Assembly (NCBI RefSeq): GCF_003430825.1 | Contig: NZ_CP024047.1 | Span: forward strand, 1,054,001 to 1,118,000 | Direction: 5' to 3' | DNA from: Natrarchaeobaculum sulfurireducens | GTDB taxonomy: Archaea > Halobacteriota > Halobacteria > Halobacteriales > Natrialbaceae | Length of the DNA: 64,000 nucleotides | Shown here: positions 1-64,000 of the stretch, piece after piece | How the letters are laid out: each line of letters starts with the position of its first letter | How positions within the stretch are numbered: position 1 is the stretch's first letter | Translations under genes and position numbers: made by a program | Notes under the pieces: generated by a model | Database searches by the model: none | What the model was told of the DNA's origin: nothing | Seen by the model: the letters and a program-made list of their open reading frames with translations, nothing else

Positions 1-184
1 CCAGGCCGACGTCGAACTCGAACGGCGCGGTCGTCACGTCGACGACGGCGAGAACGTGGACCACGGCCTCGGAGGCGTCGGCGATCGAGAACGCACACTC
101 GAGGGCAGCCTCGGCTGCGTCGCTCCCATCGGTCGGGACGAGAATCGACTCCACGGATTCGTCGGCATACGCGGTCGGGGCCAT
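1..184 (-). CDS. Universal stress protein, N-terminal part (runs off window)
   Basis: This is the first 61 residues of a UspA-fold protein, starting at an ATG and leaving the window at its left edge. The N-terminal strand and phosphate-binding motif ILVPTDGSDAAEAAL and the following VVHVLAVVDV strand are typical of the family, which binds ATP or acts as a stress-signalling homodimer in the cytoplasm. It is the first of a dense series of USP genes. The C-terminal GxxGx9GS nucleotide loop lies outside the window, so ATP binding cannot be judged. Confidence 0.85.
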   Translation of the reverse strand, partial: MAPTAYADESVESILVPTDGSDAAEAALECAFSIADASEAVVHVLAVVDVTTAPFEFDVGL

Positions 185-282
185 TCGGCTACCGAATCAG
201 AGGAGACGATCCCGGATAACGGTTCTCGTGCTCGAGTGGCCGACTGGAGCGGGCTGGTCAGCGGAGAGCCGAGGCCGCGAGG

Positions 283-708
283 CTATCTGACGACGATTAC
301 GGGAATCGGCGCTCGCCGGACGACCCGTTCGGCGACGCTCCCCAACAACACTCGTGAGACGCCCTCGCGACCGTGGCTGCCGATCACGATCGCATCGAAC
401 TCTTCATCGACAGCCGTGTCGATGATTTCCTGATCCGGCTTCCCGGAGGAGAGATGTGTCGACAGCGACCGGTCGTGCTCGTCGGCGAGCGCGGTCGCCC
501 CCTTGAGAAGCGTCTCGCCTCGTTCACGGGCCTCCGCCTCTCCGGGTGTGTGGGTCTCTGTGCCCTCGAACGCCGCCCAGTAGCCTCCCGGCGTCGGGAC
601 GGCGTACATGGCAGTCACGTCGGCATCTGGAAACCGCTCGAAGGCGTACTCGAGTGCCTGTTTCGACGGGAGTGAGCCATCGAACGGGACGAGGATTTGA
701 TTGCTCAT
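283..708 (-). CDS. Universal stress protein (UspA family)
   Basis: A 141-residue single-domain USP. It opens with MSNQILVPFDGSLPSKQALE and ends with the ATP-loop motif VIGSHGREGVSRVLLGSVAE followed by the closing strand PIPVIVVR. Its length is normal for the family. A TATA-like stretch, AGTATTATAC on the minus strand at about 733-742, lies roughly 30 nt upstream of the ATG, so the transcript is probably leaderless. Sequence style (FPDADVTA, DRSL) is closest to the USPs at 11571 and 14346, suggesting a local duplication subgroup. Confidence 0.93.
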   Translation of the reverse strand: MSNQILVPFDGSLPSKQALEYAFERFPDADVTAMYAVPTPGGYWAAFEGTETHTPGEAEARERGETLLKGATALADEHDRSLSTHLSSGKPDQEIIDTAVDEEFDAIVIGSHGREGVSRVLLGSVAERVVRRAPIPVIVVR

Positions 709-845
709 GCGACCGGATACGTCGGGATCCTGTATAATACTAGCACCGAGTTCGAACGTACCGCGTACCGTCGTCTCGACGAGCGAACCCATCGCGCCAG
801 TCACGACAACGGCCGACGAGGAGTCAGCGGTGGCCGGCCACAGTC

Positions 846-1574
846 TCAGAACGCCGTCCAGCCACCGTCGACCGGGATGTTCGCTCCCGTGATGAACGAC
901 GCCTCCTCGGAGGCGAGAAAGGCGGCCATCGGGGCGATCTCTTCGGGCTGGCCGTGTCGATCCATCGGGGTCTTCTGTTCTAAAAAGTTGTAGAACCGTT
1001 CGTCCTCGAGGAGGTCCTCGGTCATCGGCGTCTCGACGAAGCCGGGACAGATGCTGTTGACGCGGACGCCCTGGTCTGCGTAGTCGATCGCGACCTGCTG
1101 GGTGAAGTTCACGACGCCGCCTTTCGCGGCCGAATAGGAGGCGGCCCCTTTGCCGCCGACCAGGCCGTAGATCGAGCCGAGGTTGATGATGCAGCCGTCG
1201 GATTCCTTGAGGTGGGGTAAGGCGGCCTTGGTGCCGTGCATGACACCGTCCAGGTTCGTCTCGAGCACCGTCTTCCACTCCTCGAGATCCATCTCCTCGA
1301 CGGAGGTGACCGAGGCGACGCCGGCGTTGTTCACCATGACATCGAGGCTCCCGTGTTCGTCGACGGTGTCATCGACGAGTGCCTCGACCTGATCGTACTC
1401 TCGGACGTCGCAGTGGTCGAACTGACAGCCGAGTTCGTCGGCCACTGTCGATCCCTGGTCTTCGTCTACGTCGGCGATGACGACGGTCGCACCGTCGTGG
1501 ATGAATCGGCTGGCGATTGCCGTCCCGATGCCGACGGCACCGCCGGTCACGATCGCGATCGTATCGTCGAGCAT
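846..1574 (-). CDS. Short-chain dehydrogenase/reductase (SDR)
   Basis: A classical SDR of 242 residues: cofactor loop TGGAVGIG at 10-17, NNAG at 82-85, catalytic Ser134, Tyr147 and Lys151 (YSAAK), and a C-terminal GANIPVDGGWTAF tail. The acidic ADVDED after the second strand suggests NAD(H) rather than NADP(H). The substrate is unknown; the family includes 3-oxoacyl-ACP reductases and sugar or alcohol dehydrogenases. An in-frame GTG three codons earlier (to 1583) is an alternative start; I prefer the ATG. It sits between USP genes and a thiolase remnant, so a role in fatty acid or hydroxyacyl metabolism is possible but unproven. Confidence 0.9.
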   Translation of the reverse strand: MLDDTIAIVTGGAVGIGTAIASRFIHDGATVVIADVDEDQGSTVADELGCQFDHCDVREYDQVEALVDDTVDEHGSLDVMVNNAGVASVTSVEEMDLEEWKTVLETNLDGVMHGTKAALPHLKESDGCIINLGSIYGLVGGKGAASYSAAKGGVVNFTQQVAIDYADQGVRVNSICPGFVETPMTEDLLEDERFYNFLEQKTPMDRHGQPEEIAPMAAFLASEEASFITGANIPVDGGWTAF

Positions 1575-1712
1575 TGCGCCCACCCGCTACACCGACGCCA
1601 TATAAATTCGTTCGTGTCAACGCGACAATCGACACGTCACCAGCAGTGATCGGTCAGTGCGAATACCTGTGGCTGAGGGTATTACAACCCGAGTCGTGGT
1701 AGGCCGGGGCGC

Positions 1713-1968
1713 ATGACCGTCCAGATCGCTGGCGTCGCCAGCACACCGTACGGCAACCATCCGGACTCTTCGACACGCGAGTTGTTCACCGACGCCGCCC
1801 TCGAGGCGCTCGAGGATGCGTCGATCTCGGTCGACGATATCGAAGAACTCTACGCGGGGAACTTCATCGGCGACTTCCCACGAAATCGAGCGCGGCGAAG
1901 GAGTGCTGCTCGACGCTGAATCCGACGGCGACGGCCACTGGCTCGTCACGTTCATCCCATCGACCTGA
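1713..1968 (+). pseudogene. Thiolase N-terminal fragment joined out of frame to an unknown C-terminal fragment
   Basis: From the ATG at 1713 the reading frame gives about 55 residues typical of the N-terminus of archaeal SCP2-type acetyl-CoA acetyltransferases (VQIAGVASTPYG, DIEELYAGNFIGD). The frame then stops making sense near 1878. A second frame from 1879 to the TGA at 1966 reads HEIERGEGVLLDAES and ends WLVTFIPST; it looks like the tail of a different acidic protein that I do not recognise. An internal deletion that joined two genes is the simplest reading. The track frame itself would end at 1919. No catalytic Cys or His of thiolase remains, so no enzyme is expected. Confidence 0.7.
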
Positions 1969-2150
1969 ACGATCGGGCGACCGCACTGACCGGTGACGGC
2001 CGTCTCACCTGTAGTGGCGGACGATCGGAAACCGGTAGTCGGACCGGCAACTCCAGATAGCACAGGTCGGCGAGAAGCCACCGACGTACTCGGTCGTCAA
2101 ATGAGCCGCTAAACTGAACGTTATCTACAACGCCGACGACACGTCCATCC

Positions 2151-4883
2151 GTGGCAGAGACCCAATACGAGGAGTACGCGCGACCGGAGACCGAACCCGC
2201 GGTCGACTGGCACGCGCGGTCGCTCGAGGAGACGTACGCGGAACTCGAGACCGCCGAAGCGGGCCTCGACTCTGCGGAGGCTGCTGACCGTCTCGAGCGA
2301 TACGGCCGAAACGAGGTCGAAACCGAAGCCGGTGCGTCGGCGCTTCGGATCTTCCTCGAGCAGTACACTTCGGTGTTGATCTGGGTGCTGATCGTCGCCG
2401 CGGCCGTGATGGCGGTGATCGGCGAGCTGATCGACGCGGGCGTCATCGCCGGCATCGTGGTGTTGATCACCCTGTTCGGGTTCGTCCAGGACTACCGCGC
2501 CGAACAGAGCATTCAGGCGTTAGAGGAGATGTCGACGACGTACGCGATGGCCAGACGAGACGGCGAAAAGACCGAGATCGACGCCACTCGAGTCGTTCCG
2601 GGCGACGTGATCTTCGTCGAGTCCGGCGACGTCGTCTCCGCTGACGCGCGAGTGATCGAGTCGACGAACCTCCGGGTCGACGAGTCGGCGCTCACGGGTG
2701 AGAGCGTCAGTGTCGCAAAGACGCCGGAGACGATCACCGAGGACGTCACGATCGCCGAGCGCGAGAACGTCCTCCACAAGGACACCGTGGTCGAGCGTGG
2801 CTCGGGAATCGCCGTCGTCGTCGAAACCGGCTCCAAGACGGAGATCGGCCAGATCGCGACGGCAATCGAGGAGGCCGAAGAACGCGATACGCCGTTTCAG
2901 GCCGAACTCGATAAACTCGGCAAGATCATCGCCGGAGCCGTCATCGGCATCGTGACGGTGATCGGCGTGGTGGAACTGGTGATCGGCGACACCGAGCCGG
3001 TCCAGGTGTTCATGACGGCCGTCGCCGTCGCCGTCTCCGCCGTCCCCGAAGGACTGCCGGCCGTCGTCACCCTTTCGCTCGCCCTCGGTGCTCGACGGAT
3101 GGCCGAACAGAACGCACTCGTCCGTCGGCTCCCGATCGTCGAGGCGCTCGGCTCCGTCGACGTCATCTGTACCGACAAGACCGGGACGCTGACCGAAGAG
3201 GAGATGACTGTCACTCGAGTGGCAGCGAACCGCGAGATCTACGAGGTCACCGGCACCGGCTACGACACCGACGGGGAGATCCGCTACGACGGCGAGGAGG
3301 TCGATGCCGAACGCGTCGGCGAACTGCTTCGCTGTGGCATGCTGTGTAACAACGTCGAACTCGGCCGACGCGAAGACCGCGACGACGAGTCGGCGTCCGG
3401 AGCCGGCGACCTGACCTATCTCGGCGATCCAACCGAGATTTCGCTCTTCGTCGCCGGCCGGAAAGCCGGCTTCGACCACGAGGACCTCCGCGAGCGCTAC
3501 CCCCGCATCGGCGAGGTCGAGTTCACCTCGGATCGCAAGCGAATGACCACCCTCCACGAGACGCCCGACGGCGACCACGTCGCCTACACGAAAGGCGCTC
3601 CCGAGGTCGTCCTCGAGCGCTGTACCCGCGAGTACGTCGACGGCGAGTTCGTCGATCTCACCGACGAGCGACGGGCAGAACTCGAGCGTCGAAACGAGTT
3701 GTTCGCCGAGGACGCCCTGCGCGTGATGGCTTTCGCGTTCCAGCCGAACGGACCCGAGACGGTGAGCGAAGACGACGAACAGGACCTGGTCTTTCTCGGC
3801 CTCCAGGGGATGCTCGATCCACCCCGGCCCGAGGTGGCGGGCGCGCTCGAGGGCTGTCTGAACGCGGGGATCGACGTCGTCATGATCACGGGTGACAACG
3901 CGACCACCGCACGAGCGGTCGGCCGCGAGATCGGCCTCGAGTCGGCCCGAGTGGTGACCGGCCTCGAACTCGAGGAGATGAGCGACGAGGAACTCGCCGA
4001 CGTCGTCGAGGACGTCGACGTCTTCGCGCGGACGTCGCCGGAACACAAGACGCGGATCCTCAAGATGCTCCAGTCGAAAGGTCACACGGTAGCGATGACC
4101 GGCGACGGCGTCAACGACGCGCCGGCGATCAAGAACGCCGACGTGGGCGTCGCGATGGGGATTCGCGGGACGGACGTCACCGAGCAGGCGTCGGATATCG
4201 TCTTGCTCGACGACAACTTCGCGACGATCCGCGACGCCGTCCGGCAGGGCCGACGGATCTTCGACAACGTCCGCAAGTTCGTCAACTACTTCCTCTCGGC
4301 CAACGGCGCCCACGTTCTTCTGTTGTTCTCCGGGATCATGTCCGGTGCAGGGCTGGTGATGACGCCGATCATGTTCCTGTGGATCAACGTGGTGACTGAC
4401 GGTATCCCCGCGTTGACGCTGGGTGTCGATCCCGAAGCCGACGACGTCATGGAGCGGCCGCCACGGCCCCCAGGTGAGGGCGTCATCACCGAGCGGATCA
4501 TGTCGTCGATCGGTGGAATCGCGATCCTGATCACGGCCACGCTGTTGCCGCTGTTTTATTATTACAACCAGGTCGTCGGCGATCTCGTGTTGGCCCAGAC
4601 GATGGTGTTCACCGCGTTCGTATTCATGGTGATCGCCCGTATCGGGGCGATCCGGACGCGGTATGGCCTCGGCCCGTTCTCCAACAATCGGTGGCTGCTG
4701 CTCGCGATCGCGATCACCCTGACGCTCCAGTTGCTCGTCCTCTATACGCCGCTGAGCGTGCTGTTCGGCGTTACGCCGCTGGCGTTTGGCCACTGGCTGC
4801 AGATCGGCCTCGTCGTCGCGGTCTTTTCGATCCTGATGGCCGGCTTCGTCGCGCTTCAGGACCGGTACTTCGACCGGTACTGA
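2151..4883 (+). CDS. P-type ATPase, P2-like (Ca2+/Na+-type cation pump)
   Basis: A 910-residue P-type ATPase with a GTG start. It has the actuator TGES loop near residue 181, PEGLPA in M4 near 298, the phosphorylation motif DKTGTLT near 342, KGAPE in the N domain and the hinge GDGVND near 651. M6 carries [11 protein letters not shown], close to the Ca-pump NxxTD motif, while the glutamate usual in M5 of SERCA is not evident (SANGAHV). This places it in the P2 group, with Ca2+, Mn2+ or Na+ as candidate ions. The family acts in the cytoplasmic membrane. A related pump, CtpF, belongs to the mycobacterial dormancy regulon, which fits the USP-rich surroundings. Confidence 0.93.
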
Positions 4884-4982
4884 CCGCTGGTCGTTCCGGT
4901 CAGTCGCTTCTCGACGCCTTCCTCGAGCGCCATCCCGTTCACGCCGAGTACAAAAAGGCGAGGTGAAAGCCGCAAACGAAGA

Positions 4983-5633
4983 TCATAGCCCGGGCGGATA
5001 CTCACCGGTCTTCCGGTACTCGGAGACCACCGCGGCGAACGCGGCCACGTGGAGGAGCACTACTACGACGATCATCGCGAGATATATCAGGTGGAGCGGA
5101 TCGTCCGAGGGGAACCCCATCTCCTCGTATGGACGGAGGTACGCCCGGTCGTAGCCGTGGACGGCAACGAGCCAGAAGATGACGTAGGTGCCGTGACTCT
5201 GGTGCCACTTCCAGGCTTTCGTGCCGAGATAGTCGTAGGCCCGGTTGTTCGACGTGGCCGCCAGGACGATCGCGATGAGGACGGCCACGAAGGCACCGAA
5301 CGCCCACGGACTCATGTCGACGAGATAGCCGACGACGTCCCAGTCACGCGCCGCGAAGACGAATAGGACGTGGATAACGGACCAGATCGCGAACCAGATG
5401 CCGAGTTCCGACCGCCAGTTCACCGGGAAGTTCCCCGAGAACTGACGCCTGATCGACGGCCGGATACGGACCAGCGGACCGATGACCATCACGACAAATA
5501 GGATGAAGAAGGGAACGGCACCGACGACTCGCTGCCCGCCGTATCCGACGACCCACAGCAAGACTGCGGCGACGAGGCTCCCGATCGCTACGCCAAGATG
5601 GTGGGTGAGTTCGTTGTTAGTGTCTGCTGTCAT
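4983..5633 (-). CDS. Ferric-reductase-like transmembrane cytochrome b protein
   Basis: A 216-residue integral membrane protein with about six hydrophobic segments and histidines placed like heme ligands of the ferric reductase/MsrQ family: SVIHVLFVF in one helix and WHQSHGTYVIFW followed by AVHGYD in the next. It has no FAD or NAD domain, so electrons must come from a partner. It lies 75 bp downstream of, and on the same strand as, a gene whose product ends in a [2Fe-2S] ferredoxin, the obvious candidate donor. The final electron acceptor (methionine sulfoxide system, quinone, metal) cannot be told from the sequence. Confidence 0.82.
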   Translation of the reverse strand: MTADTNNELTHHLGVAIGSLVAAVLLWVVGYGGQRVVGAVPFFILFVVMVIGPLVRIRPSIRRQFSGNFPVNWRSELGIWFAIWSVIHVLFVFAARDWDVVGYLVDMSPWAFGAFVAVLIAIVLAATSNNRAYDYLGTKAWKWHQSHGTYVIFWLVAVHGYDRAYLRPYEEMGFPSDDPLHLIYLAMIVVVVLLHVAAFAAVVSEYRKTGEYPPGL

Positions 5634-5708
5634 GATCTTCCAGTGTCACGTGGTCGTGGCCGAACGGACATCGATCACGCTGATAAAGCTGTTCCCGGTA
5701 CGCGACAC

Positions 5709-6959
5709 CTAGACCACTCGGTCTCGCAGTTCGTCGAGGTGTTTGGCACCGTACACCAGCGTGACCGAGTCACTCGCCGGTGTGGCCACGCAGGTCAGCC
5801 GGAATCCCCTCTGCTCTACCTCTTCGTTCGACAGACTCCGCTGGACGTCCATCTCGAGGTCGCCCTCGAGTACGACCGCAGTACAGTTCACACAGCCGCC
5901 GGCTCGACAGTAGTACGGCCAGTCGAGTCCCGCGGCTTCCGCTGCGTCGAGTACGTACTCCTCACGCGACACCTCGAGCGTCCCGTGAGCGTCGGCATCG
6001 AGGTCGGCGTCCGCGGCCCGCTCGAGGAGGTCGGCGTCCTCGAGCGACCAGCCGCGGTCGTCGATGACCTGGTAGTCGAGGTACTCGACGGTCACCGTCT
6101 CGGAACGCGGTGCGCTGATGCCGATTACCGGGACGCCCGCAAAGCGGACGACACGCTCGGTCGTGCTCCCGAGCAGGTAGCGTCGCAGCCCCGTCTCGCC
6201 GTGGGTTCCCATCACGATGCAGTCAGCGTCGTGCGTCGCAGCGGACGCGAGAATGCGCTGGTCGACACGACCGCTCGGGATCGAGACGTCGACGACCTCG
6301 AGGTCCGACCTGCGGATGCGTTCGAGCGCGTCGTCGACCGGCTCGAGACCGACCGGCTCGATATCCTCTCCATCTGTAGCCGTCTCCGCAACGTCGAACG
6401 GTTCTACCCCCTCGATGGGCTCCTCGTCGCTGACGTGGACGAGGTGGAGCCGTGTGCCAGTCGCGACGGTGAGGTCGATGGCGTGCTCGAGAGCGGTCGT
6501 CGCGCTGTGGCTCCCGTCGATGGGAACCAAGACGCGATCCAGCGCGCCCTCGACGTCGGTTTCCTCGTGGACAGTCGCGACCGGGACAGACGACTCCTGG
6601 AGGGTCTGTTCGGCCACGCTGCCCAGCAGGAACCGGCCGAGCCCGCTGCGACCGGTCGTCCCCATCACGATCAGGTCCGCCTCGCGTTCGTCGGCCGACT
6701 CGAGGAGTTCGTCGTGGACGGCGTCGCCCTCCTCGCGGAGTTCGGTCGTCACCTCGAGGCCGCGATCGGCCGCTCGCTCGGCCAATTCGTCGACCGCCCG
6801 TTCGCTCTCGTCTTCGCCGTCGTCGCCGACGAGTCCTCCCTCGAGGACGGAGACGACGTGTATCGCCGCGTCGAACCGTTCTGCGAGAGAGAGTGCGTAC
6901 GTCCCGGCGTCGGTTGCAACCGGACTGCCGTCGGTCGGAACGAGGATCGTCTCGTACAT
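5709..6959 (-). CDS. Tandem universal stress protein fused to a halophilic [2Fe-2S] ferredoxin
   Basis: A 416-residue fusion. USP domain 1 spans about 1-131 (ILVPTDGS; GTTGRSGLGRFLLGS). Domain 2 spans about 140-282 (VLVPIDGS; GTHGETGLRRYLLGS). Residues 288-416 match a whole haloarchaeal plant-type ferredoxin, including the halophile-specific acidic insert before the cluster site, Cys351, Cys356, Cys359 (CRAGGCVNC) and Cys390 (LTCVATP). Both USP nucleotide loops look intact. The start was chosen at MYETILVP because the 17 upstream codons are not family-like. It is followed by the membrane cytochrome gene at 4983. A role coupling nucleotide or stress sensing to electron transfer is inference. 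Confidence 0.92.
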   Translation of the reverse strand: MYETILVPTDGSPVATDAGTYALSLAERFDAAIHVVSVLEGGLVGDDGEDESERAVDELAERAADRGLEVTTELREEGDAVHDELLESADEREADLIVMGTTGRSGLGRFLLGSVAEQTLQESSVPVATVHEETDVEGALDRVLVPIDGSHSATTALEHAIDLTVATGTRLHLVHVSDEEPIEGVEPFDVAETATDGEDIEPVGLEPVDDALERIRRSDLEVVDVSIPSGRVDQRILASAATHDADCIVMGTHGETGLRRYLLGSTTERVVRFAGVPVIGISAPRSETVTVEYLDYQVIDDRGWSLEDADLLERAADADLDADAHGTLEVSREEYVLDAAEAAGLDWPYYCRAGGCVNCTAVVLEGDLEMDVQRSLSNEEVEQRGFRLTCVATPASDSVTLVYGAKHLDELRDRVV

Positions 6960-7401
6960 CTCGAGGGCCGTACCACGTTCGCTCTGAAATACCTCTAGGA
7001 CGGACCACACCTGCGGTCTGCCGTCGGTGTCACCGCCGGAGGGGGAGAGGGCTTCGAGGGGCGGCAGGTCGGCTCCCGGGATCCCGTGTCGGATCGGCGG
7101 CCGAACGGCTCAGGAGCCGTGGTACTCGCTGTCGGGTCGTGAGATACCCCGATTGGGAGTGTCGACACTGTGCGGACGTCTAACTGCTCGATCGAACCGG
7201 CGAGCGCTGGCGATCGGGGGAGGCAGACGGCCCTTCCGTCCACGAACGAGCGCTCGAGTTCGGGACGCCGGGAGTGACCACGCGCCGATTCGTGGGGGCG
7301 ATTATCATGTAACAGCAAATTGATAGCTTTGAAGACCTAACGGGGTGGTTTCGCTCGAGACGTGGCCCACCATTATTGCCGCGGCCGTAGAGGAGCGGCG
7401 T
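6960..7401. other. Divergent intergenic region, no gene recognised
   Basis: 442 bases separate the divergently transcribed USP-ferredoxin gene and the USP at 7402. Reading frames here are short and Arg/Ser/Pro rich, as expected of noncoding high-GC DNA. An AT-richer patch at about 7306-7330 (gtaacagcaaattgatagct) and the ccaccattattgcc stretch around 7368-7381 could hold promoters for the rightward gene. Nothing else recognisable. Confidence 0.6.
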
Positions 7402-7896
7402 ATGTCGTTCGTCGTCCCGTTCGATGGATCGGAACTCGCGGAAGCTGCACTGGTCAGGGCCGTCGAGTACGGTCGTGCCCTCGAGGAAGCCGTCACCGCT
7501 GTCAGCGTCGTCCCTGAACGAACGCGCTACGCCCGCGAGAAGGGGTGGATCGGGCCGGACGAAACGTACAACGTCGATGCGGTGGTCGACACACTCGAGG
7601 CGCAGGTCGCAAGGCTCGCCCCCGAGGCGACGTTCGAGTACGAACGCATCCGCGAGTTTCCGCCACAGGAGCGGATCGCAGACCACATCGAACGGCTCAT
7701 CGAGGCCCACGACCCGCAAGTCGTCTTTCTCGGAAGCGACAACGTCGGTCGCGTCGTCACGCCGCTGACGAGCGTCGGCGTCTACGTCGCCGACGAAGAG
7801 TCCTACGACGTCTATGTCGTCCGCCAGATTCGCCCACCGGACCTCGAGGCGATCGCCCCCCACGCGGAGTTCTACGATCAGGGGTCAGGCGGGTGA
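7402..7896 (+). CDS. Divergent USP-like protein, lacks C-terminal ATP loop
   Basis: A 164-residue protein opening with MSFVVPFDGSELAEAALVRA, a clear USP first strand. Its end reads VVFLGSDNVGRVVTPLTSVG and VYVVRQIRPP instead of the usual GxxGx9GS loop. It is close to the gene at 14885, with the same FVVPFDGS/FLVPFDGS opening, ERIREF/ERVDDG and FLGSDNVG/FLGTDDVG segments, so the two define a local subfamily. Loss of the nucleotide loop suggests a non-ATP-binding USP, but this is inferred from motif absence only. Confidence 0.82.
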   Translation: MSFVVPFDGSELAEAALVRAVEYGRALEEAVTAVSVVPERTRYAREKGWIGPDETYNVDAVVDTLEAQVARLAPEATFEYERIREFPPQERIADHIERLIEAHDPQVVFLGSDNVGRVVTPLTSVGVYVADEESYDVYVVRQIRPPDLEAIAPHAEFYDQGSGG

Positions 7897-7944
7897 CCGA
7901 CGGCGCGAACGGCCCTCGAGCGTGCTCGAACACCGGAACCTAAC

Positions 7945-8853
7945 TCAGGGGTCCAAGACGGTCACGTCGAAGGTTTCGTCCCACTGGTAACGACGGCCAC
8001 CCCAGACGAACGTCGGTCGCAGGATGCCGACGACGCCGAGCAGCGGCGTGAGGGCGACCGACGGCACTGCGAACAGCCACGTCCAGCGATCGACCCCGAA
8101 CGCACGGTACCGGTTGTACGCGAGTGCAGTCACGGCGAGGCCCACCGGCAGCGTTGCGACGACACCGAGTATCACGATGGCGACGAAGAGACCGAGGATC
8201 GCGAGCGTCCTGCGGGGGGCAAACCGGTAGAAGATCGTAACGAACCGCGTGAGGCGTTCGTAGGTGGCCCGAAGACCTCCCGGAACGTGAACCTCGTTGA
8301 CGAGTTCGGGTGACGCGACGATGTCGTTGGTGTACTCGGCGAGTAAGGCATCATCGGAGATCGTTCGGCGCAAGTCGGCCACGTAGCCTTCGAGGTCGAT
8401 CTCGCGTCGGTCGAACGTAACGCCGCCACCCCAGGCCACCCAGTTCGTCCGGTCGACGACGAGGGTGGCGACGACGAGACAAAGCGGCTCGAACAGTTTG
8501 AACGGGTACTCGTCACTGACGAAGACGGGAACCGCGGTCACCGTGCCGTGTTCCTCGCCGAGTCGTTTGATCGTCGCCAGCCAGTCGGCGTCCCGCTCGA
8601 GGTCGTCATCGGTCAGGACGATCCGGTCCTGAGAGGCGTACTCGAGGGCCAGCGCGACGGCGTTTGCCTTCCCCGAACAGCCCTCGGGCTCGCCAGCGAC
8701 GAGCAGGTCGGCCTGTGCCGGCAGGTCGACGTCCGCGACCGGATCGTCCTCGCTATCACAGACGACCAGCAGTTCGTCCTCGGGCTCGAGTTGACTCGCC
8801 AGCTGGGCACACGAGCGCGTCCACTCGAACGTCGGCAGGATGATGCTCGCCAT
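7945..8853 (-). CDS. Family 2-like glycosyltransferase, membrane anchored
   Basis: A GT-A fold protein: ASIILPTFEWTRS at the start, DELLVVCDSEDDP, GCSGKANAVALALEYA, and the metal-binding LTDDDLERD segment. Two or three hydrophobic helices follow in the last third, ending in GGRRYQWDETFDVTVLD. This layout suits a membrane-bound transferase acting on a polyprenyl or dolichyl carrier, or making an exopolysaccharide; donor and acceptor are unknown. I chose the ATG at 8853, immediately before the first strand; another in-frame ATG at 8904 would add 17 residues. Confidence 0.82.
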   Translation of the reverse strand: MASIILPTFEWTRSCAQLASQLEPEDELLVVCDSEDDPVADVDLPAQADLLVAGEPEGCSGKANAVALALEYASQDRIVLTDDDLERDADWLATIKRLGEEHGTVTAVPVFVSDEYPFKLFEPLCLVVATLVVDRTNWVAWGGGVTFDRREIDLEGYVADLRRTISDDALLAEYTNDIVASPELVNEVHVPGGLRATYERLTRFVTIFYRFAPRRTLAILGLFVAIVILGVVATLPVGLAVTALAYNRYRAFGVDRWTWLFAVPSVALTPLLGVVGILRPTFVWGGRRYQWDETFDVTVLDP

Positions 8854-9031
8854 CGGAGGGGATACACCAGCCAGTAGGCTAACCGTTTCGGTGGGCTGTG
8901 ACATGTACAACGGGAAGCAGATAGGTCGCTGCCCGGTCGCGATCCCGTGGCCCGTGTGGGCTGCCGTACCGACGTCTCGATGTCCCCGCTGTGGTCGCAG
9001 TCTCACGACACCTGACGGACGGCCGTCCGTC

Positions 9032-10330
9032 TCACTCGGTGCCAAAGCGGCGATCGAACCGCTCGGAGAGCGACTCGGAGACGTCGGTCAGGTACGCCGT
9101 CCCCCAGAGGGTGACGATCACCGCGCCGACGAGATTGAACACGAGGTCGATCATCGTGTCGTCGATGCCGTGCTGGGCGAGAACGGCGTCCAGGCCGAAC
9201 GCGACCGCACTCTGGTCGATCATAAACTCGAGGATCTCCCAGATCACGCCCGCCGCCAGCACGAAGATGAGGATGAACGCGCTCATCACCTTCGGCGGCA
9301 CGTAGACGTCGTCGGTGTGGAGGTGGATCGCCCGGAAGAAGGCGTAGCCGGCGGCGGCGACGACCGACGCCGACAGCGCGTGGGTGAGGTGATCCCAGGG
9401 ATCGATCGCGTCGTAGAGGCCGGCCGAGCCCAGCGCGTGGAGGAAGACGGCCGCGGTGATCCAGAGGACGAGTCCGGCGTCCATCGGCAGATCGTACTCG
9501 CGCTCGAGGATGGCCGGGATAAAGGTGATCGTGAGCGCGACGACGGCGTTGGCGATCGTGGGGAGATCGCGGACGGACAGTCCCCAAAGTAGGATGGCGA
9601 CCAGCAGAGCCTGCATTGTGCGGCTGGCCTGGCGCTGGCGCGTCGGCGAGATACCGAGTCGGTCCCGGAGTTTGACCGGTTCGTGTCGCTCCCGGTCGTC
9701 GTCCGGCAGTGGCTTGGGCGGGACGTACGTCCGTTCGGAGGGACGACGATCCCGCGAGCGAAAGTAGCGATCGAAGACGAGTCCGCCGCCGATGCCGGCG
9801 ATGCCGGCGTAGATGAACTCGGTCATCACGGTGGCGTTGACGGCGTCCTGTGATCGTCCATCGAGGACGTACGACGTGCCAAAGAGGACGTCGGCGCTCC
9901 ACTGGAGGACGTTCCAGAGACCGGCGACGGCGAGCGTCGTCAACACGACGAGGACGATCGCGAACCCGTGGTTCATGCGCACGGCGGTAAACTGGTGGAG
10001 TTCGACGGCGATCAACAGCGCGAGCGCCGCAACCGCGAGGTAGATGGCGATCTCGGTGGCGAACACCTGTCCGAGGAGCGTCTGCCAGACGCCGGGCAGG
10101 GCGACGACCGCGACGAGTTCCCACGGTGGCATCACCCGCGGATCACGAAACGCAACCGCGGGCACGACGACGACAACGATCACGACCAGTGTCATGACCG
10201 TCCAGTCGTACAATCCCTCGAGGACGGTCCCGATACCGGTGAGCGCGAGGAGGAAAACGAGGAGCCAGCCGAGGATCGCGTTCGGACCGGTCTCCGAAAG
10301 CAAGCCGCCGAGGTCGTCCGCGTGAGCCAT
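9032..10330 (-). CDS. Polytopic membrane protein with two similar halves
   Basis: A 432-residue integral membrane protein with at least ten hydrophobic segments and a charged cytoplasmic linker (FRSRDRRPSERTYVPPKPLPD) in the middle. The second half contains GLYDAIDPWDHLTHALSAS and WEILEFMIDQSAV, resembling the DUF2238/YjdJ-like family; the first half has a weaker copy of the same pattern, suggesting internal duplication. The function is unknown. The start MAHADDLGG at 10330 was preferred over an upstream ATG because the extra residues look untranslated. Confidence 0.75.
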   Translation of the reverse strand: MAHADDLGGLLSETGPNAILGWLLVFLLALTGIGTVLEGLYDWTVMTLVVIVVVVVPAVAFRDPRVMPPWELVAVVALPGVWQTLLGQVFATEIAIYLAVAALALLIAVELHQFTAVRMNHGFAIVLVVLTTLAVAGLWNVLQWSADVLFGTSYVLDGRSQDAVNATVMTEFIYAGIAGIGGGLVFDRYFRSRDRRPSERTYVPPKPLPDDDRERHEPVKLRDRLGISPTRQRQASRTMQALLVAILLWGLSVRDLPTIANAVVALTITFIPAILEREYDLPMDAGLVLWITAAVFLHALGSAGLYDAIDPWDHLTHALSASVVAAAGYAFFRAIHLHTDDVYVPPKVMSAFILIFVLAAGVIWEILEFMIDQSAVAFGLDAVLAQHGIDDTMIDLVFNLVGAVIVTLWGTAYLTDVSESLSERFDRRFGTE

Positions 10331-10406
10331 GTCGGATGCTTCGAGTGATCCACGCAAATCGGTATCCCTCGAGCGAGGGGGATGACGGACCGAAAGCGAT
10401 GGTCCC

Positions 10407-10826
10407 CTAGGCGGTCAGCACCGGGCGGTCGGCCGTCCGGACGATGCGTTCGGCGACGCTACCGATCCGATTCGTTCGCGTGTGACTCTGTCCCTGGTAA
10501 CCGATCACGATCAGGTCGGCATTCATCTCGTCGGCCGTCTCGCGAACCTGTTCCCAGGGCCGACCGTGGCAGACGTGCCAGTCACAGTCGACGCCGACAG
10601 TTTCCGCGCGGTCGTTCAACTCCTCGAGCATCGCTGCTCCCTTGTCTTCTAAGTTGTCGAGGACGATCTCCGTGCTGCTTAGCGCTGGCTCGCCGTAGCG
10701 GTGCGTCTCGACGCAGTACATCGCGTGGACGGACGCGCCGTACCTGTCGGCGAGCTCGAGGGCGTGTTCGACCGCCCGGTTCGCCGGATCGCTGCCATCC
10801 GTCGGGACCAGTATGGTGTCGTACAT
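10407..10826 (-). CDS. Universal stress protein
   Basis: A 139-residue USP beginning MYDTILVPTDGSDPANRAVE and ending IGSVAERIVRTADRPVLTA. The nucleotide loop is slightly unusual: VIGYQGQSHTRTNRIGS keeps the GxxG and GS glycines. A TATA-like GAGTTATTTG on the minus strand at about 10859-10868 lies 30-40 nt upstream. It pairs closely in sequence with the next USP (10983-11387) through the HRYGEPALSS/TRRYGDSMLS segment, indicating tandem duplication. Confidence 0.92.
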   Translation of the reverse strand: MYDTILVPTDGSDPANRAVEHALELADRYGASVHAMYCVETHRYGEPALSSTEIVLDNLEDKGAAMLEELNDRAETVGVDCDWHVCHGRPWEQVRETADEMNADLIVIGYQGQSHTRTNRIGSVAERIVRTADRPVLTA

Positions 10827-10982
10827 CGGTACAGCGGTACGCACGTCGAAGCCGTCCAAATAACTCACACCCTCGCCGCTGATAGGTTCCAAAGCCGAAC
10901 CGTCACCGGCTCGAGCAGAGACGTCCGGTCGCTCGAGCCGGGCGACCCGGAGCGGCCGTGGTTCGTCACCGATACCAGTCGA

Positions 10983-11387
10983 TTACACCGTCAAAACCGG
11001 CCGATCGACGTACCTGACGACGCGTTCGGCCGTACTGCCGATCTCGGCGCTCGAACCGAGTCCGCGGTTGCCCAGAACGATGAGGTCCGCATCGTTCTCA
11101 TCGGCGAAGCCAGCGATCTCTCCGTGAGGGCGACCGCGTCGGAGTTCGGTCGATACCTCGACATCCGTCCGGGCCTGTACGTCCTCGAGGAGTTCCGTTC
11201 CACGACGCTCGAGTGACTCGACGATGGACACATCGCCCGAGAGCATCGAATCGCCGTATCGGCGCGTGTCGACGACGGAGACCACACATAGCTCGGCATC
11301 GAACGTCGACGCCAGATCGACCGCGTAGTCGACCGCCCGGTCAGCTGATTGGCTCCCATCCGTCGCGACGACGATCGTCTCGTACAT
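10983..11387 (-). CDS. Universal stress protein
   Basis: A 134-residue USP: MYETIVVATDGSQSADRAVD at the N-terminus and VLGNRGLGSSAEIGSTAERVV, PVLTV at the C-terminus. The nucleotide loop is GNRGLGSSAEIGS, one or two residues shorter between glycines than in neighbours. A TATA-like GGTATTTGTAG on the minus strand around 11414-11424 is about 30 nt before the ATG. It lies between two other USP genes on the same strand, but gaps above 150 bp argue for separate transcripts. Confidence 0.92.
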   Translation of the reverse strand: MYETIVVATDGSQSADRAVDYAVDLASTFDAELCVVSVVDTRRYGDSMLSGDVSIVESLERRGTELLEDVQARTDVEVSTELRRGRPHGEIAGFADENDADLIVLGNRGLGSSAEIGSTAERVVRYVDRPVLTV

Positions 11388-11461
11388 AACGTAGGGGTTC
11401 GACCACAGGTAGCTACAAATACCTTACAGGCGTCGCCGTCGTGGGCGCGCTCGAAACGCTC

Positions 11462-11584
11462 CTAACAACAACTGAACCGGTTCCCACACCGAGCGCACCG
11501 TCCGCGGTTTGCACTCGGTTCCTCGCGCCGAACCGCGCTCTCCCCCGTGCGGTCGGGTGGACACTGCCGTTCAGTGGCTAGTAG
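11462..11584. repeat. Palindromic MITE-like element, copy A
   Basis: About 123 bp with imperfect terminal inverted repeats: the left end reads CTAACAACAACTGAACCGG and the right end, on the other strand, CTACTAGCCACTGAACGG. Both continue into a further matching ACC-GCAC block. A GCGGTT/AACCGC pair (11504-11509 and 11531-11536) lies near the centre. The right end overlaps the last codons of the USP at 11571 and supplies its TGA stop (CCACTGA). Similar ends occur at 20709, 25428, 37801 and 50283. No transposase is inside; mobilisation in trans is assumed. Confidence 0.6.
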
Positions 11585-12008
11585 AGGGGACGACGGCGAC
11601 CGGAATCGGCGAGCGACGAACGACGCGCTCGGCCACGCTCCCGAGCACGACTCGAGAGATCGCCTGTCGGCCGTGGCTGCCCAGTACGATCGTCTCACAG
11701 TCGTCTTCGAGTGCCCGTTCGACGATTCGGTGAGCCGGTTTGCCGCTGTCGACCTCGGTCTCGAGGTTGCGGTCGCAGTCGGCCGCAAGCGCCCGTGCGG
11801 GCTCGAGGACGCTGTCTGCGTGTTCGCGGGCCTTGCCGGTGAGCGGGACCGAAATATCGGGGCCGTCGATCACGCCGAGATATCCCTCGGGAATCTCGAC
11901 GACGTAGAGTGCCGTGACGTCGGCGTCCGGGAACTCGTCGAAGGCGAACTCGAGTGCGGTTCTCGCAGGTGGTGAGCCGTCGTAGGCAACGAGGATACGG
12001 TCGCTCAT
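11571..12008 (-). CDS. Universal stress protein
   Basis: A 145-residue USP, MSDRILVAYDGSPPARTALE to RSPIPVAVVPSTSH, with an intact loop VLGSHGRQAISRVVLGS. The last four residues and the stop lie inside the terminal repeat of MITE-like copy A, so the original C-terminus was probably replaced by insertion of the element just after the final strand. The shared FPDADVTALY and DRNL pattern links it to the USPs at 283 and 14346. A minus-strand GGGATTAACC at about 12031-12040 may be its TATA box. Confidence 0.92.
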   Translation of the reverse strand: MSDRILVAYDGSPPARTALEFAFDEFPDADVTALYVVEIPEGYLGVIDGPDISVPLTGKAREHADSVLEPARALAADCDRNLETEVDSGKPAHRIVERALEDDCETIVLGSHGRQAISRVVLGSVAERVVRRSPIPVAVVPSTSH

Positions 12009-12206
12009 AGGGGCCGTACACTGTCCGATCGGTTAATCCCATATGGGCGACTCCCCTGGTCAGGTGCCATAGTCCCGAGTGGGGGCGTTCTCGAGTCCAG
12101 CCATTCAGCCCTGCACGACCGCCCTGTTCACCCGGCTCTCATCCCACGGTCGGCGCTCTGACACGGTCCAAAACGTCGTGATTCGCCGGACAGTCTGAGC
12201 GTATTG

Positions 12207-12219
12207 AAACTATAAATCC
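12207..12219 (+). promoter_or_regulatory. TATA-like box upstream of the DUF7344-like gene
   Basis: The string aaactataaatcc is a good match to an archaeal TATA element in otherwise GC-rich DNA. It is about 90 nt before the chosen ATG at 12304, so it implies either a leader of about 60 nt or use of the upstream GTG at 12229. Confidence 0.5.
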
Positions 12220-12303
12220 GCGAACAGTGTGCTTGTATTTACGCTTTCACGCCGTGGGAATTCTCTCGATGACTCTTACGTATCGGCGGTGGAGTCCGAC
12301 TCG

Positions 12304-12666
12304 ATGACCGAGCATCCGATCGTCGACACGGATGGCGTCGTTCGGGCGGCGTGTGACCTCGAGAGCCTCTTCAGGCTCCTCGCCGACGACCGACGCCGAC
12401 AGGTCGCCGCAACGCTCGAGGCGATCACGGACGACTGCGTCGACCTCGAGGTGGTACTCGCGGCCGTCGCGGCGGCCAATGGCGACAGCGGACCAGCCCG
12501 CGACGATTGGCGAGTCGAGTTCCAACACGTCCACCTGCCGATGTTCGAGGACGTCGGCGTTATGGAGTACGACGAGCACGACGGGACGGTTCGGTGGTAT
12601 CAGTGTGACGTCCTGACGAACGTCCTCGAGGCGGTCGGCGCGAATCGGTCCGCCATCGTGCGCTGA
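12304..12666 (+). CDS. Small DUF7344-like winged-helix protein, putative regulator
   Basis: A 120-residue acidic protein whose N-terminal half (LESLFRLLADDRRRQVAATL) resembles the haloarchaeal DUF7344 domain, a predicted winged helix-turn-helix with the pattern 'DDRRRxxAxxL' and later 'LxHxHLPMLEDxGVxxYD' (here FQHVHLPMFEDVGVMEYD). Such proteins are thought to bind DNA. The ATG at 12304 was chosen; a GTG at 12229 would add a 25-residue extension that lies downstream of a clear TATA-like aaactataaatcc at 12207-12219. It is the only stand-alone candidate regulator inside the USP island. Confidence 0.82.
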   Translation: MTEHPIVDTDGVVRAACDLESLFRLLADDRRRQVAATLEAITDDCVDLEVVLAAVAAANGDSGPARDDWRVEFQHVHLPMFEDVGVMEYDEHDGTVRWYQCDVLTNVLEAVGANRSAIVR

Positions 12667-12752
12667 TCCGCCGGCACCCATCCCTGGTTTGCAGGCCTGG
12701 CCACCGGTTTCTCCGTCGACGGCCATCTCCGGTCGACGTGGTAAGCTCCCGC

Positions 12753-14237
12753 TCAGCGTCGTTCCACGAGCGCGTCGGCTTTGCTTCGCACGCGGATCGG
12801 CTCGAGTCGGTCGGCGAGTGCCTCAGCCTCCTCGAGTTTACTCGCCGTCTCCGCGTGGATCGTATAGAGAGGGGCACCGATCTCGATAGCGGTGCCGGCG
12901 GTCTGATGGATCACGAGCCCGGCCCGGCTATCGAGGGGAGCGCCAGCCCGCCGGGCGAGATCACAGAGCTGTCTGTTGTCGACGCGACTCGCGAGCCCGG
13001 CACGATCCGCACGGATCGTCGTCGAGTGCGCACCCGGCTCGAGGTCCGCCGAGGAGACGTCGGGGTCGCCACCCTGGGCGGCGACGATGTCGCGGAACCG
13101 CTCGAGCGCCTGTCCGGACTCGAGGAGTTCCGCGGCCGAAGCGTCGACACCACAGTGTTCGAGCAGGAGTTCCGAGAGTCGAAGCGATTTCAGTCGGAGC
13201 GACTCCGGGGCGTCCTCGTCGCCCTCGAGCACCGCGAGGACGTCCCGTGCCTCGAGAGCGGGGCCGACACCGCGACCGATCGGATCGGTGCCGTGGGTGA
13301 TCGCACAGCTGACGTCCATCCCGAGGTGGTCGCCAACGCGCTTGAAGTCGTCTGCGAGCTCGCGAGCGGCGACGAGGCTCTCGACTTTCGCCCCCTCGCC
13401 GTAGGGGACGTCGATCACGACGTGAGTCGAGCCTGCACTGCGCTTTTTCGAGAGGACGGACGCCATGAGCTGTCCGGGCGGGTCGATCGACAGTGGGTTT
13501 TCCGCGCGGATGATCTCGTCGTCGACCGGTGAGAGGTCGACGCCGCCGCCCCAGACGAGACAGCCGTTCGTCTCGGTGACGATTTCTTCGATCTCCGCGA
13601 GCGAGAACTCGACGTCACAGAGGACCTCCATCACGTCGGCGGTCCCCGCCGGCGAGGTCACCGCTCGTGAGGAGGTCTTCGGCATCGTCAGGCCGGCGGC
13701 CGCGACGATCGCGACCATGATCGGCGTCACGCAGTTGCCTGCGATGCCCCCGATCGAGTGTTTGTCCGCGACGACCGGCGCGTCCCACGAGAGCTGCTGG
13801 CCGACGGCACTCATCGCCTCCGTGAGGTGTTTGGTCTCCTCGAGCGAGAGGCCGTTGGCGTAGATCCCCGAGACGTACGCACCCAGTTCGACGTCCGAGA
13901 GGCGGTGTTCGTGAATGTCCTGGACGATCCGCCCGAGTTCGTGGGGTTCGAGTTCGACGTCGTCGAGTTTCTTGCGAACGTACCGCACCGACCGGGGTGT
14001 TCCAGCGAGTTTGACGTCGACGGCACCGTGAACGGCGTGAAGCGGTTCGGTGACGCCGACGGTACCCGGCTCGACGAGTTCGTCGGTCCGCTTGACGATC
14101 CCAGTTACCGTCTCGCCGTTCCATCCGATCCGGACTCGGTCGAGCGGGTGGGCCCCCAGTTCGTCAGCGTCGGTCGTGTTCAACAGGACAAGCGGGCGGC
14201 TCGTCCCGATGTCGATTGCCGTAGCCTCGAGTTCCAT
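12753..14237 (-). CDS. deoA: AMP phosphorylase (thymidine phosphorylase family)
   Basis: 494 residues, the length of archaeal AMP phosphorylases, which carry an N-terminal extension (about 1-85) absent from bacterial DeoA. Family signatures include DKHSIGGIAGNCVTPIM (phosphate and nucleoside site), KTSSRAVTSPAGTADVME and ITHGTDPIGRGVGPALE. It phosphorolyses AMP (also CMP/UMP) to ribose 1,5-bisphosphate and base, normally feeding R15P isomerase and form III RuBisCO; neither partner gene is in this window. The start MELEATAIDIGT at 14237 is supported by alignment to the family's usual N-terminus. The divergent USP at 14346 begins 109 bp away. Confidence 0.93.
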   Translation of the reverse strand: MELEATAIDIGTSRPLVLLNTTDADELGAHPLDRVRIGWNGETVTGIVKRTDELVEPGTVGVTEPLHAVHGAVDVKLAGTPRSVRYVRKKLDDVELEPHELGRIVQDIHEHRLSDVELGAYVSGIYANGLSLEETKHLTEAMSAVGQQLSWDAPVVADKHSIGGIAGNCVTPIMVAIVAAAGLTMPKTSSRAVTSPAGTADVMEVLCDVEFSLAEIEEIVTETNGCLVWGGGVDLSPVDDEIIRAENPLSIDPPGQLMASVLSKKRSAGSTHVVIDVPYGEGAKVESLVAARELADDFKRVGDHLGMDVSCAITHGTDPIGRGVGPALEARDVLAVLEGDEDAPESLRLKSLRLSELLLEHCGVDASAAELLESGQALERFRDIVAAQGGDPDVSSADLEPGAHSTTIRADRAGLASRVDNRQLCDLARRAGAPLDSRAGLVIHQTAGTAIEIGAPLYTIHAETASKLEEAEALADRLEPIRVRSKADALVERR

Positions 14238-14345
14238 TCGTCCGACCGATCTCACTGCGATAGCAAAACAGTGGCGCCGCGAGCCCCGTTTGGGACCGTG
14301 GTCGACCCCGTGGCTGCTATATCGCTTCGGAAAATAGGAGTCCAC

Positions 14346-14792
14346 ATGTCCAGTACCGTCCTGGTTCCGGTCGACGGCTCCCCGCTCTCGAGACGTGCGC
14401 TCCGCTATGCGTTCGAGTCGTTTCCCGACGCCGAGATCGTCGCCTACCACGTGACCGACCTGTTCGGTCCCAGCTACGGGCCTGATGGCGACCTCGAGTC
14501 CGCCTTCGAGCCGATGGTGGGGACCGACGCCTGGGACGCCCGTGTCCGCGAGACGACCGAGCGGTTGTTCGCCGACCTCGAGGCGGTTGCGGCCGACCAC
14601 GACCGCTCGATCACGCTCGAGTCTGACGTCGGCGATCCGGCCAGACTCGTCCTCGAATACGCGACGGAAGAGCCCGTCGACCACGTCGTGATCGGGTCAC
14701 ACGGCCGCCCGAACGCGCGTCGGCCGATGTTCGGTAGCGTCGCCGACAGCGTGGTCCGTCGGGCACCGACGACGGTTACCGTCGTCCGCTGA
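14346..14792 (+). CDS. Universal stress protein
   Basis: A 148-residue USP: SSTVLVPVDGSPLSRRALRYA at the start and VIGSHGRPNARRPMFGSVADS at the nucleotide loop, ending TTVTVVR. All loop glycines are present. A TATA-like ctgctatatcgc at 14309-14320 is about 30 nt upstream, so translation is probably leaderless. It is divergent from the AMP phosphorylase gene and followed by another USP at 14885. Confidence 0.92.
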   Translation: MSSTVLVPVDGSPLSRRALRYAFESFPDAEIVAYHVTDLFGPSYGPDGDLESAFEPMVGTDAWDARVRETTERLFADLEAVAADHDRSITLESDVGDPARLVLEYATEEPVDHVVIGSHGRPNARRPMFGSVADSVVRRAPTTVTVVR

Positions 14793-14884
14793 GGCGGGCT
14801 CTGGCGGTCCAACAGGCAACTCGATCGTTTCCGGCGTCCACAGCCCGCACCAACGTTTTTACTCCCTGTGCCGTAGACTCACAC

Positions 14885-15373
14885 ATGACGTTTCTCGTCC
14901 CGTTCGACGGCTCGTATCTGGCCGAGGCGGCGGTCGCCAGAGCGGCCGAGTACGGCGAGGTGCTCGAGGAAGACGTCGTCGCCCTCTCTGTCGTTCCGGC
15001 GGAAGAATCCTACGCGGTAACGAAAGGGTGGTACGAAGACGGCGAGGACGAACCGTTCAGCGTCGCGTACGTCGCCGACAAACTCGAAGACGGCGTGACA
15101 GCCATCGCGCCGGCGGCGACGTTTCGATACGAGCGCGTCGACGACGGGATGCCGATGGCCGTCGCCCAGCGCATCGGCACGGTCGCCGAGGAACTCCGCC
15201 CGTCGGTCGTCTTTCTCGGGACCGACGACGTCGGCGAGATCGCCGAACCGGTAACCAGCGTCGCCGGTGGGGTCGCAGCGCGCGCCGCGTACGACGTCCA
15301 CGTCGTCCGCCACTACGCACCGCCGTCCTCGCCGTCCGTCCGTCTCGAAGAGGGGCCCTCGCTCGGCGAGTGA
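14885..15373 (+). CDS. Divergent USP-like protein, lacks C-terminal ATP loop
   Basis: A 162-residue protein with MTFLVPFDGSYLAEAAVARA at the start, and VVFLGTDDVGEIAEPVTSVAGG plus YDVHVVRHYAPP at the end. It is the close paralogue of the gene at 7402 and equally lacks the GxxGx9GS loop. A TATA-like acgtttttactcc at 14853-14865 lies about 28 nt before the ATG. The 51-bp gap to the following tandem USP on the same strand suggests co-transcription. Confidence 0.85.
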   Translation: MTFLVPFDGSYLAEAAVARAAEYGEVLEEDVVALSVVPAEESYAVTKGWYEDGEDEPFSVAYVADKLEDGVTAIAPAATFRYERVDDGMPMAVAQRIGTVAEELRPSVVFLGTDDVGEIAEPVTSVAGGVAARAAYDVHVVRHYAPPSSPSVRLEEGPSLGE

Positions 15374-15424
15374 CCGTGCCGAGCCTACACGGTGTTTGAT
15401 GTGCGTGCACGTGGGACCTCCCTT

Positions 15425-16297
15425 ATGTTCGCGAGGCTACTCGTTCCGACCGACGGCAGTGCCGGAACCGACGCAGTGACCGCACACGCCCTCGAGTTCG
15501 CACGGACGTACGGTGCAACCGTCCAGGCCCTGTATGTCGTGGATACGGGCGCGGAGCCCGCCAGCGTGGCCGGCGACCAGCGCGAGGAACTCTATGCCCC
15601 CTCGGAGCGTCGCGGCCGGGAGGCGACGATCCGGATTACCGATCGGGCCGAAGCGGACGAGACCGACGCCGCACGGGAGGTTCGAGAGGGAATTCCCTAC
15701 GCCGAGATCCTCGCTTCGGCGACGGACCACGACGTCGATGCGATCGTGATGGGGACCCACGGTCGAAGCGGTGCCGATCGGGTCCGTCTCGGAAGTACCA
15801 CAGAGCGAGTCCTCGCGCTGTCGTCGATCCCCGTCATCTCGGTGCGACTCGAGGAGGACGCGCCGTCGACGGCCGACGACGGGTACGACCGGATCGTCGT
15901 CCCCACCGACGGCAGCGACACAGCCGAACGCGCCGCCGAGACCGTCCTCGACGTCGCCGAGAAGTACGATGCAACCGTCCACGCGGTGTACGTCATCGAC
16001 TCGACCGTCTACGACCTCGAAGACGCCCCCCGGAGCATCCTGGGACTTCTCAGAGAGGGTGGCGAACGCGCGATCGAGACGGTCGCCGAAGCGGCCCGCG
16101 AGCGTGACCTCGAGGCCACGACCGAACTCCGTCGTGGCGTTCCGGCCGACGAACTGCTCGCGTACGCCTCGAACGTCGACGCCGACCTCCTCGCGATGGG
16201 GACTCGCGGGCACGCGATCGGCAGCGCCGACCTGCTCGGGAGCACCACGGCCCGCGTCGTTCGTCGCTCGCGTGTGCCGGTACTGACCGTCGGCTAG
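15425..16297 (+). CDS. Tandem universal stress protein (two domains)
   Basis: 290 residues in two USP domains: domain 1 about 1-142 (MFARLLVPTDGSAGTD; GTHGRSGADRVRLGSTTERV) and domain 2 about 153-290 (RIVVPTDGSDTAERAAE; GTRGHAIGSADLLGSTTARVV). Both nucleotide loops are present. The start at MFARLL is preferred over an ATG 11 codons upstream that adds non-family residues. It ends convergently with the DUF389 gene, overlapping it by four bases. Confidence 0.93.
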   Translation: MFARLLVPTDGSAGTDAVTAHALEFARTYGATVQALYVVDTGAEPASVAGDQREELYAPSERRGREATIRITDRAEADETDAAREVREGIPYAEILASATDHDVDAIVMGTHGRSGADRVRLGSTTERVLALSSIPVISVRLEEDAPSTADDGYDRIVVPTDGSDTAERAAETVLDVAEKYDATVHAVYVIDSTVYDLEDAPRSILGLLREGGERAIETVAEAARERDLEATTELRRGVPADELLAYASNVDADLLAMGTRGHAIGSADLLGSTTARVVRRSRVPVLTVG

Positions 16298-17694
16298 GCC
16301 CGGCTTCGACGCTCCTCGAGTCGTTCTTCCTCGTTATCACTCCGGTCGCCGACCGTGTGGACGACCTGTCGCTCCGTCGGCTCGAGCGCCGGCTGCTCGT
16401 CGCTACCGTGCTGGTCTGCCAGGACGTACCGGACCTCGACGATGGGTGGGTCGTCGACCTCGGCACTGACAGCGTCGGACAGCCGGGTTCCGAGTTCGGG
16501 ATCGGTCTCGACGCCGTCGGTTCGAACCGTGACGACGACTCGGTCGATCGACCGGAGCGGGTAGTCGTCGTCGAGGATGACCTCGACCGACTCGGCCTCG
16601 ACCCCGTCGTAGTCTGGCTCCTCGAGGACGGTTTCGACCTCCCCTTCGGCCGTCGATTTCAACTGGGTCGTCTGGAACTCGAGGAGCGTAATTCCGACCA
16701 GCGGTGTCGAGAGGGCCAGCAGTCCGACGGCAAAAACCGCGGCGTACGTAGCCGTCTGGCGGCGGGTCGGCGAGACCTCGAACAGGCCTTGCGGGCGATA
16801 GCCAGCGAGCCAGAGCGTGACCAGCGCGGCGGCGTTGATCGAGAGGACGTTGATGGCGACGAGGCCGAACGCACCCAGCGCGGCCCCGTACATTCCCCAG
16901 GCGGTCGTGATCCCGACCGCAGCGGCCGGCGGGATCAGGGCGGCGGCGATCATCACGCCGACGATCGCCTCCGAGAACCCACGCGTCAGACTCAGGATAC
17001 CGGCGACGCCGGCCCCGAGTGCGACCGCCAGCGAGAACAGGTTCGGTGAGACGCGCTCTTCGAGTTCGGCGACCACGACGATGTCGACCCCGCCAGGCTC
17101 GAGGCCGGCAAGCCGAGCCAGGGTGGCGAGCCCAATCGACGCGGCGATGACGACGGCGACGCCAACGACCTGATACCGAAAGCCTCGCGTCCGAAGCTCG
17201 CCGTCTCCGGTGACGATGCCGACGCTTGCGGCCAACGCGGGCCCGAGCAACGGTGCGATCACCATCGAGCCGACGACGACCGCGGGCGAGTCCGAGAGCA
17301 GCCCGGACGTGGCAACCACCGCGCTGATCAGCAACATCACGACGTAGATCGAGAACGCGGGTGTGAGTTCGTCCGCTTTCGTCACGAGCACCTGTCTCGA
17401 GGTGCGCTCGCCGGTCGTCGTGCCCCGCCTGTGAAGTTTCCGGAGTTCGTCGAACTCCTCGGAAATGACCGTCTCGGCGTCGATGACGACGACTCGAGCG
17501 GTCGACAACTCGGCTTCGGCGAGTCGATCGAGGACGCCCTCAACGGCTCGCGTCGGGAGCGGGAACCGAACGACGGCGTCGGTTTGCTGGTGGCCGATCT
17601 CGTCGCTCACGACGTATTCGATCCCCTCGTCGTCGAGAATATCGAGGACCGCACGCCGTTTGCCCGATGGGATCGTGATTTCGATGTAGCGCAC
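16294..17694 (-). CDS. DUF389 (TIGR00341) membrane protein
   Basis: A 466-residue protein with a soluble ACT-like N-terminal domain (RYIEITIPSGKRRAVLDILD, about 1-90) and about six or seven membrane helices in the middle, including GSMVIAPLLGPALAASVGI and IPPAAAVGITTAWG. This is the DUF389 family, whose function is unsettled. A long hydrophilic C-terminal tail (about 340-466) ends in NEEERLEERRSRA. The start codon is GTG. Members are often near USP genes in archaea and bacteria, which may point to a stress or ion role; that is contextual only. Confidence 0.88.
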   Translation of the reverse strand: MRYIEITIPSGKRRAVLDILDDEGIEYVVSDEIGHQQTDAVVRFPLPTRAVEGVLDRLAEAELSTARVVVIDAETVISEEFDELRKLHRRGTTTGERTSRQVLVTKADELTPAFSIYVVMLLISAVVATSGLLSDSPAVVVGSMVIAPLLGPALAASVGIVTGDGELRTRGFRYQVVGVAVVIAASIGLATLARLAGLEPGGVDIVVVAELEERVSPNLFSLAVALGAGVAGILSLTRGFSEAIVGVMIAAALIPPAAAVGITTAWGMYGAALGAFGLVAINVLSINAAALVTLWLAGYRPQGLFEVSPTRRQTATYAAVFAVGLLALSTPLVGITLLEFQTTQLKSTAEGEVETVLEEPDYDGVEAESVEVILDDDYPLRSIDRVVVTVRTDGVETDPELGTRLSDAVSAEVDDPPIVEVRYVLADQHGSDEQPALEPTERQVVHTVGDRSDNEEERLEERRSRA

Positions 17695-17841
17695 GCGAGA
17701 ACCGGACCACGGCCTGGCGCATAGGCTTAGCCCGACCTCGCCGAGGCTCCGGTGAACCGGCGGCGTCGACCGCCAGGTTGTGCCTCACCCGTACAGTGTC
17801 GGACTGACAGCACGCAGTTTCAACGCCGAGCCACGACCGAC

Positions 17842-18708
17842 CTAAAACAGCCGACGTAGCCGCGACGAAGCGGGCTCGTGTCGTTTCGCCAGCACGACCG
17901 TCCCGGCGGCGTGCCGGCCGACGGCCTCGGAGACGGTTCCGAGAACCCGTCGCCTGAGAAGCCCGCCTCGAGAGGTGCCGAGGAAGGTGACGTCGTAGTC
18001 TGCCGTCCAGTCGGTGAGCGTCCCCGCAACGTCGCCGGCCGCAACGAGTTCACGCGTGACCGAGGGGGCAGGCTCGACTCGAGCGGCCGTTCTCGCGAGC
18101 AGTCCGTTCGCCTCCGCTCGCGACAGGTCCGGATCGTCGGCGTCGTAGACGTGAAGCAGTGTGACCGACGCGTCGTGCTGGCGGGCAATAGCTCCGGCCG
18201 TCTCCGCAGCGTAGGCGTCGTGTGGACCGCCAGCGACACCGACCAGCACCGACTCGATCTTGGGCGTCGGCGTCTTGATGCGCTCGACGAGCAGATCACA
18301 CGGTGCTGACCGCAATACCGTATCGAGGTGGCTCCCGAGGAGTACCTGTTCGCGCGGCGGCCGGCCCCGCCACCCTAGCAGGAGTTCGGCTGCTTCGTAC
18401 GCCGTCGCGCCGCCGACGATTCCGGCCGCGACGTCTCGGGCCATCCGGATTCGCTGGTCGACTGGCACGCCAGCAGCTTCGACCCGGTTAGCAGCCGCCT
18501 CGAGCACCGTTTCTGTTTCCTCCTCGAGTAGATACCGGCGACCATCCTGGAGGGACAACTGCGGTGGCACCTCGAGTACGTAGAGGAGACGGATCCGATA
18601 CGATCGCTCCCGGGCGAGGCCGATAGCCATATCTAGCTGTCGCTCGGCCGTCTCTTCGCTCGCGATCGGGACCAGCAACGTCTTCGTATCGGTGATCGAA
18701 TCAGCCAT
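17842..18708 (-). CDS. Two-domain USP-like protein with degenerate loops
   Basis: 288 residues. Domain 1 starts TKTLLVPIASEETAERQLD and ends in HLDTVLRSAPCDLLVE, without a GxxG loop. Domain 2 starts ESVLVGVAGGPHDAYAAETA and keeps a partial loop, FLGTSRGGLLRRRVLGTVSEA. This arrangement resembles the cytoplasmic USP tails of amino acid or Na+/H+ transporters, but no membrane part is encoded here. An in-frame ATG at 18729 would add seven residues. It is probably transcribed alone, towards the DUF389 gene. Confidence 0.82.
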   Translation of the reverse strand: MADSITDTKTLLVPIASEETAERQLDMAIGLARERSYRIRLLYVLEVPPQLSLQDGRRYLLEEETETVLEAAANRVEAAGVPVDQRIRMARDVAAGIVGGATAYEAAELLLGWRGRPPREQVLLGSHLDTVLRSAPCDLLVERIKTPTPKIESVLVGVAGGPHDAYAAETAGAIARQHDASVTLLHVYDADDPDLSRAEANGLLARTAARVEPAPSVTRELVAAGDVAGTLTDWTADYDVTFLGTSRGGLLRRRVLGTVSEAVGRHAAGTVVLAKRHEPASSRLRRLF

Positions 18709-18814
18709 CGTAGCTGTCCGAACTGTCACTGGCCGTCGGGTTAGTCGTTCTCCCGGTTCGACAGCCCAAAAGAGAGTCGAAGTCGCGATGTGGTGTCTGA
18801 CGGTACCTCGCCGA

Positions 18815-20026
18815 CTACGGGCTCAGCCACCAGCCATAGACCTTCTCTAGGTCTTCCTGGTCGGCCGGCTTCTTGGATTTACCGTTGGTCTTGCCCTCGA
18901 GGATCTGGCGTTCGATCGCGTTCAACGCGAGCGAGAACGCGTGGCGGTCGCCGTACCCTTCGTCGGCGGCGACGAACAGGCCCTTGTCGGTGAACAACCG
19001 GATTCGGACGTGCATGAGCGGGACGCCGCGGAGCTGTTCTTTGTGCTTCTGGAAGTGGACCTTCGCCTCGAAGACGCGCATGTCACGGAACTTTCGGGTG
19101 ACGTCCTCGATGCGCTCGGCGAGTTCCTCGCGGTTCGTATCCGCCATGAGGTCGGCACCGAACACCTGGACCGGCAGCCGCTGTTCTTCGGTCCAGGTCA
19201 GCGACTCGAGGAGGTCCGTCTTGGTGACGATACCGGTGAGTGCGCCATCGTCGTCGACGATGATCGACGACGAGCCACCGAACTCGAGCATCGTCTCGAG
19301 GACGGCATCGAGGTCGTCGTTCGGACTCGCGGTGCCGAGCGTCTCGACCATGACGTTACGAACGGGGAGCTCGAGCAGATCGGCGCTTTCGCCCTCGCGA
19401 GCGCCGAAGCCACCGTGGTGGCCGCCGGAGCTCGCATCCATATCCTCGTTGGGGTCGCCGCCCTGCGAGCGCTGGAGCTCACGGGTGACGAACTCGAGGA
19501 CGTCCGCGAGGCTGACGATCCCGACCACGTCTGCAGGGTCGTCCTCGCTCACGACGGGCAGATGCTGGATGCGTTCGGTTCGGAACGTCGCGAGCGACTT
19601 TCCGAGCGTGGTCGTCGGCTCGACCGAGACGATGTCCGTCGACGCGACGTCGTCGGCGTCCAGCACCGAGAGGAACGGCTGGACGTGTCCGAGGAGATCG
19701 TCGGCCCGAACGACGCCGACGAGGTCGTCGCCCTCGAGGACGGGCAGGAGCCGGGTGTCACCGGCGATCATCAGTCGGGCTGCCTCGCGAACGTCTTCGT
19801 CGGCTTCGATCGTCGGCACGGAGCGAACGAGCGAGCGTGCTTTCCGCGACGTCTTTTCGTGAGAAGAGAGCACGTCGCGTCGAGCGACGATCCCCTCGAA
19901 CTCGCCGTCGCGAGTGATCACGAGCGTTTTTTGTGCGGAGTCTTCGAACGCCCCGCGGAGCTTCGAAACCGGCGTCGCCTCGTCGTACGTGTCGAATTCC
20001 TGATCGACGATAGCAGTTACGTCCAT
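18815..20026 (-). CDS. Four-CBS protein with C-terminal ribosome-hibernation (S30AE/HPF-like) domain
   Basis: 403 residues. Four CBS motifs occupy about 10-270: EFEGIVARRDVLSS, DLVGVVRADDLLG, DVVGIVSLADVLEFV and ALTGIVTKTDLLESL. A His/Gly-rich linker (SSGGHHGGFG) separates the second pair. Residues about 285-385 (KVHFQKHKEQ, VRIRLFTDKGLFVAADEGYG, FSLALNAIERQI) resemble the beta-alpha S30AE fold of HPF/RaiA. CBS pairs bind adenine nucleotides; HPF proteins idle ribosomes, so AMP/ATP-gated hibernation is plausible. The start MDVTAIVDQ is 26 residues before the first CBS. Confidence 0.85.
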   Translation of the reverse strand: MDVTAIVDQEFDTYDEATPVSKLRGAFEDSAQKTLVITRDGEFEGIVARRDVLSSHEKTSRKARSLVRSVPTIEADEDVREAARLMIAGDTRLLPVLEGDDLVGVVRADDLLGHVQPFLSVLDADDVASTDIVSVEPTTTLGKSLATFRTERIQHLPVVSEDDPADVVGIVSLADVLEFVTRELQRSQGGDPNEDMDASSGGHHGGFGAREGESADLLELPVRNVMVETLGTASPNDDLDAVLETMLEFGGSSSIIVDDDGALTGIVTKTDLLESLTWTEEQRLPVQVFGADLMADTNREELAERIEDVTRKFRDMRVFEAKVHFQKHKEQLRGVPLMHVRIRLFTDKGLFVAADEGYGDRHAFSLALNAIERQILEGKTNGKSKKPADQEDLEKVYGWWLSP

Positions 20027-20223
20027 GTGTGATCGTCGATTCCCAGGGCGCATACATATCCTCGGCGATTCTCCGGTATCGTGAGTTTCCGAAACTCGTA
20101 TCAGTTGCGAGCCCTGTTACCGTCGATGATCGTTCGATCACCGTCGTCCGAAGCAGGCTCGACGACTCGACACCGGTCTGTCGATCTGGTCACTTCTGGC
20201 GAGTCAATCGACTACGTCCTGGC

Positions 20224-20232
20224 TTTATATAT
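20224..20232 (+). promoter_or_regulatory. TATA box of the USP gene at 20253
   Basis: The string tttatatat is a near-ideal archaeal TATA box, centred about 25 nt before the ATG of the following gene. That spacing places the transcription start at the ATG and implies a leaderless mRNA. Confidence 0.7.
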
Positions 20233-20252
20233 CGCGGCGAGATAGCTGACGT

Positions 20253-20708
20253 ATGTACGATCGAATACTCGTTCCGACAGACGGGAGCGACTATGCCGAG
20301 GCGTCCGCAGCGGCGGCACTCGAGTTGGCGAAGACGATGGACGCGACGGTCGACGTTATCTGTGTCGTCGAGACGGGGCCGCTCGGGTCCGTCGCGCTGC
20401 CAGGTGATACCGCCAGTGCAGACGATGTCCTCAGCGAGCGAGGAGAGGAGTACGTCACACAGGTCGCAGACCGGGCTGCTGAACTCGATGTTCCAGTGAC
20501 GACCGCGGTTCGCGAGGGCGTCCCCGTTCGGGAAATCCTTGACTACGCCGACGATGTCGACGTCGACGTCATCGTCATGGGATCGAGAGGACGCGGGGGA
20601 ATCAGCCGGATGATGCTTGGAAGTGTCACAGAAGGCGTCACCCGCCACAGCGGGCGCGACGTCCTCGTCGTTAGTTCCGACAGCGGTCCAGTCTCCACCG
20701 ATCAGTGA
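20253..20708 (+). CDS. Universal stress protein
   Basis: A 151-residue USP, MYDRILVPTDGSDYAEASAA to RHSGRDVLVVSSDSG, with the loop VMGSRGRGGISRMMLGSVTEG intact. It is divergent from the CBS-HPF gene with a 226-bp spacer and its own strong TATA box. Its TGA stop abuts the first base of MITE-like copy B at 20709. Confidence 0.93.
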   Translation: MYDRILVPTDGSDYAEASAAAALELAKTMDATVDVICVVETGPLGSVALPGDTASADDVLSERGEEYVTQVADRAAELDVPVTTAVREGVPVREILDYADDVDVDVIVMGSRGRGGISRMMLGSVTEGVTRHSGRDVLVVSSDSGPVSTDQ

Positions 20709-20768
20709 CTATAGTGGCCACTGAACGTCAGTGCAGACACGATCGCACTACGCGGCTCGAGAGAGCGC
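20709..20768 (+). repeat. MITE-like element, copy B (one end only)
   Basis: CTATAGTGGCCACTGAACG followed by TCAGTGCAGACACGATCGCAC matches the right end of copy A at 25 of about 31 positions in the GCCACTGAACG...CGCAC core. It lies between two convergent genes and supplies the stop codon of the membrane protein at 20748. The opposite terminus was not found. Confidence 0.5.
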
Positions 20769-21152
20769 TTTCGACCGTCGGCCGATGCCCCAGCCCAGGA
20801 GTGCAAGCCCGACGAATATGCCGACGGCCTGGAGTGCGTGTGCTTCCGGGACCAGTTCCGGGGTAACGCCCCACGCGTCGAGTCCGAGACTCGCGAGCAA
20901 GGAGACGAGGACGAACGCGAGACCGGCGTCGGCCGCGCGCATGTTCGGGAGGCGCTCTGGCGACGACAGGCGTCGGCCGAGCAGGTACCAGACGAGCGCG
21001 TAAGGCACCCAGCCGACCACGATCGATCGAATGGCCCTGTCAGGATCGCCTGCAGAGAGATACAACGGTACGAGCCCTACATACACGATCCCGGTTGCAG
21101 CCACCGCTCCAACCAGCAGGAGCGTTCTTCCCAGGCTCCGATCACCGCTCAT
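20748..21152 (-). CDS. Small integral membrane protein, unknown
   Basis: 134 residues with four hydrophobic segments: LLLVGAVAATGIVYVGLVPL, SIVVGWVPYALVWYLLG, LAFVLVSLLASLGLD and LQAVGIFVGLALLGWGIG, ending in a basic tail. The last codons and stop lie in MITE-like copy B, so the tail may have been altered. I do not recognise the family. The ATG at 21152 (MSGDRSLGRT) fits the first helix; a longer frame upstream to 21314 looks untranslated. The neighbours are USP genes on both sides. Confidence 0.72.
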   Translation of the reverse strand: MSGDRSLGRTLLLVGAVAATGIVYVGLVPLYLSAGDPDRAIRSIVVGWVPYALVWYLLGRRLSSPERLPNMRAADAGLAFVLVSLLASLGLDAWGVTPELVPEAHALQAVGIFVGLALLGWGIGRRSKALSRAA

Positions 21153-21357
21153 GACGTTCGGAGACTGTTCAGTAATCGTGATGAATCTACCGATGAACCC
21201 GCTTTTCGAGGACAGAACCCGTCGTTTATCGTGACACGGAAGCCACCGGAACCGGCGGTGATCTACCCTCGTCTGCCGACGACCGTTGCCGACCAGAGCA
21301 CGTACTCGTCGCACTCACACCCGTGATTTATGTCGCTCGTCGGAATGAATCGAACCG

Positions 21358-21810
21358 ATGTACGACCGACTGTTGCTCCCGACCGATATGAGTCCCGGTG
21401 TCGATCGTGCGATCGACCACGCGACCGACGCCGCGACACGGTACGACGCGGAACTGCACGTGCTGTACGTCGTCGACGCGGACGCGTACAGCTCTTATCC
21501 CGGCGACGAGTACGTCCACGAGTTCGAGGGTCTCGAGAGTGCCCTCGAGAACGCCGGCCGGGACGCCGTCGACGAGATCGCCGAGCAGGCTGCAGCGGCC
21601 GACGTCTCGACCGTAACCGAAATCCGCCACGGAGTCCCTCACGAGGAGATCCTCACCTACGCCGAGGACGCAGCCGTCGGACTCACGGTGGTAGGCTCGA
21701 AACACCGGTCGGACGAGTACCGACGGCTCCTCGGAAGCGTGGCAGAACGCGTCGCTCACATGGCCGAACGGCCGGTAACAATCGTGAAGACGCCGGTCAA
21801 TACGGAGTAG
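21358..21810 (+). CDS. Universal stress protein
   Basis: A 150-residue USP, MYDRLLLPTDMSPGVDRAID, ending RPVTIVKTPVNTE. The N-terminal motif has DMS in place of the usual DGS. The loop reads VVGSKHRSDEYRRLLGSVAER, so the second glycine of GxxG is His, and nucleotide binding may be weakened. It has a TATA-like gatttatgtc at 21325-21334, about 28 nt upstream. It is the last USP of the island. Confidence 0.9.
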   Translation: MYDRLLLPTDMSPGVDRAIDHATDAATRYDAELHVLYVVDADAYSSYPGDEYVHEFEGLESALENAGRDAVDEIAEQAAAADVSTVTEIRHGVPHEEILTYAEDAAVGLTVVGSKHRSDEYRRLLGSVAERVAHMAERPVTIVKTPVNTE

Positions 21811-21839
21811 TCGGCCGACACAGGGGCCGACGGCACGCC

Positions 21840-22316
21840 CTACGTCTCGCTCGGCTCGAGGCCAGGTGGAAGTCCCTGGTGTTTGACGCCGGATCGGTCT
21901 TCGATACGGAACTCGTACAGTTCGACGTCTCCGGACAGCGACGCGCTCTCGAACAGATCCGGCCTCCAGACGTCGGCCAGAAGCGCCTCGACGTCGTCCC
22001 ACGCCGATTCCGAACCCCGCTCGAGTCGACCCGTCAACAGGACGCTTTCCCAGCTATACATCGTATCGACCGCGAACACGAGAAAACTCGCCGTCTCCGC
22101 CACGTCGGTCGCCTGTCGTTTCCGGCTGCTCGAGCCGGACAGGTACGTGAAATAGAGGCTATCGTCGCCGTCGAACCCGTACGAGATCGGGAACAGATAC
22201 GGGGCCCCCTCCTCGGGAAGGGCGAGCACGCCAACGCGTTGGCTCGCCAGAAAATTCGCAATCTCGGGATCTGTCATCTCCGTCAGGCCGTACGCTCGCA
22301 ACTCGTCGATCGACAT
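21840..22316 (-). CDS. Pyridoxamine 5'-phosphate oxidase-fold (FMN/F420-binding) protein
   Basis: 158 residues with the split-barrel pattern of the PNPOx-like family: FLASQRVGVLALPEEGAPYLFPISY, DSLYFTYLSGSSSRKRQA, and WESVLLTGRLERG. Such proteins bind FMN, F420 or heme and reduce or detoxify small molecules; true PNP oxidase activity is unlikely. The same fold is encoded by dormancy-regulon genes in mycobacteria. It converges with the USP at 21358, 29 bp apart. Confidence 0.85.
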   Translation of the reverse strand: MSIDELRAYGLTEMTDPEIANFLASQRVGVLALPEEGAPYLFPISYGFDGDDSLYFTYLSGSSSRKRQATDVAETASFLVFAVDTMYSWESVLLTGRLERGSESAWDDVEALLADVWRPDLFESASLSGDVELYEFRIEDRSGVKHQGLPPGLEPSET

Positions 22317-22623
22317 CTTACACTACCGTCAGTAAGGGGAGTAAAGAAGCCTCTGCAGCATCGAGTGACTGTCTGGTATACTGTTATTTCAGTTTGCCCG
22401 CCTCCTTGCTTGTGCTCGAAACACGTTGCTGGCGCTCGGGGTGGCCCGTCGCGTATGCACGCAGCGGTCGCCGGCACGTCCGGGCCGATTCACGACGGTC
22501 AACGCATCTCCGCCACCCGAATAGGCTCGGGCGAAATCGACGCCCACGGTCGACTGCTCGAGTAGCGAGACCAGCTTCGGATCGCACCCTACTGAGTCGA
22601 TAGAAGTGTATAATATAGTATAT
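22317..22623. other. Intergenic stretch, no gene recognised
   Basis: About 300 bp with an AT-rich patch (taatatagtatatttaaccc, 22611-22630) at its right end. The short frames on both strands match nothing I know. The block borders the nicotinate phosphoribosyltransferase fragment and may be debris of the same deletion. Confidence 0.5.
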
Positions 22624-22794
22624 TTAACCCTTACTGTAAAAATAAGTAACTGATGAGCGGCTCTCTTCGTCTGGGCTCTGCTTGCCGATCGTGGAACGAT
22701 GAGTGTGGTAGCCCTGCATCATCCGCAACTCGTACAGGTCGGTGAACAGCGGGGCGTTCTCCGGCGTCAGGTAGCCGAACGTGCTCTGAGTCAT
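22624..22794 (-). pseudogene. N-terminal fragment of nicotinate phosphoribosyltransferase
   Basis: From an ATG at 22794 the frame begins MTQSTFGYLTPENAPLFTDLYELRMMQGYH, split here as MTQSTFGYLTPENAPLFTD then LYELRMMQGYH, the hallmark N-terminus of nicotinate phosphoribosyltransferase (PncB), the NAD-salvage enzyme. Similarity ends after about 33 residues and the frame closes at 56, so more than 80 per cent of the enzyme is missing. The AT-rich junction at 22620 marks the breakpoint. PncB genes recur in bacterial USP clusters, so the full gene probably once stood here. Confidence 0.7.
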
Positions 22795-22911
22795 TCGTCG
22801 GGGACTTACGACAGCAATGGCTTTATAGCGGCTGTCAGATCTACCTCGAATCAGTGTGTAGGCCAGCGCACCATCACGTACTTGCCGAACTAGCCTCAAC
22901 AGCTACGCAGG

Positions 22912-23337
22912 ATGGTCGTCTCTCAGTATCTCGCGGTTCGAATCCTCCACGTTCTTACGGCTGGTGTGCTCCTGGGGACGGTCACGACGGTGTGTCTCGC
23001 GCTCTGGCTCGAGGAATCCGTCTCGGTGCGGCTGTTGGCCTGGCTCGAGGGCGCCTTCTGGGGCGGAACGAGTCTGCTCGTCTTTACCGGGCTCGGTAAT
23101 CTCGTCGCGTTCGGGACGCCCCCAATCGATAGCGAACCAGGAACGATCCTCGCGATCAAACTCGGCTGCGTCTTCGTCGTGGCCGCCGGGTCGGTCGTTC
23201 GGACGTTCGCCGTTCTCCACCTCCAGCGAGCCGACATCTCGAGGACGACGAACTCGGGAGTCAGATTGCTGTACGGCCTGACCGGACTCGGTATCGGTGT
23301 CGTGATCGTGCTTGCAGGGGTGCTCACCCATGGATAG
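22912..23337 (+). CDS. Small membrane protein, CopD-like
   Basis: A 141-residue protein with four hydrophobic helices. The first carries a histidine (RILHVLTAGVLLGTVTTV) and the third reads GTILAIKLGCVFVVAAGSVV. Size, helix count and the His in helix 1 recall CopD/DUF2214-type membrane domains that may bind copper or heme, but this is a weak likeness. It overlaps the next gene by eight bases, which implies translational coupling. Confidence 0.7.
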   Translation: MVVSQYLAVRILHVLTAGVLLGTVTTVCLALWLEESVSVRLLAWLEGAFWGGTSLLVFTGLGNLVAFGTPPIDSEPGTILAIKLGCVFVVAAGSVVRTFAVLHLQRADISRTTNSGVRLLYGLTGLGIGVVIVLAGVLTHG

Positions 23338-23779
23338 GGCGCTCGAGATCTGGCTGGTCGGGACGAGTACACTCGTGCTCGTCGCAGTGGGTGCACTGCT
23401 GACCACTCATCTCGTCGGTCAGCTCGTGTGGTTTCTCCCGGAGATCGGCACCGCGGTGGCGACGATCCTCTTCGGATACTTCTGGCTACTGACGCTCGTG
23501 GCTGCCGGCTCCGGGAGCGTCGTCGACCGCGAGCGGGACGCACGATCGATGGTCGTCGACGCCACCATGGTAGGCGTCTTCGTCGCGGTCGTCTATCTCA
23601 CGGTAGTGTTCGTGGTCGGCTTCGTCGCGCCGGTTCCGACCCAGATCGATCCAGGATCGATCCCCGTCTTATCAGTGGTTCTGGGCGGCGTCGTTCTCGG
23701 TGCCGTAGGTGGTTGTGTGATGGCAGCGTATGCGCTCGTCTGCAACCGGATCGGCGCTGAGATCGTCGCTCGGTCGTAA
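23330..23779 (+). CDS. Small membrane protein, unknown
   Basis: 149 residues with four hydrophobic segments: LVGTSTLVLVAVGALLTTHL, AVATILFGYFWLLTLVAAG, VVYLTVVFVVGFVAP and VVLGGVVLGAVGGCVMAAYA. It starts inside the stop region of the previous gene (ATGGATAG overlap), so the two probably form one complex. No functional motif is seen. The ATG at 23330 was chosen because it keeps the coupling and the first helix. Confidence 0.7.
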   Translation: MDRALEIWLVGTSTLVLVAVGALLTTHLVGQLVWFLPEIGTAVATILFGYFWLLTLVAAGSGSVVDRERDARSMVVDATMVGVFVAVVYLTVVFVVGFVAPVPTQIDPGSIPVLSVVLGGVVLGAVGGCVMAAYALVCNRIGAEIVARS

Positions 23780-23884
23780 GACGCGAGCGACGAGCCGACT
23801 GCTCGCGCGAGAAAACTCCGAGGCGATACCAGGTCGCGGGAACGACCCGTGACGTTTTTTCCGTCACGGCCGTACGATCGCCCC

Positions 23885-24469
23885 ATGAACTCCCGACCCA
23901 ATCCCGACCGGCGACGATTTCTCGCACTCACCGGCCTCGGTGCGGCCGGACTCGCCGGGTGTACGGACCGCCAGAACGAGGCGGAGTCACCGATGGAGAG
24001 CGAAGACCAGGAGTCGTCTCCGGCACCGACCGACGGCGGTCGAACCGTTGCCGTGATCGTCCAGCCGAATCCGACGGCGCTCCGGGAAGCCCAGATGGAG
24101 GTCTCAGAAGCACTCGAGGAGGGCGACCTCGAGCAGGAAGAAGCCGAACAGGAACTCGCCGAACGCGAACAGGAACTGATCGGAACGGCCATCGATGACG
24201 CAAGTGCCCGAATCGACGAGGCAGGTGCGATCCACGCCGACACCGCCGCGACGGAAGGGACCTTGCTCGTCGAAGGCGACGCCAACGTCATCCTCGATTT
24301 GCTCGAGCAGCCATCGATCAGCGCGGTGCTCTCCGAACAGCGGTTCGAAGAGGCGAAACAGCGTGAGGGAGAAGGTGGCGCCGATCCGGGCACGGAGCTA
24401 CCGGACGACGAAGTCGACCCAGAAGCGGACGACGAAGGGACTGATAGTGACACAGACGACGATGACTGA
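23885..24469 (+). CDS. Tat-exported lipoprotein, acidic
   Basis: 194 residues. The signal is RRRFLALTGLGAAGLAGC, a twin-arginine motif plus lipobox (LAGC), so the protein is folded in the cytoplasm and then lipid-anchored outside. The body has a Glu/Gln-rich helical segment (about 70-110; EQEEAEQELAEREQELIG) predicted to be coiled coil, and an Asp-rich tail. I do not recognise the family. A Tat lipoprotein after two membrane proteins could be an accessory, but the 105-bp gap leaves co-transcription open. Confidence 0.82.
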   Translation: MNSRPNPDRRRFLALTGLGAAGLAGCTDRQNEAESPMESEDQESSPAPTDGGRTVAVIVQPNPTALREAQMEVSEALEEGDLEQEEAEQELAEREQELIGTAIDDASARIDEAGAIHADTAATEGTLLVEGDANVILDLLEQPSISAVLSEQRFEEAKQREGEGGADPGTELPDDEVDPEADDEGTDSDTDDDD

Positions 24470-24614
24470 GATCGCGAACTGATCGAACTCACGGCTGACT
24501 CGACTGTGTGACGAACGGCTTCGAAACTCGGGTCTTCGACGGCTCGTCAGGCTGGTCGAACTGGGCCTCGATCGATCGTCAGGCTGGTCTGTCCCCTCCA
24601 GAGGACCGCGACCG

Positions 24615-25376
24615 TTACTCGGTTTCTTCGATCGCCGCGTCCGGAACCGACACCTCGTCCGCGTCGTCGAATTCGGAAAACATCGTCTCCGTAGTGATCA
24701 GCGCCGACCCTTCGCCCTGCGTGACCTCCATCCGAAGGTCCGTCCCGTAGAGCGTGTTCGTCTCGGTGTCGACGTAGACGTAGTAGACGAGTTGCTCGAC
24801 TGACGTCGCGACGTGTGCCTGTTCATCGACGCCTGCCAGTTCGTCTTTGCGGTCGTCCGGCACGTCGAGTTCGAACATCGTCGTCTCGGTCCCCGCGATG
24901 GTCTCGGTTCGGATCCGGTCTGCGTCCTCGAAGGCTGTGTCGTCGACGGTCTCGACTGCGCGCTCGAGTCGATCGAGCTCCGCCCAGACGTCGGCTTCGT
25001 CGTGGTGGACTTCTCGATCCCAGTCGCCGGAATCAGTGGTATATTGTACGTCGCCGTCGACGTACTGTTCCGTCTCAGTGGTCTCTGGACCGTCGCCCAG
25101 GTCCGTCTCGGACGTGCTGTAGAGCGAGGCGAGTCGATTCTCACGATCGACGACCCCGTCGAGCCTGGTCGTCTCGTTGACTGCAGGTGCCTGAAGTGTT
25201 CGCGTCACTTCGACGTGGTACGTTTCGACGGCGTCGGCGTTCGCGAGGAGTTCTTCGGCGTCGACGGTAGTGTCGGCCTCACTATCGTCGTCGAACATGG
25301 GCCCAACGCCGGTACAACCCGCGAGCAGGATGCACGCGACGGTAACTGTCACGAGCAGGCGATTCGATCGGAGCAC
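24615..25376 (-). CDS. Secreted lipoprotein, LppX/LolA-like fold
   Basis: 253 residues with a Sec lipoprotein signal (LLVTVTVACILLAGC) and a GTG start. The body, with ADAVETYHVEVTRTLQ, DGVVDRENRLASLY, TTMFELDV and LVYYVYVDTETNTLYGTDL, matches the pattern of haloarchaeal DUF7537-type lipoproteins, which resemble bacterial LppX/LolA beta-clasp carriers of lipophilic ligands. The ligand is unknown. It converges with the preceding lipoprotein gene. Confidence 0.75.
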   Translation of the reverse strand: MLRSNRLLVTVTVACILLAGCTGVGPMFDDDSEADTTVDAEELLANADAVETYHVEVTRTLQAPAVNETTRLDGVVDRENRLASLYSTSETDLGDGPETTETEQYVDGDVQYTTDSGDWDREVHHDEADVWAELDRLERAVETVDDTAFEDADRIRTETIAGTETTMFELDVPDDRKDELAGVDEQAHVATSVEQLVYYVYVDTETNTLYGTDLRMEVTQGEGSALITTETMFSEFDDADEVSVPDAAIEETE

Positions 25377-25427
25377 GAGTATCCAGAAGTCGGCGAGGTG
25401 TCGTCTAAAGGTTTGCCCTCTGTAGTA

Positions 25428-25541
25428 CTACAGTAGCCAGTGAGTGTCATACAGTCTGTTGAAATCGGTGCCGGTGGTCGCTCTGACGGGGCGGCGACCA
25501 CCGGAAAATGGTACAACGATCCGTACTAATGCCTACTACAG
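25428..25541. repeat. Palindromic MITE-like element, copy C
   Basis: 114 bp. The left end is CTACAGTAGCCAGTGAGTG and the right end, on the other strand, CTGTAGTAGGCATTAGTACG. The centre has a perfect 11-bp inverted repeat, CCGGTGGTCGC at 25471-25481 and GCGACCACCGG at 25494-25504. A perfect 14-bp palindrome CTGTAGTACTACAG overlaps the left end (25420-25433). The layout matches copies A and E. Confidence 0.6.
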
Positions 25542-25850
25542 AAGAACCGCTGACTGTGATGGGGACTCCTGTGACCGTACTGGCCCGCAATATGGTGGAC
25601 CATTACGCTGGGTTACACTTGGGGCGCACAGCGTGCGGGCGACTTTTTATGTCGGGTCGGGGCACATCTGATACTCCGAGGGCGAGTAAATGAAACGCGG
25701 CCCAGTTGTGGTTAGGGGGCCACTGAGGCGATGATTCCGATTGACCCAGGTACAGTGTGGTGTGGCCCATCCGATGTACCAGTACACCGACCTGTGCTCG
25801 CTGAGCTTCAATAGTACAGGTTTCGTTCCATTTGCCGTGGGATAACCCCG

Positions 25851-25860
25851 AATCTTTAAG
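25851..25860 (+). promoter_or_regulatory. TATA box of the di-heme peroxidase gene
   Basis: aatctttaag is centred about 28 nt upstream of the ATG at 25885, the usual spacing for a leaderless archaeal transcript. Confidence 0.6.
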
Positions 25861-25884
25861 CCCCGTCCACTGAATCGGACCAAT

Positions 25885-27222
25885 ATGGGTAGCAGACGAA
25901 TACTGATACTGCTGGCAATCGGTGTCAGTGCATTATTGATCGTTGGTGCAGCAGCCGCAATGGCGCAGCACGAAGATGCTGCGAACGAAGTGGACGAAGA
26001 CGAATTCACACACGACACGGAGGACTTGCCGGTCGAGCCTCCGACTGACCAGTCGCACCCTGGATACGAGTACATCGAACAGGACGGCGACACTGAAGAA
26101 AAGATCGAACTCGGTGAACAGCTCTACTTCGATCCGCGAATCTCCGAGACGGGGACCATTTCGTGTAACACCTGTCACAACGTGATGGAAGGTGGGGACG
26201 ACAGCCGTCCGATCGCAATGGGTGTCCACGGTGAAACCGGTCCGGTCGCGTCGCCGACCGTCTGGAACTCCGGATTCCACCACACGCAGTTCTGGGACGG
26301 TCGTGCTGACACGCTGGCCGAACAGGCCGAAGGACCGATCGTCGCTGACGTCGAGATGGGCATGCCAGACCACGAGGCAGCCCTCGACCGCGTCCGTGGG
26401 GTTGACGACTACGTCGAATCCTACGAGGAGGTCTACGGTGACGAAGTCGATGATCCCGACGACCTCGAGGAACTGATTAGCCTCGAGAACACCGTCGACG
26501 CGATCGCCGCGTACGAACGCACGCTCAACACGCCGAACAGCCCGTACGACCAGTACGTCCAGGGTGACGAAGACGCGCTGACCGAACAGCAACTCGACGG
26601 CATGGAGACGTTCCAGGACCTCGGCTGTCAGAGCTGTCACTCCGGACCGATGTTCAGCGGCCAGTGGGACGAACCTGAATCCGGAGAGGGCGTCTACCAG
26701 CCACACCCGACATTCGAGGACAACCCACAGTGTGAGGAGTACATCGAAGAGTACGACCTGATGGACAACCCCGGCCGCATGGGTGTCACTGACGACGAGA
26801 GTGACGAATTCATGTACAAGGTGCCGACGCTGCGTAACGTCGAACACACCGCTCCGTACATGCACACGGGACAGGTCCCTGACCTCGAGGAAGCCGTCCG
26901 CGTGATGTCGGCTTGCAGCCTCGACCAGGACCCGTCTGACGAAGAAGTCGAAGATGTCACGGCGTTCCTGACCAGCCTGACCGGCGAGTACCCGGAACAG
27001 GAGATGCCACAGCTGCCGAACCCGAGCGGCGAGTCGATGGTCCCGATGGACGCTGGGATGGACTTCGAGGACATGGAAGAAGAGGGTGACGACGCCGAAA
27101 ACGGTGACGACGTCGATGAAGGCGACAGCATCCCCGGCATGAGCCTCGGTGCAGCCGTGCTGGCGCTGGCACTGGTGTCCGCTGCAGCACTCGTCGGCTA
27201 CAGCCGTCGACTCAACGAATAA
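25885..27222 (+). CDS. Di-heme cytochrome c peroxidase / MauG-family protein, membrane anchored
   Basis: 445 residues: an N-terminal signal or anchor helix (ILILLAIGVSALLIVGAAAAMA), two c-type heme sites CNTCH (94-98) and CQSCH (248-252), and family motifs LGEQLYFDPRISETGTISC, SPTVWNSGF, FWDGRADTLAEQAEGP and KVPTLRNVEHTAPYMHTG. An acidic linker leads to a C-terminal PGMSLGAAVLALALVSAAALVG helix and basic tail, like archaeosortase-type PGF-CTERM signals but with Met. It acts outside the membrane, reducing peroxide or oxidising a partner protein. It is the likely client of the Ccm genes downstream. Confidence 0.93.
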   Translation: MGSRRILILLAIGVSALLIVGAAAAMAQHEDAANEVDEDEFTHDTEDLPVEPPTDQSHPGYEYIEQDGDTEEKIELGEQLYFDPRISETGTISCNTCHNVMEGGDDSRPIAMGVHGETGPVASPTVWNSGFHHTQFWDGRADTLAEQAEGPIVADVEMGMPDHEAALDRVRGVDDYVESYEEVYGDEVDDPDDLEELISLENTVDAIAAYERTLNTPNSPYDQYVQGDEDALTEQQLDGMETFQDLGCQSCHSGPMFSGQWDEPESGEGVYQPHPTFEDNPQCEEYIEEYDLMDNPGRMGVTDDESDEFMYKVPTLRNVEHTAPYMHTGQVPDLEEAVRVMSACSLDQDPSDEEVEDVTAFLTSLTGEYPEQEMPQLPNPSGESMVPMDAGMDFEDMEEEGDDAENGDDVDEGDSIPGMSLGAAVLALALVSAAALVGYSRRLNE

Positions 27223-27311
27223 CCTACCCATCCTCGAATCGCGGATAGAACGTTCATTTTTCGAACGACAACTCTTTCAGCAGCCACTCCAAACCGTAGT
27301 ATACGCCTATA

Positions 27312-27773
27312 ATGACCCCTCGGAAGCTTCTCACGATAGTCGTGCTCATCGCCGTATTGGGGTTCGGCTACTATTCGATGAACGCGGCACCGGTGTTGAG
27401 CGATCACGATTACACCTACCAGGGCGGCCTCGAGTGGCACGAAGACCCTGACGAGGCGCTGGCGATCGCCGAGCAAGAGGACAAGCCTGTCTTGGTCTAC
27501 TACTGGACGACGTGGTGTACGTACTGTCAGGACTACGAGGACCAGCACTATCAGGACGACGAGATTCGTGACACTCTCGACGAGTACGTCCTGCTCGCGA
27601 TCAACCTCGACGACCCTGGCCCAGGTGCCAGTATGGCGGCCGAACACGAGGCCGCATATCCGCCACAGCACGTTATCATGACTAACGACGAACAAGAGAT
27701 TACACGACTCGGCGGCTACACCGAACAGGACCAGTTCCTCCAACGACTCGAAAGTGCGGCAGAGAACCAATGA
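27312..27773 (+). CDS. Membrane-anchored thioredoxin-like protein
   Basis: 153 residues: an N-terminal anchor (LLTIVVLIAVLGFGYYSM) then a thioredoxin fold with WCTYC (Cys69 and Cys72), YVLLAINLDD and the cis-proline region YPPQHVIM. It fits a reductant for apocytochrome cysteines before heme attachment, the role of CcmG/CcmH in bacteria. Its stop overlaps the CcmF start (ATGA), so the two are translationally coupled, which supports a cytochrome c maturation role. Confidence 0.9.
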   Translation: MTPRKLLTIVVLIAVLGFGYYSMNAAPVLSDHDYTYQGGLEWHEDPDEALAIAEQEDKPVLVYYWTTWCTYCQDYEDQHYQDDEIRDTLDEYVLLAINLDDPGPGASMAAEHEAAYPPQHVIMTNDEQEITRLGGYTEQDQFLQRLESAAENQ

Positions 27774-30109
27774 TACCGGATGCACTCACGTTTGGAACAC
27801 TACTGATCGTCGTCGCCGCGTTCGCAAGCGGCCTGTCGGCGGCGTTACTGCTGTATGGCTATCTCACCCGGAGCGACGAGTTCCAGCGGCTCACGCTCGT
27901 CGCCTCGGGGGTCTCAACAGCGGCACTGGTCGCCGCTCACAGTTACTTGACCTACCTCTTCGTCGTCGGTGACTACACGTACGCCTACGTGTGGGAGAAC
28001 TCGGCGGAGTACCTGTCGCTTCTGTACCGGGTGACTGGCGTCTACGCGAACCACGAGGGATCGATCCTCTTCTGGGCGACGCTGACGGCCGTCGTCGCAA
28101 CCTGGACTGTTTACTCGAGTCACTTCGAGGGACGGGGGTCGCGGCTCGTCCAGTCGATCTCGCTCGCGATCGTCGCGACGTTCGCAGCGATGTTGACGAC
28201 CCAGAGTCCGTTTACGCCGATCGACGTGGCGTATCCGGACACGCCGGCAGGGTTCGTCCCGCCGGACGGCGACGGGCTGAACCCGCTGTTGATCGACCCG
28301 TGGATGGCGATTCACCCGCCGATTACGTTCGCTGCGTACGCGCTGTTGATCGTCCCGTTCGCGCTCGGGATCGTTCACTTCGTCTCGCGGTTCCGTGGTG
28401 AGGCGAGCGTCTTCGACGAGTGGCTCCCGAGCATGCTCCAGTGGCTGCGTATCTCCTGGCTGTTGTTGACGGCATCGATCGTCTTCGGCGGCATCTGGGC
28501 GTACGGCGTGCTCGGCTGGGGCGGCTTCTGGTCGTGGGACCCCGTCGAGACGGCCGTCCTGATCCCGTGGTTGGGACTGACGGCGGCGTTACACGCGGCC
28601 AATCGATACGAAACGAGCGGCGAGTACTCGATCTTCGCGCCGGCGGCAGCTGCCTTGATCTTCCCGCTGGTGATCTTCGCGACGACGGTCGTCCGCAGTG
28701 GCGTCTTCCGCAGCGTCCACTCCTTTGCGGCCGGCGGTATCGGGACCGGCATCCTGTTCTTACTCGCCGTCACCGGAACGCTCGCGATCGTCCTTCCGTT
28801 TGCCTACTGGTTCCTCGAGGCCGGCGATCCTGACCGACCGGCCGACGAACCGTGGCTCAGTCGGCGAACGGTCTATCACGGTGCCGTCCTCTCGTTTGCA
28901 GTACTCGCGTTCATCTCGATCTGGGGGCTGTCGTTCCCCGTGCTTCGCAACGCCGCGACGGGCGTCGAAGTGAGTGTTGGCCAGGATCACTACAACCTCT
29001 GGAGTTACCCGGTCGTCGTCTTCATGTTGCTTGCAGGCGGTCTCTATGCGTTGCTCGACATGCGACGGCGGCGGCTCGCCATCGGGGCGACGGCCGCGGT
29101 CGCCGTCGTGACGATCGCAGCGGCGTTCGTGACACCGTCGGCCAACTGGTTCCTGAGTGATCCGAGCGCACACGACCCGGCAGTCTACCGAATCGTCGGC
29201 AACGCGAGTGTCCTCTCGATCGTTCCGCCAGCGGTCTTCTTTGCGGTAACTTGGACCGTCCGCTACGTCGACCGCGTCAGAGGCGTCCCCTCTAGAGCCT
29301 TCAAACTCCGGGAGACGGGAATCGTCCTCATCCACGTCGGCGGTGCGGTCTTGATTGTCGCCGTCTCGTTCGTCTACCTGTTCTCGACGTCGGCGTCGGT
29401 TGCCGTCGTCGGGGTCGCCGATGCGACCGACAACCCCGAGCCGATCGTCGAGGAGGTTCCCGACTCGGAGTACACCGTCGAGGTCACGAACTACGACTCT
29501 GTCGAGGAGCCGACGATCCAGGACGCGGCCCGGTCGCCCGCGGAAATGCTCGCAGTCTCCGAAGAGGTCTCACTTGTCAGAGGGGAAATCACCGAGATAG
29601 ACACCATAGAAAACACCGACGTCGCCCGTCTCGACGACAGCGACGTCTGGCTCGCGAGTTCCGACGCGTCGACGTCGTTCGAGGAGGGAACGGAGGTGAT
29701 CGCCCGCGGAAACGTCTTTGATGGCGAGTCGCTCGCGACTGACGCCGACGCCTACGTCTATACCGACGCCGACAACAAGGGAACCGTCTCCGATCCGCCT
29801 GAGGACGTCCACGAACCGCGGATGGTTTCACACGAGGTCGACATCACGGTTTATGAGGGCGACGAGAAGGTCGCCGAGGGGTCCATCGCCGAACAGGAGT
29901 ATCTTCGCTCCGAGATGAACACGAACGACGCGCTGATCGAACGTGGCATCACCGGCGACACGTACGTCGTCGGCCAGGTCAGTGAGGGTGGTGCATCGAT
30001 TACCATCGACACGTATCCGCTCGCGAACCAGATCTGGACCGGCGTTGGGTTGATGCTCGTCGGGATCACCGCACTGATCGTCGGCGATAGTCGGTTCCGC
30101 AAGCGGTAA
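27770..30109 (+). CDS. ccmF: Cytochrome c heme lyase subunit CcmF
   Basis: 779 residues with about 14-15 membrane helices. The heme-handling WWD segment GWGGFWSWDPVETAVLIPW lies near 243-261, with conserved EGSILFWATL near 104 and MAIHPPITFAAYAL near 179 carrying a heme-ligand His. A large external domain (about 540-755), rich in Asp and Glu, precedes the final helix. In system I, CcmF transfers heme from CcmE to the apocytochrome. It is coupled to the upstream thioredoxin. Confidence 0.93.
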   Translation: MIPDALTFGTLLIVVAAFASGLSAALLLYGYLTRSDEFQRLTLVASGVSTAALVAAHSYLTYLFVVGDYTYAYVWENSAEYLSLLYRVTGVYANHEGSILFWATLTAVVATWTVYSSHFEGRGSRLVQSISLAIVATFAAMLTTQSPFTPIDVAYPDTPAGFVPPDGDGLNPLLIDPWMAIHPPITFAAYALLIVPFALGIVHFVSRFRGEASVFDEWLPSMLQWLRISWLLLTASIVFGGIWAYGVLGWGGFWSWDPVETAVLIPWLGLTAALHAANRYETSGEYSIFAPAAAALIFPLVIFATTVVRSGVFRSVHSFAAGGIGTGILFLLAVTGTLAIVLPFAYWFLEAGDPDRPADEPWLSRRTVYHGAVLSFAVLAFISIWGLSFPVLRNAATGVEVSVGQDHYNLWSYPVVVFMLLAGGLYALLDMRRRRLAIGATAAVAVVTIAAAFVTPSANWFLSDPSAHDPAVYRIVGNASVLSIVPPAVFFAVTWTVRYVDRVRGVPSRAFKLRETGIVLIHVGGAVLIVAVSFVYLFSTSASVAVVGVADATDNPEPIVEEVPDSEYTVEVTNYDSVEEPTIQDAARSPAEMLAVSEEVSLVRGEITEIDTIENTDVARLDDSDVWLASSDASTSFEEGTEVIARGNVFDGESLATDADAYVYTDADNKGTVSDPPEDVHEPRMVSHEVDITVYEGDEKVAEGSIAEQEYLRSEMNTNDALIERGITGDTYVVGQVSEGGASITIDTYPLANQIWTGVGLMLVGITALIVGDSRFRKR

Positions 30110-30480
30110 TTTCGCTTCGTTTTTCGATTCGTTTTGGGGTAGTGACTCGAGTGGAGAACCACCGATTCTTGAGAGCCGTTTGGATCGGCTGCGTGGACGC
30201 AGGCACCATTGTGAACGGTTTTATACGCTTCAGCGTACCGCCGTACATGTTCTCCCGGGGAGGAGAGCGGCCTCTTCGAGGTTCCGGGTCGCGGTGAGGT
30301 TTCGGCTGGTATGCTCAGGGGCCCACCACGTGGTCACCGGTCGCGTCGCCTAATGCGGATAATTGTTCATACGTCGGCTAATAAGTCCCTGTTCTCGTCA
30401 ACTGTGTTCCCGGAAGGTAGGAATGTGGGTATTGGTTCAACTGTCTAGTCCGTCCAGTATGAACTGTAAGGTGAAGGCCG
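30110..30480. other. Intergenic region, no gene recognised
   Basis: 371 bp between ccmF and the DoxX gene. It contains several T-rich and inverted stretches (for example ctcccggggaggag at 30252-30265) and an AT-rich patch around 30356-30385 that may be promoter sequence for the next gene. No coding frame has family character. Confidence 0.5.
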
Positions 30481-31041
30481 ATGTCAACCAGGACTCAAAA
30501 TCGACTCGAAAGCGACTACGGTGGTATCACACTCGAAGGCCGGCCCCACGCACTGAGTGCGTGGTTCGTGGTCGCACTCCGGCTCACGATGGGGGGTGCG
30601 TTCCTGGGAGCGGGCCTCGGTAAGTTCGCGTTCTTCGCCGGAGAGCCGTTCGACGCGAGCGGCTACTTGATGGGTGCCGAGGGCCCCGTCGCTGGCATCT
30701 ACGCAACGATGGCTTCGAACCCGGCGTTCATGGAGTTCACCAACGTCGTCGTGCCGGTCACGCAGGTTCTGATCGGACTCGCACTTATCACGGGCGCGTT
30801 CGTCCGATTAGCGGCGCTGGGCGGGGCGATGCAGATGTCGATGTTCTACCTCGGCAGCTGGGACGTCGCCGGCCCCCTCGGCTTCATCAACAGCGACTTC
30901 GTCTATCTGGTGGTGTTCCTGGCCGTCGCCGCCTTCGGCGCCGGACGCATCCTGGGTCTCGATCGGTACATCGAACAGCTCGAGGTCGGCGGCGAGGCAC
31001 TGATCGATCGCTATCCGAAGCTTCGATACCTCCTCGGCTGA
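30481..31041 (+). CDS. DoxX-family membrane protein
   Basis: 186 residues with four helices typical of DoxX: ALRLTMGGAFLGAGLGKF, VVPVTQVLIGLALITGAF, RLAALGGAMQMSMFYLGSW and YLVVFLAVAAFGAGRILGLD. DoxX proteins occur with thiosulfate:quinone oxidoreductase, in redox stress complexes or alone; no DoxD/DoxA partner is visible. An N-terminal cytoplasmic segment of about 25 residues precedes helix 1. It converges with the ccmAB operon, so it is a neighbour rather than an operon member. Confidence 0.88.
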   Translation: MSTRTQNRLESDYGGITLEGRPHALSAWFVVALRLTMGGAFLGAGLGKFAFFAGEPFDASGYLMGAEGPVAGIYATMASNPAFMEFTNVVVPVTQVLIGLALITGAFVRLAALGGAMQMSMFYLGSWDVAGPLGFINSDFVYLVVFLAVAAFGAGRILGLDRYIEQLEVGGEALIDRYPKLRYLLG

Positions 31042-31137
31042 CTCCGCCGACCACCGGTGAGAACCAACCACCTTTTCCCGCACGATTTCACTCGGACAGC
31101 GGCGGCACCTGTCGGTGAGCCGCTCGCGTGTTGTCGG

Positions 31138-31815
31138 TCAGTCCTCGACGACGTACTCGAAGGTCATCCAGCCGGCCAGCAACACCAGCCCGTCGTACGC
31201 GAGCAAGATTCGAAGCCAGGCCGACGTCATCTCCGGAGCCAACTCAGGCTGGGTCAGTTCGGTACCGGCAAGGATGATGGGGACGACGAGCGGGACGAGC
31301 AACACGGGCAACAGCGACTCCTGGAGCTGAGAGTGTAACATGAGAATCGAAAGCAACACGCCGACCGCGCTGAAGCCCACCGCTGCGAGGACGATCACGA
31401 GCATGATCGACGACAGTGCCTCGAGGCCGAACGTATAGTCCAGAAAGACAACGACGAACGCGAGGCTCAGCGTCCCGATGGCGGTGATGAGCACCGTTGC
31501 ACTCAGGACTTTTCCGAGGTAGATCGCCGATCGATCGACGGGGACGAGCAACAGACCGTCGATAGCCTCGTTTTTCCCCTCGAGAGCGACGGCGTGACTC
31601 ATGCCGACGGCACCGCCGAAGACGACGGCCAACCAGAGGGCACCCCTGGCTAAGACTTCGCGTTCGCCGACGGCCTCGCCGAAGACGAACGAGAAGACGA
31701 CAATGATGAGCGCCGAGAAGACGAATGCGGCGTTGAGCGTTTGTTTACTTCGCGATTCGACGAGCAGGTCTTTGCGGGCGACCTCGTAGACGACTCGGGC
31801 GTACCGACGGTTCAT
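31138..31815 (-). CDS. ccmB: Heme exporter permease CcmB
   Basis: 225 residues with six helices and the CcmB pattern: VARKDLLVESRSKQTLNA at the start, GKNEAIDGLLLVPVDRSAIYLGK in the loop, and LPVLLVPLVVPIILAGTEL near the end. CcmB works with CcmA and CcmC to load heme on CcmE at the outer membrane face. Its start overlaps the end of ccmA by four bases, so the two are one operon reading leftward. Confidence 0.93.
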   Translation of the reverse strand: MNRRYARVVYEVARKDLLVESRSKQTLNAAFVFSALIIVVFSFVFGEAVGEREVLARGALWLAVVFGGAVGMSHAVALEGKNEAIDGLLLVPVDRSAIYLGKVLSATVLITAIGTLSLAFVVVFLDYTFGLEALSSIMLVIVLAAVGFSAVGVLLSILMLHSQLQESLLPVLLVPLVVPIILAGTELTQPELAPEMTSAWLRILLAYDGLVLLAGWMTFEYVVED

Positions 31816-32555
31816 CGGGGGACACCCGTTCGGCTGCGACGATCGACGTCCGAGCCGACGGAGCCACGACAGCGTTCGTCGTACCGGTCGATGACCTCGT
31901 CGACGCTCTCGAAGCTGTCGGCCGCGGCGTCGTCGACGAGCCGACCGTCGTTCAGAAACAGCAACCGGTCGGCGAGGCGAAAGCCACGTGCGAGATCGTG
32001 TGTCGACGCGAGTACGGTACAGTCGTCGAGGTCCTCGAGCACGTCCGCGATCCGTTTCAGTGACGCCTGATCGAGGCCGGTGTAGGGCTCGTCGAACAGC
32101 AGGAAGTCGGGGTCGTGAACCAGAGCCCGTGCGAGTGAGACGCGTTTGCTCATCCCGTGAGAGAATCCGGAGACGCGCTCTGCGCCACGGTCGGCCAGCC
32201 CGACGGTCTCGAGCAGGGCCTCACAGACGTCGGTATCGACGCCGTGGAGACGAGCGTGGAGTCGGAGGTTTTCGCGGGCAGTGAGCTCCTCGTAGAGCAT
32301 CGTATCGTGGGTGACGACGCCGATCTGAGAGCGGACGCTCGCGTTGCCGCCGACGAGCGGTTCGTCGTCGATTTCGATCGCCCCGTCGGTCGGACGCGAC
32401 AGCGAGGCGAGCATGCGTATAAGCGTTGTCTTACCGGCCCCGTTCGCGCCGAAGAGGACGGCCGTCTCGCCGGACTCGAGTTCGAACGAGAGGTCGTCGA
32501 CGCCGACGTGGGCACCGAAGTGCTTCGACACGGCGGAGACGGAAACGACTGCCAT
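31812..32555 (-). CDS. ccmA: Heme exporter ATPase CcmA
   Basis: 247 residues, an ABC ATPase: Walker A GANGAGKTT at 36-44, signature region FSHGMSKRVSLARAL in place of LSGGQ, Walker B FLLFDEP and switch STHD. Adjacency to and overlap with ccmB identify it as CcmA, which uses ATP to release holo-CcmE. The ATG at 32555 sits 28 nt from the shared CTTAAG element; a longer frame to 32627 would cross that promoter and is rejected. Confidence 0.93.
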   Translation of the reverse strand: MAVVSVSAVSKHFGAHVGVDDLSFELESGETAVLFGANGAGKTTLIRMLASLSRPTDGAIEIDDEPLVGGNASVRSQIGVVTHDTMLYEELTARENLRLHARLHGVDTDVCEALLETVGLADRGAERVSGFSHGMSKRVSLARALVHDPDFLLFDEPYTGLDQASLKRIADVLEDLDDCTVLASTHDLARGFRLADRLLFLNDGRLVDDAAADSFESVDEVIDRYDERCRGSVGSDVDRRSRTGVPR

Positions 32556-32580
32556 CGATCGACCGTTGGCGGACGCACAA

Positions 32581-32586
32581 CTTAAG
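32581..32586. promoter_or_regulatory. Palindromic CTTAAG, probable shared TATA element of ccmA and ccdA
   Basis: The 56-bp spacer between the divergent ATGs (32555 and 32612) contains one AT-rich hexamer, CTTAAG, which reads the same on both strands. Its centre lies exactly 28.5 nt from each start codon, the distance expected for leaderless transcription in each direction. Confidence 0.55.
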
Positions 32587-32611
32587 CATTGTAATTCCGT
32601 ACGCCAATACG

Positions 32612-33289
32612 ATGGAGATTCCGACATTGTCCGTCGTCTTTCTCGCGGGCGTGGCGACGATCCTGACGCCGTGTTGTCTCCCGCTGTTGCCGCCGTTGCT
32701 TTCGGGAAGCGTCGGCCACCGGTTGCGCCCCGTCGCGATCATCTCGGGGAGCCTGCTTTCGTTTACTGCCCTGGGGCTACTGGTCGGCGCTGCGGGTGCG
32801 ATCTCGCCGGAAACGCTACGGACACCGGCCTTTCTTGCGATCGTCGCCTTCGGTGCGGTGATGATCGACGAAGACCTGTATCGAACGTACTCGACGTACG
32901 CCTCCCGACTCTCGGGATCTGCGGCACAACGGGCAGCCGTTTTCGACGAAGGAAAACGACCGCTCGGCTCGGCGTTCTCGCTCGGCGTCCTGCTGGGTGT
33001 CATCTGGCTCCCCTGCGTTGGGCCCGTCCTCGGTGCCGTCCTCGCCTACGCGGCGACGACCGGGGCCGCACTCGAGAGCGGGTTCTTCCTGTTCGTCTAC
33101 GGCCTCGGCTTCTCGATGCCGCTTCTGGGCGTCGCCTACGGGAGCAAAATCGCGGGCCGGTCGATCGGAGACCGCCTCGGTGCGCTGGGGCGAGACGACG
33201 TGTTGCGCCGTAGTATGGGTGTCATCTTGCTCATCAGTGGCGTCGCGCTTCTGTTCGAGGTCGATCGAATCCTCCTCTCTGCACTGTAG
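32612..33289 (+). CDS. ccdA: CcdA-like thiol-disulfide membrane transporter
   Basis: 225 residues with six helices. The two conserved cysteine-proline motifs of the family are present: TPCCLPLLPPLL (Cys21 or Cys22) and LPCVGPVLGAVLAYA (Cys137). CcdA passes reducing equivalents from cytoplasmic thioredoxin to external partners, here plausibly the thioredoxin at 27312. It shares a promoter region with ccmA, which supports co-expression. Confidence 0.92.
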   Translation: MEIPTLSVVFLAGVATILTPCCLPLLPPLLSGSVGHRLRPVAIISGSLLSFTALGLLVGAAGAISPETLRTPAFLAIVAFGAVMIDEDLYRTYSTYASRLSGSAAQRAAVFDEGKRPLGSAFSLGVLLGVIWLPCVGPVLGAVLAYAATTGAALESGFFLFVYGLGFSMPLLGVAYGSKIAGRSIGDRLGALGRDDVLRRSMGVILLISGVALLFEVDRILLSAL

Positions 33290-33334
33290 ACGAGACTCGA
33301 CCCACACCCGAACCCAGCGCGACCCGACGTCGAC

Positions 33335-33862
33335 TCAGACGGTCACGTGCTCGGTCGTCTCGCCGTCGACGGTGAACGAATACACCTGCAACTGTTCGTC
33401 GGCAGGTGGGCCCATCCCAGGTGCGTGCTGGGGCATCCCTGGAATTGCGATCCCGAGTATCGACTCGTCGTCACCGTTGTCGAACACCGCTTCGACGGCC
33501 TCGAGCGGGACGTGGCCTTCGACGAGGTAGTCGCCGAAAACGGTGGTGTGACAGCTTCTGAGTTCGTTCGGCACCGACAGTTCAGTTTTGACCGCGGCGA
33601 GATCGTCGACTTCTTCGATCGTGACGTCGATGCCGTGTTCCTCGAGGTACTCCACGTACTCGACACAGCACCCACACCCAGAATCGTGGTACTGTATGGC
33701 AGTATCGACGGGGATCGATCCCGTCCAAGTCCAGCCCTCGACGTCGGACTCGGCGTCCGGTTCGACCTCCGGTTCGTCGCTCGAGCGATCGAGACAGCCC
33801 GCGAGTCCGATCGAAGCGAGACCGGCCCCGAAGGTGCAGAATCGCCGTCGCGTGAGTGACAT
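33335..33862 (-). CDS. DUF411 metal-binding Tat lipoprotein
   Basis: 175 residues. The Tat signal is TRRRFCTFGAGLASIGLAGC, with lipid-modified Cys23. The DUF411 core follows: SGCGCCVEYVEYLEEHGIDV (Cys63, Cys65 and Cys66), VPNELRSCHTTVFGDYLVEG, and a His/Met-rich GIAIPGMPQHAPGMG near the end. DUF411 proteins are linked to copper handling. Its place among Ccm genes could mean copper-dependent thiol or cytochrome assembly. It is divergent from ccmE with a 103-bp spacer. Confidence 0.9.
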   Translation of the reverse strand: MSLTRRRFCTFGAGLASIGLAGCLDRSSDEPEVEPDAESDVEGWTWTGSIPVDTAIQYHDSGCGCCVEYVEYLEEHGIDVTIEEVDDLAAVKTELSVPNELRSCHTTVFGDYLVEGHVPLEAVEAVFDNGDDESILGIAIPGMPQHAPGMGPPADEQLQVYSFTVDGETTEHVTV

Positions 33863-33903
33863 GGCTGGCCTCCTGGACCGTTGCTGTATATATCGTTCGC
33901 CCA

Positions 33904-33921
33904 GTTCCAGCTGGCTGGAAC
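33904..33921. promoter_or_regulatory. Inverted repeat between DUF411 gene and ccmE, possible operator
   Basis: GTTCCAG, four bases, CTGGAAC: a perfect 7+4+7 inverted repeat in the divergent spacer. Next to it, tatatat at about 33884-33890 is a TATA box for the leftward gene (25 nt from its ATG). A regulator dimer binding here could control both genes. Confidence 0.45.
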
Positions 33922-33965
33922 GTAGACGAAGTCTTGATGTGTGTGCCCACGAACGTTCTGGTATA

Positions 33966-34496
33966 ATGGACAGGAGAGTGAAGGTGCTCGTCGGCGGCGT
34001 CGGGATCGTCGTTTTGCTGGCGGTTCTGGTGACAACCACGATGGGTTCGTCCGCCGAGTTCGTCGAACCGACCGATCTCGCCGAGACCGACGATCACGAC
34101 GGTGACTTCGTCAAACTCGAGGGTCGCGCCGTCGACCTGGCAAACGATGACGAGATCACCTTCGACGTAATCGACGAGAATCACACCAAACCGGTGACGT
34201 ACGACGGGGAGATGCCCGAAACGATGTCCGAAGGGCGGATCGTCGTCGCCGAAGGCGTCTACGATGGCGAGGAACTCACAGCGGACGAACTCACCGTGCG
34301 AGCCCACGAGGGTGAACACCCCGACGACGCCGGCGCTAACGAATCCGAACACGACGGCGAAATGCCCAGCTTCGAGGAGTACGAAGACCACCCCGACTAC
34401 GACGAGTACGAAGACCAACTCGAGTACGATGAGTACGATGAGTACGACGAGTACGACGAGTACGACGACGCTCCTGACGACGACGCGGCCGACTAG
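33966..34496 (+). CDS. ccmE: Cytochrome c maturation heme chaperone CcmE
   Basis: 176 residues: an N-terminal anchor (VLVGGVGIVVLLAVLVTTTM), an OB-like core (VKLEGRAVDLANDDEITFDV, YDGEMPETMSEGRIVVAEG) and the heme-binding region. The family's HxxxY reads AHEGEHPDD here: the His is retained but the Tyr is His. A long acidic tail follows, ending in repeated Tyr-Asp-Glu units (about 150-170), encoded by GAGTACGA-type tandem repeats. CcmE holds heme covalently on the outer face and hands it to CcmF. Confidence 0.88.
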   Translation: MDRRVKVLVGGVGIVVLLAVLVTTTMGSSAEFVEPTDLAETDDHDGDFVKLEGRAVDLANDDEITFDVIDENHTKPVTYDGEMPETMSEGRIVVAEGVYDGEELTADELTVRAHEGEHPDDAGANESEHDGEMPSFEEYEDHPDYDEYEDQLEYDEYDEYDEYDEYDDAPDDDAAD

Positions 34497-34740
34497 CCGA
34501 ATCTAGCTCGTTTTTCGATGCGACAGTGTCTACAAGCGCTTCCAAGGTCGCTGGTCTCGTGGCCGTCTCGGGCTGACCTGCACACCGTCGTCGCTTCGGC
34601 TCCCGCGACCGATTCCCGATACGAAATAACGAGGGCGGCGTTTAACTACGTTCGATCCTGATTACTGCTATGATGCGTACGTTCGACGACACTCGCGCCA
34701 GCTTCCACGTCCGGTTCACTCGAGCGTGGGTGAGAGTCGT

Positions 34741-36231
34741 ATGATCGATCGCCGGCTCACGCTCGTGATCGCCTTGCTCGCAAGCGGCGTCTCGGCCGTT
34801 GCGACCTCGTTTGCGATCTATGCGACCTCAGAACGGTTCCTCGTCACCTCGTTCAACTACATCGTCCTCGAGTTTATTCCCGGCTGGTTCATCTCGGCGG
34901 TCACCCAGCGATTTGGAGAACTCGCACTCGAGCTGAGTATGATCTTCTCCGGTGGCGTGCTCTCTGTGATTCTCGGTGCCCTCGCCGTCGGTGGATACAC
35001 GGTCGCTGCGCGCTTTGTCCCGTCGTACGAGGAGGTTGGCGGCTTCGCGGTGGCGGCCCTCCTCATCTTCGTCCCTGCGTTTCTTGTCGTCGGCGTTCCC
35101 GGAGCCGTCGTCCCATCCGCGGTGGTCGGGGCTGGCGTCGTGACGCTGTTTGCTGTCTACCCGGCACCGGCCGAGGAGTTCAACACCGACCGACGCACGC
35201 TCGTGAAGTCGGCCTCCGCAGTCGTCGCGTTCAACGTCGTCGCTCACGGTCTCGGTCTCGTTCGTCGGAGCCAGACTCAACGGTCCGAACGAGAACTGCA
35301 AGAACGGGCACAGTTACTCGAGGTCGAACACCTCCGATCGGAAGCCGAAGACGGGGAACTCGAGGCTGAGGGCATCAAGCCGGTCGTCACCGACGTCGAC
35401 GACTTCTTCAAGGTAGACATCAATCCGAGTCCGCCGTCGCTGGATTCGGGGTCGTGGTCGCTGTCGATCACCGGGCTGGTCGAGGAGGAACTCGAGCTCG
35501 ACCTCGACGACGTCCGCAGCGAGGAAGTCGTCCACGAGTACAAGGCGATCCGCTGTCTGAGCGACGCCATCGACGGCGATCAGCTCGATACAGCCATTTG
35601 GACCGGTGTCAAACTCGAAGACATTCTCGAAGACGCCTCGCCGGAGGGAGAGTACGCCATGTTGTACGGCGCTGATGAGTACTTTTACTCTATTCCGCTC
35701 GACGATCTCGAGGAATCGGTGCTCGCGTTCGGGATGAACGGCCTCGAACTGCCCGAGGCGCACGGTTACCCGGTTCGCGTGCTCGTTCCCGACCGCTGGG
35801 GCAAACTCCACGTCAAGTGGTTGACCGACATCGAGATCATCGACGAGGAAGAAGGTGGCTACTGGGAGGAACGCGGCTGGCAAGGAATGGGACCAGTGAA
35901 CGCAGTGACGAAGATCGACCGCATCAATCGTCCCGACGATCGAGTCCAGATCGTCGGCCACGCGTACGCTGGTGGGCGTGGCGTCGAGACGGTCGAGGTG
36001 TCAGTCGACGGTGGCGACGAGTGGAACGAGGCAACGCTCAGCGATCCGCTTCCGAACCCGGATACCGTCCGACAGTGGGTCTACGAGGTGGACGCTGCGG
36101 ATGTCGGCGGGCAGGCGGAGATCTACGCCCGGACGATCGACGGGGAAGGAACCACTCAGCCCGAAGAAGAAGCGGACCCGTATCCGGACGGCGCGACCGG
36201 GTGGGCACACCGATCGATCAGTACGGACTGA
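34741..36231 (+). CDS. Membrane-anchored molybdopterin oxidoreductase (sulfite oxidase fold)
   Basis: 496 residues: four N-terminal helices (about 1-160), a Glu/Arg-rich segment (about 175-215), then a sulfite-oxidase-type Moco domain with the Mo-ligand Cys272 in KAIRCLSD, LPEAHGYPVRVLVPDRWGKL and KWLTDIEII, and a C-terminal dimerisation-like domain (HAYAGGRGVETVEVSVDGG). The substrate is uncertain: sulfite, protein methionine sulfoxide or another oxide. External location beside cytochrome c genes suggests electron exchange with a c-type cytochrome. Confidence 0.88.
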   Translation: MIDRRLTLVIALLASGVSAVATSFAIYATSERFLVTSFNYIVLEFIPGWFISAVTQRFGELALELSMIFSGGVLSVILGALAVGGYTVAARFVPSYEEVGGFAVAALLIFVPAFLVVGVPGAVVPSAVVGAGVVTLFAVYPAPAEEFNTDRRTLVKSASAVVAFNVVAHGLGLVRRSQTQRSERELQERAQLLEVEHLRSEAEDGELEAEGIKPVVTDVDDFFKVDINPSPPSLDSGSWSLSITGLVEEELELDLDDVRSEEVVHEYKAIRCLSDAIDGDQLDTAIWTGVKLEDILEDASPEGEYAMLYGADEYFYSIPLDDLEESVLAFGMNGLELPEAHGYPVRVLVPDRWGKLHVKWLTDIEIIDEEEGGYWEERGWQGMGPVNAVTKIDRINRPDDRVQIVGHAYAGGRGVETVEVSVDGGDEWNEATLSDPLPNPDTVRQWVYEVDAADVGGQAEIYARTIDGEGTTQPEEEADPYPDGATGWAHRSISTD

Positions 36232-36554
36232 GCCACGGCACGACCGTCGTTTTCTCACACCTCAAGCGTCTTTCTATCGTCGTCTCTTCTGAACGACACC
36301 GCGTTTCGCGCTCGAGCGACGGCGCTCCGAGAGCGGAACGCATCGGTTACACGGTCCTGTGAACGTCGAACTCGTCGTCTCTGTCCAGCTGGTGTGGATA
36401 GAGCGTTCGATCTCTGTGTAACGGATGGGCCAGAACAACATTGAAATCGTAGACGGTCTTTTCACGCGCACCGAGCCTGTCCGGCACCGCGTTGGCGCTG
36501 CTGATTGGATGGGAGCAACGTCTTTGTCTCTCGAAATAAAACAGCGACGGTCGG
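36232..36554. other. Intergenic region, no gene recognised
   Basis: About 320 bp between the convergent Moco gene and the CcmD-like gene. The only frames are short and Arg/Ser rich. An AT-richer stretch at 36430-36445 and tctcgaaataaaacagc at 36531-36547 may hold terminator or promoter signals; nothing firm. Confidence 0.5.
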
Positions 36555-36698
36555 TCAGTCGTCCGAATCCAGGTCGTACTCGGTGCTGACGTCCTCGAGG
36601 CGCTGTTCGATCTCGGTGAGTCGGCTTCGCAGATGGAGGACGTACAGAACGAGTGCCAAGAAGATAGCCCCGTACGCGACCAACAACAGGTAGTCCAT
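36555..36698 (-). CDS. ccmD: CcmD-like small membrane protein
   Basis: A 47-residue protein too short for usual gene calls: MDYLLLVAYGAIFLALVLYV, then LHLRSRLTEIEQRLEDVS and an acidic tail. One membrane helix followed by a short charged coiled-coil segment is the exact layout of CcmD, which stabilises the CcmABC complex and releases holo-CcmE. It starts six bases after the stop of ccmC on the same strand, the place ccmD holds in bacterial operons. Confidence 0.82.
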   Translation of the reverse strand: MDYLLLVAYGAIFLALVLYVLHLRSRLTEIEQRLEDVSTEYDLDSDD

Positions 36699-36704
36699 AT
36701 CGGA

Positions 36705-37451
36705 CTAGTCTCCCTCCGCCGATTTGTAGGTTTCTCTCTTGTGTCGGGTCTTCATCGCGTCGATGCGAGTGGTGAGCTCGTGGAGCCGGACGCGACTGCC
36801 CAGCAAGTAGACGTAGAGAAACAGGATTGCGACGAGCGAGACCAACAGCACCTCCGCCGAAATCGCCGCTTCTGCGTCCGGATTACCCACCGAAGGCGCG
36901 TGGAGTCGTGCGGTCCACAGTCGAGTCGACGCATACGAGATCGGGACGGTCACGAATCCGACGACGCCGTAGACGGACGCAAGTCGGGACACGCGGGCTC
37001 CAGCGCCCGCCCCGGAGTAGATGATCAGGTAGCCCGCGTAGATGAACCAGACGAACAGGAAGGTCACGAGCCGGATGTCGGACCAGTCCCACCAGGTGTT
37101 CCAGATTACGCGCCCCCAGGCGCTGCCCGTCACGAGGGTCAACGTCGCGAAGATGAAACCGAGTTCACCCGAGGCGTGTGCGAGGTGCTCCCAGAACCGC
37201 GTTCCGGTCACGAGATAGAGAACACAGCCCGCGAACGTAACCGTCAGTGCGAGTCCGCCGACGAGCGCGAGCGGCACGTGCCAGTAGGCGATGAGATTGA
37301 TTCCGTGGTCGACACCGTACATCGAATCCGAGGCGTAGCCGAACACCAGGCCGATCGAGACGAGCCCGGTCAGTAACGCCACGTAGCCGGATAGAGAACT
37401 TCGGAACAGCCGGCGAAAGAGTGCAATCGTTTTTCGTTCGAACGAACCCAT
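36705..37451 (-). CDS. ccmC: Heme-handling protein CcmC
   Basis: 248 residues with six helices. The WWD motif lies at about 112-128 (WGRVIWNTWWDWSDIRL), flanked by the two heme-ligand histidines: His58 in IAYWHVPLAL and His184 in TARLHAPSV. CcmC attaches heme to CcmE. It is followed by the CcmD-like gene. A minus-strand ttttacgttatcc at about 37466-37478 may be the promoter. Confidence 0.93.
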   Translation of the reverse strand: MGSFERKTIALFRRLFRSSLSGYVALLTGLVSIGLVFGYASDSMYGVDHGINLIAYWHVPLALVGGLALTVTFAGCVLYLVTGTRFWEHLAHASGELGFIFATLTLVTGSAWGRVIWNTWWDWSDIRLVTFLFVWFIYAGYLIIYSGAGAGARVSRLASVYGVVGFVTVPISYASTRLWTARLHAPSVGNPDAEAAISAEVLLVSLVAILFLYVYLLGSRVRLHELTTRIDAMKTRHKRETYKSAEGD

Positions 37452-37900
37452 ATCGAGGCTTATAGCGGGATAACGTAAAAACGTGCGTACTCGTTACCGG
37501 ATCTCTGGAGGTTCGTGGGTGACGTTTCCCTGAGTATCTACTGACACAACGTGTTGTCAAGCTAGGACGTGCCACGGCGCAGGTATTAGGCCATCATCAC
37601 AGTAGAACCTCCATATCGAGGTCCTTTACAACAATACTGCTGTAATCCCCCATATGAGGGTAAGGAAATGATTAGTTCGGCCACCTGCCTACGACGTGAC
37701 CTTCCTTTCTCTGCAGCATAGTAACACCTGCAACGAGCCCCACACTGATCGCCGATCCGTCTGGCGAGCAGGTGCGCACTGCCGTGTAGTGGCTACTATA
37801 TCGATCACCACTGCCACCGGTGAGAGTCGACCGGGATGGTGTCGGTTCCGGTGGTCGGTGTTTCACAACTATTAGGCTCTTCCGCCACGAAAATCGGCGT
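37452..37900. other. Intergenic region with MITE-like copy D
   Basis: 449 bp between divergent ccmC and hemE. It includes a near-palindrome CCCCCATATGAGGG at 37647-37660 and a degenerate MITE-like copy near 37698-37801. The nominal 64-residue frame at 37672 has no protein character. The attaggctct string at about 37871-37880 may be the hemE promoter. Confidence 0.55.
37698..37801. repeat. Degenerate MITE-like element, copy D
   Basis: Read on the minus strand from 37801, ATATAGTAGCCACTACACGG continues CAGTGCGCACCTGCTCGCC, matching the ends of copies A and B. A CACCTGC/GCAGGTG pair (37725-37731 and 37768-37774) lies inside. The left terminus is not clear, so the left coordinate is approximate. 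Confidence 0.4.
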
Positions 37901-38908
37901 ATGAAAGATCTATTCCTCCAGGCTGCTCGCGGCGAACGAACCGAACGGCCGCCGGTATGGATGATGCGACAGGCCGGCCGATATCTTCCGGAGTATCGCG
38001 AGCTTCGCGAAGACTATACGTTCCTCGAGGCGATTTCGACGCCCGAGATCGCCGCCGAGATCACTCTCCAGCCCTGGGAACGGTTCCAGCCGGACGGAAT
38101 CGTCATGTATTCGGACATTCTGACGGTCCTCGAGCCGCTGGGATTCTCCTATCACCTCGAGTCCGGTGTCGGCCCGGTCGTCGAGAATCCGGTCGACTCA
38201 CCGGCTGATACGCACCGCGAACGCAGCGACGTCCGAGACGAACTCTGGTACGTCGGCGAACTGCTCGAGCGGCTCTCTGCGGAACTCGGTGACGATGCCG
38301 CGACGCTTGGCTTTACGGGCGGCCCTTTTACGCTCTCCTGTTACGTCTGTCAGGGTCAGTCCTCGCGGTCGTTTATGGCCGTCCGCCGACTCCGAGCCGA
38401 ACACCCCGAGGCCTTCGAACGACTGCTACGAGCGTTTACCGACGTTATCCTCGAGTACGTCGAGTTCCAGGTCGAGGCTGGCGCGGACGCGATTCAGCTG
38501 TTCGACACCTATGCCGGCTTACTCTCGCCGGCGGACTACCGTCGATACCTCCTGTCGCTTCACCAGGAGATCGTCGACGCCATCGACGTTCCGACGATCG
38601 TGTTCGTCCGGAACGTCAGCGGGAACCTCGAGTTGCTCGAGGAAACCGGCGCCGATGTCGTCGGCCTCGACTGGACGGTCGATCTGGCGGACGCTCGGGA
38701 GGAACTCGGTGATGTCGCGATCCAGGGCAACCTCGATCCGGCGTTGCTCTACGGCGAACCCGACACCGTCCGCGAGCGAACGCGAGACGTCATTGCGGCC
38801 GCTGGCGACTCGGGACACATCCTCAATCTGGGCCACGGTGTCGACCGCAACGTCCCCGTCGAGAACGTCGCGGCGTTCTTCGAGACCGCGAAAAACGCGA
38901 CGCGGTAG
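37901..38908 (+). CDS. hemE: Uroporphyrinogen III decarboxylase
   Basis: 335 residues matching HemE: the signature PPVWMMRQAGRYLPEYR near 19-35, MYSDILTVLEPLG near 69, FTGGPFTLSCYV, DTYAGLLSP and the C-terminal GNLDPALLYG and LNLGHGVDRNVPVENV. It converts uroporphyrinogen III to coproporphyrinogen III in the cytoplasm. It converges with hemH 28 bp away. The ATG at 37901 fits the family N-terminus; a longer frame was rejected. It belongs to the heme set hemE, hemH, hemG. Confidence 0.95.
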   Translation: MKDLFLQAARGERTERPPVWMMRQAGRYLPEYRELREDYTFLEAISTPEIAAEITLQPWERFQPDGIVMYSDILTVLEPLGFSYHLESGVGPVVENPVDSPADTHRERSDVRDELWYVGELLERLSAELGDDAATLGFTGGPFTLSCYVCQGQSSRSFMAVRRLRAEHPEAFERLLRAFTDVILEYVEFQVEAGADAIQLFDTYAGLLSPADYRRYLLSLHQEIVDAIDVPTIVFVRNVSGNLELLEETGADVVGLDWTVDLADAREELGDVAIQGNLDPALLYGEPDTVRERTRDVIAAAGDSGHILNLGHGVDRNVPVENVAAFFETAKNATR

Positions 38909-38936
38909 TCGCAGGCGGCAGGTTCTGCGGTGGACG

Positions 38937-39998
38937 TTACTGTGGCGGCAGGCCAGCGTTGTAGCAGTACGTCCCTGGCTCGTTGCGACACTCACACTGG
39001 CGAAGCTGGTAGTACGACGGCTCGAGGTCGGAGAGGAACGGCTCGATGGTGTCGGCGAGCAGCGTCGGGAACCGTGGGTCGTCGTGCGGGACCGGCACCC
39101 GATGGAGGTCGAGGTCGACAGCGTCGGCGTCCTCGCGGAGGTCGATGTCGAGTTCGACGAGCGTCTCGGATTGTTCGTGCATGAAACTCATCGGCTCGAC
39201 GATGACGCGTTCGGCCTCGCCCTCGAGTCCTTCGACGACGTCTTCAGTGTCGGGTTCGGTCCACTCGATCCCGCGGTTCGAGTGGTTCTGGTAGCCGATC
39301 TCGTACTCGGGGATGCCGGCGATGTTAGCGAGGGCCTCGGCGTGTTCCCGGACGTACTTATCGTACCGACTGCCCTCCTCGAGATACTTCTTCGGGGTGC
39401 CGTGGGCGGAGAAGACGAAGGCCGTATCGGGGTCCTCGAGGTCGACTCCTTCCGCTTCGACGAACTCCCTGATCCCCTCGGCTCGGAGACGGTTGTACGT
39501 GGGGACGCGATGCCAGCCGGTGATCGCGGTGAACTCGGGGTCGTAGCCGTCGGTCTCCTCGATCGCTGACTCGAGCGAGTCGATTGCCGAGACCGTTGTC
39601 GAGGGGCCACACAGGGGATAGATCGGAACGGCGATGACCGAGTCGATCCCGGCCTCGGCCAGTTCGGCGGGGATGTCCGTGATCAGCGGTTCCATAAACT
39701 GCATCGCGTGGAAGACGGACACGTCGTGACCGCGTTCGGACAGTCGCTCGTCGATCCCCGCCGCCTGGGCTGCTGCCTGCTCTTGCAGCGGCGAACCGCC
39801 GATCTGCTCGTACTCCTCCATCAGACTCGGCAGTCGCCGTTTTGCCAGCTCTCGAGAACGTTCCCAGGCTGCCTCTTCGGACGCTGCGTCCTCGAGGTCG
39901 GCGTTGTCGAAGAAGATTCGCGTCAGATACTCGAGAACGACCTCACGATCCGGCTCGGACGGTTCACCGAAGTTCAACAAGACAATACCAGTTTCCAT
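38937..39998 (-). CDS. hemH: Ferrochelatase
   Basis: 353 residues: GIVLLNFGEPSEPDREVVLEY at the start, SPLQEQAAAQA, IYPLCGPSTTVSA, FSAHGTPKKYLEEG with the metal-site His, and VVEPMSFMHEQSETLVELD. HemH inserts Fe2+ into protoporphyrin (or coproporphyrin). The tail RQCECRNEPGTYC holds three closely spaced cysteines, which with the Cys in YPLCGPS could bind an iron-sulfur cluster, as in some bacterial ferrochelatases; this needs proof. A TATA-like agtatctatacc on the minus strand is about 28 nt upstream. Confidence 0.93.
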   Translation of the reverse strand: METGIVLLNFGEPSEPDREVVLEYLTRIFFDNADLEDAASEEAAWERSRELAKRRLPSLMEEYEQIGGSPLQEQAAAQAAGIDERLSERGHDVSVFHAMQFMEPLITDIPAELAEAGIDSVIAVPIYPLCGPSTTVSAIDSLESAIEETDGYDPEFTAITGWHRVPTYNRLRAEGIREFVEAEGVDLEDPDTAFVFSAHGTPKKYLEEGSRYDKYVREHAEALANIAGIPEYEIGYQNHSNRGIEWTEPDTEDVVEGLEGEAERVIVEPMSFMHEQSETLVELDIDLREDADAVDLDLHRVPVPHDDPRFPTLLADTIEPFLSDLEPSYYQLRQCECRNEPGTYCYNAGLPPQ

Positions 39999-40078
39999 GG
40001 ACGGCGCTTAGGATGGGACTGGTATAGATACTTCGAAGGCGGAAGCCACGTCGGCCACATCCGACGGTGACGGGCGGC

Positions 40079-41338
40079 TCAGTCGGTGAGTTCGCGTTCG
40101 AGTCGCGAAGCAGCACGGATGCGGCCAGGAATCCCCGGTCGGTCGACGAAGTTCGTACAGAGGTGGATTCCGGGCGGTAACTCGAGGTCGTCCATCGCTC
40201 GCCAGGAGCGGTCGTAGGCGGGCATTCCCGGCTCCCAGCGATGGACGTGGATCGGCGTCGCAGCCGCGCCAGTGATGCGTTCGAACTCCCTGGCAGCGAC
40301 CTGTCCGAGCTCGTCGTCCGACTGTTCGACCATCCCGGGAGTGCTCAGCGGATCGACGTAACAGGTAAAGAGTCGATCGCGGCCGAGGAAACTGGCGTTC
40401 CAGGTCAGGCCGCTGATCTGGGCGCTCGAGTCCGGCGGGACGAGCGTGCCGATCCCTGTCCCATCGAAATCCGACTCGAGATAGACCATCCCGATGGGGT
40501 TGTAGTTGAACCGTCGGATCGTCGCCGCGAGATCGGAATCGACGTCCGCGAGCAGGTCCGCACACACCGGCGCGGGTGTCGTCAGGACGACTTCGTCGAC
40601 GGTCGTGACGCCGTCGTCGGTCTCGAGGTCGTAGCCGTCGCCGCTCTCGTGAATCGATTCGACGGCGGTTCCGAGTTCGATAGCGTCCGCGTGGGCCTCA
40701 TAGAGGCGATTAGGGAGCACACCGAGGCCGTCCTCGAACGTACAGATCGCTGGTGGGTCGCGTCCCTGGAGGAGCTTTCTGACGATCCACAGAAGCACGC
40801 TCCGGTCGATTCCCGCGTTCTCGAGGGCCCGGCCGAGTGAGTACTCGACGAGCATGTCATCCGGGTGTGTCCCGTACAGACCGCTGTACAGCGGCCCGAG
40901 ATAGCGTCGGGACGCCTGTCGGCCGAATTTCCTGGTGAGAAACGCGTCGACGCTCTCGTCCGGTTTCGCCGGTCCGTACAGCGGCTCGAGAAGGATTCGA
41001 AGCTTCCCTCGGATACTGAGCAGGTCAGTCGTGAGCGCGTCGCGAACCGACAGTGGGGCGACGTGGAGGTCGCCGTCGTGGTAGATGTAGATCGGCTGGT
41101 CTTCCCCTAGCCGTAACTCGTCTTCGAGGCCGAGATCCGTGACCATCGATTCGATTCCCGGCGTCAACCGGAGCCGTTGTGGCCCCAACTCGAGGACGTG
41201 TCCGTCGATACGTCGACTCTGGACGACTCCCCCAGGGTCCTCGCGCGATTCGAACGCGACGACGTCGACCTCTCGATCGGCGAGTGAATGGACGAGGGAG
41301 AGTCCGGACATTCCGGCCCCGACGACACCGATGTTCAT
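40079..41338 (-). CDS. hemG: Protoporphyrinogen oxidase (HemG/HemY type, FAD)
   Basis: 419 residues, flavin amine-oxidase fold: FAD loop GVVGAGMSGLSLVHSL, the second segment SRRIDGHVLELGPQRLR, and the PPO-typical FLTRKFGRQASRRYLGPLYSGLYGT. The C-terminus HRWEPGMPAYDRSW and GIHLCTNFVDRPGIPGRI closes the FAD site. It oxidises protoporphyrinogen (or coproporphyrinogen). It lies 80 bp upstream of hemH on the same strand. Symbols vary (hemY or hemG); the name follows archaeal usage. Confidence 0.9.
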   Translation of the reverse strand: MNIGVVGAGMSGLSLVHSLADREVDVVAFESREDPGGVVQSRRIDGHVLELGPQRLRLTPGIESMVTDLGLEDELRLGEDQPIYIYHDGDLHVAPLSVRDALTTDLLSIRGKLRILLEPLYGPAKPDESVDAFLTRKFGRQASRRYLGPLYSGLYGTHPDDMLVEYSLGRALENAGIDRSVLLWIVRKLLQGRDPPAICTFEDGLGVLPNRLYEAHADAIELGTAVESIHESGDGYDLETDDGVTTVDEVVLTTPAPVCADLLADVDSDLAATIRRFNYNPIGMVYLESDFDGTGIGTLVPPDSSAQISGLTWNASFLGRDRLFTCYVDPLSTPGMVEQSDDELGQVAAREFERITGAAATPIHVHRWEPGMPAYDRSWRAMDDLELPPGIHLCTNFVDRPGIPGRIRAASRLERELTD

Positions 41339-42096
41339 CTCATTTATCGTTTCGGTCGAGTGCTTTTTACTGTGTCGGGATGCCCGTGTGAGAAGGTTCA
41401 GTCAACTACGTGGTACGTTAGCCAATATATCCAGGTCGCAGTCTCGAGGTGCGTCATCGACTCGGCTTTCTCAGCCCAATCCTATCAACAAAATTGCTTT
41501 CTGAAACTGCTCGATATTGCATATGGTTCAAAATTCCGTCTCGAGAGGGGTCGAGTACGGCCACGGACAGAAACAGCGTGATATCCTGCTACGGCGTCGG
41601 AACCAAAGGCGGTCATGCACGTCGGTTCGGACATCGGTTAGCCGTGTACAAACAGCCTTCGAGTCGTTCTGAGTGTTTTCGAGTCTGACAGTCCCAGGTG
41701 TCACATCTCGAGGAATAGACCGTTCGACGGCCCGAGTTCTGCTCGTTCGGGGCAACCAGTAGCTGACACCCGCTACGGTGGTATTTGAATTGTTTGAACA
41801 ACCATTTTAAAATAATATCTGTTGATTAATGACAGCAGTGTCGTACACAAACGCGTGGTGCGTATCCGTGACAGCGCGACGATCAGCCTCGAGCGTGGAC
41901 GATGGGGCTGCGGTCGGGATCGGAGCGGTGTTGTTTGAGGCGAGGCACGTACTGGCAGTCAACGGCCCCGTCACGGCGCGTATTTGCCAACTCGTACTAG
42001 CGGATTCGCCACAACCGACCGCACTGGCGGATTGTCGGTGTGTGTACCCCGAATCGCCCCCGTAGCGGTCAAGCCTGCAGAGGCCGTGACACACGT
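41339..42096. other. 758-bp low-GC gap, possible decayed mobile DNA
   Basis: GC content is visibly lower than its neighbours, with AT-rich runs at 41490-41540 and 41788-41830 (attttaaaataatatctg). No frame is family-like; the 78-codon frame at 41829 is Ala/Val-rich without motifs. The leftmost 40 bp carry the hemG promoter (ctttttactg on the plus strand at 41361-41370). I see neither transposase nor RNA gene. Confidence 0.5.
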
Positions 42097-42693
42097 ATGG
42101 ACCGAAACGAGGTGCGGCGGGCCTGGGACGTCGTCTCGGAGACGTACGCCGAACGGCGATCGCCGGACGGATCGGACGCGAAACTGATCGACGAACTTCT
42201 CGAGTCGCTCCCCGAGCGTCCTGCGGTGCTCGACATCGGCTGTGGCGACGGCGCGCGGACGCTTGCAAACCTGCCACCGGGGAGCGTCGGCCTCGATATC
42301 TCCCGACGTGGGCTCGAGCTCGCAGCAAAGACGGTCCCGGCGGCGCGGCTGATCCAGGGTGAGATGTCGACGTTGCCGGTCGCCGATCACCAGTTCGACG
42401 CGATAACGGCCTATCACGCGGTGTTTCACGTCCGACGGGAGCGCCATCCACTGGTGTACGACGAGTTCGCCCGCGTACTCCGTCCGGGCGGTCGCCTGCT
42501 CCTGACACTGCCAGGCGGCCGGTTCGAGACGGTTCGTCGCGGCTGGATGGGCGGTCAGATGTTCTTTTCGACGCCCGGCCGTGAGCAAACGCTGGCCCAG
42601 TTGCGCGAAGCGGGGTTCTCGGACTTCCGAACGGAGATGGCAACCGATCCGCTCGGCAGCCACACCGAGTTCGTCTTCGCAACCTGCGAGTGA
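42097..42693 (+). CDS. Class I SAM-dependent methyltransferase
   Basis: 198 residues: AWDVVSETYAERRSPDG at the start, the SAM loop VLDIGCGDGARTLANLP, LDISRRGLELAAK, MSTLPVADHQFDAITAYHAVFH and the ARVLRPGGRLLLTLPGG strand. This is a methyltransferase-11-type fold, with a small molecule, lipid quinone or peptide as candidate substrate; nothing narrows it. It stands alone between two gaps. Confidence 0.9.
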   Translation: MDRNEVRRAWDVVSETYAERRSPDGSDAKLIDELLESLPERPAVLDIGCGDGARTLANLPPGSVGLDISRRGLELAAKTVPAARLIQGEMSTLPVADHQFDAITAYHAVFHVRRERHPLVYDEFARVLRPGGRLLLTLPGGRFETVRRGWMGGQMFFSTPGREQTLAQLREAGFSDFRTEMATDPLGSHTEFVFATCE

Positions 42694-42723
42694 CGAGCCG
42701 ACGTCGACGTAAAGGCGGTCGGC

Positions 42724-43011
42724 TCAGCCGCCACGCGTTCGATACCAGACTTGCGACCCGATCGGTGAGTCGCCGTCCTCGAGGTCCAGCCGGCGAATCA
42801 CCAGGTCTCGAATCGCCAGTGTGACGACGAGCTCGATCCGTTCACCCTCGGGCGTTCGAACCTCGAAGACGCCGTGGCCGTCCCGCTGTTCGAGGCCTTC
42901 GATCACTCCGACAGACCACCGCTCGAGGTCGTGGGTCGGTTTCCGTGCGTGGATTCGGTCGTGAGCCACGTTCGAACGAACGGCGTCGATGAAGTTGAGG
43001 GTAGCGGACAC
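42724..43011 (-). CDS. Small haloarchaeal protein, unknown
   Basis: A 95-residue acidic/basic protein from a GTG: VVSATLNFIDAVRSNVAHD, then WSVGVIEGLEQRDGHGVFEV, GERIELVVTLAIRDLVIRRL and a WYRTRGG end. Alternating beta pattern and even composition suggest it is real. The frame continues to 43122 but the upstream part is Arg-rich and unlike protein. It converges with the methyltransferase, 30 bp apart. No function can be given. Confidence 0.6.
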   Translation of the reverse strand: MSATLNFIDAVRSNVAHDRIHARKPTHDLERWSVGVIEGLEQRDGHGVFEVRTPEGERIELVVTLAIRDLVIRRLDLEDGDSPIGSQVWYRTRGG

Positions 43012-43274
43012 GACGATCTCGCCATCGCGGCGGTAGCAAGGACTCCGGTGCCGTCGGGATCGACGTCGACGGCCGAGGACGGCAGTCGCCGGCCACCTCG
43101 ACTGCACGTGACCTCTGTTCACGAGGTGATCTGCGGACAGGGGGTGGACGATTCTCAGTGAGTAACTCGATAAGCCGTGCGCGCTAAGCTACACTATCGC
43201 TCTTCCGCGGTGGACGACCAGCCACCGCCAGGAACAGTCGCGATCTGACACACCCGATCGCCAGGAGAAACACA

Positions 43275-46136
43275 ATGTCAGGGAAGGCCAACCTAGAACC
43301 GAAACGAGACACGCCGCCATCTCGACACCCGGATCCGTTCTTCGGTGAAGAAATAGCCACTGGCATCGGTGGGCTCGTCTGTCTCGATACCACCGGGACG
43401 ATCGTCTTCGCCGGTCCGTACGTCGGGGAACTCGTCGGATACGACCCGGATGAGTTGTTCGGCCGACCGCTCGTGGACCTCTTCGCCGACGACCGAGACG
43501 ACCCACTCGAGCAGTTCCTCGAGCAGGGCCGATCGCGTCCCAAGCATCAGGACGACACACTGAGCGGCGGGGCACTGGAATGTACTCACTCGCTCGTCCA
43601 CGGTGACGGTCGGCTCGTTCCGGTCACCCTCGCGGTCGACGAGGTCGAGCACGATGGACGCCGACTCCTGATCGTTCGGCTTCGAAACCGGACCGAACTC
43701 GAGGCGGACCGACGGTACGACGGGGTCGTCAACACCGTCGCTGACGGGATCTACTACCTCGACAGTGAGGGACGATTCGTCGCGGTCAACGATCGGATCG
43801 TCGAGGCGACCGGGTACGAGCGCGACTACCTCCTCGGGGAGCACGTCTCGGTGCTTCTCGACGACGAGACGATCGAGCGAACCGAACACCGGATCCGTGA
43901 ACTGATGCGGACCGGCGGAGAGTCGGTTACGCTCGATCTCGACGTCACGACCGCGACGGGCGAGCAACTCCCCTGTGAGTTGCGCCTGTCAGTTCTCGAG
44001 CGACACGGCGAGTTCGTCGGAACCGTCGGCGTGGTTCGCGACGTCACCGACCGCCTCGAGCGAGAACGCGCCGTCGAGCACCGATCGGCCGTGATCGAGT
44101 CGGCGATCGATGGGATGGGATTCTCCGACGAGACCGGCGAGCTCTGCTACGTGAACCCTGCTCTAGCCGAGTTACACGGCTACGACGAGCCGGAAGCCCT
44201 CGTCGGGACCTCCTGGAAGGTGCTTTTCCCCGAAGAAGAGGCCGACCGCATCGAACGGGAGATCCTGCCGATCGTCCTCGAACGTGGCTACTGGCGCGGC
44301 GAGGCGACCGGGAAGCGCGCGGACGGCTCACGGTTCCCCCAGGAGCACTCGCTTACGGCCCACGGCGACGGGATCGTCTGCGTCGCTCGTGACATCACCG
44401 AACGGAAAACGAGAGAACGACAGCTCGAGGCGCTCATCGAAGTCGCCCGCGAACTGATGAGCGCGGACACCCACGACGATATCGCCCAGATCGGGATCGA
44501 GGCGGTCGAGAACGTCCTCGAGTTCGAGGTCGCCTGTATCCGCCTGTTCGACGAGGACGCGAACCGTCTCGCGTTCGTTGCGCTGACCGACGGTGCCCTG
44601 GAGCTTCTCGAGACGCAGATGGCGTACGACCTGGAGTCGACGCTCGCCGGCCGGGCGTTCAGAGACGAGGAGCCGCTGATCAACGCGACCGATCAACGCG
44701 GCGATGTCGGCTCCGAGTCGCCGTTCGAGAACGCGAGCGTTCACGTTCCGATCGGACGGTGTGGGGTTCTCAGCTTCATCGTTCGAAGCGATGAACAGGT
44801 CGACGACAACGACGTCCACCTCGTCGAACTGCTGGCGATGGGGATCGGAGCGGCGCTGGAGCGGGCCGACCGAACCCGCCTGCTCCGCACCCAGGAACGG
44901 GAGTTGCGCCAGCAGCACAACCAACTCGAGACGTTGATCCGGATCAACGCCGTCAACAACGAGATCAGCACCAGCCTCGTGGCGGCGACGGTTCGCGAGG
45001 AACTCGACCGGACGATCTGTGAGCACCTGGTGGAGTCGGAGTTCTATCAGAGCGCCTGGATTGGCCGCATCGAAGGGGCAAGCGATCGCTTCGGATCTGC
45101 CATTGGCGTCGGCGTCGAAGAGAGCTACCTCGACACAATCACGAACGCGTCGCTGTCGGGAATCGGTGGCGGCGTCGTCAAGCGAGCGATCGAGAGCCAG
45201 GAGATGCACGTCATCTACCAGTACCAGATCGACGGCATCAACGGGGCCGACGAGGAAGACGGTGAGGCCGGCGAGGACGTCGAGTCGATCGCGGCCGTGC
45301 CACTGCTGTTCGGCGATCGACTCGTCGGTGTCCTCGTCATCAACAGCGTTCGCGACGACGTCTTCTGTGAGCAGGCCGTCAGCGGCTTCGAATCGCTCGG
45401 GAAGGTCATCGGATTCGCACAGAACGCGCTCAAGAGCCGGAAGTTGCTCCTCGCCGATTCGATCGTCGAACTCGAGTTTCGCGTGGCCGATCCGGCCGTG
45501 TTTCACATCCGGCTCACGGCGGATCTCGACTGTCGGTGTGAGTTTCAGCGCGGAATTCCCATCGAAAACGGCCGTCTCATCACCTACGACAGGATCGTGG
45601 GCGCTGAGCCGTCGGCCGTCCTCGAGGTCGCCCAAGAGGCTGCTCACATCGAGCGCGCTCGCGTCGTCTCCGACCGTCCCGAGGGCTTCGTCCTCGAGAC
45701 CGTCACGTCACACTCGCTGGTCCAGCACGCACTCGAACTGGGGACGACCGTGCGGTCCGCGGTCGCCGACGGTGGCGAGGGGACGGTCCTCATCGAAGCA
45801 CCGCACACGGCAGACGTTCGCGAACTTGTCGGCGCGTTCGTGCGCGAGTTCGACGCGCTCGAACTCGTCGCAAAACGCGAGCGTGACCACTCCGTGACGA
45901 CCGCTGATGAGTTCCGTACTGCAGTCGCGACGAACCTCACGGAAAAACAATGCGGGGCGCTCGAGGCGGCGTACCTCGCTGGCTACTACGACTGGCCGCG
46001 GAAGACGACCGCCGAAGAACTCGCCGAGTCGATGGACATCTCGTCGTCGACCTTACACCAGCACCTCCGGAAAGCCAACTGGAACCTGCTGTCGGCGTTC
46101 TTCGACGAGCCGACGAGCACACCTCGAGTAGAATGA
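43275..46136 (+). CDS. PAS/GAF sensor regulator with bacterio-opsin-activator HTH (Bat-like)
   Basis: 953 residues. Three PAS domains lie at about 25-140, 145-260 and 265-375; the second reads DGIYYLDSEGRFVAVNDRIV. Two GAF domains follow at about 385-535 and 560-725, then a Bat beta-barrel domain (LEFRVADPAVFHIRLTADL onward) and a C-terminal HTH_10 at about 893-945, including LTEKQCGALEAAYLAGYYDW and ISSSTLHQHLRKAN. No kinase or receiver domain is present, so it likely senses a ligand, redox or light signal and binds DNA directly. Its stop overlaps the start of a small RHH-like gene (ATGA). Confidence 0.92.
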   Translation: MSGKANLEPKRDTPPSRHPDPFFGEEIATGIGGLVCLDTTGTIVFAGPYVGELVGYDPDELFGRPLVDLFADDRDDPLEQFLEQGRSRPKHQDDTLSGGALECTHSLVHGDGRLVPVTLAVDEVEHDGRRLLIVRLRNRTELEADRRYDGVVNTVADGIYYLDSEGRFVAVNDRIVEATGYERDYLLGEHVSVLLDDETIERTEHRIRELMRTGGESVTLDLDVTTATGEQLPCELRLSVLERHGEFVGTVGVVRDVTDRLERERAVEHRSAVIESAIDGMGFSDETGELCYVNPALAELHGYDEPEALVGTSWKVLFPEEEADRIEREILPIVLERGYWRGEATGKRADGSRFPQEHSLTAHGDGIVCVARDITERKTRERQLEALIEVARELMSADTHDDIAQIGIEAVENVLEFEVACIRLFDEDANRLAFVALTDGALELLETQMAYDLESTLAGRAFRDEEPLINATDQRGDVGSESPFENASVHVPIGRCGVLSFIVRSDEQVDDNDVHLVELLAMGIGAALERADRTRLLRTQERELRQQHNQLETLIRINAVNNEISTSLVAATVREELDRTICEHLVESEFYQSAWIGRIEGASDRFGSAIGVGVEESYLDTITNASLSGIGGGVVKRAIESQEMHVIYQYQIDGINGADEEDGEAGEDVESIAAVPLLFGDRLVGVLVINSVRDDVFCEQAVSGFESLGKVIGFAQNALKSRKLLLADSIVELEFRVADPAVFHIRLTADLDCRCEFQRGIPIENGRLITYDRIVGAEPSAVLEVAQEAAHIERARVVSDRPEGFVLETVTSHSLVQHALELGTTVRSAVADGGEGTVLIEAPHTADVRELVGAFVREFDALELVAKRERDHSVTTADEFRTAVATNLTEKQCGALEAAYLAGYYDWPRKTTAEELAESMDISSSTLHQHLRKANWNLLSAFFDEPTSTPRVE

Positions 46137-46351
46137 CCACGAGCATCAAACTCTACGGATCGAAAGCAGAACGGTTCGAACAGATCAAGGCGACGCTCAC
46201 CGAACAGCTCGGCTACGAGCCGTCCAACCCGGAAGTCGTCGGGCTGCTGATGGCGTCGTTCGACGAAGACGATGGCGGCTGGTCTCGAAGATACGGCGGA
46301 TCGGCGAAGCCACAGCCTTCGCGGGACGTGAGACGACGGCATATCCACTGA
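46133..46351 (+). CDS. Small ribbon-helix-helix-like protein, copy 1
   Basis: 72 residues: TTSIKLYGSKAERFEQIKAT, LTEQLGYEPSNPEVVGLLMA and a variable basic tail. A beta strand (SIKLY) followed by two helices (AERFEQIKATL; NPEVVGLLMASF) fits the ribbon-helix-helix DNA-binding fold. Four related genes occur in the window. This one overlaps the Bat-like gene by four bases, so it is translated from the same message and may act with that regulator. Confidence 0.82.
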   Translation: MTTSIKLYGSKAERFEQIKATLTEQLGYEPSNPEVVGLLMASFDEDDGGWSRRYGGSAKPQPSRDVRRRHIH

Positions 46352-46456
46352 GACGAGCTGTCGGAGACAGTTTCGGCGCACCCGCAGCACGTCACCGGCG
46401 ATGGCGTTCGCTCGCGGGGAGTTGGTGCGGTGAAAAATCGACTGGTTGGTGTCCGC

Positions 46457-48358
46457 TCAGCCCAGGACGGCGGAGACGAGGCTGTCGACGGCTGCGCCGA
46501 TACTCGCGGTCAGGCTCGAGCGCGCGTCGTTCTCGTCATCATCGTCGCCATCGTCGCCATCGTCGTCATCATCGTCGGTATCGGTGGCTTGACCACAGTC
46601 GGAATCGTAGGACTCCTCGAAGCTGCTGTCGTCCATCGAACTCTCGAAGCTGCTGCGTTCGGAGTCGGTGTCGGAGTCGCTGCGGGTACTCTCTCGCTGG
46701 TCGACGTCGCTGTCGCTGTCGCTCTCTTCGAGCGTGCTCTCGGTCTGGCTGTCGTCGGTGCGCTCTGAGCGGTCAGACTGGCTGACGTCGGCGGCGCTGT
46801 CGGAGTCGTTGCTGGAGTCGTTCTCGACGTCGAGGTCCTCAACGGTGTCGACGCCGCTGTCGCTCTCGCTGTCGGTGTCGAGTGCGGAATCGCTCGATTC
46901 GCTGTACTCGCTCTCACTTACGTCACTCTCGTCGCTGGTCGTACTCCCATCGCGCTCGCTGTACGTGCGGTCGCTCGAGAGTTCGCTCTCGTCGACGTCG
47001 ATGCTCCGTTCTTCGTTGTCGTTGTCGGTGGTGTCGAGGCTGTGCTCCTGTTGGTCGCTCTCGGCCTCGCCGCGGTCGCTTTCGTGCTGGTCGCTCGCGG
47101 ATTCGCTGTGAGCCCGGTCGCTGTCGCTGGTGCTCGCGTCGCGGTCGCTCTCGTCGACGGACTGTTCGGAGCCCTGTCGGTCGGTCTGGCTCGCGTCGCG
47201 TTCGGAGTCGTCGTACTCGCTACGATCGCTGTCGCTGTCGGAGCTGGAGCGGTCGCTCTGGGTGAGTTCGGTCTCCATGGCGTCGCGGTCGGACTCGTCG
47301 AAGGCGCTCTCGCTGACGCTACGGTCGCTCTCGCTCGCGTCACTGTCGCTCTGGGTACGCTCTTCACTGTCACTGTCGCTGTCGCTGTCGATGCGGTCGA
47401 AGCTATCGCGGTCGTTCTCGCCGCGGTCGACTTCGTCGCGTTCGTCGCTTTCGGAGTCGGTCTCACGCTCTTCGCTCTCGCTTTCTTGGCTCTCGCTCTC
47501 GTCGCTTTCTCGGTCGTCTTCGTCGTACTCGCTCTCGCTCACATCGCTCTTGCTCTCCTCGACGGTCTGCTCGTCGCGGTCGCTCTCGTCCATCTCGCTG
47601 TCGCTATCGCTCTCCTCGAGGCTGCTCGAGTCGGATTCGCTGACGTCGACGTCGCGGTCGTCGTAGTCGACGTCGCTTTCGCTGACGTCGCTCTCGCTTT
47701 CGTCTGTCGAGGCCTCGCTCTCGTCGGTGTCGACCGAGCTGTCACTTGCACTGACGTCGCGCTCGTCGGAGGTGCTGTCGCTCGCGCTCGCGTCGCTCTC
47801 GCTGTGTGTGCTGTCACGGTCGGTCGTCCTGTCCTCGCGCTCACTGACGTCACGGTCGAGGTCGCTCTCGTCCTCGGCGATCTCGACGTCCGAGTCGTCG
47901 ATCTGGCTCTGGCTCTCCGAGCGGTCGCTCTCGTCGACGTCGCTGACGTCGCGCTCGCTGCTCGAGTCACGCGCTTCGTCGCGGTCGTTCTCCTCGTAGG
48001 TGCTGCCGTCGCGGTCGGAGACGCTGTCGCTTTCGCTGTCACGGTCGCTCTCTTCGAGTTCGCTCTCTTCGAACTCACTCGAGCTGTCGCTCGTACTGTC
48101 GCTCTCGCTCAGGTCGGCGTCGCTCGAACTCTCTCGGAGATCACTACTGGATCGGTCCCGCTCGCTACTACTGTCCTGTTCGGTTTCCTCGGTTTCGTCC
48201 GACGACGAGGTACTGTCGTCGACGGTTTCGCCTTCGTCACACCGATCGTCCACTTGCATGCTAGCGCCGGAGCTCGCTCCGGCAAGGCCGCTTACGCCGG
48301 TTACCCCCGCTAACACCAAGAGACCAATCACTGTGAGGATTGTTACGTTCTGGAACAT
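46457..48358 (-). CDS. Ser/Asp/Glu/Arg repeat surface protein 1
   Basis: 633 residues: an N-terminal secretion or anchor helix (ILTVIGLLVLAGVTGVSGLAGA), about 540 residues built of short Ser-, Asp-, Glu- and Arg-rich units such as SESDSD and DERD, an Asp tract, and a C-terminal amphipathic SSLTASIGAAVDSLVSAVLG. The only cysteines are Cys40 and Cys588, flanking the repeat block. The protein is extremely soluble and unfolded by composition. Its ends match the neighbour at 51155. Likely extracellular; function unknown. Confidence 0.88.
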   Translation of the reverse strand: MFQNVTILTVIGLLVLAGVTGVSGLAGASSGASMQVDDRCDEGETVDDSTSSSDETEETEQDSSSERDRSSSDLRESSSDADLSESDSTSDSSSEFEESELEESDRDSESDSVSDRDGSTYEENDRDEARDSSSERDVSDVDESDRSESQSQIDDSDVEIAEDESDLDRDVSEREDRTTDRDSTHSESDASASDSTSDERDVSASDSSVDTDESEASTDESESDVSESDVDYDDRDVDVSESDSSSLEESDSDSEMDESDRDEQTVEESKSDVSESEYDEDDRESDESESQESESEERETDSESDERDEVDRGENDRDSFDRIDSDSDSDSEERTQSDSDASESDRSVSESAFDESDRDAMETELTQSDRSSSDSDSDRSEYDDSERDASQTDRQGSEQSVDESDRDASTSDSDRAHSESASDQHESDRGEAESDQQEHSLDTTDNDNEERSIDVDESELSSDRTYSERDGSTTSDESDVSESEYSESSDSALDTDSESDSGVDTVEDLDVENDSSNDSDSAADVSQSDRSERTDDSQTESTLEESDSDSDVDQRESTRSDSDTDSERSSFESSMDDSSFEESYDSDCGQATDTDDDDDDGDDGDDDDENDARSSLTASIGAAVDSLVSAVLG

Positions 48359-48411
48359 TCGATGCTCTGACCCAATCTCGTAGGTCGGCTCACCCTTCGA
48401 CACAGGGGCTC

Positions 48412-48447
48412 AAGAACTGGCGACGAAGGCCCGGGAAGATCCGGGAG
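48412..48447 (-). promoter_or_regulatory. 36-bp block conserved upstream of repeat-protein genes, copy 1
   Basis: AAGAACTGGCGACGAAGGCC, continuing CGGGAAGATCCGGGAG, is identical to 53102-53137. It contains CCCGG and CCGGG around a six-base loop, so it can form a hairpin. It ends 54 nt before the ATG of the repeat gene. The GGCGACGAAG core also lies before the third repeat gene (55247-55256). Confidence 0.6.
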
Positions 48448-48544
48448 CGATCGGGGGTGCCACCAGTTGCCCTCGAGGAGAATCTTCCCGGTTCGACGGG
48501 CATCTTCACCCACTGTACTTGCCCTGGGGCCACCGGAATCGACT

Positions 48545-49606
48545 ATGAACCGAATCGACCGTCGAACGTACCTCGCGCTGGTCGGTGGCGCCACCGTCGC
48601 CATGGCCGGCTGTTCGGGTGAGGACGACGAGCCGTCGATGGACGAGCGTGACGCGGACGAATCGGCTACAGCGGCCGACGACGCCACCTCGAGCGACGAC
48701 CCCGACCCAGGCACCGACTCGGTCTCCGAGCGAGCCGAATCCGACGACCAGACCGACGAGGCCGAACTCGGCGAACTCCTCGAGGTCGATCCCCTCAGTG
48801 CGGTCGTCTCGACGCTCGAGGTGGTCGAGGACGCCGTGATCGAGCCCGACGACGAGGTACTCGGGGCCGAGGACGGACGGGCGTTCGCCGTCGTCGACGT
48901 CGCCTTCCAGCACGCCGACGACGGGGTCGAGCCGGTGATCGACGTCGACGAGACGGTGGCGGTCGAACTCGGCGACGAGGACGGCAAGACGTACGACCGC
49001 GTGGACGAACTCGAGATCACAGCACTCGACCCCACTGCGAGTCGCCTCGCACCTGGCGAAGTCGTCCGCGGTGATCTCATCTACGACGTTGTCGACGACG
49101 CCGAGGGACTCGTACTCGAACTCGAGCCGGAAGCGAGCGGCGACTCAGTCGTCGTCGACCTCGGGGCGGAGTCGGACGACGAGCGCGTCGAGACGCTCGA
49201 ACAGGAGGTCGCGGAGGTAGAGACGTTCTCTCAGGGCGTCGAGCACGGCGGGATCGACGTCGCGGTCGGGAGTCTCGAACACGGGAACAACCTCGGCGGA
49301 TTCATGCAGTCCGACGAGGGGTACGAAATCGTCGCGGTCGGCGTCACCGTTCATAACGGAAGCGGTCGGGATCGGGCGCTTACGCCGGAGCAGACCCAGC
49401 TCAAAGACGACACGGGGCGGATCTACGCCGAAACGTCCGGGACGATGCGGACGCTCGGCGGGCTCGAGGACGTGACGGTTTCCGACGGCGAATCGTACGA
49501 GGGCACCGTCGCCTATCAGATCGCGGAGGGGACCGACGACCTGTACTGGATCTTTGACTTCACGGAGTGGGGAGAAACCCAGCGGGTGTTCTGGCAGTTA
49601 CGGTGA
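48545..49606 (+). CDS. Tat lipoprotein with DUF4352-like domain(s)
   Basis: 353 residues: Tat signal DRRTYLALVGGATVAMAGC with a lipobox, an Asp/Ser/Ala-rich spacer (to about 75), then two beta-sandwich regions. The second, YEIVAVGVTVHNGSGRDRAL to YEGTVAYQIAEGTDDLYWIF, fits the DUF4352 immunoglobulin-like fold. It is divergent from repeat protein 1 and probably lipid-anchored outside the cell. Substrate or partner unknown. Confidence 0.85.
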   Translation: MNRIDRRTYLALVGGATVAMAGCSGEDDEPSMDERDADESATAADDATSSDDPDPGTDSVSERAESDDQTDEAELGELLEVDPLSAVVSTLEVVEDAVIEPDDEVLGAEDGRAFAVVDVAFQHADDGVEPVIDVDETVAVELGDEDGKTYDRVDELEITALDPTASRLAPGEVVRGDLIYDVVDDAEGLVLELEPEASGDSVVVDLGAESDDERVETLEQEVAEVETFSQGVEHGGIDVAVGSLEHGNNLGGFMQSDEGYEIVAVGVTVHNGSGRDRALTPEQTQLKDDTGRIYAETSGTMRTLGGLEDVTVSDGESYEGTVAYQIAEGTDDLYWIFDFTEWGETQRVFWQLR

Positions 49607-49786
49607 GGGCAGTTCAGATACCGAGTGCGAACCTCGAGTCGCCTCTCTCACCCAATCGACGCGTCGACCTCATCCAATCACATCCCGGACGTGGCGGCGT
49701 CGAGACAGTACAGACAGCCGCTCACGCCATCGTCGTTGTCCCCGAACACTCGAACGTACGCTCGAGAGAGATCACTTCCGAAGCGA

Positions 49787-49963
49787 TCACACGAGTGCAT
49801 TGTCGACGCGAAGCGCGTTGGTCTCCTCGGTTTCGTAGGCGGCCATGATGAGGCCGACGACCTCCGGGTTGGACGGCTCGTAGCCGAGTTGCTGTTCCAT
49901 ACTGGCTTTGATTTCTTCGAATCGGTCACTTTTCGATCCGTAGAGTTTGATGTGTGAGGTCAT
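49787..49963 (-). CDS. Small ribbon-helix-helix-like protein, copy 2
   Basis: 58 residues: TSHIKLYGSKSDRFEEIKAS, MEQQLGYEPSNPEVVGLIMA and AYETEETNALRVDNALV. It differs from copy 3 at only a few positions and shares the SIKLYGSK...GYEPSNPEVVGL core with copy 1. The frame is below common length cut-offs. It converges with the DUF4352 lipoprotein gene. Confidence 0.82.
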   Translation of the reverse strand: MTSHIKLYGSKSDRFEEIKASMEQQLGYEPSNPEVVGLIMAAYETEETNALRVDNALV

Positions 49964-50677
49964 GTGTCGTCACGTCTCCGTGTCACCGCAGTTGGTCTTC
50001 GGGGGCGACCGTGCCGTCGTTCGTCGGTCCCGTCGTGCACCGACGCGGGAACGACGACTCGTATCAGCCGGAGTGGCATCTCGTGCTGGCCGGAGGGTCC
50101 CTGCGTCCCCGCTCGCCGACGGCGATACCAACGGCCGTCCCGGATCGTCGCCGTCCCCCGAACGGCAGCCGATCGCTCCCATATGCTCACGAACGACAGC
50201 CATTGACACATATCGGCTACCTCTGTAGTTGCAACGGGGCGACCGAAGTACGTTGGTCGGTCCATCCACCAGGCCGGTGGATCTATAGTAGTCGTTGAAA
50301 CGATTTACGCATCGTTCGCACTCGAGCGGCCAGCATCTGCCGTGTTGGCCGCTGAATCGCGAGCGAGAGTGCAATGACTTTCACTGCCTGCTAGTTCGTC
50401 CAATCGGCTCATCGAGTCAGTCGCGCCAGTCGGCTCTGAAGGGGGAATTCCACCGAGCTATGGCGAGCATCGTCGCCTGGTGTGTGATTCGTCGTCCGTT
50501 CATGGATCGAGAAGCACCGCGGCTTTCGAGAACTGTCGGGACCGGTCGTGGTGGACCGACGCGATCCGAATCCGGATTGCTGGCTTCGAACGCCGGTGGG
50601 AGTCGTCGATTCGTTGGTACTCCGAGTGGTGTGTGGAGACGAGACGAGTTCTGCTGTCATCGACTCGAGCCCGGCCG
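49964..50677. other. 714-bp gap with MITE-like copy E, no confirmed gene
   Basis: Apart from the palindromic element at 50283-50394, I see only Arg/Ser/Pro-rich frames. The 83-codon minus-strand frame ending at 50409 has weak protein character. Two or three broken genes could be hidden here, but none can be supported. Confidence 0.5.
50283..50394. repeat. Palindromic MITE-like element, copy E
   Basis: 112 bp. The left end is CTATAGTAGTCGTTGAAACG and the right end, on the other strand, CTAGCAGGCAGTGAAAGTC. The centre is a stem GCGGCCAGCA (50326-50335) with TGTTGGCCGC (50343-50352), symmetric about the element midpoint. The overall design equals copies A and C. Confidence 0.6.
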
Positions 50678-50839
50678 TCAGATCGCCTGCTGCAGTTCGA
50701 TTGCGTACGGCGAACTGATCCAGGCGCCCTGTTGCTGTTCGTCGTATATCGTGACGAGGCCGCTGATGTCGACGGTTGCGACGACGCTCGTCGGAACGTC
50801 GGGCGATTCCGGATCAGGGAAGAGGTCGTTCGTTGCCAT
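50678..50839 (-). CDS. Small DUF7331-like protein
   Basis: 53 residues: MATNDLFPDPESPDVPTSVV, then ATVDISGLVTIYDEQQQGAW and ISSPYAIELQQAI. The core 'G-V-IYD-x5-AWIxSxxAxxL' recurs in small haloarchaeal proteins of the DUF7331 type. No function is known. It is too short for most gene finders. Confidence 0.72.
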   Translation of the reverse strand: MATNDLFPDPESPDVPTSVVATVDISGLVTIYDEQQQGAWISSPYAIELQQAI

Positions 50840-51154
50840 GGTGATGAGGGTGGGCGAACGTGGCTCGGTGGACCACGACTCGCGTCTCAGTTCTCAGTAG
50901 GTGGCCGGAGTGCAACTGTTCGCTGCCCAGTTACCTCGATCCGACCGCCCGACACACGTTAGCAAGAGTCTGTCGGTCCCGACAGTGCGTGACCCGCTCG
51001 AGGTGTCGCCCTCGAACAGCTGGGTGATTCGACTGTGGGAACACCGCGGAAGGTCAGGTCGTCCCGATCGAGTCGCTCCTTGAGGGGCGACACCAGGATC
51101 GTGCGGTCGCTCGGGGGGACACCGGCTCTCAAAAATAGAAGGGGAGTTCGCGTC
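50840..51154. other. Intergenic region, no gene recognised
   Basis: 315 bp between the DUF7331-like gene and repeat protein 2 (whose 3' end is at 51155). No AT-rich promoter is obvious apart from tctcaaaaatagaag at 51126-51140, which could be a terminator or promoter. The short frames are not protein-like. Confidence 0.5.
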
Positions 51155-53047
51155 TTAGCCAAGCAGGCCGGAGACGAGGCTGTCGACGGCTGCGCCGATG
51201 CTCGCGGTCAGGCTCGAGCGGGCGTCGTTATCGTCGTCATTATCCTCATCGCCGTCATCATCGTCGGTGTCGGTGACTTGACCACAGTCGGAGTCGTAGG
51301 ACTCCTCGAAGCTGCTGTCGTCCATCGAACTCTCGAAGCTGCTGCGTTCGGAGTCGGTGTCGGAGTCGCTTCGAGTGCTGTCTCGTTCGTCGACGTCGCT
51401 GTCACTGTCACTGCTCTCGAGCGTGCTCTCGGTCTGGCTGTCGTCGGTGCGCTCTGAGCGGTCAGACTGGCTGACGTCGGCGGCGCTGTCGGACTCGCTG
51501 CTGGAGTCGCTCTCGACGTCGACGTTCTCGAGGGTGTCGACGCCAGTGTCACTCTCACTGTCGGAGTCGAGTGCGGACTCGGTCGATTCGCTGTACTCGC
51601 TCTCGCTTACGTCGCTCTCGTCGCTGGTTGTACTCCCGTCGCGCTCGCTGGAGGAGCGGTCGCTCGAGAGTTCACTCTCGTCGGTCGCGTTACTGCGCTG
51701 TTCGCTGTCGTTATCGCTGCTGTCGAGGCTACTGTCTTGGTGGTCGCTCTGAGTGTCGCTGCTGTCGCTCTCACTCGCGTCGCTGTCGGACTCGCTGTGG
51801 GTCCGGTCGCTGTCAGCGCTGCTCGCGTCACGGTCGCTCTCGTCTGCGGAGCTCTCTGCGCCCTGGCGGTCGCTCTGGCTCGCATCACGCTCGGAGTCGT
51901 CGCTCTCGCTGCGGTCGCTGTCGCTGTCGGAGCTGGAGCGGTCGCTCTGGGTGAGTTCGGTTTCCGAGGCGTCGCGGTCGGACTCGTCGAAGGCACCCTC
52001 GCTCACGCTGCGGTCGCTGTCGCTGGCGTCGCTGTCGGAGCGGTCGTGTTCTTCGGAGTCGCTGTCGGACTCGCTGTCGATGCGGTCGAAGCTGTCGCGG
52101 TCGTTCTCGCCGCGGTCGACTTCGTCGCGCTCGTCGCTTTCGGAGTCGCTTTCGCTGTTCGAGCGTTCGCTCTCGTCGGAGCTGCTCTCGTCGGACTCGC
52201 TCTCGTCTTCGTCGCGATCGTGGTCGCTCACGTCGCTACGGCTCTCCTCGAGGACGCGCTCGTCGAGGTCGCTCACGTCTTCGTCGCTCTGACTGTCGTG
52301 TTCGTCTGCGGCGCTCGCGTTGGATTCGCTGACGTCGACGTCGCGGTCGTCGTAGTCGACGTCGCTCTCGCTGACGTCGCTTCGGCTCTCGTCTGTCGAA
52401 CTGGCGCTCTCGTCGGTGTCACTCGAGCTGTCGCTTTCGCTCGAGTCACTGGCCTCGGAGGCGTGATCGCTTTCGTTCGAGTCGCGCTCGCTGTGTGTGC
52501 TGTCCTGGTCGCTCGCGCTCTCGGTGCGTTCGCTTTCGTCACGGTCGAGGTCGCTCTCGTCTTCGGTGACCTCGACGTCCGAGTCGTCGATCTCGCCGTG
52601 ACTCTCGTCGTAGTTACTCTCGTCGACAGTGTTGACGTCGCGCTCACTGCTCGAGTCGTGCGCTTCGTTACGGTCGTTCTCTTCGAAGGAACTGGCGTCA
52701 CGATCGGAGTCGCTGTCACTGGAGCTGTCACGGTCGCTCTCTTCGAGTTCGCTTTCGTCGAACTCGCTCGAGTTGTCGCTCGAACTGTCGCTCTCGCTCA
52801 AGTCGGAGTCACTCGAACTCTCTCGGAGATCGCTACTAGATCGGTCCCGCTCGCTACTGCTGTCTGTCTCACGTTCCTCCTCGTCGTCTGCCGACGACGT
52901 ACTGTCGTCGACGGTTTCGCCTTCGTCACATCGATCGTCCACTTGCATGCTCCCACCGGCACTCGCGCCGGCGAGTCCGCTGACGCCGGCCGCACCGGAG
53001 ACCACCAAGAGACCAATCACTGTGAGGATTGTTACGTTCTGTATCAT
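51155..53047 (-). CDS. Ser/Asp/Glu/Arg repeat surface protein 2
   Basis: 630 residues, close paralogue of the protein at 46457. It has the same anchor (QNVTILTVIGLLVVSGAAGV), the same SMQVDDRCDEGETVDDSTSS entry and the same C-terminal SSFESSMDDSSFEESYDSDC and SLTASIGAAVDSLVSGLLG. Cysteines are again only Cys40 and Cys588, although the repeat interior differs by many substitutions. The upstream 36-bp block is identical. It is presumed exported; the repeats would be fully hydrated in salt. Confidence 0.88.
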   Translation of the reverse strand: MIQNVTILTVIGLLVVSGAAGVSGLAGASAGGSMQVDDRCDEGETVDDSTSSADDEEERETDSSSERDRSSSDLRESSSDSDLSESDSSSDNSSEFDESELEESDRDSSSDSDSDRDASSFEENDRNEAHDSSSERDVNTVDESNYDESHGEIDDSDVEVTEDESDLDRDESERTESASDQDSTHSERDSNESDHASEASDSSESDSSSDTDESASSTDESRSDVSESDVDYDDRDVDVSESNASAADEHDSQSDEDVSDLDERVLEESRSDVSDHDRDEDESESDESSSDESERSNSESDSESDERDEVDRGENDRDSFDRIDSESDSDSEEHDRSDSDASDSDRSVSEGAFDESDRDASETELTQSDRSSSDSDSDRSESDDSERDASQSDRQGAESSADESDRDASSADSDRTHSESDSDASESDSSDTQSDHQDSSLDSSDNDSEQRSNATDESELSSDRSSSERDGSTTSDESDVSESEYSESTESALDSDSESDTGVDTLENVDVESDSSSESDSAADVSQSDRSERTDDSQTESTLESSDSDSDVDERDSTRSDSDTDSERSSFESSMDDSSFEESYDSDCGQVTDTDDDDGDEDNDDDNDARSSLTASIGAAVDSLVSGLLG

Positions 53048-53101
53048 TCTACGCTCGTGAACCTATCCCGTAGGTCACTGCTCGCTTCGCCAGTTGGTGT
53101 T

Positions 53102-53137
53102 AAGAACTGGCGACGAAGGCCCGGGAAGATCCGGGAG
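53102..53137 (-). promoter_or_regulatory. 36-bp block conserved upstream of repeat-protein genes, copy 2
   Basis: Identical to 48412-48447 and located 55 nt before the ATG of repeat protein 2. Outside this block and the start-codon region the two upstream sequences differ, which argues for selection or recent conversion. Confidence 0.6.
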
Positions 53138-53266
53138 AGATCGCGCTTGCTGACCCCGATTGGCCCACGCACGGGTCGCCGTCGGCAGTCCGACGGACGT
53201 CGAACTCGTCGTCGATCCGCTGGGTCGAAAAATTTCGTGGGCTGAAGCCGCAACCGCTGTCACAGC

Positions 53267-55156
53267 TTACTCGAGTTTGCTGACGTCGACATCGTAAGAG
53301 CCGTCGTCGTTCTCGACGAGAACGCCGTTTCGCTCGAGTTCCTGGGGACTGTCGCCGGTGACGATCAGCCGTTCGGAGATCGTCTCGCAGTCGGAGTCGG
53401 TCGTCTGTTCGCGCTCGCTCTGGTCTCGTTCACTTTCGGCTCGTTCACGCTCGCTGTCGGCGTCGGACTCGCTGCGGTCGCTGTCTCGCGTCTCGAGGTC
53501 GCGTTCGCTCTCGCTGACGTCACGCTCGCTCTCGCGTTCGCTCTCGTCGGCGCGTTCGCTGCGGTCGCGGTCGCTCTCGTCGCGTTCGCTATCGCGGTCA
53601 CTGAGCCGCTCGCGTTCGGTGTCGGTGTCTACGTGCTCGTCGACGCCCGTATCGCGCTCGCTCAGGGTGTCGCGTTCGGACGCCGTGGACTCGCTCAGGT
53701 CACGCTCGCTCTCCTCACGGTCGTCGGAATACTGACTCCCGTCGCGCTCGCTCGAGGTTCGGTCGGCCTCGCTACCGCGGTCAGCACGCTCGCTTTCGGC
53801 GCGTTCGGTGTCGTTGTCCGTGGTATCGAGCGTCGTTTGCTGCTGGTCGCGCTCCGTGTCGCTGCGCTCGCTTTCGAACTCCTCGGCGTCGAAGTCGCTG
53901 CGAGCGCTCTCGCTGTCGGCGGTACTCGCCTCTCGGTCGCTCTCCTCGAGCGTGTACTCGCTGCCCTGGCGGGCCTGATCGTGTTCGTCGAGGACCGAGT
54001 CGAAGGATTCGCTCAGGAACGATCCGCTGGTGAACTCACTGCGGTCGCGCTCGCTGCGGTCGCTCTCTGTCGCCGACTCCTCGCTCTCGTCGCGATCCGA
54101 GTCGCTCGTTTCGCGTTCCTGTTCGTGTTCGGTCTGCTCGCTCGAGTCCGACGCCGCACGCGCTGTGTCGTGTTCGCTGTCGGCGCGTTCTTGCGCATCG
54201 GTGTCCTCGCCACGGTCGAAGCGGTCGGCGTCGATCCGTTCGGTGTCGCTTTCGCTTCCGGACTCCTCGTGTTCCTCGCTCGAGGTGGCGTCACGGTCGC
54301 TCTCGCGCTCGTCGGCGGTACTCTCACTCGCGTCGCTCGTGTTCTCCTCGGCAGATCGTTCCTCGAGATTGCGTTCGTCCGCGGTAGTCTCGTCGTCGGT
54401 CGTTTCGATGTCGCTGCTGTCGTGTTCGCTCGTCTCACGCGCGGTGTCGTCGTGGTCGACGTCGCTCTCACTCCGGTCGCTGGCGTGCTCGTCAGCGACG
54501 GCGTCGCGCTCGTCTGCCTCACTCGCGCTTTCGCTTTCACTCGCCTCGCTCTCGTCGCTGGCACTGTCGCTTGCACTCGAGTCGGTCTCGCTGTGGGTGC
54601 TGTCGCCGTCCGACTCGGTCGCGTCACGTTCGCTGACGTCGTGCTCGCTGTCGCGTTCGCTCTCGTTGATTTCGACGTCGGTGTCGTCGATTTCGCTCTC
54701 GCTGACGTCGCGTGCGGAGTCGTCGACCTCGCTGGCGTCGCGCTCGCTGCTCGAGTCGCGCGCTTCGTCGCGGTCGTTCACTTCGAACTCGCTGCCGTCG
54801 CGGTCGTACTCGCTGTCGCTTGCGCTGTCGCGCTCGCTCAACTCGCGCTCGCTCTCGTCGAGTGCGCTCGAGCTCTCGCTCTGGCTGTCGCGTTCGCTGA
54901 CGTCTCGATCACGGTCGTTTTCGCGGTGGTCGGTGTTCGCTCGGTCACGCTCGCGCTCGCTCTGGCTGTCGCGTTCGTCGATCTCGCTCGTGACGTCGAG
55001 GGTTTCGTCCAGGTGCTCGCTCACGTCGCATCGCTCGTCGTCCAAGGTGTAGATGACGGTCTGGTCGTCACCGTTGGTGACGCCGCCAGTCGCGGCGACG
55101 ACGCCACCTAACACCAGGAGAGCGGCCAACGCGAGGACACCAACGTGGTCTATCAT
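53267..55156 (-). CDS. Ser/Asp/Glu/Arg repeat surface protein 3 (divergent)
   Basis: 629 residues: anchor GVLALAALLVLGGVVAATGG, a short entry with Cys43 (TLDDERCDVSEHLDE), about 540 residues of Ser/Asp/Glu/Arg units richer in ERD and RDSE than its neighbours, then Cys590 (SDCETISERLIVTGDSP) and a folded-looking end NGVLVENDDGSYDVDVSKLE. The two cysteines are again the only ones, 547 positions apart. Third member of the tandem family, with different terminal domains. Confidence 0.87.
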   Translation of the reverse strand: MIDHVGVLALAALLVLGGVVAATGGVTNGDDQTVIYTLDDERCDVSEHLDETLDVTSEIDERDSQSERERDRANTDHRENDRDRDVSERDSQSESSSALDESERELSERDSASDSEYDRDGSEFEVNDRDEARDSSSERDASEVDDSARDVSESEIDDTDVEINESERDSEHDVSERDATESDGDSTHSETDSSASDSASDESEASESESASEADERDAVADEHASDRSESDVDHDDTARETSEHDSSDIETTDDETTADERNLEERSAEENTSDASESTADERESDRDATSSEEHEESGSESDTERIDADRFDRGEDTDAQERADSEHDTARAASDSSEQTEHEQERETSDSDRDESEESATESDRSERDRSEFTSGSFLSESFDSVLDEHDQARQGSEYTLEESDREASTADSESARSDFDAEEFESERSDTERDQQQTTLDTTDNDTERAESERADRGSEADRTSSERDGSQYSDDREESERDLSESTASERDTLSERDTGVDEHVDTDTERERLSDRDSERDESDRDRSERADESERESERDVSESERDLETRDSDRSESDADSERERAESERDQSEREQTTDSDCETISERLIVTGDSPQELERNGVLVENDDGSYDVDVSKLE

Positions 55157-55366
55157 GTGTTTCTGTCCAGTATCTAGTGTTTCCAGCAGGTTCGCTGCGA
55201 ATCGGTCCCTAGACGGTGCGGTCTTCGGCGCTCGCGCTCAAATAGGGGCGACGAAGAGTGACGAAGAATCGGGCTACACGTCGGGCGTTCGGGGGACAGC
55301 GGCTAGTATCAGAACGAACGTGAGGGCTCGAGAAGCGAGGTGTAGTCGTGTCCTCAGGGACCGGTC

Positions 55367-55495
55367 TCACGTCCCGATCGAACGCCTATCGCCGGGGCTC
55401 ACTCGACAGTCGGTACAGTAGTATCCGTGGTACCTGTTCGCTCTCCGGTACGTGTCTCCACACGTGATACACAGCGAATTGGATTCGTGACTCAT
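55367..55495 (-). CDS. 42-residue zinc-ribbon protein
   Basis: MSHESNSLCITCGDTYRRAN, then RYHGYYCTDCRVSPGDRRSI. CxxC (Cys9, Cys12) and CxxC (Cys27, Cys30), fourteen residues apart, form a typical single zinc ribbon. Such mini-proteins are frequent in haloarchaea and often missed. It lies between repeat protein 3 and a zinc-finger membrane protein, all on the minus strand. Function unknown. Confidence 0.7.
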   Translation of the reverse strand: MSHESNSLCITCGDTYRRANRYHGYYCTDCRVSPGDRRSIGT

Positions 55496-55587
55496 CGTAC
55501 CTTATCCACGGCGGAACGGGCTCCTATAGGATCGGTGAACGACCGCGACAGATCGGGAAGAATCGCCATCGTTCAACGACGGGCCGA

Positions 55588-56223
55588 TCAGTCGCCGGAG
55601 TGGACGACGATCTCAACGGTATCGCCAGCACCCTCGCTCGCGTCGTCGACGGACTCGACACCCTCGAGGACGTACTCCTGGGGATCGACCGGGTCGCCGT
55701 CGACGGTCACGCTGACTTCGTCACCGGCGTCCGCGTCGAACTCCTGGCCGTCGACGGCGAACGTCTCGGCCGTCACGCTCATCCCGAGCGTCTCGAGGGC
55801 GTACTCGATCGTCACGCCGTCGCAGTGGGTGTGCCACACCGCCGCGTCGTCGTACGCGTGGAAGTGGAAACAGCCGTCGGCCTCGATGTACTGTGGCTGG
55901 TTGAAGTCGACGGTGGTGTCGTCGTACTGGACGGAAAGCTGTCCGTGTTCGTGGATCTGAGTGGTCGTATCCGGCTGTGTGGCGGCGGAGCTGTCGCCGT
56001 CGTCGGCACCGAGAAACACCAGGGCGTATCCGAGCACGAACACGGCGACGACGATACCCACGCCGGCGTACAGCGCCAGATTCCGTGGTTTCGTCCGATC
56101 TCGAGGCGGATCGAGGCGTCGGGAATCGATCGCCCGCAACTCGTCGGCGTGGGCCTGCCTGAGATGGTCGTCGTACGCTTCCTCGGGGACCGCCGCTCCG
56201 CAGTACGCACAGTGTGTTTGCAT
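55588..56223 (-). CDS. Membrane-anchored protein with N-terminal zinc finger and external His-rich domain
   Basis: 211 residues. The N-terminus MQTHCAYCGAAVPEEAYDDH with HLRQAHADEL forms a C2H2-like finger. One membrane helix follows (LALYAGVGIVVAVFVLGYAL, about 62-81), then an external domain with CFHFHAYDDAAVWHTHC, a dense His/Cys patch that could bind copper or another metal, and an acidic beta-rich end (EVSVTVDGDPVDPQEYVLEG). The start at 56223 opens directly with the finger. Confidence 0.8.
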   Translation of the reverse strand: MQTHCAYCGAAVPEEAYDDHLRQAHADELRAIDSRRLDPPRDRTKPRNLALYAGVGIVVAVFVLGYALVFLGADDGDSSAATQPDTTTQIHEHGQLSVQYDDTTVDFNQPQYIEADGCFHFHAYDDAAVWHTHCDGVTIEYALETLGMSVTAETFAVDGQEFDADAGDEVSVTVDGDPVDPQEYVLEGVESVDDASEGAGDTVEIVVHSGD

Positions 56224-56415
56224 CGGAAGTCGTCGCCAGACAGGCGGTGACGGAGTATGAAACGTAGTCGAAGAATCGAGGCATCGACCGTCGCGTCGGC
56301 GGGCACTGGCCAGTACCGACAGCCAGGGTGTCGAAAGCCGCACGAAACGGAGCCGTTGACTCGAGAGCACTACGAAACGAGGCCGTGAACTCGAGAAGTC
56401 GCATGCAAGCGGGCC

Positions 56416-56592
56416 TTACAGAAGTGCGTTGTCGACCTGGAGCGCACTACTCTCGTCGGTCTCGTAGGCGGCCATGATGAGGCCGACGACTTCCGGGTTG
56501 GACGGCTCGTAGCCGAGTTGCTGTTCTAAATTGGTTTTGATCTCTTCGAACCGGTCGCTTTTCGACCCGTAGAGTTTGATGTGTGATGTCAT
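56416..56592 (-). CDS. Small ribbon-helix-helix-like protein, copy 3
   Basis: 58 residues, near-identical to copy 2: TSHIKLYGSKSDRFEEIKTN, LEQQLGYEPSNPEVVGLIMA, then YETDESSALQVDNALL. Ends in TAA, below usual length limits. Together with copy 2 it flanks the repeat-protein locus. Confidence 0.83.
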   Translation of the reverse strand: MTSHIKLYGSKSDRFEEIKTNLEQQLGYEPSNPEVVGLIMAAYETDESSALQVDNALL

Positions 56593-56811
56593 GGGTGGTT
56601 GCGTTCGTCAGCGACGATAGCAACGATCGTCTATCGACGAGGGGCCCGAACGACGGACAGTCGCTGCCATCGGTTCCCATACGTCACCCTTTGGTACATA
56701 TTGTCCGCCTATGTAGTTGGACAGTGGACACCCTCTGTCCATCGGTCGCCGACAGACGCCGCCCCACCAGTCGGAAGGTTCATCGGTCGTCATCTTGACG
56801 GCGACCGATCG

Positions 56812-59340
56812 TCACTCCTTGGGGTCTGGGTCGTCAGTGAACACTATCGAGAGGAGCTTTCGCTGGGCGACCCGGAGGTGGTTGTTGAACGTCGGTTGCG
56901 AGACGCCGAGGAGGTCGGCGACCCCCTCTCCGGTCGTCTCTCGAGGCACGTCGAAGTAGCCGCTGAGAAACGCCGTCTCGAGCGCCTCGAACTGCTTGTC
57001 CGTCAGTGCGTTCTCGAGGTCCGACCGGAAGCCGTAGCCGGGCCGATCGACGAACTCGTGATCTTGCCGTCTGACGAGCGTCGAGTCGGGATAGAGGCCG
57101 GTGAAAAAGCCGACGAACTCCCTGACAGTCGTTCGATCGGGGAGCGAGACGACGAGCCGCCCGGCGTCTTCAGACGCCGACATCGTCTTCGGAAGCACGC
57201 CGTACTCGAGGAGGCGAGCGACGACGCTGTCTTCGGTGAAAGTACACTCGAACAGGTGTCTGTCACCCCGTTGTGTGACGAGTCGGGTCTCGGTAACCGA
57301 CGGCGACCGACTGGCGAGTTCGAGTATCCGCTCGACGGGTGCCCCGCTAATCGTAAAAAACCCACGGATCGATCCATCGGGCCGTGAGACGACCGTCTCG
57401 AACTCGAACGCACACCCCGTCTCGCGGGCCCACTCGAGGAACTCGATCTCACGGTCGCGGACGCGAAACTCGAGTTCGACGCCGCCGCGACCGACCAGTG
57501 CGGCCCTCGTTTCGATCGCGTGTATCGCCTGAGCGACCCAGCGTCCGAGGTCCTCGAAGAGGTCCCGCTCTGCATCGTCGAACCGATCCGGCTGTTCGCT
57601 GTACACGGCCAGCCCACCGTAGGTCCGCTCTCGGAAGACGAGCGGAACGCCGACGATCGATCGGTACCCTCGTGTGACCGCCTCCTGGCGCCACTGTTCG
57701 TCCACGGAGCCAGTCAGGAGGTGTCGGCTGGCCTGCACCGTTTTCGTCTCGATCGCCGTCGCCATCGGTTCGCCCTGGCCGACGAGCGTGTCCACGCTGG
57801 AATCGAGGCGCTCGAGGTAGGGCTTCTCGGCTCCAGCCCACGTCCGCTCGCGGACTCGTTCGTCGACCTCGTCGACGTCGGCGATCCTGACGAAATCGTA
57901 CTGGCCGGTTGCAACGACGTGCTCACAGATGGCCCGCTCGAGTTCGGGGCGCGTCCACGCCCGGCCGATCACTCGCGCGACGTGTCGAACCAGGTCGAGT
58001 CTCGTCTCGAAGCGTTCTGTCTCCAGGTTCGCCCGCTCGAGCCGTCTGTGACACTCGCTCAGACACCGTTGGGACTCGATTCGATCGAGCACCGTCCCGG
58101 CGGTCGCACTCGAGAGGCGAACAAACGCGTGATCGAGCGGCGTCAGTCGTGTCCCGTCGATCGTTCCGGCCACGAGAACGCCAGCAGTACCGACCGGCAC
58201 GACGAGCCCACGGGCCATCGCCGGATTCTGGACCGGCTCGGCCGGTTCGGGATGCACGTCGGCGACGAAGACCGGCGTCCGTTCGACGAAGGCAGTCCAG
58301 GCGGGCGTCGATTCCGCCTCGAACGACAGCGTGGTCGCCGATTCGTCGAACCGTGTGGTCACCGCCCGACGGGAGAGTCCGTCGGTGGGCTCGTCGTAGA
58401 GGTAGATCGCGACGGCCGCCGATTCGTTCCCGTTTTCGATCACCTCAACGACGGCCTCACAGAGGTCCTGGTCCGTGTCCGTCTCCGTCTCGTTTCCGAG
58501 GCGCTCCGTGACCATCGCTTCGAGTCGACTGAGTGCCCGCTCGAGCCCGATGGTGTCGTGATCGGTATCCGCAGTGATGCCAGCGGTTCGATCGCTCCGG
58601 TCGAAGACCGTACAGACGTACTGATCGTCCGCTCTGCGAGCGAGCGAGACGAGCACAGGGACGGCATCGCCGTCACGCCTGCGTGCAGTGACCTCCTCGA
58701 CTGTCCGGCCACGTCTTCGAACGCGGTCGAATACGGTCTCGAGCGTGCTCGCCTCGCTAGCAGGAAACACGCTCGGCAACGACTCTCCGATCAGGTGCTC
58801 CGGATCGTAGCCGAACAGTTCACCGTAGCTCGCACTGACCGCGACGAACGACCCCGACTCGTCCAGCAGACAGCTGCCGTCGACGACGTCACTGTAGAAC
58901 CCGTCCGAGCGCTCGAGTTCGTCCCCGTAGCGGCGATCGACGGCCCGTCGAACCCGCGATGCCAGCAGCCAGTATCCGGCATCGTCCGCGTCGGTCCGCA
59001 CGTAATCCGTCGCCCCCTGTGAGAGGGCCTCACCGACCAGATCGGTGGCGCGTATCTCCGAGAAGACGATGTACGGAAGTCCGGGAAACGAATCACACAC
59101 CGCTTCGAGCACGTCCAGGTCGTGGACGATCGGGGGCCGTATCTCCTGGACAACGCAGTCGACCGACTCGAGCGACCGAAATACGTCGTCGCTTCGGGAG
59201 GCAACCGTCACGTCGATCCCGAACTCGTCTTCGAAGACGGATTTCGCGGCTCGAACGGTCGTGGCACCCGTATCGACGAAGAGCACGCGAATGGGCTCCC
59301 TCGATCGTGGCGTCCCACGGGACGGCGTCGTGCTATTCAT
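56812..59340 (-). CDS. Bat-like regulator with degenerate receiver, PAS and GAF domains
   Basis: 842 residues. A receiver-like domain (about 17-130) has Glu66 where the phospho-acceptor Asp should be (DCVVQEIRPP). A PAS domain (about 150-255; GSFVAVSASYGELFGYDPEH) follows, then two GAF domains (about 300-440 and 460-620), a Bat domain (VELEFRVRDREIEFLEWARE) and a C-terminal HTH_10 at about 780-832, including LTDKQFEALETAFLSGYFDV and VSQPTFNNHLRVA. No kinase partner is nearby. The Glu may mimic constant phosphorylation. Its domain order differs from the gene at 43275. Confidence 0.92.
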   Translation of the reverse strand: MNSTTPSRGTPRSREPIRVLFVDTGATTVRAAKSVFEDEFGIDVTVASRSDDVFRSLESVDCVVQEIRPPIVHDLDVLEAVCDSFPGLPYIVFSEIRATDLVGEALSQGATDYVRTDADDAGYWLLASRVRRAVDRRYGDELERSDGFYSDVVDGSCLLDESGSFVAVSASYGELFGYDPEHLIGESLPSVFPASEASTLETVFDRVRRRGRTVEEVTARRRDGDAVPVLVSLARRADDQYVCTVFDRSDRTAGITADTDHDTIGLERALSRLEAMVTERLGNETETDTDQDLCEAVVEVIENGNESAAVAIYLYDEPTDGLSRRAVTTRFDESATTLSFEAESTPAWTAFVERTPVFVADVHPEPAEPVQNPAMARGLVVPVGTAGVLVAGTIDGTRLTPLDHAFVRLSSATAGTVLDRIESQRCLSECHRRLERANLETERFETRLDLVRHVARVIGRAWTRPELERAICEHVVATGQYDFVRIADVDEVDERVRERTWAGAEKPYLERLDSSVDTLVGQGEPMATAIETKTVQASRHLLTGSVDEQWRQEAVTRGYRSIVGVPLVFRERTYGGLAVYSEQPDRFDDAERDLFEDLGRWVAQAIHAIETRAALVGRGGVELEFRVRDREIEFLEWARETGCAFEFETVVSRPDGSIRGFFTISGAPVERILELASRSPSVTETRLVTQRGDRHLFECTFTEDSVVARLLEYGVLPKTMSASEDAGRLVVSLPDRTTVREFVGFFTGLYPDSTLVRRQDHEFVDRPGYGFRSDLENALTDKQFEALETAFLSGYFDVPRETTGEGVADLLGVSQPTFNNHLRVAQRKLLSIVFTDDPDPKE

Positions 59341-59778
59341 CGATGATCATTCCAGTCCGTCTGATCGACACTGTATCGGTAGGTTCCTCCCGACCGCCGA
59401 TCGTGGTCGTCCAGTTCGGCGAGCGCTCGAGCGATACCGGGAATTCACTCGTGATAACAGGTGACGCAGGTATAGAACGTCGATGCCGACGCTCCTAACT
59501 CTCGACACCCGACGTACGTTGGCGCTCGAGTGGCCGCCACTGAAGCCAGCGGTAGGACGATTGGTCCCCTCGCGGACGAGTCGAATGCCCCGACCGTCCT
59601 ACTCGCTCGTTCTCCCCCACTGTCGTCCCTGTGACTGGTAAAACGCGAACGCAAGCAACGGAAACGGCGAGTATATAACGTGAGACACTATCCGAATCGT
59701 CCCGTCTCAGCCGGTGGACTATCCACGTAGCGCCAGCCGTTTTGCCCGTGTCCAAAAGAGGCGCATTTGAACACCGAT
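59341..59778. other. Divergent intergenic region with TATA-like box
   Basis: 438 bp between divergent Bat-like and subtilase genes. gagtatataacgtg at 59670-59683 is a good TATA box for the rightward gene, about 100 nt before its ATG; other short AT stretches occur near 59340-59380. No gene is seen. Confidence 0.55.
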
Positions 59779-62493
59779 ATGACCGAACAGCGACGATCCT
59801 CCCCGATTGGCGAAGAATCTACGCCATCCTCTCCCCGAGATCCTGAGACGACAAGCGGAGTGCACGACGAGCGGGCGTGGCCCCGGAAAACCGTCACCGA
59901 ACTCCTGTCGGCACCGGCATGGGTGGTCACCGAACTCCTGTCGACACCCTCGAGGGCGACGATGGACCGGCTCCGGGCGAGCCTGGCACCGACACTCGGG
60001 CTCCTGTTCGTTCTCGCACCGCTCTGTGGTCGCCGTGGCCTCACGCGACGGTCGGCGCTGGGAACCCTCAGTGCAGGTCTGGCCGGTACCATCGGTCTCG
60101 GCACGACCGCGGCCGGTGGGACGGATGGAGACGGGGACGACAGATGCGGGAACGACGGACACGGGGATCGTTACGTCGTCGGTCTCGAAGCGGGAACGTC
60201 GACCGAGCGGATCTGCCGGTCGGCCTCGACCCTCCACCGATCGCGCGAGTGTTCGTGGGGCGGAAGCGTCGTGGTCGGCGAGTTCGGCGACGAGACGCGC
60301 CGGGAGTTCACAGACCGTCCGGAGGTACGATACATCGAGAAGGATCACGTCCGCCGGCAATCGATACACCGAAGCGTCGAGCAGTCGGACAGCGTGGATC
60401 TGGCTGACGAACAGGAGACGCCGTGGGGCGTCGAGCGGATCGGGGCTACCGACCTTCACAGTGCGGGTGCGGACGGTTCGAGTGTGACGGTTGCCATCCT
60501 CGACTCGGGTGTCGATCCCGACCACGAGAGTCTCGAGGTGCCGGAGGGGAAAGCGTTCGCCGATTGTAACGGCGGCTCCTGTGCGACCGACTGGGACGAC
60601 GAAACTGGCCACGGAACCCACTGCGCGGGCACCGTTGGCGCACTGGACAACGGGAAAGGCGTGGTTGGAGTGACACCGGATGTGACGCTCTGTGCGCTAA
60701 AGGTGCTCGCCGGCGACGGCTCCGGCTACGATTCGGATATCGCTGCGGCCATCGAGTGGTGTGCGGACAACGACGTCGACGTCATCAACCTCAGCCTCGG
60801 CGGAAGCGACGAAGCGCAGGTGCTCGAGGATGCCCTGGAGTACGCCTACGAGCGGGGCGTGCTGATTGTTGCCGCGGCTGGCAATGATGGCTCTACAGGT
60901 GGGATCGACTATCCCGCGGCGTACGACGAGTGTATCGCCGTGGGCGCGACGGACGAGCGCGACGGGGTCCCGAGCTGGTCGGCACGCGGCGACGGAATCG
61001 AACTCGTCGCTCCGGGCGAAAACGTACTCTCGACGAAGCCCGACGACGAGTACGTCTATCTCGACGGGACCTCCATGTCGACGCCACACGTCGCGGCCAT
61101 CGGCGCACAGCTGATGAGCCAGGGACTCGAGCACGCGGACGCGACGGACGACGTCGACGACCCCGGTGGCGTCCGCGGCCTCCTCCGGGAAACGGCCGAA
61201 GACCTCGGCTTCGACGAGGACGAGCAGGGATACGGCCTGCTCAACTCGTTCGAGGCGCTCGAGGAACTCGAACCGATCACTACCGAGGACGTCACGGCCG
61301 TTCGGGCACAGCGCGCGACGCTGAACGGGTCGATGAGATCGATCGAGGACGCGTCGACGGTCGACGTCTCCTTCGAGTGGCGGGAGTCGGACGTATCCGA
61401 GTGGACCGAAACCGAGACCGAGTCGGTCGAGCCGGACGCCGAGTTCGACGTCGAACTCGACGAACTGACCCCCGAAACTGAGTACGACGTCCGTGCCGTC
61501 CTCGACGATGGAGACGAGACGTCGACCGCGAACGTGGTCACGTTCGAGACCGGACTGGACGAACTCGCCGTCGAAACGGGCGACCTCGAGGCAATCGACC
61601 ACCGAACGATTCGGGGTGTCGGGACCCTTCGCGGGCTCAGTGACGCCGAGGGCGTGGCGGCATCGTTCAGAATCCGCGAGGACGGCGACGAGGAGTGGGA
61701 GTCGAGCGACTCGCAGTCGCTCGAGGCGATCGGCACCTACGAGGCGGAGCTTTCGGGGCTCGAGCCCGAAACGGCCTACGAGGTCGAAGCCGTCGCCGAG
61801 GGAGACGACGACCGCACGACCGGCGAGACGGTGACCGTTGACACCGAGGCCGAACCCGGTATTCCGGAGATCGATCGCTTCGAACTCACCGACGACAGCA
61901 ACGGCCAGTTCGTCCGGTGTAACGTCCACTGGAGAGTCTCGGACCGCGACGGCGACCTCGAACTCGTCGCGACCGAGTTGCGCTACGCCGGTGAGGACGA
62001 GGAACTCCACCGCGTCGCATCCGAGATCGACGGCGGCGAGGGAAGCGGCGTTCATACGGTCAGAAACAGCGATCGGTTCGAGGGCGCTGGCAAGGAGTAC
62101 GAGATCACGCTGACGGTGACCGACGCCGAGGGGAACGTCACCGAGGAACGCGAGGAACTCTCGCTCGACGAGCGTTCCCCCGCGCCCAGCATCGACCGGT
62201 TCGAAGTCTCGAGCGACGACTTCCTCGGAACGCCCGAGGCCGTCGTCGACTGGGCGGTCTCGGACGACGGCGAGGAACTCGACGGCGTCGAACTCGAGTT
62301 GGTCCGGGCCGACGACGGCGAGGTCGTCGACGACTCGAGTTCGATGGCACGGGGCGAGGAGGCGTCCGACACCGACTCGCTCAGAGACGGTGAGTTCGAC
62401 GGCGGAGAAGCGGACTACGACGTCACGATCCGTGCGACCGATTACTTCGAACAGACAAGTGAGGAGACGACGCGGATCACGCTGGGCGAGTAA
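59779..62493 (+). CDS. Secreted subtilisin-like protease (halolysin type)
   Basis: 904 residues. A 60-residue N-terminal stretch precedes a hydrophobic segment and a twin-arginine region (GLTRRSALGTLSAGLAGTIG, about 86-105), a propeptide (about 120-205), and an S8 catalytic domain: Asp242 in AILDSGVD, His278 in GHGTHCAG, Ser432 in GTSMSTPHVA, with the oxyanion region AAAGNDG. After about 500 come repeated fibronectin-III-like segments (LTPETEYDVRAVLDDGDETS). TTG at 59767 would add four residues; I chose the ATG. Confidence 0.9.
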   Translation: MTEQRRSSPIGEESTPSSPRDPETTSGVHDERAWPRKTVTELLSAPAWVVTELLSTPSRATMDRLRASLAPTLGLLFVLAPLCGRRGLTRRSALGTLSAGLAGTIGLGTTAAGGTDGDGDDRCGNDGHGDRYVVGLEAGTSTERICRSASTLHRSRECSWGGSVVVGEFGDETRREFTDRPEVRYIEKDHVRRQSIHRSVEQSDSVDLADEQETPWGVERIGATDLHSAGADGSSVTVAILDSGVDPDHESLEVPEGKAFADCNGGSCATDWDDETGHGTHCAGTVGALDNGKGVVGVTPDVTLCALKVLAGDGSGYDSDIAAAIEWCADNDVDVINLSLGGSDEAQVLEDALEYAYERGVLIVAAAGNDGSTGGIDYPAAYDECIAVGATDERDGVPSWSARGDGIELVAPGENVLSTKPDDEYVYLDGTSMSTPHVAAIGAQLMSQGLEHADATDDVDDPGGVRGLLRETAEDLGFDEDEQGYGLLNSFEALEELEPITTEDVTAVRAQRATLNGSMRSIEDASTVDVSFEWRESDVSEWTETETESVEPDAEFDVELDELTPETEYDVRAVLDDGDETSTANVVTFETGLDELAVETGDLEAIDHRTIRGVGTLRGLSDAEGVAASFRIREDGDEEWESSDSQSLEAIGTYEAELSGLEPETAYEVEAVAEGDDDRTTGETVTVDTEAEPGIPEIDRFELTDDSNGQFVRCNVHWRVSDRDGDLELVATELRYAGEDEELHRVASEIDGGEGSGVHTVRNSDRFEGAGKEYEITLTVTDAEGNVTEEREELSLDERSPAPSIDRFEVSSDDFLGTPEAVVDWAVSDDGEELDGVELELVRADDGEVVDDSSSMARGEEASDTDSLRDGEFDGGEADYDVTIRATDYFEQTSEETTRITLGE

Positions 62494-62572
62494 CAGGGAC
62501 CGTCGACCACACAGTGGCAACCGCAACACGGAGCTGGATCCGGGTGAGGCCTAAATACGAGCGAGGGCCAGA

Positions 62573-62797
62573 TCAAAAAAGCGGCACCTCGAGTCCAGAC
62601 CAGTGTGTGTCAGAGCAGGTGTCTTCGGTCGGTTCGGCTCCTTCCCCTTCGCTCGAGGCGTGTGACTCGAGACTCGACATGAGGAGTCCGAGGACTTCCG
62701 GGTTGCTCAGGTCGTACCCCATCCGTTCCGAGAGTTCGCCTTTGATCGTCTCGAATCGGCGTGCCTTCGAGCCGTGAAGCTTGATGTGTGTAGTCAT
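62573..62797 (-). CDS. Small ribbon-helix-helix-like protein, copy 4
   Basis: 74 residues: TTHIKLHGSKARRFETIKGE, LSERMGYDLSNPEVLGLLMS, then an acidic 30-residue tail. The most divergent copy, yet it keeps the strand-helix-helix pattern and SNPEV. It converges with the protease gene. Confidence 0.8.
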   Translation of the reverse strand: MTTHIKLHGSKARRFETIKGELSERMGYDLSNPEVLGLLMSSLESHASSEGEGAEPTEDTCSDTHWSGLEVPLF

Positions 62798-63032
62798 AGC
62801 GTCAGGGGGTGTGATACCGTCGCGTTCTGAGTCGGCGGCTCGATTTGGCGCCCCCAGTTCATCCGAGACGCCTCGCTTCGGGTTCGTCTTCGCAGACTGC
62901 GTCCGTGTCGTGGTGAGAGGTGCCGATGGCTCGTGTCTGGCAGTCCTGTGTCATGGTTGGAATCTTCGAGACACGACGGCGACCGTTCGATCGCGTTTGG
63001 GTCCGTGTCGTCGGACGTAACCGGGAGGGAAC

Positions 63033-63410
63033 ACGTGAACTACCCTACCCTACCGCGCTCGGGGCTACTCGCCCCTCGGTTGTAGAGGGTGGGGCTTCCT
63101 GTTTCTGTGTCGGAGCTTGCATCCGACGTGGACACAGCGGCTCCAGACTCCGCAGGCGGCTTCCCTTTACGGGTGGTTCGGAGTGTCCCACTCCTACCGG
63201 ATGGACGCTCGGCCACAACCAACGGTGCGCGCTTCTTGTCGCGCTTGAACACCGCCGGAAGCGTGGTAAGCCGTACTACTCCCTTCGACTGCAGGGATAG
63301 TAAGGCCATACCATGCGGTGAAAATAAAACGATGGCGGCGCTGTATCCCCGCCCTACTCGCTCACTTCGTTCGCTCCTCGAGGACGGGGGCTTAGCGCCT
63401 ATAATCAGCT
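63033..63410 (-). mobile_element. IS200/IS605-type (IS1341-like) element remnant, tnpB mostly deleted
   Basis: On the minus strand, frame 63040-63309 ends AAVSTSDASSDTETGSPTLY and NRGASSPERGRVG, typical of haloarchaeal TnpB tails, then GTAGGGTAGGGTAGTTCACG marks the right end. The region from GSPTLYN to the end carries a GGGGCGAGTAGCCCC hairpin as in TnpB-linked omegaRNA. The other side (63337-63399) is a strong stem, GGCGCT...AGCGCC, with inner CCCCG/CGGGG, matching the left-end type. The catalytic core of TnpB is absent; both ends survive. Confidence 0.6.
63337..63399. repeat. Terminal hairpin of the IS605-type remnant
   Basis: GGCGCT pairs with AGCGCC at the base; CCCCG with CGGGG above it. 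The loop region tcgctcacttcgttcgctcc is itself nearly palindromic. Such subterminal hairpins are the recognition sites of TnpA transposases. Confidence 0.6.
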
Positions 63411-63500
63411 AAACCTCGGTCGAAAGGACAGCGGCGATCGGGAGGATGTGGGATGGTTCGGCGACGTGTTGCTCTTGCCGAGGCCCGACGACCGGTTCGA

Positions 63501-63620
63501 TCACCGGACTGTCGGCCTGCCGTAAAACCTCGCGGCGTAGGCGGACTCGAGGGCCGAACGCTGTCGCTCCGTGAGCGTGGCGTCGACCGTCTGTCGAAGG
63601 GTGTCCGATGGTGTACATTG
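63501..63620 (-). pseudogene. Fragment of a Bat-type HTH_10 regulator
   Basis: The frame reads LRQTVDATLTERQRSALESA and YAARFYGRPTVR before its stop. This is the first helix of an HTH_10 domain (compare LTEKQCGALEAAYLAGYYDW in the gene at 43275); the recognition helix is missing. The break lies about 90 bp from the IS605-type remnant, which may have caused it. Confidence 0.65.
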
Positions 63621-63681
63621 GCTGTGCCAGACCGAGGCCCATAGGTACCAGTGGTAGGAGTGGCGCGCCCGTTCGTAGCGT

Positions 63682-64000
63682 ATGGTATCTGAAACGGCCA
63701 CACCGACTGAGACTCGAACACAGCCGCGTTTCGAACCGTGGCAAGCAGGGCTCGTGGGCGGACTCGCCGGCGGCCTCGCGTTCGGCGTGCTAATGACGAT
63801 GGCGATGGAGACAGTCATCGAGATGGCGATCCCTGGAATGTACGGCTTCGGCCCGTCGCTCGCTCTCGGGTGGGCGATCCACGTGTTTCACTCGATCACC
63901 CTCGGCATCGTTTTCGCGCTCGTCCTCCAGATGACCGGGCTCGAGGACCGACTGGGAAGCAACGTCGCTATCGCCGGTGCGGGGCTCGCCTACGGGATCG
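63682..64000 (+). CDS. Membrane protein, N-terminal part (runs off window)
   Basis: 106 residues visible from the ATG: an acidic 20-residue head (VSETATPTETRTQPRFEPWQ), a glycine-rich helix AGLVGGLAGGLAFGVLMTMA, and a second helix with histidines (GWAIHVFHSITLGIVFALVL). The family is uncertain; glycine-rich two-helix modules of this kind occur in haloarchaeal proteins of unknown role. Coding continues beyond 64000. Confidence 0.72.
   Translation, partial: MVSETATPTETRTQPRFEPWQAGLVGGLAGGLAFGVLMTMAMETVIEMAIPGMYGFGPSLALGWAIHVFHSITLGIVFALVLQMTGLEDRLGSNVAIAGAGLAYGI

Follow-up and report, generated by a model that had tools for sequence, protein, structure and literature searches.

A second, specialised haloarchaeal ferredoxin, borne on a tandem USP module, is encoded next to a membrane protein of predicted six-helix type whose signature residues place it in the ferric-reductase (FRD) superfamily, and the two genes occur together in the family far more often than chance would allow. 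The pair lies in the window, by which we mean the whole 64,000-nucleotide stretch of the Natrarchaeobaculum sulfurireducens genome analysed here (Table 1). The reading we prefer, evenly balanced in our estimation between true and false, is that the USPs control a ferredoxin which would pass electrons to the neighbouring membrane cytochrome, from the cytosol to an outer acceptor; the flow, its direction, the gating and the acceptor are all what we infer. A sequence-only reading of this DNA had described one frame with two USPs and a four-cysteine ferredoxin, and its coordinates and residues were all correct.

Table 1. Coordinates (window positions) and distinguishing marks of the fusion gene, its membrane neighbour and adjoining elements.
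Feature	Position	Strand	Remarks
USP-USP-[2Fe-2S] ferredoxin fusion	5709..6959	-	416 aa, start ATG 6959, stop 5709
USP domain 1 (about residues 1-135)	6555..6959	-	loop GTTGRSGLGRFLLGS at residue 100
USP domain 2 (about residues 136-286)	6102..6554	-	loop GTHGETGLRRYLLGS at residue 251
Whole halobacterial plant-type ferredoxin (residues 290-416 + stop codon)	5709..6092	-	Cys351/356/359/390
Ferric-reductase-superfamily membrane protein, predicted six-helix type	4983..5633	-	216 aa, R74/H88/Q145/H159, family signature
P-type cation ATPase	2151..4883	+	convergent with fusion/membrane pair
Conserved promoter/leader block of membrane gene	5658..5697	-	TTTAT at 5687-5683 = -54 from ATG
Conserved TATA-like element upstream of fusion	6972..6995 (approximate)	-	TATTT at -32

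The Pfam search recognises Usp (PF00582) in two stretches of the fusion (185.6 bits against a cut-off of 24) and Fer2 in its remainder (51.4 bits against 21). Residues 290-416 score 194.9 bits with the NCBIfam model 'ferredoxin Fer' (NF041393), whose curated cut-off is 150, and over its whole length the ferredoxin part can be aligned with 1e0z and 1doi, two haloarchaeal ferredoxins of solved structure; like these it has all four cysteines, arranged in the cluster motif C-x4-C-x2-C...C. RefSeq and plasmid annotation names the fusion 'ferredoxin Fer' and its neighbour 'hypothetical protein'.

Full-length fusions number 33, in 30 haloarchaeal genomes, and every copy keeps the four cluster cysteines. 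The nucleotide loops, reported as intact by the sequence-only reading, are so: the ATP-type pattern G-2x-G-9x-G-[S/T] stands in USP1 of all 33 copies and, strictly, in USP2 of 32, the exception (L105) having GG in place of GS, while the Asp after beta-1 of each USP (D10 and D148) is present in 33/33. On loop and Asp together both USPs are predicted to be of the ATP-binding type. The fusion is moreover a compact unit, since the spacing is fixed at 84-88 residues between the USP2 loop and the first Cys and 65-66 from there to the C-terminus across the 33 copies. Such conservation rules out a frameshift or assembly artefact as the origin of the fusion; the two outcomes that would have told against it, a sequencing frameshift splitting the frame and absence of the architecture from related genomes, are both contradicted, by the 33 copies and the 30 genomes respectively.

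Matches to the fusion at E<=1e-60 were obtained in 30 of a sample of 125 family genomes, three of which (G052, G054 and G062) have tandem USPs without the ferredoxin, leaving 27 family genomes that carry the fusion; in USP-rich genomes the first fusion search scored part of the candidates. An order-wide draw of 392 genomes gave 35 matches, 23 of them with the ferredoxin part as judged from listed ranges and tblastn, these 23 including three carriers outside the family (G138, G139 and G253). No fusion was found beyond haloarchaea at E<=1e-47 in a 392-genome phylum sample, and in the plasmid collection the records covering at least 80% of the query were two, from Natrialba magadii and Natronococcus occultus. 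A separate housekeeping Fer is encoded in 29 of the 30 fusion genomes, the exception being G139, whose assembly is 59% complete. In each of these 29 the best-matching Fer is 81-100% identical to the Fer of the window genome, and the fused copies are 54-62% identical to it. The fused ferredoxin is therefore a second, specialised one: whereas housekeeping Fer is a stand-alone protein of ~128 aa, this separate paralogue sits behind two USPs.

The membrane gene starts 75 bp past the fusion's stop codon, on the same strand, and its product is hydrophobic. The sequence-only reading had made it a six-helix heme protein with no flavin domain of its own; the distance, the superfamily and the missing flavin domain all stand, and the heme is a prediction from the family signature. 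The four signature residues R74, H88, Q145 and H159 are invariant in 22/22 relatives and align with four residues of E. coli MsrQ, R77, H91, H151 and H164, a numbering consistent with the alignment. The MsrQ histidines bind heme. The E. coli K-12 record describes MsrQ as a membrane-bound flavocytochrome. According to passages of PMC3591440, the first heme His is replaced by Arg in YedZ/STEAP proteins, and STEAP2-4 retain only two of the His, with a TM5 Gln in place of the inner ligand. The window protein matches this YedZ/STEAP-type pattern of Arg and His in TM3 and Gln/His and His in TM5, and is by that signature a divergent member of the ferric-reductase superfamily. On the STEAP2-4 pattern it would hold a single b-type heme, the outer one, and by analogy with what is suggested for MsrQ and STEAP we infer an inner flavin.

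Against the curated MsrQ and Pfam models it falls short of the cut-offs. At E<=0.5 the window protein matches nothing in Pfam, Ferric_reduct (PF01794) included, while four of its 22 relatives do match Ferric_reduct at that threshold, the best at 1.1e-10. It scores 22.4 bits against the curated MsrQ cut-off of 130; at E<=0.1, 14 of the 22 relatives match MamZ and 10 match MsrQ. Alignment with E. coli MsrQ by hhalign gives a probability of 49.9%, and a search of solved structures with the membrane-protein alignment returned no match at E<=1. At the threshold chosen, a hydropathy scan split TM4 in two and passed over TM5, and the AlphaFold model has long helices but a mean pLDDT of 47.7, too poor for use. 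In a model of the fusion built on six sequences the USP half is mostly above pLDDT 70 and the ferredoxin half is poor.

Linkage of the two genes is extensive. A six-helix gene lies within 4 kb of the fusion in 27 of the 33 copies, on the same strand in 18, divergent in eight and convergent in one. Among the 125 family genomes 25 have both genes, two the fusion only, seven the membrane gene only and 91 neither (Fisher p=7.9e-18), so that the pairing put forward by the sequence-only reading goes far beyond chance. Shuffling within genera, with the genus labels of unlisted negatives interpolated from handle order, leaves 15.7 genomes with both expected against the 25 observed (p<=5e-5). Two clades of the fusion tree, the window-type and the divergent-type, are both recovered in the membrane-protein tree, which includes three very long rows of unsure placement (G282, G138 and the G046/G393 pair); the last of these joins the window-type clade by a branch of length 3, a position that is not reliable. 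The fusion copies of G122 and G138 have no partner nearby, and both genomes have a six-helix gene at another site; G007 and G101 are fusion genomes with no six-helix gene at all. At one locus (L116; G091:C2, L116:8222-8868) the same-strand six-helix gene is frameshifted and split over two frames, intact copies being present elsewhere in that genome.

The fusion is under strong purifying selection. Against orthologues L104 and L105 dN/dS is 0.10 and 0.08 in the ferredoxin part and 0.24-0.32 in the USP domains, and for the membrane protein the same two comparisons give 0.10 and 0.08; other pairs spread more widely, with the ferredoxin part reaching 0.53 in a close pair with few changes. By this measure the ferredoxin part is the best-conserved domain of the fusion, as might also be expected if the cluster served to sense redox state, oxygen or NO and altered nucleotide binding by the USPs, the output being a signal in place of electron transfer, and USPs have been proposed to be regulatory in transporter-USP fusions (in sections of PMC3102087). 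The ferredoxin, however, is a full-length canonical carrier with its entire C-terminal end retained, and a redox-type membrane partner has been retained alongside in 27 of the 33 loci; a sensor is, in our judgement, unlikely.

For the fusion, a GTG at 7010 is an unlikely start because orthologues begin at ATG 6959 and the stretch upstream of that ATG contains the conserved TATA-like element. The membrane gene has a TATA block of its own, with TTTAT at -54 in 18 of 19 window-type membrane genes (at -49 in L119). Since this block accompanies the membrane gene even where other genes separate it from the fusion, each gene probably has its own promoter, co-transcription being possible and not required. 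A single operon, implied by the sequence-only reading, is accordingly not supported, the more so as the pair is divergent in eight loci. The promoter motif does not recur elsewhere in the window, where the next best score was -3.4, as compared with 56.1, and shuffling the window gave scores up to -1.4. At a distance from the pair, the window also encodes three long Ser/Asp/Glu-rich proteins with signal-like N-termini (46457-48358, 51155-53047 and 53267-55156, minus strand; AT skew to -0.43), around which stand four small paralogues with a 'GYxxSNPEVxGLxM'-like stretch (46133-46351, 49787-49963, 56416-56592 and 62573-62797).

Separate promoters would also suit a soluble isoform that serves a cytosolic enzyme under stress, with the membrane gene merely sharing a stress island of USPs and a P-type ATPase. 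The island is indeed USP-rich, and the ATPase is found within the listed +/-5 genes at 15 of 19 window-type loci (W, L104-L121). The pair is nevertheless not merely island-borne, because in the divergent clade, where the ATPase is among the listed neighbours of one locus in eight, it persists outside the island; co-occurrence, moreover, holds under within-genus shuffling, and a small membrane gene fills the slot in four of the six copies that lack an adjoining six-helix gene. We regard this soluble alternative as distinctly unlikely. Adjoining the ATPase is a short N-terminal remnant of a thiolase (1713-1919, plus strand), at the site of which relatives have an intact 387-aa thiolase with a ChsH2-type OB/zinc-ribbon partner. 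A tie to loss of the bc-type cytochrome b was rejected, PF00033 being matched in 5/34 fusion or partner genomes and 19/91 others (p=0.61).

The small gene in that slot encodes a 70-aa protein of two helices. It lies 108-215 bp downstream of the fusion in G101 (where it occupies the same position next to the P-type ATPase), G007, G113 (copy 1) and G084 (copy 2), and is present in seven of the 125 family genomes, six of them fusion carriers. Its Pfam matches, to DUF4405 and cytochrome b561 families among others, are weak and below cut-off, and kinship with the six-helix protein was rejected at an hhalign probability of 0.7%. By eye the protein and its relatives (L117:7314-7526) have two conserved His. 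It is a possible minimal, cytochrome-b-like partner of the fusion.

Another [2Fe-2S] protein recurs in these neighbourhoods: in several haloarchaea an apparently exported ferredoxin lipoprotein (L137:8453-8932 and relatives) is linked to the six-helix protein. By eye its N-terminus has a twin-Arg motif and a lipobox, after which Fer2 scores 52.5 bits. It is often near six-helix homologues that have no fusion; its gene adjoins the six-helix gene or lies close to it in G088, G090, G091, G092, G138, G210 and G304, and lies close to the fusion in G007 and G113. At E<=1e-25, a cut chosen after the gap in the match list was visible, it occurs in 17 of the 34 genomes that have the fusion or the partner and in none of the 91 that have neither; weaker matches in genomes with neither gene include a split gene in G106 (71% identity in one of its pieces) and a tandem pair of pieces in G102 (44%). 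For the window genome the best match is weak (3.2e-11). Several window-type loci have other exported proteins instead (seven members), with a weak copper-binding match below cut-off in the one member tested. In G304 one neighbourhood combines a tandem USP, a P-ATPase, a six-helix gene and separate ferredoxins. A further Fer2 protein (L161:2216-3957), about 1.2 kb to the right of the window's end, adjoins what by eye is an SBP56-like selenium-binding protein.

In the electron-delivery reading that we prefer, the fused ferredoxin would take low-potential cytosolic electrons from 2-oxoacid:ferredoxin oxidoreductases or from the main ferredoxin and hand them to the ferric-reductase-type membrane protein encoded next door. 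An inner-site flavin would probably take part in this protein, as in MsrQ/STEAP, and the electrons would cross by way of a single b-type heme (H88/H159) and reach an acceptor on the outer side. The acceptor could be the exported ferredoxin lipoprotein where it is present, and otherwise a cupredoxin, a metal or a quinone; the USP pair would set the timing, by nucleotide-dependent docking or by its dimer state under stress. The legend to Figure 3 of PMC3591440 lists Fer2 as a fused electron-transfer domain of FRD-superfamily proteins. Several results count against this reading. A single outer heme would require an inner cofactor that is itself postulated; the MsrQ and Pfam scores are below cut-off, the predicted structure is of low confidence, the membrane gene carries a promoter block of its own and the bc-type cytochrome b shows no association; two of the 33 copies are without a nearby partner, and G007 and G101 without the six-helix protein; and in the window genome the strong exported-ferredoxin homologue is missing.

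A bolder form of the electron-delivery reading, which we think rather unlikely, is that of a ferredoxin valve gated by nucleotides. During stress, whether of energy or of redox state, the ATP- or AMP-loaded USP pair would switch the dedicated ferredoxin onto the STEAP-like membrane protein with its predicted heme and, in some species, further to the exported ferredoxin lipoprotein. If true, it would amount to an electron wire across the membrane that has [2Fe-2S] proteins at either side, and it would give haloarchaea, also those that lack a bc-type complex, a way to reoxidise ferredoxin. Transfer from a quinol to a low-potential [2Fe-2S] ferredoxin would be uphill without energy input, which counts against the opposite course, very improbable in our view, in which the membrane protein supplies the fused ferredoxin with electrons from a quinol or an outside donor as reductant under stress. 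Sequence cannot give direction, and MsrQ is described as quinone-binding in a portion of PMC8238504, but the ferric-reductase-superfamily members covered by the literature consulted move electrons outward.

What appears to be new here is the combination, the USP, ferredoxin and ferric-reductase-type parts being already known. Tandem USP proteins such as 3loq share the two Usp domains and lack the C-terminal ferredoxin; in the fusion the nucleotide loops are kept in both. Surveys of archaeal USPs name single, tandem, permease-fused and Na+/H+-exchanger-fused architectures (parts of PMC7601130 and PMC12159084). A USP-ferredoxin fusion goes unnamed in the searched text of PMC7601130, PMC10791855, PMC3102087, PMC3403918 and PMC12159084, with the exception of Figure 1 in PMC7601130 and Table 2 in PMC12159084; within that compass of literature the view of the sequence-only reading that the fusion is undescribed agrees with what we found. 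MsrQ/YedZ with Fre or MsrP, STEAP and the short bacterial ferric reductases resemble the membrane protein in the six-helix type, which for the latter is predicted, with no flavin domain and an Arg/His/Gln/His pattern, and resemble the pair in joining a soluble cytosolic donor to a membrane heme protein, the heme here being predicted. They differ in that the donor of MsrQ/YedZ-type systems is Fre/NADPH and the proposed donor here a USP-ferredoxin, and in that our membrane protein falls below the MsrQ and Ferric_reduct cut-offs; no MsrP gene was recognised by eye in the neighbourhoods of the fusion and partner loci inspected. The ApbE-linked 'MsrQ-like' extracytosolic redox systems, as set out in sections of PMC8238504, likewise tie a ferric-reductase-type membrane protein by genomic context to soluble redox partners, whereas the exported partner here is, in part of the genomes, a [2Fe-2S] ferredoxin lipoprotein, and the cytosolic one is fused to USPs.

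The automatic name 'ferredoxin Fer' conceals the USP half from users of the annotation. The molecular role of USPs is poorly defined, and the fusion would give them a directly measurable output. Passages of a 2021 review (PMC8305020) treat the reoxidation of haloarchaeal ferredoxin as unresolved, as they do electron flow in the roughly one third of haloarchaea, especially Natrialbales, in which complex III is missing. A conserved ferredoxin linked to a dedicated membrane protein offers a concrete, deletable candidate. Together, the fusion and its membrane partner of predicted heme type suggest a stress-controlled electron route to the cell membrane in some haloarchaea.

Follow-up and report, generated by a model that had tools for sequence, protein, structure and literature searches.

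Halomucin of Haloquadratum walsbyi is a giant, secreted and acidic surface protein that is thought to form a protective coat. The staphylococcal Sdr/Clf proteins have a folded ligand-binding A domain, an LPXTG sorting signal and a variable number of repeats, and the repeat number also varies in the gel-forming mucins, the ends of which are folded and rich in cysteine. Molecular rulers (phage tape-measure proteins, FliK/YscP) determine how long an assembled tube becomes, and differ from species to species along with the tube. Alkaliphilic bacteria are aided by acidic surface polymers (reviewed in PMC12457358).

Here we describe two related types of protein, A and B, encoded in a 64,000-nucleotide stretch of the Natrarchaeobaculum sulfurireducens genome (the window). 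No published description of the family was found in the literature searched, the coverage of which was partial. Like halomucin, A and B are acidic haloarchaeal proteins that are probably secreted, but halomucin, compared here by description, is far longer and built differently, whereas A and B have about 630 residues, occur as a pair and carry two cysteines at a fixed distance. Like the Sdr/Clf proteins they combine secretion, here a predicted one, with a long spacer rich in Ser and Asp, although this spacer also contains Glu and Arg and its length is invariant in type A; no Pfam domain was found, and LPXTG is absent from the alignments. A low-complexity chain with cysteines toward both ends recalls the end-to-end disulfide polymer plan of the mucins, albeit with a single cysteine per end and with disulfides there as candidate bonds. 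As in molecular rulers, the length of the chain appears to matter more than its exact sequence; in A length is kept independently of sequence, B is not strict and, unlike in rulers, no assembly genes adjoin. Teichuronopeptide and SlpA of alkaliphilic Bacillus likewise place negative charge outside the membrane in alkaline habitats (PMC12457358, PMC5938343), but these are bacterial polysaccharide/peptide or S-layer polymers without the fixed-length disordered block predicted for A.

The three proteins and their gene neighbourhood

Three open reading frames on the minus strand encode two copies of type A and one protein of type B (Table 1). Counted from the ATG starts each protein has two cysteines, as a sequence-only reading of the window had reported, and the codons quoted there are those of the second cysteine of each protein. 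Type A copy 1 consists of a hydrophobic N-terminal signal, Cys40, a 547-residue Ser/Asp/Glu/Arg block, Cys588, an acidic linker and a C-terminal amphipathic helix. A longer reading frame is possible for this copy from an in-frame GTG at 48403.

Table 1. Features of the A/B locus, in window positions.
Feature	Position	Strand	Remarks
Bat-type regulator	43275..46136	+	Pfam PAS/GAF/BAT/HTH_10; relatives in most A/B loci
Type A copy 1	46457..48358	-	633 aa; ATG start at 48358
Cys40 codon, type A copy 1	48239..48241	-	derived from translation
Cys588 codon, type A copy 1	46595..46597	-	derived from translation
Predicted lipoprotein, DUF4352	48545..49606	+	MAGC lipobox; Pfam 4.8e-21
Type A copy 2	51155..53047	-	630 aa; ATG start at 53047
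Cys40 / Cys588 codons, type A copy 2	52928-52930 / 51284-51286	-	
Type B	53267..55156	-	629 aa; ATG start at 55156
Cys43 / Cys590 codons, type B	55028-55030 / 53387-53389	-	
Zinc-finger plus transmembrane protein	55588..56223	-	211 aa; orthologues in A/B genomes
Bat-type regulator	56812..59340	-	Pfam PAS/GAF/BAT/HTH_10, weak response-regulator match; relatives in most A/B loci

The repeats of the third protein had been read as clearly different. This was wrong: the window's type B protein is a homologue that aligns nearly column for column with the type A copies (46% identity, a single one-residue gap between the cysteines). Because of this homology, plain inheritance could account for the equal spacing when the three proteins of the window are judged alone.

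All A and B proteins are strongly acidic and rich in serine, with substitutions that stay within a Ser/acidic/Arg alphabet. From the hydrophobic N-terminal helix, present in all of them, and the A-x-A-like sites found in many, we infer that they are secreted. Anchoring by lipid through the two cysteines, suggested earlier, is unlikely: Cys1 lies in an acidic context (DDRCD/DERCD) far past the hydrophobic helix and without a lipobox, and none of the A and B proteins in the alignments has a lipobox cysteine right after the signal helix, as haloarchaeal lipoproteins do. Archaeosortase substrates are marked at the C-terminus by a PGF-type motif, a hydrophobic helix and a basic end, and no PGF motif is present in the alignments. 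The C-terminus of type A is instead an amphipathic helix or a stretch rich in Ala, and that of type B reads DVDVSKL(E), the conserved tail of B (about 39 residues) being modelled as beta-alpha-beta-beta (pLDDT 68-75 for this block). AlphaFold gave no fold for the Ser/Asp/Glu/Arg block of either type, and its pLDDT of 38 is too low to separate disorder from an unmodelled fold, so that the disorder is a predicted one. The block had earlier been read as perhaps a rod or brush across the S-layer space. Short invariant motifs are dispersed along the block, and its acidic residues have a quasi-period of about 2.35. This period exceeds what shuffles of the same composition give, but compared with first-order Markov sequences it is marginal or non-significant (P 0.025-0.34); we thus claim no heptad, helical or beta period. 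Neither type matched Pfam or NCBIfam, type A had no PDB match at E up to 1, and the B tail alone had no Pfam match and a single PDB match, at E 0.89.

Compared across loci, the A/B genes belong to a conserved module that also encodes Bat-type regulators, a lipoprotein with DUF4352 and a zinc-finger/transmembrane protein. Relatives of the lipoprotein occur in 14 other A/B loci, and most A/B loci have one as a neighbour. Orthologues of the zinc-finger/transmembrane protein scoring above 300 bits were found in 16 genomes, all of them holders of A/B, the next best match reaching 164 bits. Its outer domain has HxHG, CFHFH and WHxHC motifs and a cysteine pair, which is invariant in the A/B-linked orthologues and missing from the 16 paralogues examined. 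In one genome (G140) a zinc-finger/transmembrane/DsbA-like protein (Thioredoxin_4, 3e-23) is encoded between the two A genes.

Cysteine spacing in types A and B

The family is present in 18 haloarchaeal genomes from two haloarchaeal families; a match in a further genome (G071) was spurious. The named holders are mostly organisms that we take to be soda-lake inhabitants, going by the names of some of the genomes, and the family is apparently found mostly in soda-lake archaea. Strain AArc1, which matches the genome of the window, is an obligate alkaliphile (PMC6176080). A viral or plasmid origin was considered and dropped, as viral contigs held no relative and a plasmid collection no match. The N. 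bangense copy, however, sits on a sequence whose record name calls it a plasmid.

Homologues with widely varying cysteine spacing had been named as what would speak against a length-controlled block. The distance is exactly 548 in 21 of 22 type A proteins (18 genomes, two families), and lies between 504 and 551 in type B. The proposed control of block length therefore stands, strict in type A and loose in type B, and lack of mutation does not explain it. The spacing of 548 holds down to 38% ungapped pairwise identity (about 18% is expected from composition alone), so that more than half of the block residues can differ while its length stays the same. The sole exception, with a spacing of 536, is in G136, the only well-assembled holder in which no B was found; A and B co-occur in every other holder save the fragmentary G127. 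Type B is mostly at 541-551 with outliers at 529 (G415) and 504 (G089), two genomes in which A remains at 548. In their commonest state the two types (548 in A, 547 in B) align in register, about one residue apart. All 36 aligned proteins have exactly two cysteines at the block ends, with one extra cysteine in the signal helix in G007. On the other hand, the tail after Cys2 ranges from 26 to 77 residues across the same A proteins. In some clades, A and B cores are closer to each other than either is to its own type across clades.

Ratios of dN/dS of 0.11-0.60 show, at the level of sequence, purifying selection on the A/B family. On trees of nearly equal length (4.21 for A, 4.09 for B) type A had a single length change, whereas type B had at least eight, with 12 gap intervals (binomial P ~0.018). 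Mutation does generate length changes, since most of the block is gone from two decayed relics. Given these trees, the fixed length looks like selection on A rather than a low indel rate, and, judged from the aligned homologues, evolution guards the length of type A more than its sequence. Long antisense reading frames opposite the A/B genes are taken as by-products of codon usage. As a cause of the fixed length they were rejected, because both frames stay open after three-base indels.

Candidate roles of the length-conserved block

We tentatively favour an explanation, with a chance perhaps approaching even, in which A and B would be secreted polyanions that disulfides at their cysteine ends join into a coat on the cell surface, with the strand length set by A. 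With a block predicted to be disordered and one cysteine at each end, each protein would be a chain with reactive ends. Outside the cell these cysteines would most likely form disulfides, between chains and/or with the outer domain of the zinc-finger/transmembrane protein, and would thereby build a polyanionic coat or mesh, tethered to the membrane, in surroundings of high pH and salt. Since type A would fix the strand length, selection would remove nearly all indels from its 547-residue spacer while letting residues vary within the permitted alphabet. Disulfide use of the end cysteines is compatible with the sequences, and is made likelier by the conserved neighbour with a cysteine pair that its paralogues lack, although that pair could instead hold a metal ion or form a disulfide within itself. 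It counts against the coat that the presumed partner B varies by up to 44 residues, and the coat does not fully explain the length lock, since a disordered coat by itself needs no exact residue count. A stricter version, which we hold possible if somewhat doubtful, would make A a true molecular ruler of disordered polypeptide: the residue count would be fixed between disulfide-forming ends, the zinc-finger/transmembrane partner would attach A by its own cysteine pair, and chain length alone would set the spacing of an extracellular layer.

Equal lengths of A and B would be needed in a parallel two-chain ribbon with A as template and disulfide staples at both ends (Cys1-Cys1, Cys2-Cys2), because both staples must meet. 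Their alignment in register, their near-constant co-occurrence, the changed length of A solely where B is lacking and, as with in-register exchange, the within-clade resemblance of the cores all fit such a ribbon. We nevertheless consider it unlikely: A is still at 548 where B is at 529 and 504, a hydrophobic pairing pattern is absent, and G136 is a single instance. Nor does it seem probable that the block adopts, in molar salt, a regular fold of a fibrous or ion-binding kind, the register of which indels would break as they do in coiled coils and solenoids. Structures that depend on register typically accept substitutions but not indels, and the invariant motifs spread over the block and the quasi-period in acidic residues point the same way; yet the block is unstructured in the AlphaFold models, the domain and structure searches gave no match for the whole proteins, the period is just marginal, and B accepts indels of several sizes.

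Passive inheritance, by indels that are rare in these genomes or by gene conversion homogenising A and B, is disfavoured and very improbable. Conversion is consistent with the A-B similarity seen in some clades, but it would bring B indels into A unless these were selected against; moreover, B has similar composition and changed length repeatedly in the same genomes on a tree as long as that of A, the A tails vary freely, and the block is lost in decayed copies. Very acidic disordered proteins can also serve as chaperones or as mimics of nucleic acids, and A and B might be intracellular or secreted proteins of such a chaperone- or decoy-like kind rather than surface polymers. We give this little credence in view of the hydrophobic N-terminal helix in all of them, the A-x-A-like sites in many, the predicted lipoprotein and membrane protein next to them, and the two conserved cysteines, which suggest an oxidising location.

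The general expectation for disordered regions of low complexity is that their length changes freely. A and B form a natural, built-in control, being paralogues that share their composition and their genomes, with the length of A frozen and that of B drifting, and through this pair it becomes directly testable when the length of a disordered chain is selected. If the surface-coat reading is true, A and B would also add an undescribed component to the envelope of haloalkaliphilic archaea, one that has its own dedicated partner in the membrane.

The repeat proteins of the window

Exactly two cysteines are present in each of the three proteins, at residues 40/588 in both type A copies and 43/590 in type B; the sequence-only reading had placed them in three open reading frames at these positions, and the same positions were found on the minus strand. 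A short hydrophobic N-terminus is common to all three, and the block that follows is dominated by Ser, Asp, Glu and Arg, with Lys nearly absent and Pro absent. The repeats of the third protein had been described as clearly different, a view that must be abandoned: type B aligns with the two type A proteins over the full length with 46% identity and a single one-residue gap between the cysteines, and is a homologue of both.

It is the tails that distinguish the two types. Type A has an acidic linker and then an amphipathic helix at the C-terminal end, whereas the last 39 or so residues of type B are conserved and are modeled by AlphaFold as beta-alpha-beta-beta (block pLDDT 68-75). No fold was obtained with AlphaFold for the repeat block (pLDDT 38). 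The proteins are very probably exported, because they have hydrophobic N-termini with A-x-A-like sites and lipoprotein and membrane-protein neighbors. On the plus strand, across from the repeat genes, lie long open frames (51737-53245, 53633-55111 and 47042-48313) that are probably by-products of repeat-gene codon usage.

Features of the repeat-protein locus in the window
Feature	Coordinates	Strand	Remarks
PAS/GAF/BAT/HTH_10 regulator	43275-46136		recurrent neighbor
Type A copy 1	46457-48358	-	ATG start; alternative GTG start extends to 48403
DUF4352 lipoprotein	48545-49606		recurrent neighbor
Type A copy 2	51155-53047	-	ORF
Type B	53267-55156	-	ORF
Zinc-finger/TM protein (putative partner)	55588-56223	-	200-odd residues; N-terminal zinc-finger motif, one transmembrane helix, outer domain
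PAS/GAF/BAT/HTH_10 regulator	56812-59340		recurrent neighbor

Cysteine spacing and probable selection on length

The distance between the two cysteines was proposed to be kept, and a search of haloarchaeal relatives bore this out strictly for type A and loosely for type B. The spacing is exactly 548 residues in 21 of 22 type A proteins, including that of G415, a genome of another family, and the alignment is gap-free and in register over almost the entire block, with identities as low as 38% (about 18% is expected from composition alone). The sole exception, 536, is found in Natronorubrum halalkaliphilum (G136), where no type B was found, the only such case among well-assembled holders and a sample of one genome; type B was not seen in the fragmentary assembly G127 either. 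Type B spacings range from 504 to 551, with 547 (five proteins and one further), 546 (three), 541, 544, 545, 549, 551, 529 and 504. Past the second cysteine, tails of 26 to 77 residues occur in the same type A proteins that have the fixed spacing. At three Natrialba loci the type A tails are lengthened to 66-77 residues and very acidic, with the spacing of 548 kept.

The trees are of nearly equal length (4.21 substitutions per site for A, 4.09 for B), and parsimony assigns one length change to A and eight to B, with 3 and 12 distinct gap intervals, respectively. At equal rates, the probability that A would receive no more than one of the nine changes is about 0.018 (binomial, changes treated as independent), a figure to be read with the non-independence of branches and the close relationship of several genomes in mind. 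Pairwise dN/dS values of 0.11-0.60 show that these are real proteins under purifying selection. Deletions do arise, since most of the block is lost in decayed copies of G069 and G108. Within some clades A and B cores are more alike than same-type cores between clades, which suggests exchange between them by gene conversion; B indels would thereby enter A unless removed. Such within-genome likeness was seen in the Natronococcus clade (g3) and in G415.

In the decayed B of G069 (L053:6346-6953) the signal helix is interrupted by a stop codon and the repeat block is deleted, so that the start and tail of B remain in different frames. In G108 a shortened A-like relic (L054:4284-5598) keeps the first-cysteine region and the C-terminal helix without the block, and a broken B tail lies nearby.

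Gene neighborhood and a putative zinc-finger/TM partner

The same neighbors recur at A/B loci, namely the zinc-finger/TM protein, the DUF4352 lipoprotein and one or two Bat-type regulators. Partner orthologues scoring above 300 bits occur in 16 genomes of the family, every one an A/B holder (next best score 164 bits), and G415 likewise encodes the partner. Two cysteines in the outer domain of the partner, within CFHFH and WHxHC motifs, do not vary among the aligned A/B-linked proteins; other residues replace the pair in 16 paralogues, the readable ones from 32 fetched regions. Paralogues without the pair were seen in haloarchaea without A/B (L109-L117, L122-L127, L140 and L141), and the His-rich outer domain of the paralogues gave no Pfam match above threshold. 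The retrieved stretches around the decayed copies of G069 and G108 showed no sign of the partner. In G140 a partner-like zinc-finger/TM N-terminus joined to a DsbA-like thioredoxin domain (CPFC) lies between two A genes (L039:7845-8648). A subtilase-family protease gene adjoins the module (59767-62493, plus strand; Peptidase_S8, 3.2e-54); it is not a conserved neighbor in most A/B loci.

Distribution, habitat and proposed role

Profile searches of 125 genomes of the family and 392 sampled from the order found 18 genomes with intact members. Of these, 17 belong to the family of the window, and the remaining one, G415, is placed in a different family within that order; a class-wide sample of 391 genomes added no further holder. 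When named genomes of bacteria and archaea were scanned, many of the holders were identified as Natrialbaceae: Natronorubrum bangense, N. thiooxidans, N. halalkaliphilum and N. texcoconense; Natrialba chahannaoensis, N. hulunbeirensis and strain SSL1; Natronococcus amylolyticus and N. pandeyae; Natronolimnohabitans innermongolicus, Halostagnicola sp. A-GB9-2, two metagenome-assembled genomes, and other named holders besides. Besides strain AArc1, to which the window probably belongs, and G002, the other named holders are taken to be haloalkaliphiles as well. The literature searched, with incomplete coverage, holds no description of the family. AArc1 is a sulfur-respiring strain from a soda lake, whose isolates are described as obligate alkaliphiles (PMC6176080), and G002 derives from the B1-Br10 metagenome, which originates from soda-lake brine of pH 10.2 (PMC4766312). 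The association with soda lakes is a lead drawn from the named holders.

Each type is an acidic chain whose block carries a single cysteine at either end. Were A and B to pair as a ribbon with a staple at each end, one of the two main rival explanations, their lengths should agree, but B of 504 and 529 residues coexist with A of 548; the other, that the block is an unrecognised regular fold, is faced with the absence of a structural signal. The preferred proposal, in which disulfide chemistry, location and the reason for the exact residue count are inferred, is that the end cysteines would form disulfides outside the cell, either mutually or with the cysteine-bearing membrane partner. The chains so joined may build a polyanionic coat or mesh, the strand length of which would be set by type A. 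Alkaliphilic bacteria benefit from acidic surface polymers (reviewed in PMC12457358).
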